A stretch of DNA of 49,330 nt. It comes from Terriglobales bacterium. Lineage in GTDB: Bacteria; Acidobacteriota; Terriglobia; Terriglobales; Acidobacteriaceae. Below are positions 1 to 49,330 of this stretch, piece by piece (position 1 is the first letter of the stretch; each line of letters opens with the position of its first letter). The notes under the pieces are model-generated. The model worked only from the letters and a program-made list of their open reading frames with translations. It ran no database searches and was not told the DNA's origin. The translations under genes and the position numbers were made by a program. The stretch is taken from the NCBI GenBank assembly GCA_025934735.1, contig JAICWP010000029.1:1-49330 (forward strand), given 5' to 3'.

Positions 1-309
1 AAAGTGAACTTCAATGCCGGCGTCGATCATCTCTCCGAGATCTGCCCAGTCTTTAAGATTGCGAGCGCTTCGGTCAATTTTGTGGATTATGACGCCACGC
101 GCCTTACCTGCCCGGAGCAACTTGAGCATCTGGGTGAATACTGGACGCCCGCGTTTCGCCGCAGTCTCTCGTTCATCAAACCACCGCTCGATCGTTAATC
201 CAAACCTTCGGGAGTATGCGTCAATCGCATCTTTCTGTTCCTGGAGGGAGACTCCTTTCTCGCCCTGCTTTACGGTGGAAACCCTGATGTAGCCAAAATA
301 GTTTTGCAT
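1..309 (-). CDS. Serine recombinase (resolvase/integrase), N-terminal part, runs off the window
   Basis: The minus strand from an ATG at 309 is open to the window edge (103 codons, no stop seen). The N-terminus reads YIRVS, the resolvase signature in which the serine (residue 11) is the nucleophile that attacks DNA. It is followed by a family-typical stretch ending in KIDRSARNLKD, which carries the conserved catalytic Arg and Asp. This family cuts and rejoins DNA during integration, excision or resolution. Only the catalytic domain is visible, so a small resolvase cannot be told from a large serine integrase. It sits among accessory genes, which fits a mobile element. The family call is secure; the target is unknown. 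Confidence 0.9.
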   Translation of the reverse strand, partial: MQNYFGYIRVSTVKQGEKGVSLQEQKDAIDAYSRRFGLTIERWFDERETAAKRGRPVFTQMLKLLRAGKARGVIIHKIDRSARNLKDWADLGEMIDAGIEVHF

Positions 310-520
310 GTTTCTTGCATACAAACTCGACCTTTACCTTCATGCTAGGAACTGGGCACCTCTCTGTCAAAACGTTCCGGATGCGTACGCCCGGCCTCAC
401 GGTAAATCTGCGAGACAATTTCAAGATACCCATAAACACGTCCTCGACCTTGTCGAGTTCTTCGTCTTTTAGCTGCGGGAAAATAGATCGGAGTGTGAGC
501 TCACTAGGACGGTTGGGCAC
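221..520 (-). CDS. Small ORF upstream of and overlapping the recombinase
   Basis: A 99-codon minus-strand frame runs 89 bases into the recombinase start. Its first 35 residues (acidic, with LRSIFPQLKDEELDKVEDVF) resemble the short helical proteins often encoded just before serine recombinases in mobile elements. The Lys/Arg-rich second half looks less natural. No function is known. The long overlap argues for caution: the true product may be shorter, or the frame may not be used. Confidence 0.35.
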   Translation of the reverse strand: MPNRPSELTLRSIFPQLKDEELDKVEDVFMGILKLSRRFTVRPGVRIRNVLTERCPVPSMKVKVEFVCKKHAKLFWLHQGFHRKAGRERSLPPGTERCD

Positions 521-689
521 GGTATAAACAGCTTAGACGATAGCGCCTTTTCGGAAAGACGGGCGGGGATGCTGCCATCCAAACAAGAACACATCGGGTG
601 TAAGAACAATTCACCCCTTCCTTTTCAATTTGTTTAGCATTCGTTGAAATGCTGGTTTGATGGAAGGAATCTTTTCCCTCATCAGACAA

Positions 690-1049
690 CTAAATCGAAC
701 GGACCTCATCAACAATAATCAGCAATTCCTCGTAATTCAGGGCGGTCATCCAAGCCTCTTTATGTTCTCTGAAGAAATCGAGGCTGTCGGGCACTTGAGG
801 GACAAGGACGGTCACGATACTCGTTTTCTCATGCATGTCTCTATTGCGTTTGGTGGAATGCCAAAATCCGTCGTAAACAGGATTTCCCTCAATAGCCGTC
901 ATCGTAAGTCCTCCGAAGTGGCGAAAGATCTCTGAAACGACTAGGCGAAGGTTCCGTGGAGGTATTTCAATTCCATCCTTGTCGGTAGTCGTAAGAAAGA
1001 CCTCTACTCGATAAAAATGCTTTGCGAGAGGATCGTCAATGTCTGACAT
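690..1049 (-). CDS. Hypothetical protein, 119 aa
   Basis: I do not recognise a family. The protein starts MSDIDDPLAKHF, is mixed alpha/beta in composition, has no membrane segment or signal peptide, and ends with a hydrophobic-acidic tail (ELLIIVDEVRSI). The composition is protein-like along its length, whereas the opposite-strand frame is not. It lies in the accessory region between the recombinase and the conjugation-like block and is read in the same direction as both. A role in element maintenance is possible but nothing in the sequence shows it. Confidence 0.65.
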   Translation of the reverse strand: MSDIDDPLAKHFYRVEVFLTTTDKDGIEIPPRNLRLVVSEIFRHFGGLTMTAIEGNPVYDGFWHSTKRNRDMHEKTSIVTVLVPQVPDSLDFFREHKEAWMTALNYEELLIIVDEVRSI

Positions 1050-1111
1050 AATAAAAAAGGTAAGCAGGGCTGCTTACCTTTGAGACAGAATACCCGGGCT
1101 TGGGTTGCCGC

Positions 1112-1369
1112 TTATGTTGCCACAACTTGGTATGGCACGCCGGCTCGCTTCAAAAGAGCAATGTGCTCTGGTCCGACGGCATACTTGTCCTCACCAACCA
1201 TGCCCACCTGACCGTGCGAAAAGAGAATTGCGAATCCCTTATCAGCGTGCTTCGGTTCAAACCGGATGACCGCACCTGAAATTTCAGGCTTCCTCAATCT
1301 GGCTGTTTTCTTTGATAAAGCTCTTTCGGTTCCGGTATGCACGGACTTCGTCCTTCGCTTCAGAGATGC
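1112..1369 (-). CDS. Hypothetical basic protein, 85 aa
   Basis: The frame could begin as far out as 1495, but I prefer the ATG at 1369: a GGGG stretch lies about 7 bases upstream, and the product then begins with a Lys/Arg/Thr-rich head (MASLKRRTKSV). The rest is a compact soluble domain with GAVIRFEPKHADKGFAILF and a C-terminal helix ending in VPYQVVAT. I see no known motif. It follows the 119-aa gene on the same strand with a 62-base gap, so the two may be co-transcribed. Confidence 0.55.
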   Translation of the reverse strand, partial: ASLKRRTKSVHTGTERALSKKTARLRKPEISGAVIRFEPKHADKGFAILFSHGQVGMVGEDKYAVGPEHIALLKRAGVPYQVVAT

Positions 1370-1869
1370 CATAGTGTACCCCATTGATCTTCTTAAATTA
1401 CCTGCTTCTAAAAGCCTAACTGTTTCTCCCTTGTTTTCAAGTGCTTGCGAAGGAAGGCCAACGAAACCTGCATCCGTAGAACGATATGCAAACATTTTGA
1501 GATGCCAAAGCTAACGATGGTGCAGGGGGTAACCGATAAGTAAACGCAGGGAAGACCTGCTGTCCGGTAGCCGATCGCCCCTTTGTCAACCTTGTGTGGC
1601 ATCAGAAGGACCTTTTAGGGCCGCTGTGGTTATCTTTGAGCTCCCAGTCTCCCGATTTTGGACCGCGTATTGTGCGTTTTGTGCCGATTGACGTCGAACC
1701 GCAACTATTGAAAATAGTAGCGATGATTGCGAGGAACACCCTTGATGGGGTTTGTGCTATGCCGCTACGCGACGAGATGCACGAGGCCTGGCTGTAGAGT
1801 CCAGCCGCCGTTTGTCGCAAGCCATTGCTCGAGAAGATGTAGGGAGAAACAAGTAAAAGCACTAAACAC
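1370..1869. other. Intergenic stretch without a convincing gene
   Basis: This 500-base stretch separates the minus-strand 85-aa gene from the plus-strand coiled-coil gene. Open frames exist on both strands (minus 1602-1922, plus 1594-1797), but their products have no recognisable motif, no ribosome-binding site and overlap each other. An upstream extension of the 85-aa gene to 1495 is the only plausible coding use. Confidence 0.5.
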
Positions 1870-2310
1870 ATGAAACAAATCTCACAATTTTCGTTGGCTA
1901 ACAGGAAGCACTTTGCCGACATGCTAGATGATGGCTACGCGGGTCTACGGCAGAAAGCGAAGCGTCGACTTCGTGAAAAGGCCGAGGTACTTCGAGAATC
2001 GTTGATCAAGGAGCACGCCGAGAAGAATGGGGCCAGCGCCGTACTGAAGCAGCTCGATGAAGCCGATCGGAAACGTACCGAGCTCATCGTCGAGTTGAAG
2101 CAGCTCGGATTTGAGCGAGCCGATCATGGGCTGGAGCTGTTCGACAGGGACACCAATCCTCTCGACGCAGTTATTGAAAAACGGATTGAGAAGGAACTTG
2201 GCAGTGAACGCGACATCGACGCACGGTTTGACAGTGCCCAACTCGCAATGCTCACGGTCTCGACGCTTCAGGATGCCCACCAGCTTCTGAAGTCTGTTCA
2301 GGACGTTTAA
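1870..2310 (+). CDS. Hypothetical helical, charged protein, 146 aa
   Basis: The product is almost entirely helical and rich in Lys, Arg and Glu. Residues 20-100 look coiled-coil (KRRLREKAEVLRESLIKEH, then a Leu-rich stretch ending in VELKQLGFERAD). No catalytic motif is visible. It reads opposite to the transfer-like genes and converges on the 75-aa gene at 2339. The start is the ATG at 1870; the only purine-rich tract (AGGGAG) lies about 25 bases upstream, too far to support it well. It may be a structural or DNA-associated accessory protein of the element; that is inference. A related layout (helical, 'LRRLGF'-like segment) appears in the 140-aa gene at 6128. Confidence 0.7.
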   Translation: MKQISQFSLANRKHFADMLDDGYAGLRQKAKRRLREKAEVLRESLIKEHAEKNGASAVLKQLDEADRKRTELIVELKQLGFERADHGLELFDRDTNPLDAVIEKRIEKELGSERDIDARFDSAQLAMLTVSTLQDAHQLLKSVQDV

Positions 2311-2338
2311 GTAAAACAAACTAAACTCTCCCTACATC

Positions 2339-2566
2339 TTAGCCGAGCCCATCACGCGAAGCCGCTTTTGCCCGGTGGGCTCGCCCATCGTGTTCGGTAC
2401 TCCCACAGGTTGAACACGGTTTCCTGACCTTGGCTTTCCCGGTATGCCCGAGTTCCCTGAGCTTTTTGTCTATGTCATCACGTTGTCGAAGCAGGTCCGT
2501 TATCGCCTGTGCTCTCAGAGCTTCAGCTTCCTTGAGCGCTTTCAATGCCCTGTCTACTGATTCCAC
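2339..2566 (-). CDS. Small protein with helical head and Cys/His tail, 75 aa
   Basis: Residues 1-40 form a charged amphipathic helix. The C-terminal half has CSTCGSTEHDGRAH, a Cys-x2-Cys followed by two His, which could bind zinc, although this is not a standard zinc-ribbon spacing. The start overlaps the end of the replication-relaxation gene by 13 bases, so the two are probably translationally coupled and the protein belongs to the same transfer-like operon as its last gene. The function is unknown; an accessory DNA-binding role is an inference from the Cys/His cluster. Confidence 0.65.
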   Translation of the reverse strand: MESVDRALKALKEAEALRAQAITDLLRQRDDIDKKLRELGHTGKAKVRKPCSTCGSTEHDGRAHRAKAASRDGLG

Positions 2567-3336
2567 ACTCCCTCCACTGGGTTAAACAGTGAATTCGTCT
2601 TTTCATCACTGCAGTTCAGGAATTCAAATGGGGTGTCTAGAGTTGAAACCCAAAACATCCTATGGTTAAAGCTCTCGCGTAGATGGTTAAGGAGATTTTC
2701 TCTCCGCCCTTCAGTCTGGGCAACGATAACGACACGAAAGAGTCGAAACCCCCATTCGTCTTCGCAAAGATCAGAATTGTAATAGTTGTAATACCTGGCT
2801 AGCTTGCGGAGAATCTGAGGCTTTCCATCTATATACCTGCCTTGTTTGGATTTTTCGATCTCAAGGAAGTAGTAAAACTCGTATTCTTTCGCGAGCGCAA
2901 AAATAGCATCAGGATATACGGTTTTCCGAAGGTCGCGCTGCTGCCAATAGAGGTCGTGGCACTGCTCGGCCGCGAGCTGCTTAAGGCACAGGTGGAAGCG
3001 GGTTATCTCGTATTCATGGTCGAGCGTCCGAGGAGAGTGCTCGTCGTTGGCCTTGCCCTCACCATTATCGATCCCCGCTGTCTGGGCAAGCGCTAAACCC
3101 TTTGAGGAAAGCCAGAAGATGGTCTCATAGGTGAGAAATTTCTTCGAGGAGTCATAATCAATGATCGGGCCGTGACGCAGATATCGGTAGAAGCCCTGGA
3201 GGATCCGTCGTATTCTCCGCTCGTGTGAGGTTTCCGTCGGCGAAGTATTTTCTACGAGGGAGTAAAAATCCCTCCGTGAGAGGTAGGCGTATTCAACTAG
3301 AAGCTCCAGTATTTTGTGCCTTTGCGGAGTGAGCAT
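2554..3336 (-). CDS. Replication-relaxation family protein
   Basis: The 260-aa product has the layout of the replication-relaxation (Replic_Relax) family found on conjugative plasmids and integrative elements. A winged-helix-like N-terminus (residues 5-60, HKILELLVEYAYLSRRDF) is followed by DHEYEITRFHLCL near 106-118, YPDAIFAL at 141-148 and FLEIEKSKQGR at 158-168. Asp143 with Glu159-x-Glu161-Lys162 resembles a PD-(D/E)xK nuclease core, which is my inference. Its start overlaps the coupling ATPase by 44 bases and its stop overlaps the 75-aa gene, so it is part of one operon. No classical relaxase is visible in the window, so this protein could supply the DNA-processing step. Confidence 0.75.
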   Translation of the reverse strand: MLTPQRHKILELLVEYAYLSRRDFYSLVENTSPTETSHERRIRRILQGFYRYLRHGPIIDYDSSKKFLTYETIFWLSSKGLALAQTAGIDNGEGKANDEHSPRTLDHEYEITRFHLCLKQLAAEQCHDLYWQQRDLRKTVYPDAIFALAKEYEFYYFLEIEKSKQGRYIDGKPQILRKLARYYNYYNSDLCEDEWGFRLFRVVIVAQTEGRRENLLNHLRESFNHRMFWVSTLDTPFEFLNCSDEKTNSLFNPVEGVWNQ

Positions 3337-4549
3337 GTCGGGTCAATCGTCGCGGAGAACCTGTGATGTCCTCCTGTGACTCTGATAACCGACGTGTCAC
3401 AAGTTTGCAAGAGTAACGCTCAATCGTGCGTGTTCTGATGTATTCTGCGTATGATTGGGATGACAGCGCCGGCGGTTCTGGGGTGTTGATAGTGTACGTT
3501 TCCCCGGTGTATGGCCTGTAAATCGCTTGGCCTTGTTTGAGGTGAGCCAGATTGTCGACGGCGATTTCACCTTTGAATTGTTTTGCATCCTTCTCGTGCA
3601 TTCGAAAAAGCACGAAGGTGGATATGTTCCCGAGAATTGAACTCTTCATCCTCGGTTCCAGTTGATCTAGGTACTGATGAGCAATCGTGAGACAGAGTTT
3701 ATATTTCCCGCCTTCCGACAGAATCGTGTCGAACGAAGATGTCTGAAAATTCTGGAACTCATCGACATAGAGAAAGAACGGCACCCTCTCCTGAGGCTTC
3801 TGGGCGGCTCGCTGCAGTGCCGACCGCTGTATCTTCGATACGAGGAGTGTCCCCAGGAGCTGTTTGGTCTCTTCCCCAAGCTTGGAGAGGTTCACGAGGA
3901 GAACCTGGCTTTTGTCCATCACTGAGGAAATCCTCAGTTTGGGCTCTGGGTGGCCAACGATCGTCTCGAGCACGGGCGTCAGAAGGAATTTGGTCATGCG
4001 GCTCGTGATCCCGAGTTTTGAATCTCCCCGTTCCTTGTCGAATTCCCCATCTTTCCTGAAGTATTGCCGAATGACCGGGGTGTCGCATTCTGCCGCTCGT
4101 TCTCGTCGGAAGGTCTCATCGGTAATCATGCGATGTATATCAAGGAACGTCGCCTCTTTATAGAATGCCAGCGCCCCAACGACATTGCGAAGAATGGAGT
4201 CCATGCGCACGCCGAAGTCAACGCCCGACAATCTCTTGAATGTGGAAATGATGTCGTCCGATAGGTATTCTTTTTCTAGATCTGTCTGAGCTCCAAAAAA
4301 GTCGAGGGGAATAGGGGCTGAAAAGTCGAGGTAAACGGTATCGTCGATCCGATGTTTGGGAATGTGGTGGATCATCTTGTTCACGAGATCGCCATGAGGA
4401 TCGATGACACACACTCCTTTGCCCCGGTCGATATCCTGGAGTGCCATCCAAAATATGAGGGTTGATTTCCCCTGCTGGGTCTTGCCCGCAACGTAGACAT
4501 GGCGCGTTCTTGCTGCGTCAGGAATACCGAATTCAGTCAGATTTGTCAT
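3293..4549 (-). CDS. Type IV coupling protein-like ATPase (VirD4/TraD/TraG superfamily), soluble form
   Basis: The 418-aa product is a RecA-fold DNA-pumping ATPase. Walker A is GKTQQGKS at residues 22-29, CVIDPHGDLV follows, and the Walker B segment YVDEFQNF lies near residue 260 with a downstream TIAHQYLDQLEP sensor-like stretch. Coupling proteins carry the nucleoprotein substrate to a conjugation channel. VirD4-type proteins usually have two N-terminal membrane helices; this one has none and begins almost at Walker A. The preceding gene, overlapping by 17 bases, encodes a two-helix membrane protein and may be the separated membrane half. Other assignments, such as a HerA-like translocase, are less likely given the replication-relaxation partner. 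Confidence 0.85.
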   Translation of the reverse strand: MTNLTEFGIPDAARTRHVYVAGKTQQGKSTLIFWMALQDIDRGKGVCVIDPHGDLVNKMIHHIPKHRIDDTVYLDFSAPIPLDFFGAQTDLEKEYLSDDIISTFKRLSGVDFGVRMDSILRNVVGALAFYKEATFLDIHRMITDETFRRERAAECDTPVIRQYFRKDGEFDKERGDSKLGITSRMTKFLLTPVLETIVGHPEPKLRISSVMDKSQVLLVNLSKLGEETKQLLGTLLVSKIQRSALQRAAQKPQERVPFFLYVDEFQNFQTSSFDTILSEGGKYKLCLTIAHQYLDQLEPRMKSSILGNISTFVLFRMHEKDAKQFKGEIAVDNLAHLKQGQAIYRPYTGETYTINTPEPPALSSQSYAEYIRTRTIERYSCKLVTRRLSESQEDITGSPRRLTRHAHSAKAQNTGASS

Positions 4550-5042
4550 AACCGATTTTTATCCCCTCATACTTCAGAGTCTTGGACGTTATGCTTGCGA
4601 TACGAACGTTAAATGCATGCACTCCGTAGTCGTTGATAACTGTGGATACAGCTTGTCGCACAACCGACTTCAGATCGTCACGTTTGGTGCTGCCTGACTC
4701 GGAAAGATGGCGGTCCAGAGCTTCTTGCGCTGCGTAAGAGATTCTCATCCTCGCATCTGGACGATTGAGTTCGGGGGGGATTTCATATGCGAGCACAATC
4801 TTAAATGTCTGATTTTCGAATGTCTGGTCAAAAACGGAAATGTCGGCCGACAATTCTGAGAAGCGCTTGAAGCAGCGGTGCGCGAGGTAAAGGCTCACGC
4901 TACCCATCATGATGAGGATCACGGGGCTTAAGCTGTTCGACGATGAATATCCGATAATAATCACAACTACGGTCAGTATCGTAAAAAAGAGATATTCACC
5001 GAAGCGCAATCGCGCGGCATATTGTCTGTAGCGAAAGCTCAT
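4533..5042 (-). CDS. Two-helix membrane protein, candidate membrane partner of the coupling ATPase
   Basis: Residues about 17-32 (FFTILTVVVIIIGY) and 40-55 (VILIMMGSVSLYL) are two membrane segments. A soluble C-terminal domain of about 110 residues follows, with no known motif. The gene is sandwiched between the 150-aa membrane-anchored gene (5-base gap) and the coupling ATPase (17-base overlap), so the products are probably made together. The helical-hairpin anchor matches the part that the soluble ATPase lacks. The split-coupling-protein reading is inference; the membrane topology is visible. Confidence 0.75.
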   Translation of the reverse strand: MSFRYRQYAARLRFGEYLFFTILTVVVIIIGYSSSNSLSPVILIMMGSVSLYLAHRCFKRFSELSADISVFDQTFENQTFKIVLAYEIPPELNRPDARMRISYAAQEALDRHLSESGSTKRDDLKSVVRQAVSTVINDYGVHAFNVRIASITSKTLKYEGIKIGYDKSD

Positions 5043-5047
5043 GAATT

Positions 5048-5500
5048 TTACCTGCTAACTTGTACTCGGAGTGTGCCTGTCCCGCTCACTCCCATTTCAC
5101 AGCCGTAAGTACCGCAGGGACTACTCCCAAGTTCAGGTTCAGGCTGATGCGGAACAACGGTCAAGGTTCTTGTGTTTCCCTGTTGGTCAACCCAGCGGAC
5201 GACATATCCGAGTTCGTTAAGATTGATGGCATCGAAACGTTTACCGGGGGGCGTACGGAACCACTGTATGCAATTTCGCTGCAGAGGAAATCTCGTTTCA
5301 GCTTTCACTTCGATTCGATCTGAGCTACAAGGTGGACATTCGTGAAAACCACAGTAAAGCCATGGATAACGCGCCTCAACTTGGGTGCCCTGAGTCGAAC
5401 TGTTCAATCTGCAGTTTTTGAACGCTAGCCCAATGAGGAGGAAGACCAGGATTATCGATATCGTTTTGTAGGGCTGCGGCATCATCCATTCAGTTGTCAT
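5048..5500 (-). CDS. Cys-rich protein with N-terminal membrane anchor or signal, 150 aa
   Basis: A hydrophobic stretch at residues 14-27 (ISIILVFLLIGLAF) is followed by an exported-looking domain with eight Cys (NCRL, YCGFHECPPCSS, NCIQW, PCGTYGCEMG), which suggests disulfides in the periplasm. There is no lipobox. It is the first gene of the minus-strand transfer-like operon. An internal Met at residue 6 is an alternative start. I do not recognise the family. The position suggests a cell-envelope component of the transfer apparatus; this is inference. Confidence 0.65.
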   Translation of the reverse strand: MTTEWMMPQPYKTISIILVFLLIGLAFKNCRLNSSTQGTQVEARYPWLYCGFHECPPCSSDRIEVKAETRFPLQRNCIQWFRTPPGKRFDAINLNELGYVVRWVDQQGNTRTLTVVPHQPEPELGSSPCGTYGCEMGVSGTGTLRVQVSR

Positions 5501-5845
5501 AGGCGCCTGTCGCAGAACTCAAAAATCAAAAAGCTTCGATTAAACCGGGCTCGAAGTCGGCGCAAAGCGGTAAGCGGATGCAAGCGCCCGTCGGTAGCCT
5601 GGCAGTCCTGGTAACCGAACGTAAACCCAGGCAGCGCAAGATGTTGATGGTGACCTGCTCGCATCGGTACAACCGTCCAGCCGTGGACAGACCGTGGATG
5701 GGTCCCTGGACACCCGAAAAGCGGGCGTATAATACACCCACCTCTACCCTTTTGGGTAGGGGTACTCGGCCCGCGAGCGACGCTCGTTTCGGCCGGGCTT
5801 CTCGGCTCCCGTCAAGGGAGAGGAATTCACCTTTGAGGTTTGGAG
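5501..5845. other. Divergent intergenic region with a perfect short hairpin
   Basis: This region separates the minus-strand transfer-like operon from the plus-strand excisionase-like gene and probably holds both promoters. A perfect inverted repeat lies at 5744-5759 (CTACCC, TTTT loop, GGGTAG), just downstream of a TATAAT at 5728. It could be an operator or a leader hairpin. A minus-strand frame covering 5526-5891 has no protein-like features. Confidence 0.55.
5706..5733 (+). promoter_or_regulatory. Candidate sigma-70 promoter for the excisionase-like gene
   Basis: A perfect -10 box TATAAT lies at 5728-5733. The best -35 candidate is weak (CTGGAC at 5706-5711, 16-base spacer). The predicted transcript starts about 105 bases before the ATG at 5846 and contains the hairpin at 5744-5759. 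Confidence 0.45.
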
Positions 5846-6055
5846 ATGGATTCCAACGAGAAGTGGTACTCAGTGAAGGAATTTGCTGCATCTCTGTCGG
5901 TAGGTCGAGATACGGTAGCCCGATGGATTCAGAAAGGCGTTCTGAGGGCGTTTCGTTTTCCGTGCTCAGGTCACAAACGAACTCGGAAATACGACTCGTA
6001 TCGGATCTCTGAAGCGGAACGGCAAAGATTCATCCGTTCGTGGATGACTTCGTGA
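5846..6055 (+). CDS. Excisionase/MerR-like helix-turn-helix DNA-binding protein, 69 aa
   Basis: The product has the small winged-helix of the excisionase (HTH_17) group: YSVKEFAASLSVGRDTVARW at the N-terminus, then a wing with a basic hairpin and YRISEAERQRFI. Such proteins bind bent DNA at att sites or act as small regulators. I place the start at the ATG at 5846, which has GAGG 7 bases upstream, rather than at the TTG two codons earlier. A strong terminator follows the stop by 7 bases, so it is a single-gene unit. In this island it could steer excision or regulate the divergent transfer-like operon. Confidence 0.75.
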   Translation: MDSNEKWYSVKEFAASLSVGRDTVARWIQKGVLRAFRFPCSGHKRTRKYDSYRISEAERQRFIRSWMTS

Positions 6056-6062
6056 GTACAGC

Positions 6063-6086
6063 GGCGAGGCTTCGGCCTCGCCTTTT
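6063..6086 (+). terminator. Rho-independent terminator with UUCG loop
   Basis: A perfect 8-bp stem (GGCGAGGC at 6063-6070, GCCTCGCC at 6075-6082) closes a TTCG tetraloop and is followed by TTTT. It directly follows the excisionase-like gene. Confidence 0.85.
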
Positions 6087-6127
6087 CGTTCAGGAAGCGG
6101 AATGTGGGGCAAGGGTTGGTGAATGTT

Positions 6128-6550
6128 TTACTGAGCAAGTAACGGCTCCGCAATCTCGCAAGCCGATTCCGCGGATTTCGCGGTCAGGACCTTTGCGATT
6201 GCAACGTCGAACTTGTTAAGCGACTTCGTGGGCTGCGTGTCTATATGCCGAGCCTTGTGGTAGGCCGTCCAGACGCTTTCGGGGGCATCGTACGCCATTT
6301 CGATTCGTCCCCTGTCGCCCAGAACAAATCCGAGCCGCCTCAGGTTGGCCGTTGCCTCTTCGGATTGTCTCTTGTGGTCGAGGACCTGTGAAACGAGCTT
6401 CTTGCCTCCCACATCGTCCAACAGCTTTGCAAAAATCTCGGCATCGCTTGGCACGTTGGGTCCGAGTTTTCTCTCCTCGTCTGACTTTGCATTCTTAAGC
6501 ATGGTGACGAGTTCCGCTCGCCATGCTTCGAGTTGATGGGTGTTGTTCAT
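6128..6550 (-). CDS. Hypothetical helical protein, 140 aa
   Basis: The product is soluble, helical and charged, beginning MNNTHQLEAWRAEL. A central segment (LVSQVLDHKRQSEEATANL, then RRLGFVLGDRG) resembles the 'KQLGFERADHG' stretch of the coiled-coil protein at 1870, which hints at a distant relation; I cannot test this. There are no catalytic motifs and no membrane segment. It converges on the excisionase-like gene. The function is unknown. Confidence 0.65.
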   Translation of the reverse strand: MNNTHQLEAWRAELVTMLKNAKSDEERKLGPNVPSDAEIFAKLLDDVGGKKLVSQVLDHKRQSEEATANLRRLGFVLGDRGRIEMAYDAPESVWTAYHKARHIDTQPTKSLNKFDVAIAKVLTAKSAESACEIAEPLLAQ

Positions 6551-6611
6551 GGTTTGTAGAAATTGACTGCAACCTTGCCCCGCTTTCCGTCATGATGCTT
6601 GCCCGCTCTTG

Positions 6612-6755
6612 TCAGGAAACGGCACGAATATCCATTCGCACCTCGTAAGGCATGTGGCCCGCGTCGCGGTGCATGCCATCGACTCCCATAAGAAATGTTC
6701 CAAGGAGTCGAACAGGCGAAGAATCACGGTGCCAGTGTGCCAAGGGCACGCTCAT
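6612..6755 (-). pseudogene. Possible frameshifted continuation of the 68-aa gene at 6793
   Basis: In the +1 frame relative to the 68-aa gene, an open frame continues past its stop. It gives PRNPALLAALLMSVPLAHW and then SSPVRLLGTFLMGVDGMHRDAG, which is protein-like with a short hydrophobic stretch. It ends at a stop at 6612. The ATG at 6755 has no ribosome-binding site, so it is either a remnant joined by an indel, a frameshift product, or chance. The rest of 6551-6792 shows no other coding signal. Confidence 0.3.
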
Positions 6756-6792
6756 GAGTAAAGCCGCCAGAAGCGCAGGATTCCGTGGGATT

Positions 6793-6999
6793 TCAGTTCT
6801 TGGGAATTTGTATCTGCCCGATGATGGCAAAGCGGAGGATGAGCCGGTCCACGATCGTATGGACGTACATATTGTAATAAAGGGGGTTGCCCGTCTTTTC
6901 GTAGAGCCGGAACATGCTGTCATCGTGGATGCGGGGTGACGAACCTTCCATGAGCCAATAACGGTAGAGATAGAGCAGCGGGATATCGAAGTCGGTCAT
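6793..6999 (-). CDS. Small hypothetical protein, 68 aa, coupled to the upstream membrane protein
   Basis: The ATG at 6999 overlaps the TGA of the upstream gene (ATGA), a classic coupling arrangement. The product is rich in Tyr, Leu and Ile (IPLLYLYRYWLMEG at residues 6-19; VDRLILRFAIIGQIQI near the end) and may be membrane-associated. I do not recognise a family. With the upstream 93-aa protein it forms a two-gene operon downstream of a promoter overlapped by a palindromic operator. The frame may continue, after a shift, to 6612. Confidence 0.6.
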   Translation of the reverse strand: MTDFDIPLLYLYRYWLMEGSSPRIHDDSMFRLYEKTGNPLYYNMYVHTIVDRLILRFAIIGQIQIPKN

Positions 7000-7277
7000 T
7001 TGAAGAACATCGCCCCCAGCCTAACGAGATCGTGGAAAAGCTGCGTGTGGTAACAAGCGCGAAGCACGACGAAATCGAGTGTGAGCAAGAAAGGCAGGAG
7101 GACTGTCGAGAGCGCGTCCATCCCCCTGCTCGCCTGGAGGCCTGGGACATGCTCATGGAATCTGCACGGACGAGTGACCTGCACGACAGTCGTCCTGCGG
7201 CGCGCAATCAAGCGGATAACAATGAGCCCGAGGATCACGAAGAGGATCATCCAGATCACGTGGCGCTTTTTCTTCAT
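6996..7277 (-). CDS. Small membrane protein, 93 aa, Xre-palindrome-controlled operon
   Basis: I take the ATG at 7277, giving MKKKRHVIWMILFVILGLIV, a basic head followed at once by a membrane helix. A second hydrophobic stretch (STVLLPFLLTLDFVVL) lies near residue 60. An AGGGG tract precedes the start by about 10 bases. A near-consensus promoter lies 40-70 bases upstream and overlaps a perfect palindrome, and a divergent Xre repressor gene begins at 7412. A small, tightly controlled membrane protein next to a repressor recalls toxin-like, holin-like or exclusion genes of mobile elements, but no homology supports any of these. Confidence 0.65.
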   Translation of the reverse strand: MKKKRHVIWMILFVILGLIVIRLIARRRTTVVQVTRPCRFHEHVPGLQASRGMDALSTVLLPFLLTLDFVVLRACYHTQLFHDLVRLGAMFFK

Positions 7278-7317
7278 AGGACCACACCCCTCTGATGATA
7301 TGCCGTACAAGTAATAT

Positions 7318-7346
7318 ATTATGCATATATGCAATTGACTTGTCAA
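7318..7346 (-). promoter_or_regulatory. Strong sigma-70-like promoter for the 93-aa/68-aa operon
   Basis: On the minus strand TTGACA (7346-7341) is followed after exactly 17 bases by CATAAT (7323-7318), a perfect -35 and a five-of-six -10. The predicted start is about 35 bases before the ATG at 7277. The -35 box lies inside the palindrome at 7331-7350, so a bound regulator would block polymerase. Confidence 0.7.
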
Positions 7347-7350
7347 TTGC
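7331..7350. promoter_or_regulatory. Perfect palindromic operator, probably bound by the adjacent Xre protein
   Basis: Two perfect 9-base arms (GCAATTGAC and GTCAATTGC) flank TT. A second palindrome, GCATATATGC (7323-7332), abuts it. The site lies between the divergent Xre gene and the small membrane-protein operon, on top of the latter's -35 box. Dimeric Xre/Cro repressors typically bind such sites; which protein binds here is inference. Confidence 0.7.
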
Positions 7351-7411
7351 TCCGGATAGCGAATCTCTTGTCGTTCTTCCCATTGGGCTGCCATTATTGG
7401 TCTCACTCGAT

Positions 7412-7627
7412 ATGGGCGGGATCGACTGGAAATCGGTGGGCAGGAGAATCCGGGAGCTCAGGGGATTCGAGAAGAATCAAAAGCAGTTCGCCCACATGCT
7501 GGGGATCAGCCAAAGCCAGCTAAGCCGATACGAAAAAGGCAAACACGAGATGGGCGCGGAGATCCTCCTGCGGATCTCCGAAAGGTGCGGGAAGAGCATG
7601 GAGTGGCTCCTCACCGGCCGCGATTAG
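7412..7627 (+). CDS. Xre/Cro-CI family transcriptional regulator, 71 aa
   Basis: The product is a single HTH_3 domain: IGRRIRELR-like first helix (VGRRIRELRGFEKNQKQFA), then the helix-turn-helix MLGISQSQLSRYEKGKHEMG and a closing helix with SMEWLLTGRD, the usual end of this family. The start is the ATG at 7412; the open frame extends upstream across the operator but has no protein-like content there. It lacks a cleavable or sensor domain, so control depends on its level or on a partner. The palindrome 62-81 bases upstream is the obvious binding site and would couple its own expression to that of the divergent operon. Confidence 0.85.
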   Translation: MGGIDWKSVGRRIRELRGFEKNQKQFAHMLGISQSQLSRYEKGKHEMGAEILLRISERCGKSMEWLLTGRD

Positions 7628-7632
7628 GGCGT

Positions 7633-8190
7633 CTATGCCGAAGCTCGCAGGATGCTCTGTTCGGCAAGCTGCCGCGCGTATTGCAGGACTTTCGCCTGGC
7701 TGAAATGAGGTTTGACTTCATGGACAAGCTTTGCGATCTGTTCGAGGTCGACCCGTTTCCGCCCGCCAGTCGCCTCTTGGTCGACATATACGATCGTACC
7801 GACCAATTCCAGTTCGGCGCTCGTGAACGCTCCGAACTTCTTCACGACCCAGTCGATATCCTTCGAATACCTGGCGAGGAACTTCTCGCCCCTGCGCTCG
7901 AGCCACTTCGCGTTCCGGCCGGGCTTGATGCGGTAGCCATAACCGCCGGCATAGAGCTCCAATTTCGTCTTGACTGCTTCCAGAGCTTCGGCAGTCGAAA
8001 GGTCGGAGAGGACATCCGAATCGAAGGGCCCATAGGAATACAGCGTGAAGCGGTAATTGAGCGGAACCCCTCTCACCGTCTGCAGCAAATACATGTATTT
8101 CATAAGGGCGGTCCGGCCCATGTAGCCGCCCTTCGATTTGCTTGCAAGAGCCGGTAACATCGCAAGGCGCCATTCATTTCTTTCGGCCAT
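7633..8190 (-). CDS. YwgA-like protein (Panacea/DUF4065-like fold), partner of an HD hydrolase
   Basis: The 185-aa product opens with the layout of YwgA-like and Panacea-type proteins: GRTALMKYMYLLQ (helix with the conserved Lys-x2-Tyr pattern), LNYRFTLYSYGPFDSDVLSDL, then a helical C-terminal half. In Bacillus subtilis, ywgA lies next to ywfO, which encodes an HD hydrolase; here too its start overlaps the end of an HD gene by 17 bases. Panacea domains act as antitoxins in some systems, so a regulatory or neutralising role towards the HD enzyme is possible. The assignment rests on motif memory and gene pairing. Confidence 0.7.
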   Translation of the reverse strand: MAERNEWRLAMLPALASKSKGGYMGRTALMKYMYLLQTVRGVPLNYRFTLYSYGPFDSDVLSDLSTAEALEAVKTKLELYAGGYGYRIKPGRNAKWLERRGEKFLARYSKDIDWVVKKFGAFTSAELELVGTIVYVDQEATGGRKRVDLEQIAKLVHEVKPHFSQAKVLQYARQLAEQSILRASA

Positions 8191-9457
8191 GTGCAGTCAT
8201 CTCCCTGACTTTGCGTTCCGCTGCGTCGAACTTCTCCCGCGCGACATACAAGAAAACTTGGTTGTTGGCCTTAAGGCCCCGGACAACGCTCGAATATCTT
8301 GAGAGGGGCTTTACGTCGTCGGGGTTGTGATCGTCGACAACGGGGATATCGGGTTCCCCCGTCTTGTACCAGCTCTTTGCGGCCGATTCCTCTGCGACGA
8401 CGAGTCTGCCCAATCTGTTCTTAACCTTTTCGAGCACCTCGAAATCCTTTTTGCTGGAAACCTCGGGCGTCTCGTACACCCGCCGGTAGTGATTCCGCGT
8501 CCTCAAACGATCCCCGTCCTCGCCGCCCCCTCCGCTCGCAAGGAGGCCCAAGACCTTCCAATCGTCCCATTTGAGGTAGGCGGACAAACCCCGCCCCGTG
8601 GGCGGCGGGAACTGCCCGTCCGGCAAAAGGTCTCTCAATGCTCCGCGCAAGTGGACATCATATGCCACACGGGTCTTGTGGAAATAAACTTGTGTGAACA
8701 TAAAATACCGTGCGAGCACCAGTCCTTCGGCTGCATGCCATCCGCCGAGCGATACCCCGAGCTGGGGAGGATGGCCACCACGGCTCCGGATCGCCCGGAT
8801 CGTCGTAAGGATGCGCCTCAGGTCGAATTTTCCGTATTCGACCCCTGCGTGGTACGAATCCCTGAGCAGGTAGTCCATCCTGTCCGCGTCCATCTGGCCG
8901 TCGATGAGGTCCCGCCAGAAGATCGGTTGCCTGGCTTTGGCGCTCCCCTCGACGAGGGTGGCAATGTCCTCCGCATGAAGCCCGTAATTGGCGTTGAGGT
9001 CGTGTTCCTCGATCGCCGAACGCAAATCCGACCTGATGATCGCAACCGAGTAGTCCTCGTGCTTGTATCTCTTTCCCTTCCCTCGCTTCGGAAAGAGCTC
9101 TTCCGAGGCGTGCGAGAACGGAGAGTGGCCCACGTCATGGAGCAGGGCAGCGAAGCGCACGAGCTGCCGGTCGCGTCCGAGACCGTCCTTGTTGTACGCG
9201 AGGTCCGCTTTGAGGATCTCACCGGATTTGTCGCAAATCGCATCGTAGAGCCGCGTCGCGACATGCATGACGCCCAAGGAATGTTCGAAACGCGTGTGCA
9301 TGGCGCCCGGATAGACGTAATCGGTCCACGCGAGCTGCCGGATGCGGCGAAGCCGCTGAAACGCCGGCTGCGAAATTACAGTCCGTTCCCAGTCATTGAG
9401 CGCTATAAACCCGTGGATCGGGCAACGGATCTCGTCTATTCGGTGAGTATTCGCCAA
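8174..9457 (-). CDS. HD-domain phosphohydrolase, dNTPase/YwfO-like
   Basis: The 427-aa protein has the metal site of deoxynucleotide triphosphohydrolase-like HD enzymes: His59 in HTRFEHSLGV, His107-Asp108 in AALLHDVGHSPFSH, and a later Asp in DADRMDYLLRDSYHAGVEYG. Family members hydrolyse dNTPs or other phosphate esters. The C-terminal ~150 residues are variable. The gene heads a two-gene operon with the YwgA-like protein (17-base overlap) and lies close to the island's att scar, a common location for cargo such as defence genes. Some HD dNTPases restrict phages by depleting dNTPs; whether this one does is not shown by sequence. Confidence 0.85.
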   Translation of the reverse strand: MANTHRIDEIRCPIHGFIALNDWERTVISQPAFQRLRRIRQLAWTDYVYPGAMHTRFEHSLGVMHVATRLYDAICDKSGEILKADLAYNKDGLGRDRQLVRFAALLHDVGHSPFSHASEELFPKRGKGKRYKHEDYSVAIIRSDLRSAIEEHDLNANYGLHAEDIATLVEGSAKARQPIFWRDLIDGQMDADRMDYLLRDSYHAGVEYGKFDLRRILTTIRAIRSRGGHPPQLGVSLGGWHAAEGLVLARYFMFTQVYFHKTRVAYDVHLRGALRDLLPDGQFPPPTGRGLSAYLKWDDWKVLGLLASGGGGEDGDRLRTRNHYRRVYETPEVSSKKDFEVLEKVKNRLGRLVVAEESAAKSWYKTGEPDIPVVDDHNPDDVKPLSRYSSVVRGLKANNQVFLYVAREKFDAAERKVREMTAHGRKK

Positions 9458-9671
9458 AACTCATACAGCGCACGATTATAGGCGAACAAAGGGCGAAAGT
9501 CCACCGACAATCGAGCGGAACGCACAATTATGCCTGAACTTGGGGCATTGGTGTGGCCGAAATGAACCATGAATTACACCGTCGCCCAAAAAAGGAACGG
9601 CAAATGTCCGCTTCTTGAAACAAAAAACTCAGGCCGGAGGTCGGTTAAGAGGTATATTTGCCTCCGCGCCT

Positions 9672-10058
9672 ATGCTTCCGCGAATTGTTTGGACAGCTGC
9701 TTTCGGAGCCTTATGTCTCGTTTCTGGTGCTAGCGCATCCGGAAAGTCCAAGCCACACACGTATGAACGGGGTGTGATCGTCGGATGGAACGAGACGCCG
9801 GCAGCGCTCTCAACGACTCCTGTACGTGGCGCTTACGGCGGGGTTCACCCTCGCCCCACAATTACGTACGGCAGAAAATTCTACGAGCTGAGCGCGAATG
9901 GGATGACCTACACCCTCAACAACTGCAGCACGTTCCAGCCAAAGGAGGCGGTTCAGTACCGCACTGATGGTGGCAGGCTATACATCGCACGTGGCAACGG
10001 GCAAGAATACAAATGCAGGATCATGGGAGCCAGGGCCGAAAAGAGGCAACCTCGTTGA
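9672..10058 (+). CDS. Secreted hypothetical protein, 128 aa
   Basis: From the ATG at 9672 the product begins with a signal peptide (MLPRIVWTAAFGALCLVSGA, cleavage probably after ASA). The mature part is small and basic, with FYELSANGMTYTLNNCS and a paired second Cys in GQEYKCRIMG, which could form one disulfide. A TTG at 9615 would add 19 residues and is less natural. This style of small exported protein is common in acidobacterial genomes, but I know no function. It is the last gene before the att scar at 10205. Confidence 0.6.
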   Translation: MLPRIVWTAAFGALCLVSGASASGKSKPHTYERGVIVGWNETPAALSTTPVRGAYGGVHPRPTITYGRKFYELSANGMTYTLNNCSTFQPKEAVQYRTDGGRLYIARGNGQEYKCRIMGARAEKRQPR

Positions 10059-10457
10059 CGAGCTCATCGGCTCACGAAAAATATCGAATGGGGCGATATT
10101 TTCGTGTACCTATCGCGTACCAAATGGCCGCGTTTTGCGAGATTCCAGCGTTTGTAGCTTGCAATGTAATCAGTAACTTACGTATTATCAGTGACTGGTT
10201 GGAATTCGAATCCCTCTCCCTCCGCCATATTCCGGTTGGTTTACTGGGCTGGGATATCTGCTGGCGCAAGCGGCATGATGTCGGCTGCTGATACGGAGTG
10301 ACACACGGGAATTTGGCCGCGCCGAACTGTCCAATGCCCGGCTCCGGCTGTCCTTCCGTACACTGTCCTATGGCACTCTCGCGTTTTGACGGGCGCGTCC
10401 GGCAGGCGCAGAATCCGCTTAGCTCATTCGCTACATACAGCCGTACTGGAGCCGATA
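10059..10457. other. Island-chromosome junction, non-coding
   Basis: This 400-base stretch contains the tRNA 3'-end scar at 10205-10227. The minus-strand frame at 10072-10269 reads through the scar to give the WRRERDSNS peptide that is typical of translated tRNA 3' ends and is not a gene. No promoter, RNA gene or coding region is evident in the remainder. Confidence 0.7.
10205..10227 (+). other. Attachment-site scar: last 23 bases of a tRNA (serine type)
   Basis: The sequence reads as a T-loop (TTCGAAT), the 3' half of the T stem (CCCTC), the acceptor strand (TCCCTCC), discriminator G and CCA. The preceding bases do not pair as a T stem, and no matching GGAGGGA acceptor strand lies within 100 bases upstream, so this is not a complete tRNA. 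The GGAGGGA/TCCCTCC-G acceptor suggests tRNA-Ser. Integration into a tRNA 3' end leaves the intact tRNA at one end and a copy like this at the other. Its plus orientation places the element to the left, which agrees with the accessory genes there. Confidence 0.8.
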
Positions 10458-10652
10458 ATGTTCGCCCTCCTCGCGTTTGTTTATAAGGTTGTGCCCTTTT
10501 TGCGCTGCTCCCACCGCTTTTCCTGGCCGCAGACCGGAGCCGATGGCCAGGACTATCAGGTTTGCCTGCGCTGCGGCGTTCGCTACCGTTACGACTGGGA
10601 CTCCATGCGCCAGGTCGGCAAGCCTAAGGTGCAATCGGGCGCCTGGACGTAA
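10458..10652 (+). CDS. Small zinc-ribbon-like protein, 64 aa
   Basis: From the ATG at 10458 the product has a short hydrophobic head (MFALLAFVYKVVPFL) followed by CSHRFSWP and CLRCGVRYRYDW, a Cys-His plus Cys-x2-Cys set that can hold one zinc. Similar short proteins recur in acidobacteria. No ribosome-binding site is evident, and the open frame extends 24 codons further upstream without protein-like content. The function is unknown. Confidence 0.6.
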   Translation: MFALLAFVYKVVPFLRCSHRFSWPQTGADGQDYQVCLRCGVRYRYDWDSMRQVGKPKVQSGAWT

Positions 10653-10781
10653 TCATGTTCGCAATGAACAATTCCTCTGACCTGCCGACGACAAACTGCG
10701 CTGGCCGTTAGCGGAGACGCAGGCATACCCGCAAGCGCCACCCATCATGTAGTTTCGGCCTTTCACTATTCTGCCGGCGTA

Positions 10782-10979
10782 TTACTTCAACACCCGCAGA
10801 TTCGCCAATTTGACAGGTTTACCCAGAATCTCGGTCTCTGCCGTGACCCAGTCGTCAAAGTCGTGGCCATCCTGCCGGCCACGCAGCTCGAACAACTGAA
10901 ATGCCCTCAGGCGGATGCGCTCATCCATGTCAATGGTGGGAGTCGTTTCCTTTCGGGGCTGAGGTTTAGCAATGGCCAT
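10782..10979 (-). CDS. DUF2934 family protein, 65 aa
   Basis: Residues 20-60 match the DUF2934 pattern: IRLRAFQLFELRGRQDGHDF, then DDWVTAETEIL. This is a short family common in acidobacteria and proteobacteria whose function is unknown. The start at 10979 has AAGGAG 7 bases upstream. The Lys/Pro/Thr-rich head is probably disordered. It is transcribed alone on the minus strand. Confidence 0.85.
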   Translation of the reverse strand: MAIAKPQPRKETTPTIDMDERIRLRAFQLFELRGRQDGHDFDDWVTAETEILGKPVKLANLRVLK

Positions 10980-11276
10980 GATGTTTCTCCTTAGTTTATG
11001 GGCAAGCGCTACGACGAGGTGGAAACTGCTCTGAGCTGGTGCTTAGCGCTTTCCCTAGTTGCACCGTAACACCACCTCAGGACAGCGTCTGTGACGGGCC
11101 TGAAAAGAAGCCGGCGAAGTCCAGCTCTATGCCCAAACTGGCACTGCTCCTGGGTGACTACTCGAGCCTGCTTTGGCCTGAGTGGAGCATTTTGCCGTCG
11201 CCTTACACCAACCCGCAGCGCCATTGACCTTCCCTCACGCCCCGGCCTAACATACCCGCCCATCGGAGGGCTTTCG

Positions 11277-13748
11277 TTGCTCGGGGAGACCATCTCGCAT
11301 TACCGCATTTTGGGCCAACTCGGAGCCGGTGGCATGGGCGTGGTTTATGAGGCTGAAGACCTGAAATTGGGCCGCCATGTTGCCCTCAAGTTCCTTCCCG
11401 AGCGTCTGGGCGGAGAACCGCAGGCCCTGGAGCGTTTCCAGCGGGAAGCGCGCGCCGCCTCCGCCCTCAATCATCCCAACATCTGCACCATTCACGACAT
11501 TGATGAGAGTGCCGGCCGGTGGTTTCTGGTAATGGAACTACTTCAGGGCGAAACGCTGGCGCGCACAATCGCGGCCCGCCCGCTCGAACTGGAAACCCTG
11601 CTCGACCTCGGCACGCAAATTGCCGACGGCCTGGATGCGGCGCATGCGCACGGCATCGTTCACCGCGACATCAAGCCCGCCAACATTTTCGTCACCGCGC
11701 GGGGGCAGGCCAAAATTCTTGATTTCGGCCTGGCCAAGGTGCAGCCCGTGGCGGACGCCGCCTCCGTGCCGCCCACCATGACCGCGCCTGAGCACCTCAC
11801 CAGCCCTGGTATCACCGTGGGCACCATGGCCTACATGTCGCCGGAGCAGATACGTGGTTTGCAATTGGACGCCCGCACGGACCTGTTTTCCTTTGGCGCT
11901 GTGCTTTACGAGATGGCAACTGGGGCGCTTCCGTTTCCCGGCGCCACCTCTGGGGTGATCTTCGAGGCCATCCTCAATCGCACGCCCGCCGCACCCGTTC
12001 GCCTCAACCCCACGCTTCCGGCCCGGCTGGAGGAGATCATCAGCAAGGCCCTGGAGAAGGACCGCGAGGTGCGTTACCAGTCGGCGGCGGAGATGCGCGC
12101 CGACCTGAAACGGCTGAAGCGCGACACGGAATCAGGGCGCATGGCGGTAGCCGCTCCCGTCTCCCGGCCAAAGCGCACAGGCGTGCGCGGCGCCCTACTA
12201 GTGGCGGGGATCCTGGCCTTGGGCCTGGCGATTTTCGCCAGCGAATATTATCTGCGCTCGCGGGTAATTCGCCGCAATTCCGCCGCCCAGGCGCAACTCG
12301 CTTCCGCGGCTGCCGCTCCGGTGCCGCATACTCTGGCGGTTCTACCCTTCCACGATATTTCCGGGGGCGCGCAAGAGAACAGTTGGGGCATCGGCATGAC
12401 CGATGCCGTCATAAGCCGCTTGGCCTCCCTGCACGACTTAGCCGTGCGCCCCACCAGTTCGGTGCTCAAGTACGCGCAAGGACCCGCGGACCCCATGAAG
12501 GCGGCGCAGGAGTTGCAAGTGGAGTCGGTGCTGGACGGAACGTACCAGACCGTGGCTGGAAACGTGCGCGTTTCGGTTCAGTTGATTAACGCGCATGATG
12601 GCAGCACCCGCTGGGCCCAGCGTTACGACCTACACAGCAGCGACATGTTCAAATTTGAAGATGAACTGGCCACCCGCGTGGTGGATGGCATGAGCGTGCA
12701 GGTTTCCGGTGCCGAGCAAAACTCGCTACAGCAGCCGCTCACCGCCTCCCCGGAAGCGTACAACGATTACCTGCAGGCGCGCTTTTACCGTAACGAATAC
12801 TTCATGCATTCCCGGCGCGAAAGCCTCCGCGAAGGCCGCCGTCTTTTGCAGCGGGCGCTCCAGGTCGATCCCAATTTCGCGGATGCGGAAGCCATGCTGG
12901 CCGACATGTACCTGATGGAAGCGGCCAATTTCGAGGAAAACGCCGCCGCCAACCTGCGCCTCTCCGCCGCTGCCGCCGAGCGCGCCTTACAACTCAACTC
13001 CCGTTCTCTGGAGGCGCTCCTCGCGATGGGCGATGTGTATGCCGAAACCGGCCAGAATGCGCAAGCCATCCGCACCCTGCGGCAGGCTATGGCTCTCGCC
13101 CCTAATTCGGAGACCGGTTGGGATTACCTTGGCTACGCCTACCACTACGCCGGCCTGGTCCAGCAGGCGGAACAGGCTTACCGCCGCAGCCGCCAGTTGA
13201 ACCCCACCACACCTCGGATTTACTGGATGCACGGCCGCATGCTGCTTTACGTGGGCAGGCCCGACGAGGCCGAACAGGTCATGCGCCAGGCCCTAGCTGC
13301 CAATCCCGATCAGTACAAGGCTATGGCATTCCTTGGCGAGTTCCTCTACTACCAGGGCAAATGGAAAGAGGCCGAGCCGATTCTTGAACGTGCCGTCCAA
13401 CTCGGGTCAGACACCGGCGACCAGGTTCCGCTTTTGCTGGCGGCCTTCCTCTATGCCTCCCGCGGCGAGCGGCAAAAGATTGATCCGCGCCTGTTTCAAT
13501 ACCAGGTCCAGAACGTCATAGATGGCGACCTAGCCTACTGGGTCGGCAGCATATACGCCCTTCTCGGCAATGCAAATGAGGCGGTTCTGTGGCTGAAGCG
13601 GGCCGTGGAATTAGGCAATCAGAACTATCCGTGGTTCCAGCGCGATAAAAACTGGGACAAGTTGCGCGGTGATCCCCAGTACCAGCAGGTGATGGCCCAG
13701 GTGCGCCGCCAATGGCAGCAATACACCGCCGAGTTCGGCCAGACTTAG
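11277..13748 (+). CDS. Membrane-bound Ser/Thr protein kinase with TolB-like and TPR domains
   Basis: I start at the TTG at 11277 because GGAGGG lies 6 bases upstream and the kinase fold begins immediately. The product is 823 aa. It has a Gly-loop [10 protein letters not shown] at 16-25, catalytic Lys38, HRDIKPAN at 129-136, DFG at 149-151 and SPEQIRG, a complete Hanks-type kinase. One membrane helix lies near 306-325. The exterior part opens with a TolB/FlgO-like segment ([11 protein letters not shown]) and continues in TPR repeats to the C-terminus. Kinase plus TPR receptors of this shape are frequent in acidobacteria. The gene stands alone. Substrate and signal are not apparent. Confidence 0.93.
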
Positions 13749-13790
13749 GGACTCTGTTGTGAGTTCGTGGCGCGGACACCCTCGCGGCGC

Positions 13791-14435
13791 TTACTTCCCT
13801 TCGCCGTCGCCGTTACTGCCCGCCACTACATCCACCACTACTTGCCGCCGCACCGCCCGCTCCGCAACTTTGGTCTGCAGCACGCGCGCCCGGTTGGCCG
13901 CGGCCGTGATCGGCACCAGCCGCAGGATGTTCCTGCCGCTCACTTCCAGCTCAAAGCGGAACCAATCCGTGCGGTACAACCTCCCCGAACAGAAAAAGGT
14001 CGCCGAAGCCGCCACTGTCCCTCGAAACTCCTGGCTGCCCAGCGCAAGAAACCGGTCTCCCACGTCCTCCATCCAGCTGCGGCCGCCCACCAGAGGGTGG
14101 TTCAGTGGATATTTGGCAAACGGCACCGCGTCGTGGATCTTGCGAATTTGCACCAACTGCAGAAGAACCGAGCTCTTGGCCAAGTTGGTGATGATGACCT
14201 TGGCGTCTTCCTCGGATGGCCGCTCGATGTGGATGTGCAGCTCCGGCGCCCACTCCCGCTCAAATTGCTCCCGTGCCAGTTCCAGGCTCTTATCGGTGGC
14301 TGCGGCGTAGCGCAGAGTTGCCCGGGCCAAAATGACGGTAACTAGAGTAGTCACAATGGTCGCTAGTAGGGGAATGATGCTGATTACCGTCTGCAGCGAC
14401 GGACGGGCAATCCAGGCAATCCAGCGCATAAGCAT
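13791..14435 (-). CDS. Membrane-anchored hypothetical protein, 214 aa
   Basis: An N-terminal membrane helix (residues 16-38, TVISIIPLLATIVTTLVTVI) is followed by a short helical linker (ATDKSLELAREQFEREW) and a beta-rich domain (ELHIHIERPSEEDAKVIITN). This matches the common architecture of single-pass proteins with an Ig-like soluble part. No enzyme motif is seen. It converges on the kinase gene with 42 bases between stops. The function is unknown. Confidence 0.7.
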   Translation of the reverse strand: MLMRWIAWIARPSLQTVISIIPLLATIVTTLVTVILARATLRYAAATDKSLELAREQFEREWAPELHIHIERPSEEDAKVIITNLAKSSVLLQLVQIRKIHDAVPFAKYPLNHPLVGGRSWMEDVGDRFLALGSQEFRGTVAASATFFCSGRLYRTDWFRFELEVSGRNILRLVPITAAANRARVLQTKVAERAVRRQVVVDVVAGSNGDGEGK

Positions 14436-14621
14436 GAGTAGAAGTGGCGCTCGAATCCTGCCATGGGGAGATGCTGACCTTCGGGTGAGTAACCGTTTCC
14501 CGGTTACCTACCGACACGGGTAGACACGCCGGCAGTCGAGCCGCATTGTAAGAGTTAGCCAAAAGCCCTCTTCTCGGCAAATGCGGGAGGTACAGCGGCT
14601 TTGGTAATCCGCTGGCTATCC

Positions 14622-15536
14622 TTAGGCTTGCGACGCCGCCGCTGCCCGCCGGCTATGTTGCATTACAAACTCTCCGATTTCCTGGGCCGCCCGCTTGGCT
14701 TGCGGCAGAAAGGAAGCGAATACGTGCCACACGTGCGGCATATCTTCGTACTCGCTCAACCTCACCTGTACTCTCGCGGCTCGCGCCCGTTGCTCCAGGC
14801 GCAAAGCGTCGTCCAGCAAAATTTCGCTGGTGCCCACCTGGATCAGTAGGGGCGGAAGCCCCCGCAAATCGGCGTGCAGCGGCGAAACGAGCGGATTACG
14901 CGCGTCCTGCCCGCCCAGATACCAATCGGCAAACTGCTGCAGTCCTTCCCGCGTCAGCAGCGGATCCAAGGCCGCCCTGCTCTCGATGGACTCGCCCGTC
15001 ATTTTCAGATCCACCCAGGGCGAAATGCACGCCGCGCAACTGGGCAGCTCCTCGCCGCGATCGCGTAATGCGGTGAGCAGTGCCAGGGTCAGCCCCCCGC
15101 CCGCCGAGTCCCCCGCCACCGCCATAGCGCGCGGGTCAGCCCCGGAGCTCACCAGCCAGCGATAGGCCAGCGCCGCATCCTCCAATGCGGCTGGGAACCG
15201 GTACTCTGGGGCGCGGCGGTAGTCGAGGACAAACACCCTCGCCTGTGCGGCGCGTGCTATCCAGCTGGTCATGTCCGCATAGGATTTGGCGGAGCCCAGC
15301 GCATAGCCACCCCCATGAAAATAAAGTATGGTGCGTCCACGTCCCGCCGGCGTGGTGATCCACAGTCCCGGTACCGGGGTGAAGACTGCCTCCACTTCCA
15401 CGTCCTCCACCAGGCGGAAATTGCTGCGATAGAACTCCTCCACCGTGTCGCGCATCGTGGTCAGGTCGGACCCGCGGTCCTTCAACACCCCCCGCCACAT
15501 CTCGTAAACCCGGTTCAGTTCCGCGGAACGCCCCAT
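14622..15536 (-). CDS. Alpha/beta-hydrolase esterase, HSL (family IV) type
   Basis: The 304-aa product has the oxyanion motif YFHGGGYALGS and the nucleophile elbow GDSAGGG. The acid is probably the Asp in ALDPLLTREG, and the base is His in DMPHVWHVF. DYRRAPEYRFPAALED is a signature of hormone-sensitive-lipase-like carboxylesterases, which cleave short-chain esters. There is no signal peptide, so it is cytoplasmic. It stands alone on the minus strand. Physiological substrate unknown. Confidence 0.92.
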   Translation of the reverse strand: MGRSAELNRVYEMWRGVLKDRGSDLTTMRDTVEEFYRSNFRLVEDVEVEAVFTPVPGLWITTPAGRGRTILYFHGGGYALGSAKSYADMTSWIARAAQARVFVLDYRRAPEYRFPAALEDAALAYRWLVSSGADPRAMAVAGDSAGGGLTLALLTALRDRGEELPSCAACISPWVDLKMTGESIESRAALDPLLTREGLQQFADWYLGGQDARNPLVSPLHADLRGLPPLLIQVGTSEILLDDALRLEQRARAARVQVRLSEYEDMPHVWHVFASFLPQAKRAAQEIGEFVMQHSRRAAAASQA

Positions 15537-15778
15537 GCCGGCCCCCTAAACCTATTATCTATGCCCGAACCGTCACGAACGCAATCGGACGGTCCAACAT
15601 TGCTAGCATCCAGCCCACGATCCCAGCACCACGTTCGCTTTCGCACACCGCATCCCACAAGCGGACACCGCCGCCCCTGGCTCCTCCTCCGTATCCTCGC
15701 AGATTGTTGAATCCATTCGGAGATGTCAGCGTCCATCCTTGTGGCACGATGCTTGCTTTTCATTGAGCTGGAGCGGCC

Positions 15779-16039
15779 ATGACAAGACCTCTAACAATTG
15801 TTTTCTTAGCCTGCATCCTGGCGATTCCTCTCTTCTGCGTCGGCTCTGCGACAATTCCAGATCGTTCCCTGCTTAAAATGCCCCAGCCTTCGTCCTCGCG
15901 TCGCGGCCTGCATCGTTCTGTCCCTCGCTCCCGGAACTCCTCTGCTCGGCTGAAGCCGATCATTTCTAAGACTCGTACCCCCGATGATGAACCGGTCGTG
16001 GTCATCCTTTATGACGTTCGCCCCGGTTCCTGGATGTAA
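15779..16039 (+). CDS. Possible small secreted protein, 86 aa
   Basis: The ATG at 15779 is preceded by GGAG at 9 bases, and the product begins with a good signal peptide (LTIVFLACILAIPLFCVGSA). The remainder is Arg/Ser-rich and looks disordered until VVVILYDVRPGSW. The signal peptide and ribosome-binding site support expression, but the mature part is poor, so it may be a chance frame. It ends 134 bases before the histidine kinase start. Confidence 0.35.
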   Translation: MTRPLTIVFLACILAIPLFCVGSATIPDRSLLKMPQPSSSRRGLHRSVPRSRNSSARLKPIISKTRTPDDEPVVVILYDVRPGSWM

Positions 16040-16172
16040 CCGGGCATAAGTTCCGCTGCGCCTGTCACTTTGCCCAGTGACGGCAATCACAGTTCCATCC
16101 CCCAGGCTGTCCCATGCTGGCACAGGAAAGGGCCGCAGAGCCTCGGCCGCCCCGCTCCGCAGCCCATTGCAG

Positions 16173-18551
16173 ATGGAACTCATGCACCTGTATGTGCGCC
16201 TGCAGTTGCTGCTCACCATATTTTTGGTGGTGCTGTTGTGGTCGCTTTACGTCCGGCTCCGTCGCCAGGAATTCTTCCGCTACTGGGCCTGGGCCTGGAC
16301 TGCCTTCTCAGCCTTTCTGGCCATTGGCGCCGTCATTCTGCAGCTCCCTCCGCAATGGAACCGGTCGCGAACCGGAGCGCTCCTGCTCATGCTGGCGAGT
16401 GGCTTTCTGCAGGTTCCCTTGCTCGTGTTCGGTGCTTGGTCCTTTCGGCGTCCAACCCGGCCTTCTCGTGGCGCGGTCGCTATGGCGGTCGGTGCCGCTC
16501 TTGTGCTCGCGGCCCTGACTTTTGCCTGGTCCATGCGGTGGCAGGACAACCGCCTCACCAGTTTCGCTATCCGCACGGTGCCGCGCACTCTCACTCTGGC
16601 TGTGGCTTTATTGTTGTGCGCCTGGATCTTCCTTCGCGACTGGTGGCGCAGCCGCTCCTGGGCAACGGGCATTATTGGGATGTTTTGCCTGTTCTATGCG
16701 GGCGATCAAAGCGTATACGCGGCGGTGTATGCCCACCATCTCCTTCTCGGTTTGGCCTCTCCTTCGGTCCGCGGCTTCTTTGGACCTATAGCCAGCAGCC
16801 CCGCGCTGTTCTTTCTCGATCTCGTCAATTGCTGCGGCATATGCTTGGGCATGGTGCTGCTGCTGGTAGAGGAGCATAAACACACCGAGCATGCCTTGTG
16901 GCAAAGCGCTAACATCAGCCGCGAGATTGCCGCCAGCAACACCGCTTTACAGGCTGAGATTCTCGAGCGCCGACGTGTCGAAGCCGCCCTGCGGGATAGT
17001 GAAGATCGCTATCGCGACCTGGTGGAGAACAGCCAGGACCTCCTCTGCACCCACGATCTCCAAGGCCGGCTGCTTTCGGTGAATCTGGCTGCCGCTCGCA
17101 TTTTGGGATATTCAGTCGAGGAACTGCTCCAAATGCCTATGCCCGAACTCATAGTCCCCGAATTTCGGGACCAGTTCCCCGCCTATCTCGACAAAATCCG
17201 CCAGGACGGGGCGGCCAAAGGCTACCTCTCTATGCTCACCCGCAGCGGTGAACACAGGATCTGGGAGTTCCACAACACCCTGCGCACTGCAGGGATTCCC
17301 ACCCCCATTGTGCGCGGCATCGCGCATGATGTTACTGAGCGCAGACAGGCCGAGCGCGCTCTGCGCTACAGCGAACAGCAGCTTCGCGAGTCCCACAAAA
17401 TGAAGGCCGTAGGACGCTTGGCCGGAGGGATCGCCCACGATTTCAATAATCTGTTGCTGGGCATTACCCTCAACATTGAGCAGGCTCTCCGCCAACTCGG
17501 TCCCAAGGACTTCGCCCTCATGGATTATCTGGACCAGGCTCTCAACGCCGCTCTCGGGGCCGCCTCGATCACTCGTCGCCTGTTGACCTTTAGCCGCCGC
17601 CAGGGATTCCAGTCGCAGCCCGTCAACCTCAATGATGTCATCGTCGCGACCAAAGACCTGCTCGACCGTCTGGGCGGAGAGAACATTCACATCGAACTCA
17701 ACCTTCAGAATGACTTAGGCCGGGTGAAAAGCGACCCCGTGCAACTGCAGCAGGCCATTCTCAACCTCATGCTCAATGCCCGTGATGCCATGCCCCAGGG
17801 CGGCCGCATCACCATCCGGACGGAGAACTTCCATCTCAAACGTGCGTCTCACGCCGAACGCTTCAGTTCCGTCCCCCGCCCCGGACTCTACGCCGTAGTG
17901 GAAATCGGTGATACCGGCGCCGGGATGGACGAGGAAACCCTGTCCCACCTCTTTGAACCTTTCTTCACCACCAAGCAGGCCACCACCGCGGCCGGTCTGG
18001 GTTTGCCCATTTGCTATGGCATAGTCACTCAGAGCGACGGACACATTTCCGTGCGCTCCGAACCCGAGCATGGCACCACCATCCGCGTCTACCTGCCGCT
18101 GCTACAGGGGAGTGCGGCGGAGACGCAGCCCGTCCCAGCCGCGCTTCCCCTCTTGGAATCTGTTCACCCTCAAATCGCCCGCACGGTGCTGGTGGTGGAC
18201 GATACGGAAGTGGTACGCAATGCCGTGGCCCGCGATTTGCGCGGCGTTGGTTATTCCGTGCTGGCCGCCGGCAATGCCACCGAGGCTCTTCTCCTTAGCG
18301 ATCAGCACAAAGGCCCCATCCACCTCTTAGTGGCAGACGTGGTCATGCCCGGTATGAACGGCCGGGAACTGGCTCGCCACCTCTCGCGAAGACGGCCTGA
18401 TCTGAAAGTCGTGTTTATGACCGGCTACGACAGAGACACCATCGCTTCCGAGGACCCGGTGGACGCGTCGGAGACTGTGCTTTATAAACCTTTCAGTTCC
18501 TTGGAATTGTTTGCCGCCCTCGGCAAACTCCTGGACCGCGAAGCCGCCTGA
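16173..18551 (+). CDS. Hybrid sensor histidine kinase: 7TM-like sensor, PAS, HisKA, HATPase, receiver
   Basis: I start at the ATG at 16173, right before the first membrane helix; a GTG at 16077 would add 32 poor residues. About seven membrane helices span residues 5-245. A PAS domain follows ([19 protein letters not shown], about 275-390), then the phospho-acceptor helix with [15 protein letters not shown] (His in AHDFNN), an ATPase with [22 protein letters not shown] and [10 protein letters not shown], and a receiver with [10 protein letters not shown] and phospho-acceptor Asp in [10 protein letters not shown]. The receiver at the end makes it a hybrid kinase; no separate response regulator or Hpt protein is adjacent. 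The ligand is unknown. Confidence 0.93.
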
Positions 18552-18628
18552 CATGGCGTGCGATAAGCTGGGCACTCAACTCTGCCGGGCACTGGGCGAG
18601 CGGAGCTCGCCTCATCTTGCTTTGCACT

Positions 18629-21070
18629 CTACTCATACCTCAGCGCCACAATCGGGTCCACGTTGGCGGCGCGCCGTGCCGGAATGTAGCTGGCCAGCAC
18701 CGTCACCCCAACCATCACCACTACCATCACCATGATCGTGATCGGGTCAAACGCGGTCACCTGAAACAGTTGGCTGGAGAGAACTTGTCCCAGCGCGAGA
18801 GCCACCACCAGGCCCACCGCAACCCCGGCGCCCACCAGGCGCATGCCCTGACCCACCACCATCCCCAGCACTTCCAGCCGCCGTGCGCCCAGCGCCATGC
18901 GAATGCCGATTTCCTGCGTGCGCAGCGCCACCGAGTAGCTCACGATTCCGTAAAGTCCCAGGGCGGCCAGCAGCAGGGCGATTCCCGCGAATAATCCCAG
19001 CAGCGTCACCGCGAAGCGCCGCGGCCCCAGCGAATCCGAAACACGCTGCTCCATGGTCTGCAAGTCGTAAGCTGCCGCCTGGGCCGGGTCCACATCCTTC
19101 ACTGCCTGGCGAAGTGTCGTACCCAGGCTGGAAGGATCGGCCGAAGTGCGCGCTACCAGGTGGGCTCCAAACACTCCCGGCGCCGCTGCTTCCTGCAGCA
19201 GCGAGTAATAACGGATCCCCTTGCCCGATTCTCCCACCAGCATGGAACGTTTGCTGTGCGCGGCCACGCCAATGATCTCCGCCCAGGGCCCGTTGTCGCC
19301 GCCAAGGCGGATTCGCCGGCCCAGGGGGTTCTGGTTTGGCCAGTACTGGTGCGCCAGATTATCGTCAATGATTACAGCCAGCGGGCTGTTGCCGCGATCC
19401 TGATCGCTGAAATTTCTGCCGCTAAGCAGCGGAATTTTCATCGCAGAAAAATACCCGGGCGTGACCCAGGCCAGATTACTGTGCGGACCGGGATCCCCCG
19501 GACCAGTTGCCCGGCCTTCGATCTGAAATGATGAAGCCGCGCCCGTTCCCGAAAATGGCAGGCCCACCACCGCGGCGGCGGCCTGCACGGCCGGCTGGCT
19601 GCTCAAACGTTTCGTGATCTGGTCATAAAAAGAAATCTGTTTCGCCGGCGAGCTATAGGCGGTGGGAGAAAGCGACACTGCCGCCGTCATCACGCCCTGC
19701 GCATCAAATCCGGGGCTGACCTCCTGCAGGTGCGCCAGGCTGCGGAGAAACAAACCCGCTCCCAGCAGCAGCACCAGCGCCAATCCTACTTCCGCCACCA
19801 CCAGCGCCGAACGCAGGCGCTGCCGCCCCCGGCTGGCGGTGTTCGACCGCCCACCTTCCTTCAGAAATTCAAAATCGCCCGCCCGCGAGATCTGCCACGC
19901 CGGCGCCACGCCGAACAACACCGCTGCCACTACACCCACCACCGCGGTGAACAGCAGCACATAACCATCCATCGGAATAGTGACATTGCGGATCGTATTA
20001 TCCGGAGCCAATCCGCGCAGCGCGTTCACTGCGCTGAAGGCCAGCCCCAGCCCCAGCAGGCTGCCGCCCGTCGCCATCAGCAGGCTGTCCGCCATGGTTT
20101 GCCAGATCAGATGCGATGGCCGTGCTCCCAACGCCGATCGGATCGCCAGTTCGCGGGATCGGCCGGAAGCTCGCGTCAGCATCAGGCCAGCCACGTTGGC
20201 GCATGTGATCAGCAGGACAAAGCCCACCGCCCCCAGCAGCACCAGCATGGGCGTGCGCAGGTCGCCATAGATGAACTCGATGAAGGGCAGTGCGAACATG
20301 CCCCAGCTGGAGTCTTTGGCATAGGCGGCTGCCTGGCCCGGCTCCACCGATTGTTGCGCCAGAACCTTAACGAAGGCCTCCGCCTGCTCGACGTCCACCC
20401 CGGGTTTCACCCGCGCAACCGCGAAATAGCTTTCATTGAAGCGATTGCCGGCAGCGTACTCCGAGGGTGCCAGGCCCAGCGGAACCCAGATTTGCGCCTG
20501 GTCAGGCCAGTCAAATCCCTCGCCCATCACTCCCACGACCTTATAGGCCTGTGAGTTGAGCTGGATGCTCTGGCCGACGATGGCAGGATCCGCGCCAAAC
20601 ACCCGCTGCCATGTCGCATGGGCAAGGATCACCTCGTGGTTGGCTCCCGGCTGGTCTTCCTCCCGACGAAAATCCCGCCCCAGCACCGGCCGCGCCCCGA
20701 AGGTCTGCATCCACTGCCAGGAAACGTTCGCCCCCAGCAACCGCTCCGGCAGGCCGTTGCCCACGTAGTTGTAGTCACCGGCGGTTACCACTGCGGCCGA
20801 AGAGAACATGCTCTTGCTGTCGCGCACGTTCACAAAGTCGGGCAGCGACACCTCAATGCTCTTCATGTTCAGCTTGTCATATTTGACGCGCACCGCCAGC
20901 AACCGTCCGGGATCGGATACGCCCGCGGGATGAAAGAACAGGCCGTTGATCACGCTGAACATTGCGGTATTGGCAGCTATGCCCAGCGCCAGCGTGAGCA
21001 CCGCAATGATGGTGAACCCTGGCGTCTTGGCCAGGCGTCGCATTCCGAACCGCAGTTCCTGCCACATCAT
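18629..21070 (-). CDS. ADOP-type ABC transporter permease (MacB/FtsX fold, duplicated)
   Basis: The 813-aa product starts [20 protein letters not shown], the hallmark N-terminus of acidobacterial duplicated orphan permeases. A first membrane helix and a MacB-type periplasmic domain (to about 240) are followed by a three-helix FtsX domain (about 275-395). A second periplasmic domain comes next, and a second FtsX domain near 690-805 with [20 protein letters not shown]. No ATPase gene is adjacent, as expected for the 'orphan' group. It may act in efflux or envelope signalling; the substrate is unknown. An unrelated histidine kinase converges on it at 18551. Confidence 0.93.
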
Positions 21071-21384
21071 AAGTTGGTCCTTGGAAGCCTTCTCACCCCC
21101 TTACAGGGGCCCGGGAGCGGGTGCTTGGAAGTTGCCCCAACAGAAAGCACGGGCAAGCTACGGGCCAGGCTGCCCAGCGCCTAACAAGCTGATTCTGCTT
21201 GAGTTCTTCATCATTGCTGACCGCCGGAGTGTCCGCTTATGAACAGCGGTGTGCGAAAACGAACGGCCCGGTATTCCCCAATTCCCGCCACCCTCAACTT
21301 ATTCGAACGACGAGAGACTGTGTCGCAATTCCAAAATTTCCAACCACAGCCCCCGAGCAGTGGATTCCAATGCCCGAAGAGGAG

Positions 21385-21428
21385 GAGTCGGGGGCGAGAA
21401 TTTCAAGAGTCGGGGGCGAGAATTTCAA
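21385..21428. repeat. 22-base exact tandem duplication
   Basis: The unit beginning GAGTCGGGGGCGAGAATTTC occurs at 21385-21406 and again, identical, at 21407-21428. Perfect identity in non-coding DNA suggests a recent slippage event. Confidence 0.9.
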
Positions 21429-21460
21429 AATCTTAGCCGCGCAGCGGCGCACGAATGTAG

Positions 21461-21480
21461 CCCACGGCGTAAGCCGTGGG
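21461..21480. repeat. Dispersed hairpin repeat, GTAA loop, copy 1
   Basis: CCCACGGC and GCCGTGGG form a perfect 8-bp stem closed by GTAA, flanked by AATGTAG and TACAAAGTGG. Related copies with the same flanks but different, still fully paired stems occur at 44485-44504 and, with a GGAA loop, at 38245-38264. Confidence 0.85.
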
Positions 21481-21628
21481 TACAAAGTGGGAACAATCGA
21501 GCCCCAGAGGGGCGAAAGCCCGCGTCAGCCTGGGGAAACCGCTTCCTGAACTTTGGCGCGAGCAATACATACCGCTACTTTGGCGGCTTTCAGGTATCCT
21601 AAAGGTGGCAGAAGGTGCCGGAGTCTCT

Positions 21629-22264
21629 ATGCGTTCCGCATCCGAGATCACGGCCGCAAAAATGACGGAGTCGCGACAACACCCGGGAGGCGACTTTGAC
21701 GTCGTCGCTCTGGGCGCCTCTGCCGGCGGCTTCAACGCTCTTTCCCGCCTGCTTGGACCTCTGCCCGAGGGCCTCGGCAGCAGCATTCTTGTGGTCCAGC
21801 ATCTCAGCCCCGATTACCGCAGCGTCCTCGCCGAACTGCTGGAACGCAAGACTAGCTTGCACGTCCACCAGGCCAGCGACGGAGAAAAGATCATCCCCGG
21901 GGTGGTTTACGTGGCTGCCCCCAACCTGCACCTGCTGGCCGAAGCCGGCGCCGTGCGCCTGCTGCGCACTCCCGCCGTTCATCACTCCCGGCCCTCCATT
22001 GACCTGCTCTTCGAGTCAGTAGCGGTAAACTACGGGCAGCGCGCCATCGGTATAGTTTTGAGCGGCTCCGGGCGGGACGGCGCTGCCGGCATCCAGGCCA
22101 TCAAGGCCGCCGGCGGCACCACCATGGCCGAAGACCCGGCCACTTCGGAGTTCAGTTCCATGCCCTACGCGGCCATTGCCACCGGCTGCGTGGATATTGT
22201 TTTACCCATCGCCCGGATGGCTAAGACCCTGATTGAATTGTGCGGAACTGTAGCTCATGACTGA
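21629..22264 (+). CDS. CheB-type protein-glutamate methylesterase without receiver domain
   Basis: The 211-aa product is the isolated CheB catalytic domain. It carries LGASAGG (nucleophile Ser), VVQHLSPDYRS (catalytic His) and LSGSGRDGAAGIQA (Asp), plus SMPYAAIATG near the end. CheB removes methyl groups from chemoreceptor glutamates. It lacks the N-terminal receiver that normally controls CheB. The start at 21629 has GGAG just upstream. It overlaps the cheR-like gene by 8 bases, so the opposing enzymes are made together. No receptor, CheA or CheW is in the window, so the pathway may not be flagellar chemotaxis. Confidence 0.9.
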   Translation: MRSASEITAAKMTESRQHPGGDFDVVALGASAGGFNALSRLLGPLPEGLGSSILVVQHLSPDYRSVLAELLERKTSLHVHQASDGEKIIPGVVYVAAPNLHLLAEAGAVRLLRTPAVHHSRPSIDLLFESVAVNYGQRAIGIVLSGSGRDGAAGIQAIKAAGGTTMAEDPATSEFSSMPYAAIATGCVDIVLPIARMAKTLIELCGTVAHD

Positions 22265-24215
22265 CCAGAACCAATTAACGCTGCATCAGCTCGTTAGCGA
22301 GCTGGCCAATAACCGCAATCTTGACTTGCGCGGCTATAAGACCAGCACTCTCGAGCGCCGCATTCGCAAGCGCATGGGCGAGGTCAACACCCGCACTTAC
22401 TCCGACTACCTCGACAAGGTCCACCAGGATGGGCACGAAGTTGACGCCCTGCTCAACACCATCCTTATCAACGTCACCGAATTTTTTCGCGATCCCCCGG
22501 CTTGGGAGGTGCTGCGTACTGAGGTGTTGCCCGCCATGCTGCGGCGCCTCAAAACCGGCGACCCTTTCCGCGCCTGGTGCGCTGGCTGTGCTTCCGGCGA
22601 AGAGCCTTACTCTCTTGCCCTTCTGGTGAGCGATTTTCTGGGTCCTAAGCTGGGCGATTACGATATCAAGATCTACGCCACTGACATTGACGAAGAAGCT
22701 CTCGCTCTTGCGCGCCGCGGCGAATATCCCGCCGACTCCCTGCGCCGCCTGCGCCCCCAATGGCGCGAGCGTTATTTCTCCGGCGGCCCTCTCCTCCGCA
22801 TCAATCGCGAACAGCGCCGCCTCGTGATCTTCGGCCGCAGCAACCTGATGCTGGACGCTCCTATTTCTCATTGCCAGCTCATCATCTGCCGCAACCTGCT
22901 CATTTACTTTTACCCCATCACCCAGAAGCAAATTCTGCTCCGCATGCATTATGCTTTGGAGCCGGGAGGCGTGCTCTTCCTGGGCAAGGCCGAATCCAAG
23001 CTCAGTGAATCCCATCTCTTCCGTCCCCTCAACCTGCGCTGGCGCTTGTTCCAGCGCCTCGACAACAACAAGGAAACCGCTCCTGCCACTCCCCCGACTC
23101 AAGTGGCAGAACCGGAGAGTCCCGTTATGGACAAAACCACACAACAGCTGAAAATCCTGCAGCTTTATCACCGCTACATCCTCGACACCCTGAAGTCCGG
23201 CATCATGGAGCTGGACAGCGCCGACCTTGTCGTCACCCACAATGATGCCGCCCTCGACATTTGGGCGGTTAACGGCGCCCGGCTGCAGGGCAAGCGCCTG
23301 CAAAATACCGACATTGTCGTTCGCTGCCCGGAAATGGGACGCCGTCTCGAGGAAAGTCACGGCACCTCTGACACCGTAGAGTTTCACTGCACTGCGCGCG
23401 AACCGGCAGGCGAAAAGATTATCCACGTCACCATTCGCCCTATCGTCTCTCCCGAGGGCGAACGCACCGGCACCCTCATCCATTGCGACGATGTCAGCGT
23501 GCAGGAGAAGCTGCAGACCACCGTCGAACAACTGGAGGCGACCGGCGAAGAATTGCAGTCCGCCAACGAGGAACTGGAGACCACCAACGAGGAACTCCAG
23601 TCCACCAACGAAGAGCTGGAAACCACTAACGAGGAGCTGCAATCCACCAACGAAGAATTAGAGACCACCAATGAAGAGCTCCAGTCGCTCAACGAGGAAC
23701 TGGAAAACATGAACGACGAGCTGGAACATCGCACCCGGGAACTGCACGAAGTGACCGACCGCTACGCCGAGACTCTGCGCCGCTTGCCCTGGCCCGTCAT
23801 GCTGCTGGATCGCGAGGAGAAAATTCAGCTGTGGAATTCCGCCGCCCAGAAACTGTTCGGCGTGAGCGCCACTTCCGTGGTCGGCGTCTCCATGGACCGC
23901 CTGCCGCTGGAGCAGTCGCTCAGCCGCACCCTGGTGCGCCGTTCCCGCGCTGTTGCCAAGAGCCAGAAAAGCGCCGTACTGCGCAACCTTGGTTTTCACA
24001 TCGGCGCTCTCCGCCAGGTGTGCGATGTGCACTTTACTCCCATTGCACGCGACGCTGCTATGGAAGGCGTCCTTATCATGTTTGGCGTATCGCGCGGGCG
24101 GGCAGCCAGTCCGAATGACCAGACCGTCGCTCGTCCCACCTCCGGAAATGGACGCGGCAGCCCCATCGGCAAGAAGGGTTTTAAAAAACAGAGTTTACGT
24201 ACCAAGAAGCGCTAA
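22257..24215 (+). CDS. CheR-type methyltransferase fused to PAS domains through a repetitive coiled coil
   Basis: The 652-aa product begins with a CheR N-domain (to about 65) and an SAM-dependent methyltransferase (AWCAGCASGEEPYSLAL is the SAM loop; LIICRNLLIYF later). A PAS-like segment lies at about 300-415. A coiled coil of NEELETTNEELQST repeats spans about 420-490, and a second PAS (VMLLDREEKIQLWNSAAQKL) runs to about 610. CheR methylates receptor glutamates. CheR-coiled-coil-PAS proteins occur in alternative chemosensory systems, where the PAS domain senses and the coil signals. It overlaps cheB upstream and is followed by the heptad-repeat protein. Confidence 0.92.
   Translation: MTDQNQLTLHQLVSELANNRNLDLRGYKTSTLERRIRKRMGEVNTRTYSDYLDKVHQDGHEVDALLNTILINVTEFFRDPPAWEVLRTEVLPAMLRRLKTGDPFRAWCAGCASGEEPYSLALLVSDFLGPKLGDYDIKIYATDIDEEALALARRGEYPADSLRRLRPQWRERYFSGGPLLRINREQRRLVIFGRSNLMLDAPISHCQLIICRNLLIYFYPITQKQILLRMHYALEPGGVLFLGKAESKLSESHLFRPLNLRWRLFQRLDNNKETAPATPPTQVAEPESPVMDKTTQQLKILQLYHRYILDTLKSGIMELDSADLVVTHNDAALDIWAVNGARLQGKRLQNTDIVVRCPEMGRRLEESHGTSDTVEFHCTAREPAGEKIIHVTIRPIVSPEGERTGTLIHCDDVSVQEKLQTTVEQLEATGEELQSANEELETTNEELQSTNEELETTNEELQSTNEELETTNEELQSLNEELENMNDELEHRTRELHEVTDRYAETLRRLPWPVMLLDREEKIQLWNSAAQKLFGVSATSVVGVSMDRLPLEQSLSRTLVRRSRAVAKSQKSAVLRNLGFHIGALRQVCDVHFTPIARDAAMEGVLIMFGVSRGRAASPNDQTVARPTSGNGRGSPIGKKGFKKQSLRTKKR
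23565..23690 (+). repeat. Three 42-base tandem repeats encoding a 14-residue coiled-coil unit
   Basis: Units begin at 23565, 23607 and 23649, each coding for a near-identical NEELETTNEELQST block. The units differ mostly at third codon positions while the peptide stays almost constant, so selection holds the protein repeat rather than the DNA. Confidence 0.9.
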
Positions 24216-24260
24216 AGAGGGCATTCTTGCCGGCCTGCTGCATACGCTGGGAGACCAACC

Positions 24261-24602
24261 TTGAGAAGCACAATCCGCTCGTCGCATATTCGTGAGCGCT
24301 CGCGCTCGGCGCGGGAGCGTTCCAACCACCTTCGCCTCACCTCCAGGCACCTGCGCGACAGCCTGGAAATTCTGCGCGCCGGTGCCGGTCTCACGCCTTT
24401 GTCCCACCCCATCGGCCCGGAGCCCCATCATCTCTTCTCTCGAACTCCGCTGGAGTTCGCCGCGCTCATGCGGGAACGAGCTTGTAAAATCCGACAGGCT
24501 GCGCAGATGCTGTGCCGCCAAGCCACTGACCTCCGTGGTCAGGCCGGGGTCTTTCGTGCCCGTTCTGAGAACCTGCGCAACAAGCCGGTGACCTGTACTT
24601 AG
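24261..24602 (+). CDS. Arg-rich heptad-repeat (coiled-coil) protein between cheR and cheB
   Basis: A TTG at 24261 with GGGAGA upstream opens a 113-aa frame. Its sequence falls into two runs of seven-residue units. The first is RERSRSA, RERSNHL, RLTSRHL, RDSLEIL; the second is RERACKI, RQAAQML, CRQATDL, RGQAGVF, RARSENL. Such strict periodicity with Leu/Ala at one edge and Arg at the other is strong evidence for a real, parallel or antiparallel helical-hairpin coiled coil. A Pro-rich hinge (PLSHPIGPEPHH) separates the halves. Its place between the CheR-coiled-coil-PAS and CheB genes suggests it is part of the same signalling unit, perhaps as a scaffold; this is inference. Confidence 0.65.
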   Translation: MRSTIRSSHIRERSRSARERSNHLRLTSRHLRDSLEILRAGAGLTPLSHPIGPEPHHLFSRTPLEFAALMRERACKIRQAAQMLCRQATDLRGQAGVFRARSENLRNKPVTCT

Positions 24603-24637
24603 CCATCCCAGGCGGCGCGTGGCGCTTCTCAAGTTTT

Positions 24638-25651
24638 GTGGCTGGTTACGACGTCATCCTTATGGGCGCCTCGGCGGGAGGAATTCCGCCCATTCAGCGC
24701 GTGCTCTCGGCTCTTCCCGCTGATTTTCCTGCCTCCGTGTTTGTGACCATCCACACCGCGGCGGAAGGGCCCCGATTGCTCTCCGACGTCCTTAGTCGCA
24801 CCAGCGCGCTGCCCGTAGCCTATGCAGTGGATGGCGATTCCATCCGGAAATCCCGCGTATATCTCGCCCCGCCGGATCGCCATATGCTCATCCGTGACGG
24901 TGCCGTCAAAGTCACGGCGGGTCCGCGTGAAAACCGGCACCGCCCGGCCATCGACCCCTTATTTCGCAGTGCCGCCACAGCCTGTGGCTCCCGCGTCATC
25001 GCCGTCCTGTTCAGCGGCCTTCTCGACGATGGTACCGCCGGGATGAAGGCCGTAACTGCGCAGGGCGGCGTCACCATCGTCCAGGACCCCGAGGAAGCGC
25101 GCTTCTCCTCCATGCCGCAAAATGCCGTCAGGAACGACTCTCCGCGCTACGTCTTGCCGGTGCGGCAGATTGCCGCCACACTGACTGACCTGGTACTCAA
25201 TGGAAGCCAGCGGCAAGGGGGCGAGGATCAGCTCAATTCCGATATAACCAATGAGGTCAAAATCGCTGAAATTGATTTGTCAGCTGTTGCGCGCGACAAA
25301 CCCGGAACTCCCGCGCCCTACTCCTGCCCGGAGTGCAATGGAGCCTTATGGGAAGTGCGGGAGGGAGAGCTGCTGCGCTTTCGTTGTCGCGTGGGGCACG
25401 CGTACGGGTCGGAGAGCCTGCTGGCCTCTAAGAACGACGAACTGGAAACCGCCTTGTGGACCGCTCTGCGCACCTTGGAAGAGAAAGCGGCCTTGCACCG
25501 CCGTCTTTCCGAACACGCCACCAGGCGGCGCAATGTGCGAGCCGCCAAACACTTCCAGCAGAGCGCCGACCAAGTCCACCAGCAAGCACAGTCTATTCGC
25601 CACCTGCTGCTGAAGGACGAGCAGCCTCCCCTGACAGGAACTGAACATTGA
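24638..25651 (+). CDS. Second CheB-type methylesterase with C-terminal zinc-ribbon-like and helical tail
   Basis: The 337-aa product starts at a GTG (24638). Residues 1-190 are a CheB catalytic domain with MGASAGG (Ser), TIHTAAEG (His) and FSGLLDDGTAGM (Asp). The tail has YSCPECNGALWEV followed by FRCRVGHAYGSESLL, a Cys-x2-Cys and Cys/His pair that probably binds zinc, and then a helical end. This extended CheB form occurs in acidobacteria and relatives. It has no receiver domain. It follows the heptad-repeat gene by 35 bases and is probably the last gene of the cluster. Confidence 0.9.
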   Translation: MAGYDVILMGASAGGIPPIQRVLSALPADFPASVFVTIHTAAEGPRLLSDVLSRTSALPVAYAVDGDSIRKSRVYLAPPDRHMLIRDGAVKVTAGPRENRHRPAIDPLFRSAATACGSRVIAVLFSGLLDDGTAGMKAVTAQGGVTIVQDPEEARFSSMPQNAVRNDSPRYVLPVRQIAATLTDLVLNGSQRQGGEDQLNSDITNEVKIAEIDLSAVARDKPGTPAPYSCPECNGALWEVREGELLRFRCRVGHAYGSESLLASKNDELETALWTALRTLEEKAALHRRLSEHATRRRNVRAAKHFQQSADQVHQQAQSIRHLLLKDEQPPLTGTEH

Positions 25652-25669
25652 GGCCGCGGCGGCCGCTGC

Positions 25670-25885
25670 TTACTCTCCGGATTCAACCGCGGCGCGGGCT
25701 TGCCGCCCCCCGCCTCCGGTCTTGCGCCACGCCTGCTCGATCTTCTTCTGGTTCGCGATCCGGTTCAGCACCGCATTCAGAATAAAACCGCTGATGGTCC
25801 GGCGCTCCCGTTTGGCTGCGTCGCGGATCGCTTCCGCTTCCTCTTCCGAGCAGCGCACCAGCAGTGCTGTTCTCTGTTTTGCCAC
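25670..25885 (-). CDS. Ribbon-helix-helix (CopG/DUF1778-like) DNA-binding protein, 71 aa
   Basis: The N-terminus forms a beta strand (RTALLVRCSEEEA) followed by two helices (EAIRDAAKRERRTISGFI, then LNAVLNRIANQ), the ribbon-helix-helix layout. Relatives include toxin-linked repressors such as TacA, but no toxin gene flanks it, so it is more likely a free-standing regulator. It is transcribed opposite to the chemosensory genes, with its stop 19 bases beyond the cheB stop. The C-terminal Gly/Arg tail is probably disordered. Confidence 0.8.
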   Translation of the reverse strand: MAKQRTALLVRCSEEEAEAIRDAAKRERRTISGFILNAVLNRIANQKKIEQAWRKTGGGGRQARAAVESGE

Positions 25886-26064
25886 AGGGCTACTCCGCTA
25901 TCTAATGATATCCCACCCGCCGAATAGTGCAAGCGACTAATTCCCCCATCCCCCAGCACGAACCGCCTGCACTCTTCCAGCCAATTGCTGCGCTCCGGCT
26001 GCCCACACATCCTTAATTCCCGGCGAATCCGTTATGCTGGTCGGCTGTTACTCAGCGGAACTTA

Positions 26065-28332
26065 GTGGCTATGGGCTCTCCACCACGCTTCGCCGTCCAG
26101 CAGTTGACCGCACCCGTGATGCGCCTATGCCCCTTTCTGTGCCTGGTGCTCGCACTGGCCTCAGGAGCATCGGCACGCAGCCGCGGCCAATCTGCCTCGG
26201 CCGGTCCCCGCATTGCCAACGCCGCCCGGGTCAGCCGTGCCCCTCGCCTTGATGGAACCCTTAATGACCCGCTTTGGCAGGCTGCCGCGCCGATCACCGA
26301 CTTTCGCCAGCGCGAGCCCGCGGAGGGCGAACCGGCCACCGAGTCCACTTCCGTCCGCATCCTCTATACCCGCCGCGCCGTTTACTTCGGCATCGTGTGT
26401 TCCGATTCCCGCCCCGCGCAGATCGTCGCCACCGAGCTGCGCCGTGACCTCTCCCAGGCCCTCGACGATTACTTCGAAATCATCATTGATTCCACCCACG
26501 ATCATCGCAATGCCTACGTCTTCGAGATCAACCCGCTGGGCACGCAGCGCGACGGCGTCATCACCGAGGAGCAGACCGGCGACATGTACGGTGACGAGTT
26601 CGACCCCGGCTGGGACGGCGTCTGGACCTCTGCTGCCCGCATCACCGCTCAAGGCTGGACCGCCACCATCGAGATCCCCTTCACCACTCTCAATTTCATG
26701 CAGTCCCGCGGCGTGGTTTGGGGAATCAACTTTAAGCGCTTCATCCGCCGCAAAAATGAAGAAGACCTGTGGTCGAGCTGGCGCCGCTCTTTTGGCATCA
26801 ACAAAATCAGCCAGGCCGGCGATCTGAGCGGCATTTCCCAAATCAACAGCGGCCGCCTCTTCATCGTCAAGCCTTACCTGCTGGGTGGATACCGCCATCT
26901 TCCGCCCCAAGCCGCTTTTAGCGGACTGCCCGCCGGCTCTACCCCGCTTTACACCGGCGGGCTGGATATGAAAATCGGCCTGCGCTCCAACCTCGTCGCC
27001 AACCTCACCGGCAATACCGATTTTGCCGATGCTGACGTAGACATAACCCAGTTCAACCTCACCCCTTACAAAATCTTTTTCCCGGAAAAGCGCCAGTTCT
27101 TCCTGGAAAACGCCGGCATCTTCAATTTTCCCCTCGATGGTGAGGGCGACCTGCTTTTCTTCAGCCGCCAAATTGGCATTGACCCCATCACCGGACAGGA
27201 AGTCCCCATCAACGGCGGCGGCAAAATCACTGGCTCCCTCGGCGGCTTTGACTTGGGCATCATGGACGTGGATACCCGCTCTCATGGGCCCAATCCCTAT
27301 GCCAATTTTGGCGTGGTCCGCGTTAAGCGCTCCATCTTCGGCCAGTCCTACATCGGCGTAATAGGCGTGGACAAGCGCTCCGGCAACCCTCTCGACTCTT
27401 TCAACCAGACCGGCGGCGCGGACGCTCGCATCCTGCTCACCAAAAACTTGGTGGTCACCGGCGTGGCCGCGCAGACGCGCACTCCCGGCCTAACCGGCGG
27501 CCAATCGGATGTAGGCGGCTCGGCCACGTTCCGCAGCAATTTGTTCGATTTCATCGCCGAGCACCATAAGATCGGACGCAACTTCAATCCTGAAGTCGGC
27601 TTTCTGGAGCGCAACAACACCGTTTCCGATTATCTGGACGGCAACTTCAAGCCGCGGCCTCACATTCCGGGCGTCCGCGAGCTCAATTTCGAGAGCTTCC
27701 TGTTTCACGCCCCTGATACCAGCGGCTTGCTCCAGACCCAGGAATGGCAGGCTACTTTCCGCGCCCTGTTCAACAATGGCGCCTATTCCGACGACGACAT
27801 CATTGACAACTTCGCCCAGCGCATCACCACTCCGTTCAATCTCTATAAGAATATTTTTATTCCCGTGGGTTATTACCGCTGGTCGCGGCACCAGCTCACC
27901 TACGGCTCAGCTGAGGACCGGCGGCTTACCTGGAATGTGTATGAGCGCTTTGGCAGCTACTATGATGGCCGCCTGAACGAGGCTCGCTTGCGCGGCACAT
28001 ACCGTGCCAGCGAGCATTTGTCCGTCAGCCTGGGAGAGCAGTGGAACCGCTTTCGCCTGCCCCAGGGAAATTTCTCGATCCTCTTCGGCGATCTGGAAAC
28101 CGACTACTCCTTCTCCCGCTTCCTCATGCTCTCCACCCTGGTGCAGATGAATACTGCCAACACCCAGGGCGCCAGCGCCAACATCCGCCTTCGCTGGAAT
28201 TATCGGCCGGACAGCGATTTCTTCATCATCTATACCGCCGGACAGCGCTTCGCCAGCCTCGCCGCTGCCAACCCCATGCAACTCATGGAGCACCGCCTGG
28301 CGGTGACGTTCACCTACTCATTTTCGCCCTGA
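26065..28332 (+). CDS. DUF5916/CBM9-like outer-membrane protein
   Basis: After a signal peptide (MRLCPFLCLVLALASGASA), residues about 50-240 form a carbohydrate-binding-family-9-like domain (RLDGTLNDPLWQAAAPITDF, WTATIEIPFTTLNF). The rest is a DUF5916 region of alternating strands with LRLRWNYRPDSDFFIIYTAG near the C-terminus, typical of an outer-membrane barrel. Family members are thought to bind carbohydrates or other polymers at the surface. The start is uncertain: GTG at 26065, or an ATG at 26119 directly before the signal peptide. Its stop overlaps the convergent oxoprolinase-type gene by 15 bases. The function is unproven. Confidence 0.85.
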   Translation: MAMGSPPRFAVQQLTAPVMRLCPFLCLVLALASGASARSRGQSASAGPRIANAARVSRAPRLDGTLNDPLWQAAAPITDFRQREPAEGEPATESTSVRILYTRRAVYFGIVCSDSRPAQIVATELRRDLSQALDDYFEIIIDSTHDHRNAYVFEINPLGTQRDGVITEEQTGDMYGDEFDPGWDGVWTSAARITAQGWTATIEIPFTTLNFMQSRGVVWGINFKRFIRRKNEEDLWSSWRRSFGINKISQAGDLSGISQINSGRLFIVKPYLLGGYRHLPPQAAFSGLPAGSTPLYTGGLDMKIGLRSNLVANLTGNTDFADADVDITQFNLTPYKIFFPEKRQFFLENAGIFNFPLDGEGDLLFFSRQIGIDPITGQEVPINGGGKITGSLGGFDLGIMDVDTRSHGPNPYANFGVVRVKRSIFGQSYIGVIGVDKRSGNPLDSFNQTGGADARILLTKNLVVTGVAAQTRTPGLTGGQSDVGGSATFRSNLFDFIAEHHKIGRNFNPEVGFLERNNTVSDYLDGNFKPRPHIPGVRELNFESFLFHAPDTSGLLQTQEWQATFRALFNNGAYSDDDIIDNFAQRITTPFNLYKNIFIPVGYYRWSRHQLTYGSAEDRRLTWNVYERFGSYYDGRLNEARLRGTYRASEHLSVSLGEQWNRFRLPQGNFSILFGDLETDYSFSRFLMLSTLVQMNTANTQGASANIRLRWNYRPDSDFFIIYTAGQRFASLAAANPMQLMEHRLAVTFTYSFSP

Positions 28333-29919
28333 CGGCGCGCCCCAGCCTCCGCCGCCCGGAGTCTCCACACGCACGCGCTCGCCCACTTTCAGCCGCACGC
28401 TGGCCTTGCCGGGCAACTCTTCGTCTTTGCCATCGCCGCGTAGCACTTGCGTGCGTCCTGCCTTCCCCGGTTCGCCTCCGCTTAGCCCATAGGGCTGACT
28501 CTTGCGCCGGTCGGCCAGCAGCGTGACCTCGGCATCCGTCAGAACCTCGATCTCGCGCACAATGCCGTCTCCGCCGTTATATTTTCCCTTCCCGCCGCTG
28601 CCTGGCCGCAGCGAGTAGCGCCGCACGCGCAGCGGATACGCGTATTCCAGCGCCTCCGCCGGTGTGTTCAGCGAGTTGGTCATGTGCGTGTGTACTCCCG
28701 AAACTCCATCCTTGGTTGGACGCGCTCCCATCCCGCCGGCCACCGTCTCGTAATAGGCGAAGGATTCGCCTGTGCGCGGGTCCATGCCGCCGATAGTCAA
28801 ATTGTTCATGGTCCCCGAAGCCGCCGCCGAAATCTGCTCTGGCATGGCTTCCGCCAGCGCCCGCAGCAGCACGTCCACAATCCGCTGCGAAGTTTCCACG
28901 TTTCCGCCCGCCACTGCGGCCGGAGGACGCGCGTTCACCACTGTTCCGGCTGGCGCGATCACCTCGATCGGCCGCATCAGCCCCGCGGTTGCCGGCACAT
29001 CTTCCGCCAACAGGCAGCGGAATACGTAGAAGCACGCTGACCAGGTGATGGCCTCCACCGCATTGATGGCGCCTTCCACCTGCTTGTCGCTGCCCGTGAA
29101 ATCCACCCTTACCAGCGGCCCTGCTTTTGCTTTGCGAAACGTGATCGCCACCGCGATCCGCACCGGTCGCCCGCTCACTCCATCATCGTCCAGCGCATCC
29201 TCGGCCCGGTAAGTGCCCGCCGGCACCTGCTTCAGGAACGCACGCATCATGCGCTCTGAATAGTCCAGCAGTTCGCGTGCCGCTTCCGTCACTCGCCGCA
29301 ATCCGTAGCGCTCGGAAATTTCCTCCAGTCGCGTCAGCCCGGTATGGCAGGCTGCTATCTGCGCTCCCAGGTCGCCTTCCCGCTCCCCCGGGGTGCGCAC
29401 ATTGTTGAGCACCAACCCGAGCACGTCCTCATCAATCTTGCCGGCCCGCATTAGCCGCACCGGCGGAATTCGCAACCCTTCCTGATAAATTTCCCGGCAC
29501 GGTCCCATGGATCCGGGATACGCCCCGCCTACGTCCGCATGATGGGCGCGCGCCGCCACAAAAAAGTTCGCCGCCCCGGCTCGACGCGCCTTGCCCGCAT
29601 AAAACGGCGCCACCAGCGTTATGTCCGGCAGATGCGTTCCGCCGCAGAACGGGTCATTGAGCATGGCCATGTCCCCAGGCCCCAACTGCAGGCGTCCCAG
29701 CGCCGCCCGCACTGACATCGGCATGGAGCCCAGGTGCACCGGCATGTGGTCGCCCATCGCGATCACCTCGCCTGTGCTGTCAAACACCGCGCAGGAGTAA
29801 TCGCGCCGCTCCTTAATGTTGGGCGAGAACGCGGTGCGCCGCAGCGCCGCGCCCATCTCTTCCGCAATAGAGTGGTATATGTTCTTGAAGATTTCCAGTT
29901 CGATGGGATCGCTTGCCAT
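28318..29919 (-). CDS. Hydantoinase B/oxoprolinase family protein (HyuB type)
   Basis: From the ATG at 29919 the 533-aa product begins MASDPIELEIFKNIYHSIAE. It contains the family's REYSCAVFD-like block (RRDYSCAVFDSTGEVIAMGD), MLNDPFCGGTHLPD, and a C-terminal PGSGGKGKYNGGDGIVREIE. HyuB works with a HyuA ATP-binding subunit to open hydantoin or 5-oxoproline rings using ATP. HyuA is not in the window, and the gene stands alone, so the partner must be elsewhere. A Met at 30024 would add a poor 35-residue head. The family call is firm; the substrate is unknown. Confidence 0.92.
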   Translation of the reverse strand: MASDPIELEIFKNIYHSIAEEMGAALRRTAFSPNIKERRDYSCAVFDSTGEVIAMGDHMPVHLGSMPMSVRAALGRLQLGPGDMAMLNDPFCGGTHLPDITLVAPFYAGKARRAGAANFFVAARAHHADVGGAYPGSMGPCREIYQEGLRIPPVRLMRAGKIDEDVLGLVLNNVRTPGEREGDLGAQIAACHTGLTRLEEISERYGLRRVTEAARELLDYSERMMRAFLKQVPAGTYRAEDALDDDGVSGRPVRIAVAITFRKAKAGPLVRVDFTGSDKQVEGAINAVEAITWSACFYVFRCLLAEDVPATAGLMRPIEVIAPAGTVVNARPPAAVAGGNVETSQRIVDVLLRALAEAMPEQISAAASGTMNNLTIGGMDPRTGESFAYYETVAGGMGARPTKDGVSGVHTHMTNSLNTPAEALEYAYPLRVRRYSLRPGSGGKGKYNGGDGIVREIEVLTDAEVTLLADRRKSQPYGLSGGEPGKAGRTQVLRGDGKDEELPGKASVRLKVGERVRVETPGGGGWGAPSGRK

Positions 29920-30188
29920 GCCGGAAAAGTCTACGCCATCTGATCCTTCAGAATCACTTCTCTCGCCTAAGCCCCGCGAAGGCCCCGCTTTCCTCTGCTT
30001 TCTTTCCACTACCCTCTTTTCCACAGATTTCTTACCCCCCGATCTCCTCCCTCCGGGGGAACCTGAATTTGTAATTGACAGCCGTACTTTTCCACCGCAC
30101 CATCACACCAGATGTGCTGCTCGCAGCGAGAGCAGTCGGGGCCTTTCGTAGCTTTAGCAAGGGAAATTGTTCACGGAGGGATACTTCG

Positions 30189-30230
30189 ATGCCAATGAAG
30201 AAAAAGGCAAAGAAAAAGAAGAAACACTAA
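30189..30230 (+). CDS. Lysine-rich micro-ORF, 13 aa
   Basis: ATG at 30189 encodes MPMKKKAKKKKKH and a stop. A perfect GGAGGG ribosome-binding site lies 8 bases upstream (30175-30180), the best in this stretch. The peptide is almost pure Lys. A hairpin with a T run follows at 30269. Such peptides may interact with RNA or ribosomes or act as leader peptides, but none of this is shown. It is too short for ordinary gene finders. The MerR gene starts 186 bases downstream. Confidence 0.55.
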   Translation: MPMKKKAKKKKKH

Positions 30231-30268
30231 GCGAGCTCTGACCTCGCTTTTGGGCCCTGAGAGTTCTC

Positions 30269-30295
30269 GGTCTCCGCTACGGTGGAGACCTTTTT
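30269..30295 (+). terminator. Rho-independent terminator
   Basis: GGTCTCC (30269-30275) pairs with GGAGACC (30284-30290) around an 8-base loop and is followed by TTTTT. A weaker GCGAG/CTCGC hairpin with TTTT lies at 30231-30251, right after the micro-ORF stop. The two together would end its transcript. Confidence 0.75.
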
Positions 30296-30416
30296 CCTTT
30301 CCTGTGTTTCCAAAATCCCGAATCCTTACGAAAGTTGTTGTTCTCTGCCCCGCATCGTGCTAGAAACACGCCAGCAACCTTACTCAGCACGCCATACTTT
30401 CTCCTGGGGAAGAAGG

Positions 30417-30821
30417 ATGAGCCTCACCAAAAAGAAAGCTGAAAAAGCCAAGTCCATCGAACCGGTTATCCCCGACAAGCTCTACTTCCGCATCGGTGAG
30501 GTCGCCGATCTTTGCCAGCTGCCCACCTACGTGCTGCGCTTCTGGGAGACGGAATTCCCCCAACTCCGGCCCTCCAAGAGCAGCACCGGCCAGCGCATGT
30601 ACCGCCGCCGCGATGTGGATAGTGCCTTGCGCATCCGCAAGCTGCTTTATGAGCAAGGCTTCACCATTGCTGGTGCCCGCCAGCACCTGCGCGACGAAGC
30701 TCGCGCCGCCGCCGCCCACCAGACCGCCTTGCCCTTCCCCACTCACCACACCAGCGAGCTTAAGCGGGTGCGCCAGGGCTTGCGCGAGGTTCTCGGCATG
30801 CTCTCCGCTCGCCCCCACTAG
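30417..30821 (+). CDS. MerR-family transcriptional regulator, 134 aa
   Basis: From the ATG at 30417 a Lys-rich head is followed by the MerR helix-turn-helix and wing: [20 protein letters not shown], then [13 protein letters not shown] and [20 protein letters not shown]. The WETEFPQL variant is the one found in MerR proteins of ribosome/IHF-linked loci in acidobacteria and delta-proteobacteria. No Cys metal site is visible, so it is not a metal sensor of the classical type. The effector is unknown. Confidence 0.88.
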
Positions 30822-30905
30822 CGTCGCAGCACCTACCGGCTGCGGTCCCAGCTCCGGCAGTTCGTAGCATCAGCATCTCCCCCACTTTTAACCGGAACCT
30901 TGTGG

Positions 30906-30926
30906 GCACGGGGCTTTGCCCCGTGC
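30906..30926. repeat. Dispersed G+C palindrome (GCACGGGGC family)
   Basis: GCACGGGGC and GCCCCGTGC form a perfect 9-bp stem around TTT, flanked by TGTGG and AGGGCG. The same palindrome with TCT in the loop occurs in the cluster at 47215-47500 and at 49153-49173. Confidence 0.85.
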
Positions 30927-31020
30927 AGGGCGAGCGCAGCTCGCCTTCCCGATTGTCATCCTCGCCGGCATTGCGCGAATCGGCTCAACCCTCGCTCTCC
31001 GGTGGTAAGCTCTTACCGCT

Positions 31021-32034
31021 ATGAAGGGTTCTGTCCTGCCATCCCGCTGTTTGCTCTTTTTCCTTCTTGCGGCAGTCTGCGCCTCTCCCCTTCTGGCCCA
31101 GCATCACGATATGCAGGGCATGACCATGCCCGTGAGCAGCACCGCCACCCTTGCGGTTGCAGACAACCCTGCGGCCCAACTGCTCACCGTCAAACTCGGC
31201 CCGCTCAAACTGCCCGCCCACACCGACCACATGCAAACCGCCCAGCCCCGTCCCCAGTTTCTGAAAATTCCCTTCGACGGCTGGATCATCGCCTATCATC
31301 CCCGCCTGGTGGATGCCAGCGGCAACCCCATTCCTGGGCGCCTCCTCCACCACGTCGCCTTCTACGACACATCGCGACCCGACTTTGTCTGCCCCAACAA
31401 GCAGGAGCACATCTTCGGGGCCGGTGGCGAAATGAATGACTGGCCAGCCACTCCCGGCTTCGGGTATCGCGTCCACCCCGGGGATCGCATCCGCATTAGC
31501 AGCATGTTTCACAACCCCACTCCCACCAGCTATCCCGCCGCCTACTTGGAAGTTCGCATCGAGTACCGCAAGATCGGCGCCGCCGGCACGCCGCTCAAAA
31601 GCGTGTACCCCACCTGGCTGGACGTGAAGAGCTGCCGCGACTCCACTTACGACCTCAAGCCCGGCCGCAATGTCACCACGGGCGATGTAACGATGGATTA
31701 CCCCGGGATCCTGCTCGGCGTGGGCGGTCACATGCACGATTACGGCCGCGAATTAGTGCTCACCAACTTAACCCGCGAACAGACGGTAGCCTCTCTGGCC
31801 GCCAAACTCGACGCCAATGGCCACATGCTTTCTATGCCTATTGTTCTGTTCATGAACCAAGGTGGGTACAAAGTCGCTAAGGGCGACCGCATGCAGATTA
31901 CCGCCACCTACCAGAATCCCACCGGCCACATACTGCGCGAAGGCGCCATGGGCATCGTCGTCGGCTATTTCCTCCCCGCCGACCCGCAGCAGTTCGAGAA
32001 ACTGCACCGTCCCGGCGGCGGCCTTGGGAAGTGA
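31021..32034 (+). CDS. Secreted copper-monooxygenase-fold protein (SURNod19/PHM-like)
   Basis: A signal peptide (LLFFLLAAVCASPLLAQ) is followed by a His/Met-rich head (HHDMQGMTMP), which looks metal binding. The body has LLHHVAFYDT and GGHMHDYGREL, the His clusters typical of the PHM-type copper type-II monooxygenase/SURNod19 fold. HHVAF and HMHDYG are the expected copper-ligand regions, but other residues required for hydroxylation cannot be confirmed here. The protein is probably periplasmic or extracellular. It stands alone on the plus strand. Confidence 0.8.
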   Translation: MKGSVLPSRCLLFFLLAAVCASPLLAQHHDMQGMTMPVSSTATLAVADNPAAQLLTVKLGPLKLPAHTDHMQTAQPRPQFLKIPFDGWIIAYHPRLVDASGNPIPGRLLHHVAFYDTSRPDFVCPNKQEHIFGAGGEMNDWPATPGFGYRVHPGDRIRISSMFHNPTPTSYPAAYLEVRIEYRKIGAAGTPLKSVYPTWLDVKSCRDSTYDLKPGRNVTTGDVTMDYPGILLGVGGHMHDYGRELVLTNLTREQTVASLAAKLDANGHMLSMPIVLFMNQGGYKVAKGDRMQITATYQNPTGHILREGAMGIVVGYFLPADPQQFEKLHRPGGGLGK

Positions 32035-32094
32035 ATCACTAATCAGCGCCCTTGCACTCGACTTAGCTGCTGAATGCTGAGTACTGTGTGCCCC

Positions 32095-32373
32095 TTACGC
32101 CGCGTGTTTCTCCACCAGGAAGGCCATTGCTGTGCGCAGCGCCTCATCCCCGCTGGGGGCGATCGGAAACGACTGGTCCGGCAGCTTGCGCCACACCCCG
32201 TTCTCCTGCACGTAGGTGGAAACGTAATAAGGAATGTCCGGGTTGGAATAGGAGTGCCATAGTTCCAGCTTGTAGGACATCTCCGCAATGATTACCAGCC
32301 CGGTTTTCACCAGTTCCCAGGACTCCGTGATCCCGGCAAAGCATCGAAAATCCTCCAACGCGTTCACTGCCAT
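32095..32373 (-). CDS. Hypothetical protein, 92 aa
   Basis: The ATG at 32373 has GGAGG 9 bases upstream, preferred over upstream Met codons. The product is soluble with a beta-rich centre (YKLELWHSYSNPDIPYYVST) and a C-terminal helix (DEALRTAMAFLVEKHAA). No motif is recognised. It lies opposite to the monooxygenase-like and mltG genes. Confidence 0.6.
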   Translation of the reverse strand: MAVNALEDFRCFAGITESWELVKTGLVIIAEMSYKLELWHSYSNPDIPYYVSTYVQENGVWRKLPDQSFPIAPSGDEALRTAMAFLVEKHAA

Positions 32374-32625
32374 GCTGCGTATCCTCCATTCCATCTTGCC
32401 AGACCGGCGTGTTGACGGCTTTCCGCAGGCGTCGGCGCAGCAAAGGACCTGCTTCACCGCAGCCCCGCCGTCGCTGCACCATGGTGGTCAGATGCCACTT
32501 TCCCAGCCTTGGCAGCAAGATAAGGTCCACTGTCGGGCACGAACGGGCAAGCCATTCTATCGCCTATCGTCCAGCGACCATCGGCTTACACCAGCGGTTC
32601 CCTGATCATCTAAACTGGAACAGAT

Positions 32626-33609
32626 ATGCGGGCCCTGCTCAAACTGTTCGCGGTTGCTGTCCTGGTGGCTGCCGCCTGGCTGGCTTGGGCGCTGTGGCTG
32701 CCTGTGCGCCCGGAAGGACAAAAGTTCGTTCTCTTGCACCCCGGCTTCACCACCCGTCATATCGCGTTCGCCCTTAAGTCTGCGGGTGTGATTCGCAGTT
32801 CCACCGCCTTCCTGCTCTGGCATTTTGTGGTCCACCCGCGCACCCTCAAGGCCGGTGAATACCTGTTCGATCAGCCCGCCAATGCCCTGCAGGTGCACCG
32901 CCGCCTGGCTCGCGGCGACGTTTATGTCCACTCCGTGGTCATTCCGGAAGGCTTCAACATTTTTGAAATTGCCCAAGCCATGCAAGCCGCTGGCCTCGGC
33001 TCGGAGCAGGAATTTCTCCAGGCCGCGCGCACCGACACCATCCTGATCAAGGATTTGGATCCTCAGGCCACCTCGCTTGAGGGCTACCTGTTCCCGGATA
33101 CTTACCAGTTCACTCGCACCCAAACCCCCACCGACATGCTGGCCATCATGGTCCATCGTTTTCGTGCCCAGGCTCGCGCCATGGGGCTCACCGGCAACAC
33201 CCACCAGGTGGTCACCATGGCCTCCATTGTGGAGAAAGAAACCGCGGTCGCGGAGGAGCGGCCGGTGGTGGCCAGTGTTTATTACAACCGGTTGGATCAG
33301 CGTGTGGCTCTCGACGCCGATCCCAGCGTCATCTACGCCGAACTGCTGGCCGGCAAATACTCCGGCACCCTGCATCACGACGATATGCAGTTCGACTCCG
33401 CCTACAACACGTATCGCCACATCGGCCTGCCCCCTGGTCCCATTGCCAACCCCGGCCTGGCTTCCCTCCGAGCTGCCATGCATCCTGCCAACAGCCCTTA
33501 CCTTTATTTTGTCAGCGCCGGCGACGGCCACCATCGCTTTGCCGCCACTCTGGAAGAGCATAACCACAATGTCGCTCTTTACCGCAAAGCGGTTTCCGTG
33601 ATGCGATAA
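32626..33609 (+). CDS. mltG: Endolytic transglycosylase MltG
   Basis: The 327-aa product has an N-terminal membrane helix (residues 5-24), a LysM-like/YceG N-domain and the YceG core. The catalytic Glu lies in SIVEKETAVAEE, followed by VASVYYNRL, LDADPSVIYAEL, YNTYRHIGLPPGPIANPG and FVSAGDGHHRFA, all family landmarks. MltG cuts nascent glycan strands of peptidoglycan at the inner membrane and sets chain length. It stands 5' of the lipoprotein gene by 128 bases. Confidence 0.95.
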   Translation: MRALLKLFAVAVLVAAAWLAWALWLPVRPEGQKFVLLHPGFTTRHIAFALKSAGVIRSSTAFLLWHFVVHPRTLKAGEYLFDQPANALQVHRRLARGDVYVHSVVIPEGFNIFEIAQAMQAAGLGSEQEFLQAARTDTILIKDLDPQATSLEGYLFPDTYQFTRTQTPTDMLAIMVHRFRAQARAMGLTGNTHQVVTMASIVEKETAVAEERPVVASVYYNRLDQRVALDADPSVIYAELLAGKYSGTLHHDDMQFDSAYNTYRHIGLPPGPIANPGLASLRAAMHPANSPYLYFVSAGDGHHRFAATLEEHNHNVALYRKAVSVMR

Positions 33610-33737
33610 ACCCGCTGCCCTGCTTCTATCCGCCGCATCTAATCAGCATTGCGCTGTTCCCCGCAACCCCAGCGCAAGGAGCAGCCCTTATATATACTTT
33701 TAGAGGATTAACTTTCAGACTCGCCAATTTATTCTTA

Positions 33738-34640
33738 ATGGCTCTTCCTGCTCGCCGACGTCTTCTGCTGCTCCTCCTCGCAACCGTCCCGCTGAGCGGC
33801 TGCCTCTTCCGTTCCCGCAAGGTCGAGAACCGCATCAGCACGGCCAAGTTGCTCACCGCCACCCGTGACGAACTGGCGGACCGTATCAATTCTGGCGCGA
33901 ATAAGATTCACACCCTCAATGCCACGGTGGACATTGACACCTCCGTCGGCGGCGAGGTCAAGGGCAAGATCACCGAATACAAGCAGATTCGCGGCTACGT
34001 GCTGGTGCGTAAACCCGATATGCTGCGCATGATCGGCCTCATGCCCATCGTCCGTAACCGTGCCTTCGACATGATCAGCGACGGCAAGACTTTCAAATTG
34101 TGGATTCCGGTCAAAAATAAGTTCATTGTTGGCCGCAATAACGTTGTGCTTCCCTCCAACCAGCCCCTGGAGAACATCCGCCCTCAGCAGATCTACGACT
34201 CGCTTCTGCTCCGCCAGATCAGCCCCGAAGACATTGCTGTCCTGGAAAATGGCTACGAGGAAATTCAGGACCCCAAAACCCACAAGTGGATGCAGCAACC
34301 TGACTACGAACTCGACGTCATCGCCAAGAACGGCGAAGGCTGGTACCTGCAGCGAAAAATCATTTTCAACCGTGCCAACCTGGAACCCGACCGCCAGCTC
34401 ATGTACGACCACAACGGCTACGTGGCCACCGATACCCGTTACAGCGACCTTCGCGACTACGACGGTTTTAAATTCCCCTCGGTCATCCAGATCTGGCGCC
34501 CGCAGGAGGAATATTCCATCGTCCTGACCATGGTGAAGCTGCAAATCAACCAACCGCTCACCGACGATCAGTTTGTCCTGCAGCAACCCCCGGGGGCCCA
34601 GGTGGTGCATTTGGACCAGCCCCGCCCTCCCAAGCCCTGA
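33738..34640 (+). CDS. Outer-membrane-type lipoprotein (LolB/DUF4292-like)
   Basis: The start MALPARRRLLLLLLATVPLS leads to a lipobox LSGC at about residues 19-22, so the mature protein is a lipoprotein beginning at Cys22. The body has a beta-rich fold of the LolA/LolB/DUF4292 kind (IHTLNATVDIDTSVG, YVLVRKPDMLRMIGLMP, FKFPSVIQIWRPQEEYS). Proteins of this fold carry or receive lipids or lipoproteins in the envelope. It lies before an FtsX-type permease, fitting a lipoprotein-transport role, but that is inference. Confidence 0.75.
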   Translation: MALPARRRLLLLLLATVPLSGCLFRSRKVENRISTAKLLTATRDELADRINSGANKIHTLNATVDIDTSVGGEVKGKITEYKQIRGYVLVRKPDMLRMIGLMPIVRNRAFDMISDGKTFKLWIPVKNKFIVGRNNVVLPSNQPLENIRPQQIYDSLLLRQISPEDIAVLENGYEEIQDPKTHKWMQQPDYELDVIAKNGEGWYLQRKIIFNRANLEPDRQLMYDHNGYVATDTRYSDLRDYDGFKFPSVIQIWRPQEEYSIVLTMVKLQINQPLTDDQFVLQQPPGAQVVHLDQPRPPKP

Positions 34641-34798
34641 AACTGGCGGAATCCTGCGAGATCCGGGCGCTTCTGCCATGGTTAATTCGTGATGTCTAAT
34701 TTTAATCCTGGTCGCGACCCGAGCTACACGAGGCGAGCGCAGAGTAGATGCCAGATGCTAATTGCTAGTAAGCTAGGTAGCCAGCCAGCTAATCAGCC

Positions 34799-35899
34799 AT
34801 GAACAAAATGATCGTCGCCAACCTGCTGCACCGGCCCATTCGGTCGCTGATCAGCATCGTCGCTGTCGCCCTCGAGGTCATCCTCATTCTCCTCATCGTG
34901 GGCCTCTCCATGGGTATGCTCAATGACGCTCGTACCCGCCAGGAGGGCATCGGTGCTGATGTCATTGTCACCCCCCCAGGCTCCTCCTTCCTCAGCGGCA
35001 TCACCGGCGCCCCCGTTTCCATCAAGGTGGCCAACATCCTGCGCAAGCTGCCTCACGTCGTGGCCGTCGCTCCTATCGTTACTCAGCTCACCACCACCGG
35101 GAATGTCGAGGTCATTTACGGAATTGACTTGGAGACTTTCCCCCTCACCGGCCCCTTTGAGTACCTCTCTGGCCACCCATTCCAGGGACCCAATGACGCC
35201 CTCGTGGACGACTACTTTGCCGACACCAGCCACGTCAAGGTCGGCGACCACATCCAGATCCTGAACCACTCTTTCCGCATCTCCGGCATCGTCGAGCATG
35301 GCAAAGGTGCCCGGAAATATGTCCCCATCGCCACTCTCCAGGACCTGATTGGCGCCTCCGGCAAGGCCTCCGTTTTTTACGTCAAGCTGGACAATCCCGA
35401 AAACGCCAATCTCGTGGTCAAGGAAGTAAAGGCTGTGCCCGGCATGGAAACCTACACCGTGCGTTCCATGCGCGACTATCTTTCCATGATGACCCCGGCC
35501 AATCTTCCCGGATTTAACAAGTTCATCACCGTCGTCATCAGCGTGGCCGTCACCATTGGCTTCATCGTCATCTTCCAGGCCATGTACGCCGCCGTCATGG
35601 AGCGCACCCGCGAAATCGGCATCCTCAAGTCTCTGGGCGCCTCCAAGCTGTATATCGTCAATGCCATCCTGCGCGAAACCGGGCTGCTGGCCTGTGTCGG
35701 CATTGCCCTGGGCATCGCCATAAGCTTTCTGGCCCGTGCCGTCATCCGTGATCGCCTTCCGATCGTGCCCATGCACATCACCGGCGACTGGATCTGGCGG
35801 GCTACCTTAATCGCTTTAGTTGGCGCTCTGGCCGGTGCGCTCTACCCCGCCTTCAAGGCAGCCCGCAAGGATCCCATTGACGCTCTGGCTTATGAGTAA
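34799..35899 (+). CDS. FtsX-type ABC transporter permease (MacB/LolC-like)
   Basis: The 366-aa product has one N-terminal membrane helix (ISIVAVALEVILILLIVGLS), a MacB-type periplasmic domain (about 45-230) and a C-terminal FtsX domain with three helices (TVVISVAVTIGFIVIFQAMY; ILKSLGASKLYIVNAILRET). Such permeases work with an MacB/LolD ATPase to move lipids, lipoproteins or drugs. No ATPase gene follows; the next gene is rplM. The upstream lipoprotein gene suggests an envelope-lipid role, which is inference. Confidence 0.88.
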   Translation: MNKMIVANLLHRPIRSLISIVAVALEVILILLIVGLSMGMLNDARTRQEGIGADVIVTPPGSSFLSGITGAPVSIKVANILRKLPHVVAVAPIVTQLTTTGNVEVIYGIDLETFPLTGPFEYLSGHPFQGPNDALVDDYFADTSHVKVGDHIQILNHSFRISGIVEHGKGARKYVPIATLQDLIGASGKASVFYVKLDNPENANLVVKEVKAVPGMETYTVRSMRDYLSMMTPANLPGFNKFITVVISVAVTIGFIVIFQAMYAAVMERTREIGILKSLGASKLYIVNAILRETGLLACVGIALGIAISFLARAVIRDRLPIVPMHITGDWIWRATLIALVGALAGALYPAFKAARKDPIDALAYE

Positions 35900-35960
35900 C
35901 CACCGTGCCAGCAAGCAGTTGCAACTCCCCCTTCGGGAGTTACTGGCGAGGGTAGCCGCG

Positions 35961-35989
35961 TTGACAATCACTGTCGGCTACGTTATCTT
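35961..35989 (+). promoter_or_regulatory. Promoter for rplM-rpsI
   Basis: TTGACA (35961-35966) and TATCTT (35984-35989) are separated by exactly 17 bases. Transcription would begin near 35996 and leave a leader of about 105 bases before the rplM ATG. A hairpin with AACTCCC/GGGAGTT arms at 35923-35941, lacking a T run, lies just upstream and could end the permease transcript. Confidence 0.7.
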
Positions 35990-36101
35990 CTATTCTTTGG
36001 GACAACTGTTGTCGCCCGCCTGAGCCCCCGTGCTTTTTTCACTGAGGCGTGGGAACGATTCAGCGGTCTTCTTAGCTGTTTTTCATTCTGGGAGAACCTT
36101 G

Positions 36102-36533
36102 ATGTCAACCTATTTCCCCAAAGCGGGGGAAATTGCGCGCAAGTGGTACGTCGTGGATGCCAGCGGCCAGCCTTTAGGCCGTCTCGCTACCCGTGTCGCC
36201 CGCATGTTGGAGGGTAAAAACAACCCTCGCTACACCCCCTTTATGGATACCGGTGACCACGTCGTAATCATCAATGCGGACAAGGTTCGCCTCACCGGCA
36301 TGAAGGGCGAGAAGAAGGTTTATCACCGCTACACCGGCTATCCCGGCGGCCTGCGCAGCGAAGAGTTCACCAAGCGCATGACCCGTCGCCCCGAAGCGGT
36401 GTTGCAGGACGCCATCGTCGGCATGCTGCCCAAGACCAAGCTGGGCCGCAGCATGGCTTCCAAGCTCAAGGTTTACCGCGGCGATAAGCACCCGCACGAG
36501 GCCCAGAAGCCGGAAACTTTGGCTTTGGCTTAG
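36102..36533 (+). CDS. rplM: Ribosomal protein L13 (uL13)
   Basis: The start at 36102 has GGGAGAA about 6 bases upstream; the open frame reaches further back without meaning. The 143-aa product contains [47 protein letters not shown] and the C-terminal [17 protein letters not shown], all L13 landmarks. L13 is an early-assembly protein of the 50S subunit. The rplM-rpsI pair is kept in most bacteria; here a hairpin separates them. Confidence 0.98.
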
Positions 36534-36539
36534 TTACAC

Positions 36540-36568
36540 GCGGTCCCGAATCGGGCCGCTAATTTTTT
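36540..36568 (+). terminator. Hairpin with T-tract between rplM and rpsI (partial terminator)
   Basis: GCGGTCCCG (36540-36548) pairs, with one wobble, with CGGGCCGC (36552-36559), and TTTTTT begins 3 bases later. Because rplM and rpsI are normally co-transcribed, it may be leaky or regulated. A short AGCTA-rich stretch follows. Confidence 0.55.
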
Positions 36569-36621
36569 GGGAAGGAATAACATTTTGCTAGCAGCTGGAC
36601 GCTAGCAGCTAAGCAGCTACT

Positions 36622-37017
36622 ATGGCAGATTTGGTTCAGTATTATGGTACAGGCCGTCGCAAGTCGGCGATCGCCCGCGTTTTTTTGCGTCCGGGCAGTG
36701 GCGAGTTCAAGGTCAACGATCGCCCCTTTGAGAAGTATTTTGTCACCGAGTCGCAGCGGGTGAAAGCGCGCCAGCCGCTGGTCTCCACCGAGAGCACTGC
36801 CAGCTTCAATGTGCTGGCCAATGTCTCCGGAGGCGGTGTGGATGGCCAGGCTGATGCGGTGCGCCTGGGCATCGCCCGCGCCTTGCTTGAGTTCAACGCG
36901 GAACTGCGCAAGAAGCTCAAGGGCGAAGGTTTTCTGTCGCGCGACTCGCGCATTAAGGAACGCAAGAAGTACGGCCAAAAGGGCGCGCGTAAGAGATTCC
37001 AATTCAGCAAGCGCTAA
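36622..37017 (+). CDS. rpsI: Ribosomal protein S9 (uS9)
   Basis: The 131-aa product begins [20 protein letters not shown], the conserved S9 start, and ends [16 protein letters not shown], the basic tail that reaches the P-site tRNA in the 30S subunit. Central [20 protein letters not shown] is also typical. No good ribosome-binding site is visible, and a repeat-like AGCTA stretch precedes the ATG. It is the second gene of the rplM-rpsI pair. Confidence 0.98.
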
Positions 37018-37175
37018 GTTTCAAGGTTGCGGGATGTGCAATACAAATTGGGTTTGGAATTTTCAAACCTGCGAAGCTTTGAAACTTTTTCGGTTTCCTG
37101 GCCCCCGGCAAATGTCCGCTGGCCACTTTGTTAAATCTTCCCGCACCCTGCTGGGGCGGGGTGACGGGAATTAAT

Positions 37176-37202
37176 CCGGTGCAGCTCGTGAGCCGGCGCC
37201 GG
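37176..37202 (+). promoter_or_regulatory. Structured leader hairpin upstream of rpsB
   Basis: CCGGTGC (37176-37182) pairs with GCGCCGG (37196-37202) with one G-U pair, and GCTC/GAGC nests inside. It ends 12 bases before AAGGAGG of rpsB. Ribosomal operons are often controlled by a protein binding a leader structure of this kind; I do not recognise a named family. Confidence 0.4.
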
Positions 37203-37225
37203 ATGCAAACCTTTAAGGAGGTTGT

Positions 37226-38128
37226 TTGGCTAACATCACCATGAAGGAGCTGCTCGAAGCGGGCGTCCACTTCGGGCACCAGACCAAGCGCTGGAACCCC
37301 AAGATGAAGGAGTTCATCTTCGGTGAGCGCAATGGCATTTACATCATTGACCTGCAGAAGACGCTGAAGATGTTCAAGGAAGCGTCCAAGTTCGTGCAGG
37401 ACCTGGCCACTGAAGGCAAGCTTCTGCTCTTCGTGGGCACCAAGCGCCAGGCCCAGGACGCCATCGCCGAGGAGGCGCAGCGCTGCAGCATGTACTACGT
37501 CAACCAGCGCTGGTTGGGCGGCCTGCTCACCAACTGGACCACCATTCAGAAATCCATCAAGCGGCTCAAGGAACTCGATGAAATGGCCACCGACGGCCGC
37601 TATGAGCTGCTGCCCAAGAAGGAAGTCATCAAACTGGAGCGCGAGCGCAAGCACCTGCAGGCCAATTTGGCCGGCATCAAGGACCTTGGCCGCCTCCCCG
37701 ATGCCATCTTCGTGATTGACTCCAACAAGGAGCAGATCGCGGTGCGTGAGGCCCGCAAGCTCGGCATCCCCGTGGTCGCCGTGGTGGACACCAATTGCGA
37801 TCCCAGTGAAGTGGATTACGTGATTCCCGGCAATGACGACGCTCTGCGCGCCATTCGCCTGTTCGCCTCCAAGGTCGCGGACTCCGTTGTTGAAGGCGCC
37901 CAGGCGGCCAGCGATAAACAGGCTGCGGAACTGAGCGCTGCCCAGTACGCTGCTGAGTCGGCCGCCCAGGCCGAGGGTGCTGCTCCGGCGGAAGGCGCCT
38001 CTGAGGCTACCGGCGAAGACATCAGCATGGAAGACGTGCTTGGCGGCAGCCCCCGCAAGCGCCCCGAGGCTGCCAAGGAATCCGCCTCCGAGGAAGTGCC
38101 GCAGGTCGAAAGCCAGCACACGTTCTAG
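37226..38128 (+). CDS. rpsB: Ribosomal protein S2 (uS2)
   Basis: The start is a TTG at 37226 with AAGGAGG 4 bases upstream; it is the only codon that gives the conserved [20 protein letters not shown] beginning. [32 protein letters not shown] and [19 protein letters not shown] are S2 hallmarks. The C-terminal ~60 residues are an Ala/Glu-rich extension (for example [20 protein letters not shown]) that many S2 proteins lack and that is probably disordered. S2 helps mRNA binding on the 30S subunit. tsf follows on the same strand. Confidence 0.97.
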
Positions 38129-38244
38129 CCATCAGCTGTTAGCGCTCAGCCGGCTCTGCTACGGCAGAGCCAACCAGTGAAAGCTGAAAGTCTAAAATTA
38201 GCGGCTAAAATCTTGGCCAGCCCCAGCGGGGCGGCATAGTAAAG

Positions 38245-38264
38245 CCCAGGACGGAAGTCCTGGG
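38245..38264. repeat. Dispersed hairpin repeat, GGAA loop, copy 2 (between rpsB and tsf)
   Basis: CCCAGGAC and GTCCTGGG pair perfectly around GGAA and are flanked by TAAAG and TAGGGTCG. This is the variant of the family at 21461 and 44485, with a different stem and a different GNRA loop. Another perfect hairpin, GGCTCTGC-TACG-GCAGAGCC, lies upstream at 38152-38171. Confidence 0.8.
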
Positions 38265-38489
38265 TAGGGTCGCAGGAATTATAAGAGTCCCGTAGGGACG
38301 GCACAAAGAACACGAGCTTCCGACCCGCGTGCGATGCTTCCGCGCGGGTCATTTCATGTAGGTTGAACCATGCCGGTGGTTGCTGCACTGCCCGAGGATC
38401 GGCAGCCGGAACGCTGCCAGAAGACCCCCGGGTGCTCCCTGGCAGCGGGACACAAAGGGTCTTGTAACGTTGAGGAGAAGAAGTCTGAT

Positions 38490-39143
38490 ATGAGCACTAC
38501 TACCGCAAATGTTTCTGCCGCACAGGTGAAAGAGCTCCGTGAAAAAACCGGCGCTCCCATGATGGACTGCAAGCAGGCCCTTACCGAAGCCAAGGGCAAT
38601 CTCGAGCAGGCCGTTGTTATCCTGCGCAAAAAGGGCATGGCCTCCATGCAGAAGAAGGCCACCCGGATCACCAGCGAGGGCTCCGTCGCCAGCTATATCC
38701 ACGCCGGCGGCAAGATCGGCGTCCTGGTCGAGGTCAATTGCGAAAGCGATTTCGTCGCCCGCACTGACGACTTCAAGGAGTTGGTGCACGATGTCGCCAT
38801 GCACATCGCCGCCAGCGACCCCAAGTTCATCCGCCGTGAAGATGTCACCCCCGAGGCCTTCGAGCGCGAAAAAGATATCTATCGCGCCCAGGCCAAGGCC
38901 ACCGGCAAGCCTGACAATGTGGTGGAGCGCATCGTCGAAGGCAAGATGGGCAAGTTCTACGAGGAGGTCTGCCTCTACGAGCAGCCCTTCATCAAGGACC
39001 AGACCGTCAACATCTCGCAGCTGATCGCCGCAAAAATCGGCAAGCTCGGCGAGAATATCTCGGTGCGTCGCTTTGCCCGCTTCAAGGTCGGCGACGCCGG
39101 CGAAACCATCGCCATCAGCAAGGGCGAACCGAAAGCCGAATAA
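38490..39143 (+). CDS. tsf: Elongation factor Ts
   Basis: The 217-aa product from the ATG at 38490 has the N-domain VSAAQVKELREKTGAPMMDC, then KQALTEAKGNLEQAVVILRKKG, and YIHAGGKIGVLVEVNCESDFVART, all EF-Ts signatures. EF-Ts exchanges GDP for GTP on EF-Tu. It is shorter than the 280-residue enterobacterial type, as in many phyla. A GAGGAGA tract lies about 13 bases upstream. The longer open frame back to 38370 is not protein-like. Confidence 0.97.
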   Translation: MSTTTANVSAAQVKELREKTGAPMMDCKQALTEAKGNLEQAVVILRKKGMASMQKKATRITSEGSVASYIHAGGKIGVLVEVNCESDFVARTDDFKELVHDVAMHIAASDPKFIRREDVTPEAFEREKDIYRAQAKATGKPDNVVERIVEGKMGKFYEEVCLYEQPFIKDQTVNISQLIAAKIGKLGENISVRRFARFKVGDAGETIAISKGEPKAE

Positions 39144-39144
39144 T

Positions 39145-39220
39145 GTTTCAAGGTTTCGCACGTTTCAAGGTTTCAGCCGGCCCATGTTCAGAAACTTTGA
39201 AACCTTGAAACTTTGAAACC
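39145..39220. repeat. GTTTCAAGGTTTC repeats forming a long hairpin
   Basis: Two direct copies (39145-39157, 39162-39174) face inverted copies at 39191-39220. The arm 39162-39175 pairs perfectly over 14 bases with 39198-39211. Fragments of the same sequence also occur near 37018-37090. It fills the gap between tsf and pyrH and could act as a transcription or mRNA-stability element. Confidence 0.75.
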
Positions 39221-39244
39221 TGTAGTGCAAACTCGTTCTTACAC

Positions 39245-39967
39245 ATGTCCACCGTCACCCCGGTCTTCAAACGCGTGCTCCTCAAGCTCTCCGGCGAGGC
39301 CTTGGCCGCTGGCCAGGGCTTTGGCGTAGATAGCGTGCGGGTGCAGGAAATTGCCGCCGAATTGCAGGAAGTCCATTCCTTGGGCGTGCAGGTCGCGGTG
39401 GTGGTGGGCGGCGGCAACTTCTTCCGCGGCGTCGCCGAGCAGGCCCGCGACATGGACCGCGTCTCCGCCGACCATATGGGCATGCTGGCCACCGTCATCA
39501 ACGCCCTCGCCCTGCAGGATGCGCTCGAAAAACACGGCGTCTACACCCGCGTCATGTCCGCCATCGAAATGAACCAGGTCGCCGAGCCCTTCATCCGCCG
39601 CCGCGCCATGCGCCACCTGGAAAAGGGTCGCCTCGTCATCTTCGCTGCCGGCACCGGCAATCCCTACTTCTCCACCGACACGGCCGCTTCCCTGCGGGCC
39701 ATGGAAATTAAGGCGGACGTCATCCTCAAGGCCACCAAGGTGGATGGCATCTACGACGCCGATCCCGTGCTGGTCAAGGATGCCAAGATGTTCGACCAGA
39801 TCAGTTACATGGACGTGCTCAGGAAGGGCTTGCAGGTCATGGATTCCACCGCCATCAGCCTCTGCAAGGACAACAATCTGCCCATCATCATCTTCAATCT
39901 CAACCGCACCGGCAACATCAAGCGCGTCCTCATCGGCGAAAAAATCGGCTCCCTCGTCAGCGCCTAA
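39245..39967 (+). CDS. pyrH: UMP kinase
   Basis: The 240-aa product carries [20 protein letters not shown] (phosphate-binding loop), [35 protein letters not shown] and [20 protein letters not shown], the landmarks of bacterial hexameric UMP kinase. It phosphorylates UMP to UDP and is usually feedback-regulated by UTP and GTP. It follows tsf as expected. frr, the usual next gene, is missing; a repeat-laden gap and opposite-strand genes follow. Confidence 0.98.
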
Positions 39968-40257
39968 GGGAATCTTCTCCGCGCGTAGGGAAACAGCGCG
40001 TAGGGAAACAGCGCGTAAGAAAACCTTCTCTCTGTCATCCCGCCAACACTGTCATCCCGAGCGAGGGCGTATGCCCGAGTCGAGGGACCCCTACCCTGCT
40101 GGCGTGACAGCAACTGCTCCAGGGTGTTCTGTAGAAAAGCATTGCCGGCGCTTTTCCTTGAAAAACTTGGCGTCATGCTGAGCGGCTTCAGCCGCGAAGC
40201 ATCTCGCGTGCACCACCTGCGCCCCAGGGCGTAACCCTCGGCGACGCGAGGGCCCCC
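39968..40257. repeat. Gap filled with short tandem and dispersed repeats
   Basis: Two identical 15-base units (GCGCGTAGGGAAACA at 39981 and 39996) and a third altered unit (40011-40024) are followed by GTCATCCCGAGCG and GAGTCGAGGGACC segments near 40050-40090. A GTCATGCTGAGCG segment near 40172 ends in GAAGCATCTC. The latter two resemble dispersed elements known from acidobacterial intergenic DNA. No gene is seen. Confidence 0.7.
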
Positions 40258-41739
40258 TCAGTTTCCTCCCGCCGCCACCGGCTTCCCGTTCGTGTCATAC
40301 ACTTCCACCGTGCCGTACTTGCTCAGCACGTCTTTGATCTGTTTGCCGTCGCCTACACACACTACCTGCAGGTGATCCAAATCCACATACTTGTGTGCCA
40401 CCCGCTGCACCACCTGCGGCGTCACCTTCGCCACCTCGGCGGGGTAGCGGTCCCAGTAGTCCTCCGGCAGCCCATAATATTTCGAGGTCATCCAGTAGTT
40501 CAGCAGCGTCGCCGGCTTCTCTAGCGACAACGCAAAGCTGGCCACGATGGCATGACGCGCATCCTCCAGATCATTTTCCGGCACGGCCTGCTCCCGAATG
40601 CGCTTCAGTTCTCCCAGCAGTTCGTGCATCGAGCCATCGGTCACCGCGTTGCGCACCTGCGTTTCGGCCACGAAAGCGCCCGGATAGGTATCCGCCGTGT
40701 AGTAGCTGTAAGCCCCGTAGGTATAGCCCTTCTCTTCCCGCAAATTGAGGAACAGCCGCCCCGTTGGCCCCTCCCCCAGTATGCGGTTCATCACCCGCAG
40801 CGGAATGAAATCCGGATCGCTGCGCCGCAGCGCAAAATCTCCGGCCACAATGTTGGTCTGCACCGATCCCGGACGGTCCACCAGGTACACCTTGGCCGGC
40901 TCTGGTGCCGGCAATGCCGCGAGTTTCGCTTCGCTGACCGCCTGCTTCTTCCACGGCCCGAAATACTTTTCGATCAGCGCCATCACTTGCTTCGCCTGCA
41001 CGTCCCCAGCCACGCCCAGAATTGCGTTATTAGGAACGTAGTAGCGGTCGTGAAACTGCTTGAGCTCTTCCGAAGTCGCCCCCTTCACCGAAGCCGGCGT
41101 GGGCGCGATTACCGCCGCCGGAAAATCCCGGTATAGCACCTGGTGGAACCGCTCCATGCTCAGGAAGTCCGGGTCCGAGCGCTCCTGTTCCAGGTCGGCC
41201 AGTTGCCGGGTCTTGTACTTGGCCAGCTCATCCTGCGGAAACGTCGGGTTCTCCACCAGGTCCGACACTAGGTCCAGCAGCTTGCCCGTGTTCTCCACCA
41301 GCCCCGACGCAGCCACCTGCGAGTGGCTCGACCCAAACTGCGCGGTGGCCGTCACCGTGGCCCCCATAGCGTCAGTTTCCGACGCGATTTGCGCGCTGTT
41401 GCGGTGCGTGGTGCCCTCCCGCAGCATGTCGGCGGTGAACTTGGCCAGTCCCGGCAGGTCTTTCGGATCCTGCAGGGCCCCTGATTTGATCCACAACGCG
41501 AAGTCCACCGTCGGCAGTTCGTGCCGTTCCAGCACCAGCACCGTCAGGCCATTGGGCAAATGGAACTCGGTCGGCCGCGGCAGCTTCACCTCCAGCACCT
41601 GCTTGTTCACCGGAGCTCGGTTCAGGCGCTGCACTGCGTTCACCGATACCGACTTGCTCCCCTCCTCCTGCGCCCCGGCCATTGTCCCCAGGCACAGCAT
41701 GCTCACAATTGCGGCAATTAAGAATTGATTTCTTCTCAT
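40258..41739 (-). CDS. M16 peptidase-like protein lacking the zinc motif (secreted)
   Basis: A signal peptide (MRRNQFLIAAIVSMLCLGTM, then AGAQ) precedes two M16 domains. Where active members have HxxEH, this one reads GLAKFTADMLREGT, so the zinc ligands are missing. VPNNAILGVAGDV and GEGPTGRLFLNLREEKGYTYG are typical of the fold. Together with the neighbouring HxxEH protein it forms the catalytic/non-catalytic pair common in bacterial M16 heterodimers (as in mitochondrial processing peptidase). The two genes are 10 bases apart and probably co-transcribed, this one second. Confidence 0.9.
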   Translation of the reverse strand: MRRNQFLIAAIVSMLCLGTMAGAQEEGSKSVSVNAVQRLNRAPVNKQVLEVKLPRPTEFHLPNGLTVLVLERHELPTVDFALWIKSGALQDPKDLPGLAKFTADMLREGTTHRNSAQIASETDAMGATVTATAQFGSSHSQVAASGLVENTGKLLDLVSDLVENPTFPQDELAKYKTRQLADLEQERSDPDFLSMERFHQVLYRDFPAAVIAPTPASVKGATSEELKQFHDRYYVPNNAILGVAGDVQAKQVMALIEKYFGPWKKQAVSEAKLAALPAPEPAKVYLVDRPGSVQTNIVAGDFALRRSDPDFIPLRVMNRILGEGPTGRLFLNLREEKGYTYGAYSYYTADTYPGAFVAETQVRNAVTDGSMHELLGELKRIREQAVPENDLEDARHAIVASFALSLEKPATLLNYWMTSKYYGLPEDYWDRYPAEVAKVTPQVVQRVAHKYVDLDHLQVVCVGDGKQIKDVLSKYGTVEVYDTNGKPVAAGGN

Positions 41740-41749
41740 GGCGGGCTCC

Positions 41750-43114
41750 CTATCTTCCCCCGGCGGCGCCGGCGCGTGATTCGGGCAAGGTGGTCACGAC
41801 TGCCCGCTCGTTGGTGATCAGATACTTCTGCGCTGCGCTCTTCACCTGCTCCGCGCTCACGCTGTCATATCTGTCCACGATGGTGTTGATCAGCCCTGGA
41901 TCGTTGAAGAACACCGCGTACTGGCCCATCCGGATCGCCGTCTGCAGGTCTGACTCTCGCACCTGAATCATGCTCCGCCGGAACTGGGTGCGTGCCTTGT
42001 CTATCTCGGCGGCCGTCACCCCATCCTTGCCCACCGCACCAATCTCTTTGTAGATCGCCTGCTCCAGTTCTTCCGGCTTCACTCCCGGCCGCGGTATCGC
42101 CATCACGTAGAACATGCTCGGCCCTCGCCGCGAGTCCACCTGCACCTCAATCGAGGTGGCCAACTGCTGCTCCTTCACCAGGTGCTGGTAGAAGCGCGAG
42201 CTTTCCCCCTGCCCCACTATGTCGCCCAGCACCTTCAGCGCATAGTTTTCGGGCGTGTTGCCGGTGGGAATGTGATAGGAAATCAGCACCATCGGCAGTC
42301 GTGCCAGCGGATCGTAAACCGTTTCCCGGCGCTCCCCGTAATGCTCGTCTTCCGTAGTGTCGGGCTGTTGCGGCGACGGCTGCCGCGGAATCGCGGCAAA
42401 GTACTTTTTCACCTTCTCTAGCGCCACCCCCGGATCGAAATCGCCCACCAGCGTTAGCACTGCGTTATTGGGCGCGTAATAGATCCGGAAGAAGTCTTGC
42501 ACGTCCGCCAGCGTGGCATCGTTCAGGTCCCGCATGGACCCGATCACCGAATGCTTGTACGCAAAATTGTCATAGGAAAGATTGTCAATCTCCAGGTACG
42601 ACTTGCCATACGGCTGGTTGTCAATCCCCAGCCGCCGCTCTTCCTGCACCGCGTTGCGCTGGTTGTCCAGGTTGGGCTGGTTCACCGCCAGGTGACCCAT
42701 GCGGTCCGCCTCCAGAAACAGCGCCAGGTCCAGCTGGTTCTTGGGCAGCACTTCGAAGTAATTAGTCCGGTCCTCCGTGGTGGTGCCGTTCATCCCGCCG
42801 CCGTTGTTTTCCACCAGGATGAAGTGCTCGCCCTTGCCCACGTTCTGTGACCCTTCAAACATCATGTGCTCGAACAGGTGGGCGAACCCGGTCCGCCCCG
42901 GCCGCTCATTCCGCGACCCCACGTTGTAGGTCATGCAGATGCCGAATACCGGCGCGCTGGGGTCGGGTGCCAGGATTACGCGCAACCCGTTGTCCAGGTG
43001 CAAGTCCTGGAATTTCAACGGGGGCAGCTTGCGTGCTGGCGCGGTCGTCTGGGCCACTGCCGCCAGCGCTAACAACACCGCCAGCAGCGGGGCAAGAAAC
43101 AGTTCTCTTCGCAT
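41750..43114 (-). CDS. M16 zinc metallopeptidase, active subunit (secreted)
   Basis: I start at the ATG at 43114, which has GAGG 9 bases upstream and opens a signal peptide (MRRELFLAPLLAVLLALAAV). The zinc site is His79-x2-Glu82-His83 in GFAHLFEHMMFEG, and the downstream Glu is in NAVQEERR. This inverted zinc motif is typical of the pitrilysin/processing-peptidase family, which degrades peptides in the periplasm. Two M16 domains are present. It is followed by the inactive partner. Confidence 0.94.
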   Translation of the reverse strand: MRRELFLAPLLAVLLALAAVAQTTAPARKLPPLKFQDLHLDNGLRVILAPDPSAPVFGICMTYNVGSRNERPGRTGFAHLFEHMMFEGSQNVGKGEHFILVENNGGGMNGTTTEDRTNYFEVLPKNQLDLALFLEADRMGHLAVNQPNLDNQRNAVQEERRLGIDNQPYGKSYLEIDNLSYDNFAYKHSVIGSMRDLNDATLADVQDFFRIYYAPNNAVLTLVGDFDPGVALEKVKKYFAAIPRQPSPQQPDTTEDEHYGERRETVYDPLARLPMVLISYHIPTGNTPENYALKVLGDIVGQGESSRFYQHLVKEQQLATSIEVQVDSRRGPSMFYVMAIPRPGVKPEELEQAIYKEIGAVGKDGVTAAEIDKARTQFRRSMIQVRESDLQTAIRMGQYAVFFNDPGLINTIVDRYDSVSAEQVKSAAQKYLITNERAVVTTLPESRAGAAGGR

Positions 43115-43241
43115 GGTTTGTACCTCGGATTTGCTCAAAAGTGGGCCTTTTGCGGGGTGCTAAGCAGTGTAACAGACGGCCCAGCCGGGAAATAGTCAAC
43201 CGCTGCCTGGCATCCGGCTAACTAGCTAGCTAGCCAGACAG

Positions 43242-44240
43242 CTAGTCAGCCAGAACAATCACCGCCGCCCCATCAATCGCGTCTTTTTTCAGCGCTATCA
43301 GCGCCTCATTGGCCTGCTCAAGCCCGAATGCCGTGGTCTTCGGCCGCAATCCAATTTCCGCGGCTGTCCGCAGAAAATCCCTCGCATCCTCCCGCGTCAT
43401 GTTGGCCACGCTGCGCAACTGCCGTTCGCCCCACAGCAGCCGGTCATAATCGAACTCCGGCATGTGGTCCAGATGAATGGCGTTGATCGCCACCACTCCG
43501 CCCTTGCGCAGGCTGCCCAGCGCCGCCAGCACTACCTCGCCGCTAGGCGCAAAGGTAACCGCCCGGTCCAGTTCCACCGGCGGCTTCTCTCGCTCGCTCC
43601 CCACCCACTCCGCTCCCAGCGACTCCGCCAGCTTGCGGTGCGACTCCCCCCGCGTGGAGACATACACCTTGCATTTCCACGCATGCAACACCGGCAGTGC
43701 CAAATGCGCCGAGGCCCCGAACCCGAACAGGCCCACCCTCTCACCCCGCTGCACTCCGGCCACCCGCAGGCTGCGAAACCCGATGATGCCCGCGCACAGC
43801 AGCGGCGCCGCGTGCAGGTCATCCAGTTCCCCCGGCAGCCGATAGACCCAATCCGCCCGCGCCACCGCATACTCGGCATACCCGCCATTCACGCTATATC
43901 CAGTGAACGTGGGCGCGTCGCACAAATTCTCCATCCCGTGCTGGCAATACCAGCAGGAGCCGTCGGTGCCTCCCATCCAGGAAACCCCCACCCGGGTCCC
44001 CAGCGGCAGCTCCGCGGTCGCCCCACCCGAAACTTCGCCCACGATCTGGTGGCCGGGAATTACCTCCCGCAGCTTCGGCGCCAGTTCCCCTTCCACAATG
44101 TGCAGATCGGTCCGGCACACCCCGCACGCCCTCACTCGCAGCAGCACCTGCCCGGCGCTCGGCTCCGGTTGTGCAACCTCACGAATCTGGAGCGGGCGTT
44201 TCGCCACCGCCCCCGGCGAGCTCAGCACAGCAGCTTTCAT
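43242..44240 (-). CDS. Zinc-dependent alcohol dehydrogenase (MDR family)
   Basis: The 332-aa product has the catalytic zinc region CGVCRTDLHIVEGEL and PGHQIVGEV, and the nucleotide-binding stretch RVGLFGFGASAHLALPVLHA. The structural zinc loop is GGTDGSCWYCQHGMENLC, where the first of the usual four Cys is Asp, so that zinc may be absent or altered. NAD(P)-dependent alcohol-aldehyde conversion is expected; substrate unknown. A short AGCTA-rich stretch marks the gene's 3' end. It stands alone between the peptidases and a repeat. Confidence 0.9.
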   Translation of the reverse strand: MKAAVLSSPGAVAKRPLQIREVAQPEPSAGQVLLRVRACGVCRTDLHIVEGELAPKLREVIPGHQIVGEVSGGATAELPLGTRVGVSWMGGTDGSCWYCQHGMENLCDAPTFTGYSVNGGYAEYAVARADWVYRLPGELDDLHAAPLLCAGIIGFRSLRVAGVQRGERVGLFGFGASAHLALPVLHAWKCKVYVSTRGESHRKLAESLGAEWVGSEREKPPVELDRAVTFAPSGEVVLAALGSLRKGGVVAINAIHLDHMPEFDYDRLLWGERQLRSVANMTREDARDFLRTAAEIGLRPKTTAFGLEQANEALIALKKDAIDGAAVIVLAD

Positions 44241-44598
44241 CCCTCACCTTCGCCCTTCCCATTTTCCCACCTCTTCCGAATTCGTACTTAGATCAATGCC
44301 ATCCTGATTGGTACCTAAACCGGTGTCATCCTGTCTATAAACGAATCGGCGCTGTCAAGGGGTATTCGGGCAACACAAGGGCGCAACCGTGAAGGGTTTG
44401 CTTTCAGCGAAGGAACCTGATTTCTGCATAAAGATGTTGTGCGGTGGGAGCCTTGCGTAGCCGCGAAGCGGCCCAAGAATGTAGCCCCGGGCGTAAGCCC
44501 GGGGTACGTCGGCCCTCTATTTTCAGCGAGCGCGAGCCGAGTTTATCGAGGCGAGCGCGAGCAAAGGGAATTGCCCAAGACGGGCGTCAGCCCGGGGT
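44241..44598. other. Intergenic region with a dispersed hairpin repeat
   Basis: No gene is visible. The main feature is the hairpin repeat at 44485-44504. Two GAGCGCGAGC units near 44530-44570 and short GCCATCCTG/GTCATCCTG echoes near 44297-44330 suggest decayed repeats. Confidence 0.6.
44485..44504. repeat. Dispersed hairpin repeat, GTAA loop, copy 3
   Basis: CCCCGGGC and GCCCGGGG form a perfect stem around GTAA, with the same AATGTAG and TAC flanks as the copy at 21461. Comparing the three copies, each stem base change is matched by its partner. Confidence 0.85.
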
Positions 44599-44946
44599 TC
44601 ACCGGCAATGAAACGCCGCCTGCACGGCCGCACTGATTACCGTCGTCGCCTTCTCCTGCATGTATTTGGGATGTTGCTGCAGAAACCTGGACACCACTTT
44701 TTTCATGTCCTCGTCCGACACGCCTCGTGGCACACAGGCTTTCGCGCTCTTGATCAGCCCTGCCTGCTCTGCCACTCCCCGGATGTATCCCATGCAGAAC
44801 GTGTGCGCCAGCGCGTTCAGATTTGAATCCTTGGTGTTGGCCTCGCACAAAGCCTGCAAATCCCTGCCGTCGGATAAATCGTAGGGCGTCTGCGCCCACA
44901 CCGCCGTCCCCGCCGCCATCATCGCTAATACCAATAGGATTTTCAT
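44599..44946 (-). CDS. Rap1a/Tai-like periplasmic protein, 115 aa
   Basis: A signal peptide (MKILLVLAMMAAGTAVWA) is followed by a small domain with LCEANT, CMGYIRGVAEQAG, ACVPRGVSDEDMKKVVSRFL and HPKYMQEKATTVISAAVQ with a closing Cys. The CxGYIxG and CxPxGVxxxQ-like pattern matches the Rap1a/Tai immunity family, which blocks type VI amidase effectors in the periplasm. No effector or type VI gene is in the window, so it is an orphan and could serve another purpose. Assigned by motif recognition. Confidence 0.75.
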   Translation of the reverse strand: MKILLVLAMMAAGTAVWAQTPYDLSDGRDLQALCEANTKDSNLNALAHTFCMGYIRGVAEQAGLIKSAKACVPRGVSDEDMKKVVSRFLQQHPKYMQEKATTVISAAVQAAFHCR

Positions 44947-45033
44947 TCCGCCTCTCTACACAGGCATTCTAAATGGGTTATCAAAAAACCGGCACTAACG
45001 GAAAGGATTCACTCGGCGCTGACTACTCGCTGC

Positions 45034-45663
45034 TCAATACGTCACCAGCGGCGCCTGAAACAGGTAGAAGTTGCTGCTCAGCTGCTTCAGCGTAAACTCC
45101 ACCGCGTCGAGCAGCGCGATCCGGCTGGCTTTGAAGTTCCGCAGATCAGTCAGCACCATGTATTTGCCTCGCGGACGCTGGCTAGTCAGCCGCGCCGGAC
45201 GCACAATCACCCACTCCAGCTGTGTGCCCCGAATCAGTTCTTCCTGCCGGTCCCGGTCCTCGTACACCTGCTTCAGGAATAGCGGTTGGATGATTTTGTC
45301 GTGAAAAAATCCGCAATGTCCCCGGCTCTCCCCCGTCCCGCACGCACTGATGCAGATCAGCCGTCGCACCCCGTGCCTCTCCATTGCCCGGATCAGGTTC
45401 GCCGTTCCCTCCCACAAGTACGTTGTCGGCTTCCGGGTCGCCGCCGGCGTCAGCCAGCACACCACCGCATCTTGCCCCTGCACCGCCGGCCCCAGCGACC
45501 TCTCCTCCAGCACGTCGCCCGCAATCACCCTGTGCTTCGGCTTTCGGAACCACGACCGCGCTGCCTTCTTCTCCAGCGTGGTTACCTGATGGCCTTCGGC
45601 CTGCGCCTGTTCCACCAACTGACGCCTGACCCGCTTCGCCGTTGCAATTACCAGTACCTTCAT
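45034..45663 (-). CDS. Atypical NAD(P)-fold protein, NmrA/YwnB-like
   Basis: From the ATG at 45663 the 209-aa product follows the NAD(P)H-binding atypical SDR pattern (NmrA-like): VLVIATAKRVRRQLVEQA, HRVIAGDVLEERSLGPAVQG, AVVCWLTPAATRKP, and LEWVIVRPARLTSQ. The glycine-rich loop that should read GATGxxG is replaced by IATAKRV, so all three Gly are missing and no Tyr-x3-Lys pair is visible. It may bind nucleotide poorly, or be a regulator rather than an enzyme, as NmrA itself is. Stand-alone gene. Confidence 0.75.
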   Translation of the reverse strand: MKVLVIATAKRVRRQLVEQAQAEGHQVTTLEKKAARSWFRKPKHRVIAGDVLEERSLGPAVQGQDAVVCWLTPAATRKPTTYLWEGTANLIRAMERHGVRRLICISACGTGESRGHCGFFHDKIIQPLFLKQVYEDRDRQEELIRGTQLEWVIVRPARLTSQRPRGKYMVLTDLRNFKASRIALLDAVEFTLKQLSSNFYLFQAPLVTY

Positions 45664-45892
45664 CGCGCTAATCCACAAGTTGCTCCACTCGCATCGTAAC
45701 CCCGCTCTTCGGATTCGCAAGTAACCTCGGGCGCAGGGTTGCTATTCTCGCCACTGTCCCCCCGGACATGCACCCTGTGGGCCTTTTCCCGCAGGCTTGC
45801 GAACTTGGCGCCTCGCTCCTTGGCCACCATACTTGCCCTCAATTGCACCTCCGTCACGTTCCTGCTGGCCAGAACTGAAGTAGATTGACTCT

Positions 45893-46606
45893 GTGAGTCA
45901 GCTGAACGCTCTCCTCCTCACTCGCGACCCGCGCTCCACCGCCCGCTTGCTGGCTCCCCTGCAGCACTGGGGAGTTATGGCGGAAGTGGAATCTGAGCCC
46001 GACTACGCCATTGCCTCCCTCCTGCGCCGCCACTATGACGGGTTCATTGCCGATTTCACGAGCGTTGCCGGCGTGCGCGAGGCCATTAGCGCCATTCGCT
46101 CCGCTACCGCCTGCAAATCCACTCCCATCCTGGCTCTGGTGGATGATTCCATCAATGTGCAGTCCGTGCTCGAAGGCGGCGCCAACTCCGCCCTCAGCGT
46201 GGCCTCTTCCCCGGCCCGCTCCCGGCCTTACCTACGCATCGCCCTGCTGCTCATGACCCGCGAGCACCTGCGTTACTTCCGTTACCCGGTGGATACCCCG
46301 GCAGCCATCACCTATGCCGGCGGTCCCACCCTGGAAGCCCGCACCCTCAACATCAGCAACGAAGGCCTATCCTTGCGCCTGGCCCACCCCATGCGCATCA
46401 CCCGCACCGTGCGCGCCCGCTTCCAGTTGCCTGCTCCCAACCCGACCGTCGTGGTTGCCACTGGCCACACCGCCTGGCTTGATGCTGAAGGACGCCTCGG
46501 TCTCCGTTTCCTCTACATGCCCGAGCCCTCTCGCAACCGTTTCCAGCAGTACATGGCGGAAATGCATAGCCGCGCCGGCAGCCACCTCACCCGTCACTGC
46601 TCCTGA
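45893..46606 (+). CDS. Receiver-like plus PilZ domain protein
   Basis: The start is the GTG at 45893. The N-terminal 120 residues have a receiver-like fold (NALLLTRDPRSTARLL; IADFTS at the phospho-site position; PILALVDD) but key acidic residues look degenerate. The C-terminal part is a PilZ domain: REHLRYFRYPVDTPAAI carries the RxxxR motif and LNISNEGLSLRL the (D/N)xSxxG motif, the two halves of the c-di-GMP site. It probably responds to c-di-GMP; the HD-GYP gene nearby degrades that messenger. Stand-alone on the plus strand. Confidence 0.8.
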   Translation: MSQLNALLLTRDPRSTARLLAPLQHWGVMAEVESEPDYAIASLLRRHYDGFIADFTSVAGVREAISAIRSATACKSTPILALVDDSINVQSVLEGGANSALSVASSPARSRPYLRIALLLMTREHLRYFRYPVDTPAAITYAGGPTLEARTLNISNEGLSLRLAHPMRITRTVRARFQLPAPNPTVVVATGHTAWLDAEGRLGLRFLYMPEPSRNRFQQYMAEMHSRAGSHLTRHCS

Positions 46607-47214
46607 AGTCCACCTGAAGCACTCATTCGCTGGCCTATTCAATTCTCGATTTGCGTCCCGACGCAGAGCTCAAACAAAATCTGCACAACTTTGCCTGCGC
46701 TGAACTGGGGCGGGCATATGGATTTCAGCCGCGAAGCAACGCGAAAATTGGGACTGCCCAAGGGGGAAACCGCGGAAGGATGGTGGAAGGATACTGAATA
46801 TTGCCTAAAAAAATTAAAAGGGCTGCAGTCTTGGTTATGCTCCAGCTGCCAACTCCTGCGAGGGAGTCAACCGCGTGGATACATGCACCACTGCAGCCCC
46901 TGATGCGATCACCGCTTTCGCGGTTCCAAACCCCAACTGCTCCTCGCAGAGCCGTCGGTTTTTTCCGGTCTGGCTGCTCCCGCAGTCACCCGCTGGAGCC
47001 TATCGCCCGGCCTACTTCGGACTGGCCTGTTTTATTTTGCCAACCCTTTCAGCCATCGACGTAAGCGACAATAAAGGCTGTGACACATAGCGTCAACGCC
47101 CGTTTTTGGTGCAATTGTGGAAATCCTGCGGAAAACCCGGGTGGAATGAGGTAGCTGTAGGCTGAAGCCCGCTATGGGCGCGGCTTTCAGACTTTTTGCC
47201 TGTCTGAGCACTGG
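46607..47214. other. Long intergenic region, no gene; contains an 80-base inverted-repeat structure
   Basis: Open frames here (for example plus 46691-46903) lack protein-like character. GGGCTGCAGT (46820-46829) pairs perfectly with ACTGCAGCCC (46890-46899) and encloses an ACTCC/GGAGT hairpin. It could be a small structured RNA or a short transposon remnant. No promoter or terminator is evident. Confidence 0.5.
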
Positions 47215-47500
47215 CTCTCGTCTTCTGTGCCCGTGTGGGCACGGGGCTCTGCCCCGTCCAGGGCGGGCCAAGGCGATCTCGTCTTCTGTGCTTGTGTGGG
47301 CACGGGGCTCTCGTCTTCTGTGCTTGTGTGGGCACGGGGCTCTGCCCCGTGCAGGGCGGGCAAGGCGCTCTCGCCTTCTGTGCTTGTGTGGGCACGGCGC
47401 TCTGCCCCGTGCGGGGCGGGCCAAGGCGCTCTCGTCTTCTGTGCCCGTGTGGGCACGGGGCTCTGCCCCGTGCAGGGCGGGCCCAGCCCGCCTCTCTTTG
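47215..47500. repeat. Tandem ~60-base G+C repeats with palindromic core
   Basis: About 4.5 units start near 47215, 47276 (truncated to the first half), 47309, 47367 and 47428. Each begins CTCTCGTCTTCTGTGC and contains GCACGGGGC/GCCCCGTGC arms around TCT followed by AGGGCGGGC. The 47367 unit has a single changed base in one arm (GCACGGCGC). The frames read across it give PCPHKHRRRER-like repeats and are artefacts. Confidence 0.9.
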
Positions 47501-47570
47501 ATTTTGGAGAATCTCATCCGAGCGCGACCGAATTTCTCGGCGCTCTCTGCGGTCCAAACAAGAAGGGAAA

Positions 47571-48620
47571 CTACACCAGCACTTCCGGCACTTCCATTTG
47601 TCCCCTGCGGAACGCCGCTACAAATGCCTCCACCACCTGCGGATCGAAATCGCTGCCCGCGCCCTTCATGATGATCTCTTTGGCATCGAACGGCGACATC
47701 GCCTTGCGGTACGGCCGGTCGCTGGTCAGCGAATCGTACACATCCGCCACCGACAGAATGCGCGACTCCATCGGGATCTTGTCGCCCTGGGTCGGGTGAT
47801 ACCCGGATCCGTCGAACTTGTCATGGTGCGCCAGAATGATCGGGAGCAGCCGCGACAGCGACCCGCCCACCGGCTCCAGCATGTCCACTCCATAGTCCAC
47901 GTGCTTGCGCATCTGCTCCGACTCATCCGCCGTCAGTCGCGACGCCTTGTGCAAAATGTCCCGGCTCACTTCCAGCTTGCCCAAATCATGCAACAGGGCT
48001 GCCGCCCGCACGTCTTCAATCCGGTCCACTCCCAAACCCATCTGCGCCGCGATTTTCGCCGCATAAACCGACACCCGGTAGGAGTGGTTCTGCGTGTATT
48101 TGTCCTTGGAGATAAATTGGCTAAGGATGATCAGGATCCCGTGGTAGGTGCGCCGCAACTCCTTCACGTGCGCTTCTTTTTTCTCGTAGAGCGTACCCAT
48201 GGTGTAGGCGGTGATCATCAGGATCCCGCCCCAAACCGTGATCTCGAACCATTTGTCGTAGTTGGCCAGCACTACTACGTTGGACCGCCGGAACAGCGCC
48301 GGATTGAAATACGTGACCAGCACCACCATGAACACGCTGGCCAGCGCTGTTAGGGTCGCGTGTCGCCGTCCATAGATATACGCGGAAAATAACGTCGGCA
48401 GGCTGTAGAGCCCCAGCACCATGTGGTGCCCGTCCAGCAGCAGATTGCTTAGCCCCGCCAGCACGAACAGCGACAGGACCAGCCATAGCTCCCGGTTCAC
48501 TTCTTCCAGGCGCCGTCGCAATCCCGCGCCCCGCGTCGTTTGGCTGTCCGCCCGCGCGTGGTCCACCCCGGGCCAGGCCAGCGCCGCTTCCATCGTCTGC
48601 TTTACAGAATCGAGCTCCAC
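47571..48620 (-). CDS. Membrane HD-GYP-type phosphodiesterase
   Basis: The 349-aa product has several membrane helices in residues 40-140 (LWLVLSLFVLAGLSNLLLDG; LTALASVFMVVLVTYF) and a C-terminal HD-GYP domain: ALLHDLGKLEVSRDIL, LAHHDKFDGSGYH, RILSVADVYDSLTSDRPYR. HD-GYP enzymes hydrolyse c-di-GMP. The GYP motif itself reads GYH, a variation that often accompanies altered or lost GGDEF contact but not necessarily lost activity. Together with the PilZ gene it points to c-di-GMP control in this stretch. Transcribed alone. Confidence 0.88.
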   Translation of the reverse strand: MELDSVKQTMEAALAWPGVDHARADSQTTRGAGLRRRLEEVNRELWLVLSLFVLAGLSNLLLDGHHMVLGLYSLPTLFSAYIYGRRHATLTALASVFMVVLVTYFNPALFRRSNVVVLANYDKWFEITVWGGILMITAYTMGTLYEKKEAHVKELRRTYHGILIILSQFISKDKYTQNHSYRVSVYAAKIAAQMGLGVDRIEDVRAAALLHDLGKLEVSRDILHKASRLTADESEQMRKHVDYGVDMLEPVGGSLSRLLPIILAHHDKFDGSGYHPTQGDKIPMESRILSVADVYDSLTSDRPYRKAMSPFDAKEIIMKGAGSDFDPQVVEAFVAAFRRGQMEVPEVLV

Positions 48621-48753
48621 ATTCTGACCTCTCCCCCCACAACTCCTGACTCGGCAATGAGAGCGGTCTGCAGGTGCTTACAGCGGGAGGAACTACCGCA
48701 ATCCTAGGTCACCCCCCACGCCCCGCCAAATTACCTCGGTAATGCTTACGAAA

Positions 48754-48780
48754 AGGCCGATTTTCCCCGGAAATCGGCCT
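48754..48780 (-). terminator. Rho-independent terminator of the 86-aa gene
   Basis: AGGCCGATTT and AAATCGGCCT pair over 10 bases. On the minus strand the stem is followed by TTTT. It lies 25 bases past the stop of the gene at 48805, so it ends that transcript. Confidence 0.8.
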
Positions 48781-48804
48781 GTTCCCAGCACCTTGCCTGT
48801 CTGT

Positions 48805-49065
48805 TTACTTCGCCTTTGCCCACGCCGAGGAGTTCAGGCATTGCACTGTTCCGTCTATGATCTTGCCCAGCCCCTCCCGGAATTTGCCCTCATCCACGAC
48901 GTCCCGATTGGCGATGGACTCCGTCAACGACAGCGCCGCCCCTACAAACGACAGCGCCGCTTCTTTCTTCTCTGCTCCCGTCCGGCTGCCGAACAACCCC
49001 TCGATCCCCTGCACCACTGCCGGAACAAACGCTATTCCCCGTAACACCTTCGATAGAAAATTCAC
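48805..49065 (-). CDS. Hypothetical small protein, 86 aa
   Basis: I place the start at the second of two GTG codons (49065), 7 bases after GGAG; the longer frame would include the ribosome-binding site itself. The product begins with an amphipathic, partly hydrophobic stretch (NFLSKVLRGIAFVPAVVQG), includes a charged central part and an Ala/Leu-rich helix (LSFVGAALSLTESIAN). It recalls small phage-type or membrane-associated proteins, but I see no firm family. A terminator follows. Confidence 0.6.
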   Translation of the reverse strand: MNFLSKVLRGIAFVPAVVQGIEGLFGSRTGAEKKEAALSFVGAALSLTESIANRDVVDEGKFREGLGKIIDGTVQCLNSSAWAKAK

Positions 49066-49152
49066 CACCGTTCTCCTTTCAACCACCCGTTCAGCTCAAC
49101 CAACCCGTTCAGCTCGTCATCTCTCCGCTAGAACTCCTATCTGCCTGTGTGG

Positions 49153-49330
49153 GCACGGGGCTCTGCCCCGTGCAAGCGGGCGCGTGGGCACAGCCGCCCT
49201 CCCATGTGAATGCGTGGGCACAGACGCCCTCCCATGTGAATGCGTGGGCACAGGCGCCCTCGCCTGTGCGGGCGGGCCCAGACCGCCCCGCCTGTTCTTC
49301 TTTTTTAGCCTGTTCTTCTTTTTAGAATGT
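49153..49330. repeat. Repeat cluster at window end
   Basis: One GCACGGGGC-type palindrome (49153-49173) is followed by near-identical 30-base units starting at 49182 and 49212 and a partial one at 49242. A CCTGTTCTTC(T)n AG direct repeat follows at 49291-49308 and 49309-49325. The cluster probably continues past the window. Confidence 0.85.

What the first reader, a model, noticed from the sequence alone, without database searches (positions are those of the whole stretch)
7633..9457. YwgA-like/HD-hydrolase pair as candidate island cargo
A dNTPase-like HD enzyme and a Panacea/YwgA-like partner overlap by 17 bases and lie next to the att scar. The pairing recalls ywgA-ywfO of Bacillus. Panacea domains can neutralise toxins and HD dNTPases can limit phages, so a defence or toxin-antitoxin role deserves a test.
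Basis: partly seen in the sequence, partly recalled or inferred. Interest (0 to 1): 0.65.

Follow-up and report, generated by a model that had tools for sequence, protein, structure and literature searches.

The report
Mobile dNTP-cutting enzyme with DarG-like partner
Two overlapping bacterial genes encode a relative of the human antiviral enzyme SAMHD1, which destroys DNA building blocks, and a small partner shaped like the part of the DarG antitoxin that holds a toxin in check; such pairs are found on phages and mobile islands, so this is a good candidate for a phage-defence switch that still has to be tested.

Summary
In detail: an HD gene (8174-9457, minus) and a YwgA-like gene (7633-8190, minus) overlap by 17 nt, 0.75 kb from a tRNA-Ser 3'-end fragment (10205-10227).

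The HD protein has the SAMHD1/EF1143 fold and all its metal and catalytic residues. The partner has no Pfam Panacea match; it is the DarG C-terminal (DarT-binding) domain by profile (hhalign 99.2%) and fold (Z 16.4 to 7YK3, next 9.4).

The pairing is real. In 396 genomes of the phylum the 8 best YwgA places (own included) all lie beside an HD gene; so do 12 of 29 HD loci in viral contigs. The 23 HD genes ranking next after the six best, all paired, have no partner. Pairs occur beside phage terminase or integrase genes, inside an Hma defence operon and beside restriction genes, but also in ordinary chromosomal surroundings; enrichment near defence genes is modest (about 5 of 12 loci against 1 of 12).

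Most likely it is a toxin-antitoxin-like dNTP-depletion module whose partner restrains the enzyme. Toxicity, neutralisation and protection are untested. It resembles Clover and DarTG in logic, belongs to neither, and was not found in the papers searched.

The parts
8174..9457 (-). HD gene, 427 aa, TTG start: SAMHD1/EF1143-type dNTP triphosphohydrolase (activity predicted); metal residues H59, H107, D108, D192; catalytic dyad H116/E119
   Evidence: ORF; Pfam HD; alignments to EF1143 and SAMHD1; invariant residues; AF2 model pLDDT 89.9; Z 40.0 to 2hek, 36.2 to a SAMHD1, 35.2 to EF1143
7633..8190 (-). YwgA-like partner, 185 aa, ATG start: DarG C-terminal-domain family, winged-helix part plus helical part
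   Evidence: hhalign to DarG 99.2%, E 6e-20; 7yk3_B 2.2e-8; pLDDT 93.1; 7yk3 Z 16.4 over 161 residues
8174..8190 (-). 17-nt overlap of the HD 3' end and the partner 5' end (translational coupling likely, inferred)
9475..9503 (-). promoter-like site TGGACT-17-TATAAT, 17 nt before the HD start codon (consensus match only)
   Evidence: 5 promoter-like sites found in the 2.5-kb region, mean 1.1 in shuffles
10205..10227 (+). tRNA-Ser 3'-end fragment, candidate attachment scar at the island edge
7295..7627 (+). Cro/C1-type HTH regulator, convergent neighbour (5 bp between the stop codons); not shown to belong to the module
3293..4549 (-). TraG/VirD4-like ATPase, island context
   Evidence: TraG-D_C 1.3e-6; PADLOC mad8 5.9e-15
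2554..3336 (-). Replication-relaxation-like protein, island context
   Evidence: Replic_Relax 4.6e-5, 24.0 bits, just under the 25.3-bit cut-off

Best explanation
It is a mobile two-gene module of toxin-antitoxin type. The HD protein is a dNTP triphosphohydrolase that, when free, empties the dNTP pool. The overlapping YwgA-like gene makes a DarG-C-terminal-domain-like protein that binds the enzyme and holds it inactive in healthy cells. A phage cue (partner lost when host synthesis stops, or a phage product that binds the partner or raises a dNTP) frees or activates the enzyme, dNTPs fall, and phage DNA replication stops. Shown by sequence: the two families, intact catalytic residues, recurrent pairing and order, co-inheritance, mobile and partly defence-linked placement. 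Inferred: dNTPase activity of this protein, direct binding, inhibition, the trigger, and protection.
For: HD: EF1143/SAMHD1 homology, fold Z 35-40, invariant H59, H107, D108, H116, E119, D192, Y196, R199, D200, with the spacing of the CloA residues H117, H126, E129. Partner: DarG C-terminal domain by profile and fold; in DarTG that domain occludes the active site of the toxin (passage in PMC11481870). Gene order as in DarT-DarG (effector first, partner second; L007). Pairing: the 8 best YwgA places, own included, have HD adjacent; 12 of 29 viral HD loci have YwgA directly downstream; 0 of the 23 HD loci L057-L079. Spacing: of 16 places measured, 15 have HD upstream, and in 14 of these the gap is about -59 to +36 nt (start codons of four are approximate; the fifteenth, L015, is damaged). 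Mirror tree over 25 pairs r 0.85, 0 of 5000 permutations. The paired state needs at least 4 changes on the HD tree. Context: terminases; integrase, serine recombinase, HsdR, type ISP, TIR; Hma operon, AbiEii, DNA methylases, GmrSD, Mu-type transposase. In the two damaged pair loci seen, the HD frame is broken in both; an intact HD beside a broken partner was not seen.
Against: No experiment. 4 of 12 bacterial pair loci (L086, L090, L091, L094) sit among ordinary genes by eye. Defence proximity is modest: about 5 of 12 pair loci (two of them from one genus) against 1 of 12 control loci with AbiEii, and the controls also have kinase-type and mad3/mad6 hits. Of 21 Hma loci opened, HD-YwgA is in 1 (the one I started from) and DarTG in 1, so the shared place is anecdotal. 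The Priestia pair lies among housekeeping genes. 17 of 29 viral HD loci have no partner. Partner charge is not conserved (-5 to +10), so the negatively charged ssDNA mimicry described for DarG does not simply carry over. The winged-helix half also matches PadR/MarR regulators (Z up to 9.4).
Confidence: 0.5

Rival explanations
1. Housekeeping or quality-control dNTP regulator: the HD enzyme trims dNTP pools or removes damaged dNTPs, and the partner is an allosteric regulatory subunit; mobile copies are just copies.
For: EF1143 is a dNTP-pool enzyme (PMC8177086 passages); Priestia pair in a chromosome-like run of genes; 4 of 12 bacterial pairs in ordinary surroundings.
Against: Sporadic distribution (10 of 396 genomes); G160 and G396 have a second HD gene but only one YwgA match each, so they carry an apparently unpaired copy too; presence in phage genomes.
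Confidence: 0.2
2. The partner is an activator, sensor or targeting subunit (for example it binds DNA or a phage protein and switches the dNTPase on), not an inhibitor.
For: Winged-helix N-terminal half; basic partner in the window (net +9).
Against: The closest family member with a described action, the DarG C-terminal domain, is an inhibitor; partner charge varies in sign.
Confidence: 0.15
3. The partner is only a transcriptional autoregulator of the operon.
For: Winged-helix similarity to PadR/MarR (Z up to 9.4).
Against: The full-length match is to the DarG C-terminal domain (Z 16.4, 161 residues); in L087 and L088 a separate BrnA-like gene precedes the HD gene (L088 by similarity).
Confidence: 0.07
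4. The HD protein acts on another substrate (other nucleotide or nucleic acid), with the rest of the scheme as in the best explanation.
For: The HD family is chemically diverse (PMC8177086 passages); weak Cas3-HD match (1.9e-3, below cut-off).
Against: Sequence and fold are specifically SAMHD1/EF1143-like over 365-400 residues.
Confidence: 0.08

Closest known systems
DarTG (DarT toxin, DarG antitoxin)
   Same: Partner belongs to the DarG C-terminal domain family; effector gene first, partner second in L007 and L190; DarG also lies beside HmaB in L006, L007 and L190
   Different: No DarT and no macro domain; the effector is a dNTPase-type HD protein, not a DNA ADP-ribosyltransferase
Clover (CloA dNTPase plus CloB nucleotidyltransferase; PMC12265719, abstract and section 2)
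   Same: HD dNTPase restrained by a second gene; same metal quartet and HE dyad
   Different: Partner is not a nucleotidyltransferase, so restraint would be by protein contact and not by p3diT; the HD protein is EF1143/SAMHD1-type, with only a short stretch matching dGTPase models
dGTPase nucleotide-depletion defence (Tal et al. 2022, recalled; seen here only as citations)
   Same: Predicted dNTP depletion against phage
   Different: Two genes; another HD subfamily (PADLOC dGTPase 1.9e-11 over residues 27-121 only)
EF1143 / ywfO-ywgA of Bacillota
   Same: Homologous HD and homologous partner in the same order in Priestia megaterium
   Different: The Priestia HD falls in another branch of the HD tree, among unpaired enzymes; no function of the Bacillus pair was found in print here
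PanAT (Panacea/DUF4065 antitoxins; PMC8832971, passages)
   Same: Small domain found in two-gene loci with many different effectors
   Different: No Pfam match of the window protein to the Panacea model

Membership tests
SAMHD1/EF1143-type dNTP triphosphohydrolases | HD metal residues H..HD..D and catalytic H/E | tested here: met
   invariant in A4 and A10; aligned to EF1143 and, for the N-terminal half, SAMHD1
SAMHD1/EF1143-type dNTP triphosphohydrolases | fold over the whole chain | tested here: met
   Z 40.0 (2hek, 365 residues, rmsd 2.4), 36.2 (5yhw, 400, 3.1), 35.2 (3irh, EF1143, 382, 2.8)
SAMHD1/EF1143-type dNTP triphosphohydrolases | dNTP hydrolysis, tetramer, nucleotide activation | not testable with these tools
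   needs enzyme assay; residues of the allosteric site were not compared
DarG C-terminal-domain family | homology to the DarT-binding domain | tested here: met
   hhalign 99.2%, E 6e-20 over 169 columns; 7yk3_B 2.2e-8; Z 16.4
DarTG system | DarT partner and macro or NADAR domain | tested here: not met
   the partner is 185 aa without such a domain and its neighbour is the HD gene
PanAT (Panacea) | match to the Pfam Panacea/DUF4065 model at its cut-off | tested here: not met
   only a chance-level Pfam line (Retrotran_gag_3, 0.15); a distant relation of folds is not excluded
Clover | nucleotidyltransferase partner CloB | tested here: not met
   the partner matches the DarG C-terminal domain over nearly its whole length and no nucleotidyltransferase model in Pfam, NCBIfam or PADLOC
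Type II toxin-antitoxin modules | two overlapping or abutting genes inherited together, sporadic and mobile | tested here: met
Type II toxin-antitoxin modules | toxic effector neutralised by direct binding | not testable with these tools
   needs expression and binding assays
ywfO-ywgA pair | both genes homologous, same order | tested here: met
   Priestia megaterium L041; orthology of the HD genes is not supported by the tree

The most novel reading that the evidence does not exclude
A so far undescribed class of phage-carried and island-carried immunity in which a SAMHD1-type dNTPase is gated by a protein, not by a nucleotide signal; and, more broadly, the DarG C-terminal fold is a general effector-gating module that has been joined to DarT, to dNTPases in several separate HD lineages, to HsdS-like tails and to a proteasome-like hydrolase.
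Probability: 0.42. Interest if true: 0.78.

Novelty: new variant of a known kind. Interest (0 to 1): 0.62.

Why it matters
dNTP depletion is a shared antiviral tactic of animals (SAMHD1) and bacteria (dGTPase, Clover), and its cost is self-harm. A recurrent pair in which a SAMHD1-type enzyme comes with a DarG-antitoxin-like protein would show a second, protein-based way to keep such an enzyme safe, would give a function to the unstudied ywgA family, and would make the DarG C-terminal fold a predictor of new toxin-antitoxin or defence pairs.

Tried and rejected
Panacea membership: Pfam gives no such match for the partner; kept only as a functional analogy. Membership in DarTG or Clover: rejected on effector or partner (membership rows). 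Acidic ssDNA mimicry: partner net charge runs from -5 to +10 over 25 pairs, so not proposed. Shared slot with DarTG in Hma operons: 21 of the 28 genomes with HmaB were opened; HD-YwgA in 1 (G376, the locus I started from), DarTG in 1 (G226); L006 and L007 were met separately. Anecdotal. YwgA single-protein scans of viral contigs found nothing, nor did two HD single-protein scans, and two returned only the query's own contig; HD alignments worked. Plasmids: 1 YwgA match in 72,556 records, a haloarchaeal gene with no HD gene annotated nearby. 33 plasmid records have an HD match; 10 of these neighbourhoods were opened and 1, Priestia, has YwgA by the HMM. Phage records: none for YwgA. Att site: no direct repeat of 18 nt or more frames the island in 1-13000. 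No Panacea structure stood among the listed PDB matches, which does not exclude the fold.

Dropped or limited rows: L114 repeats L113 and L132/L133 are one contig; L118 and L130 have under 500 nt of room downstream; L084 is a truncated HD. Gene calls in fetched loci are longest-ORF calls and include shadow ORFs in cases and controls alike. Damaged pairs: L015/L092 (G288; a stop in the HD stretch at the contig edge and a stop in the partner frame) and L080/L090 (G387; HD frame split in two, partner intact); they were read as they stand. Of the PADLOC families, 61 of 86 and 8 of 33 were not shown.

Full report
Observation. HD runs from a TTG at 9457 to 8174 on the minus strand; the partner runs from an ATG at 8190 to 7633, so their ends overlap by 17 nt and HD is upstream. 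The N-terminus from the TTG aligns with the starts of its relatives. The window is one whole contig (C50) of a 4.94-Mb, 50-contig genome. GC is 48-58% in the first 10.5 kb and about 57-64% beyond; the stretch with most of the pair is at 58%, so composition alone does not prove that the pair is foreign. The left part holds a TraG-like ATPase and a replication-relaxation-like protein. At 10205-10227 there is a 23-nt match to the 3' end of a tRNA-Ser(CGA), 22 of 23 identical to the copy on contig C20, with no match for the reversed control pattern. This is a plausible attachment scar 0.75 kb beyond the HD start, but a second copy was not found in the window.

The HD protein. It matches Pfam HD and HD_assoc_2, and its best solved relatives are 2hek, EF1143 (2o6i/3irh/4lrl) and, further down, SAMHD1. 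The AlphaFold2 model (pLDDT 89.9) aligns to 2hek with Z 40.0 (365 residues, rmsd 2.4), to a SAMHD1 (5yhw) with Z 36.2 (400, 3.1) and to EF1143 (3irh) with Z 35.2 (382, 2.8). H59, H107, D108, D192, H116 and E119 are invariant in the alignments. The distances H107-H116 and H107-E119 equal those between CloA H117, H126 and E129 as given in the Clover paper (PMC12265719, abstract and section 2 read). EF1143 hydrolyses dNTPs (PMC8177086, passages). So dNTP hydrolysis is the best guess, unproven for this protein.

The partner. Pfam gives nothing useful. NCBIfam and PADLOC point to DarG, in each case to the C-terminal part of the model. A profile of 14 partners (A8) against a profile of 11 DarG proteins (A9) gives 99.2% probability, E 6e-20, over 169 columns. 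Among PDB sequences the only good match is 7yk3 chain B, DarG of the DarTG complex (2.2e-8). The AlphaFold2 model (pLDDT 93.1) has two chains of 7yk3 as its only Foldseek matches with E <= 0.001 and reaches Z 16.4 over 161 residues, the next row, a PadR regulator, being at 9.4 over 89 residues. In DarTG this domain occludes the DarT active site (PMC11481870, passages; the structure paper by Deep et al. was seen only as a reference).

Pairing. Of 100 genomes in the search of relatives, 7 (own included) have a YwgA match. Of the nine loci L002-L010, six have the HD gene next door; L006 and L007 are DarG, and L008 is a lone YwgA between what look like type III mod and res genes. In 396 genomes of the phylum, 28 have a match at 29 places; 10 of the 29, own included, lie beside an HD gene: the eight best places, L020 and L035. 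In L035 the order is reversed, YwgA first. The other 19 are, by my reading of the proteins, 10 DarG (one truncated), 3 HsdS-like proteins with a YwgA tail and 6 others. In the reverse direction, 98 of 396 genomes have an HD match at E <= 1e-10. Of the 30 best HD places, the six best are all paired, the next 23 (L057-L079) are all unpaired, and the thirtieth (L080, a split HD) is paired; lower places were not tested. In IMG/VR, an alignment of 12 diverse HD proteins found 29 loci; 12 have a YwgA-like gene directly downstream on the same strand and 17 have none. L113 and L114 are near-copies, so 11 are distinct.

Evolution. Over 25 pairs, HD and partner distances correlate with r 0.85; none of 5000 permutations reached it, the highest being 0.42. 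This shows co-inheritance and does not by itself prove contact. On an HD tree of 25 paired and 22 unpaired proteins (quick method, several long branches) the paired label needs at least 4 changes. Pairing was thus gained or lost several times, and the Priestia ywfO-like gene sits among unpaired enzymes of Listeria, Paenibacillus, Aerococcus and one viral contig. Two damaged pairs were met: in G387 the HD frame is split and the partner is intact; in G288 both stretches hold a stop. An intact HD beside a broken partner was not seen, which fits restraint, but two cases weigh little.

Context. I opened up to 20 kb around 12 bacterial pair loci. L095: the pair lies between HmaC and HmaB of an Hma defence operon. 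L096: AbiEii, a SIR2-family match and a DNA methylase. L097: Mu-type transposase with TnsA/TnsC-like neighbours (the last by eye), a methylase/ResIII pair and GmrSD. L087 and L088: an Eco57I-type enzyme or fragment, and BrnA directly before HD (BrnA in L088 by similarity to L087). L092: PIN-domain gene. L089: Y1 transposase. L093: a DarG-like fragment and a PIN-like gene by eye. L086, L090, L091, L094: ordinary genes by eye. PADLOC at 1e-15 hits 86 families among 129 neighbours of the 12 pair loci, against 33 families among 122 neighbours of 10 control HD loci and 6 (all AbiEii, one protein) among 23 neighbours of the other two. Families are redundant and only the first 25 are listed, so the fair statement is about 5 of 12 pair loci (L087, L088, L095, L096, L097; 4 if L087 and L088 count once) against 1 of 12 control loci with a clear defence gene; the controls also have kinase-type (PD-T4-6 and others) and mad3/mad6 hits that I did not resolve. 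Viral contigs: L082 has terminase small and large subunits next to the pair (PHROG 8.8e-22 and 1.9e-115) and L085 a CI-like repressor. In L083 the pair lies between two long ORFs with weak tail matches; in L081 only one of five ORFs tested, not an adjacent one, has a weak tail match, and its neighbours resemble those of L083 by eye. L116 has an integrase, L113 a serine recombinase, L112 HsdR, L115 a type ISP enzyme and L125 a TIR protein.

Mechanism. The most economical reading is effector plus restraint. A dNTPase can harm the host, as Clover shows: mutating the CloB active site made the operon toxic (PMC12265719). The partner family includes a described inhibitor that works by binding its effector. 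Gene order, overlap and mobility are those of toxin-antitoxin modules. The trigger is unknown. The partner could instead activate or target the enzyme, and its winged-helix half leaves autoregulation open.

Novelty. Searches of the open-licence PMC library for YwgA, YwfO, EF1143 with HD domain, DarG with YwgA or Panacea, dNTPase with two-gene and antitoxin, dGTPase with nucleotide depletion, and HD domain with DarG listed no paper on this pair; two searches showed 20 of 24 and 12 of 177 papers. The COG1078 query listed 10 of 23,020 papers, none holding that term, and tells nothing. YwfO appears only in passing (PMC4993169 and PMC3814617, passages; PMC3694923, listing only). A survey of Tn7-like cargo lists dGTPase nucleotide depletion but not this pair in the passages seen (PMC8649781). 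Subscription papers were not searched. The kind (dNTP-depletion defence, toxin-antitoxin logic) is known; the combination appears to be a new variant.

Noticed in passing
L023, L028, L031: Proteins that read as HsdS specificity subunits carry a C-terminal YwgA/DarG-like domain (by eye; the window partner also hits PADLOC Specificity_I at 6.6e-5).
   Followed up: no
L037:1297-2636: A YwgA-like gene abuts a gene that looks, by eye, like a proteasome/HslV-type hydrolase; L021 and L030 show similar tight pairs with unknown 248- and 202-aa ORFs.
   Followed up: no
L006, L007, L190: DarG (with DarT seen in L007 and L190) lies next to HmaB of the Hma defence system, the operon in which L095 has HD-YwgA.
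   Followed up: partly
L087:8355-8657 and L088:4760-5071: A BrnA-antitoxin-like gene directly precedes the HD gene, making a likely three-gene operon (Pfam for L087).
   Followed up: partly
L130, L131, L133 upstream of HD: HD genes of another lineage on viral contigs have a different small (about 120 aa) upstream neighbour; the L131 one has no Pfam match.
   Followed up: no
window 3293-4549: The TraG-like ATPase of the island matches PADLOC mad8 (5.9e-15); its role in the island is unclear.
   Followed up: no
window 10205-10227: tRNA-Ser 3'-end fragment; no tRNA gene with an exact match was found in the assembly, the best being 22 of 23.
   Followed up: yes
window 8174-9457: The window's HD protein is basic (pI 9.3, net +9); the other 24 paired HD proteins run from 5.7 to 8.1.
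   Followed up: no
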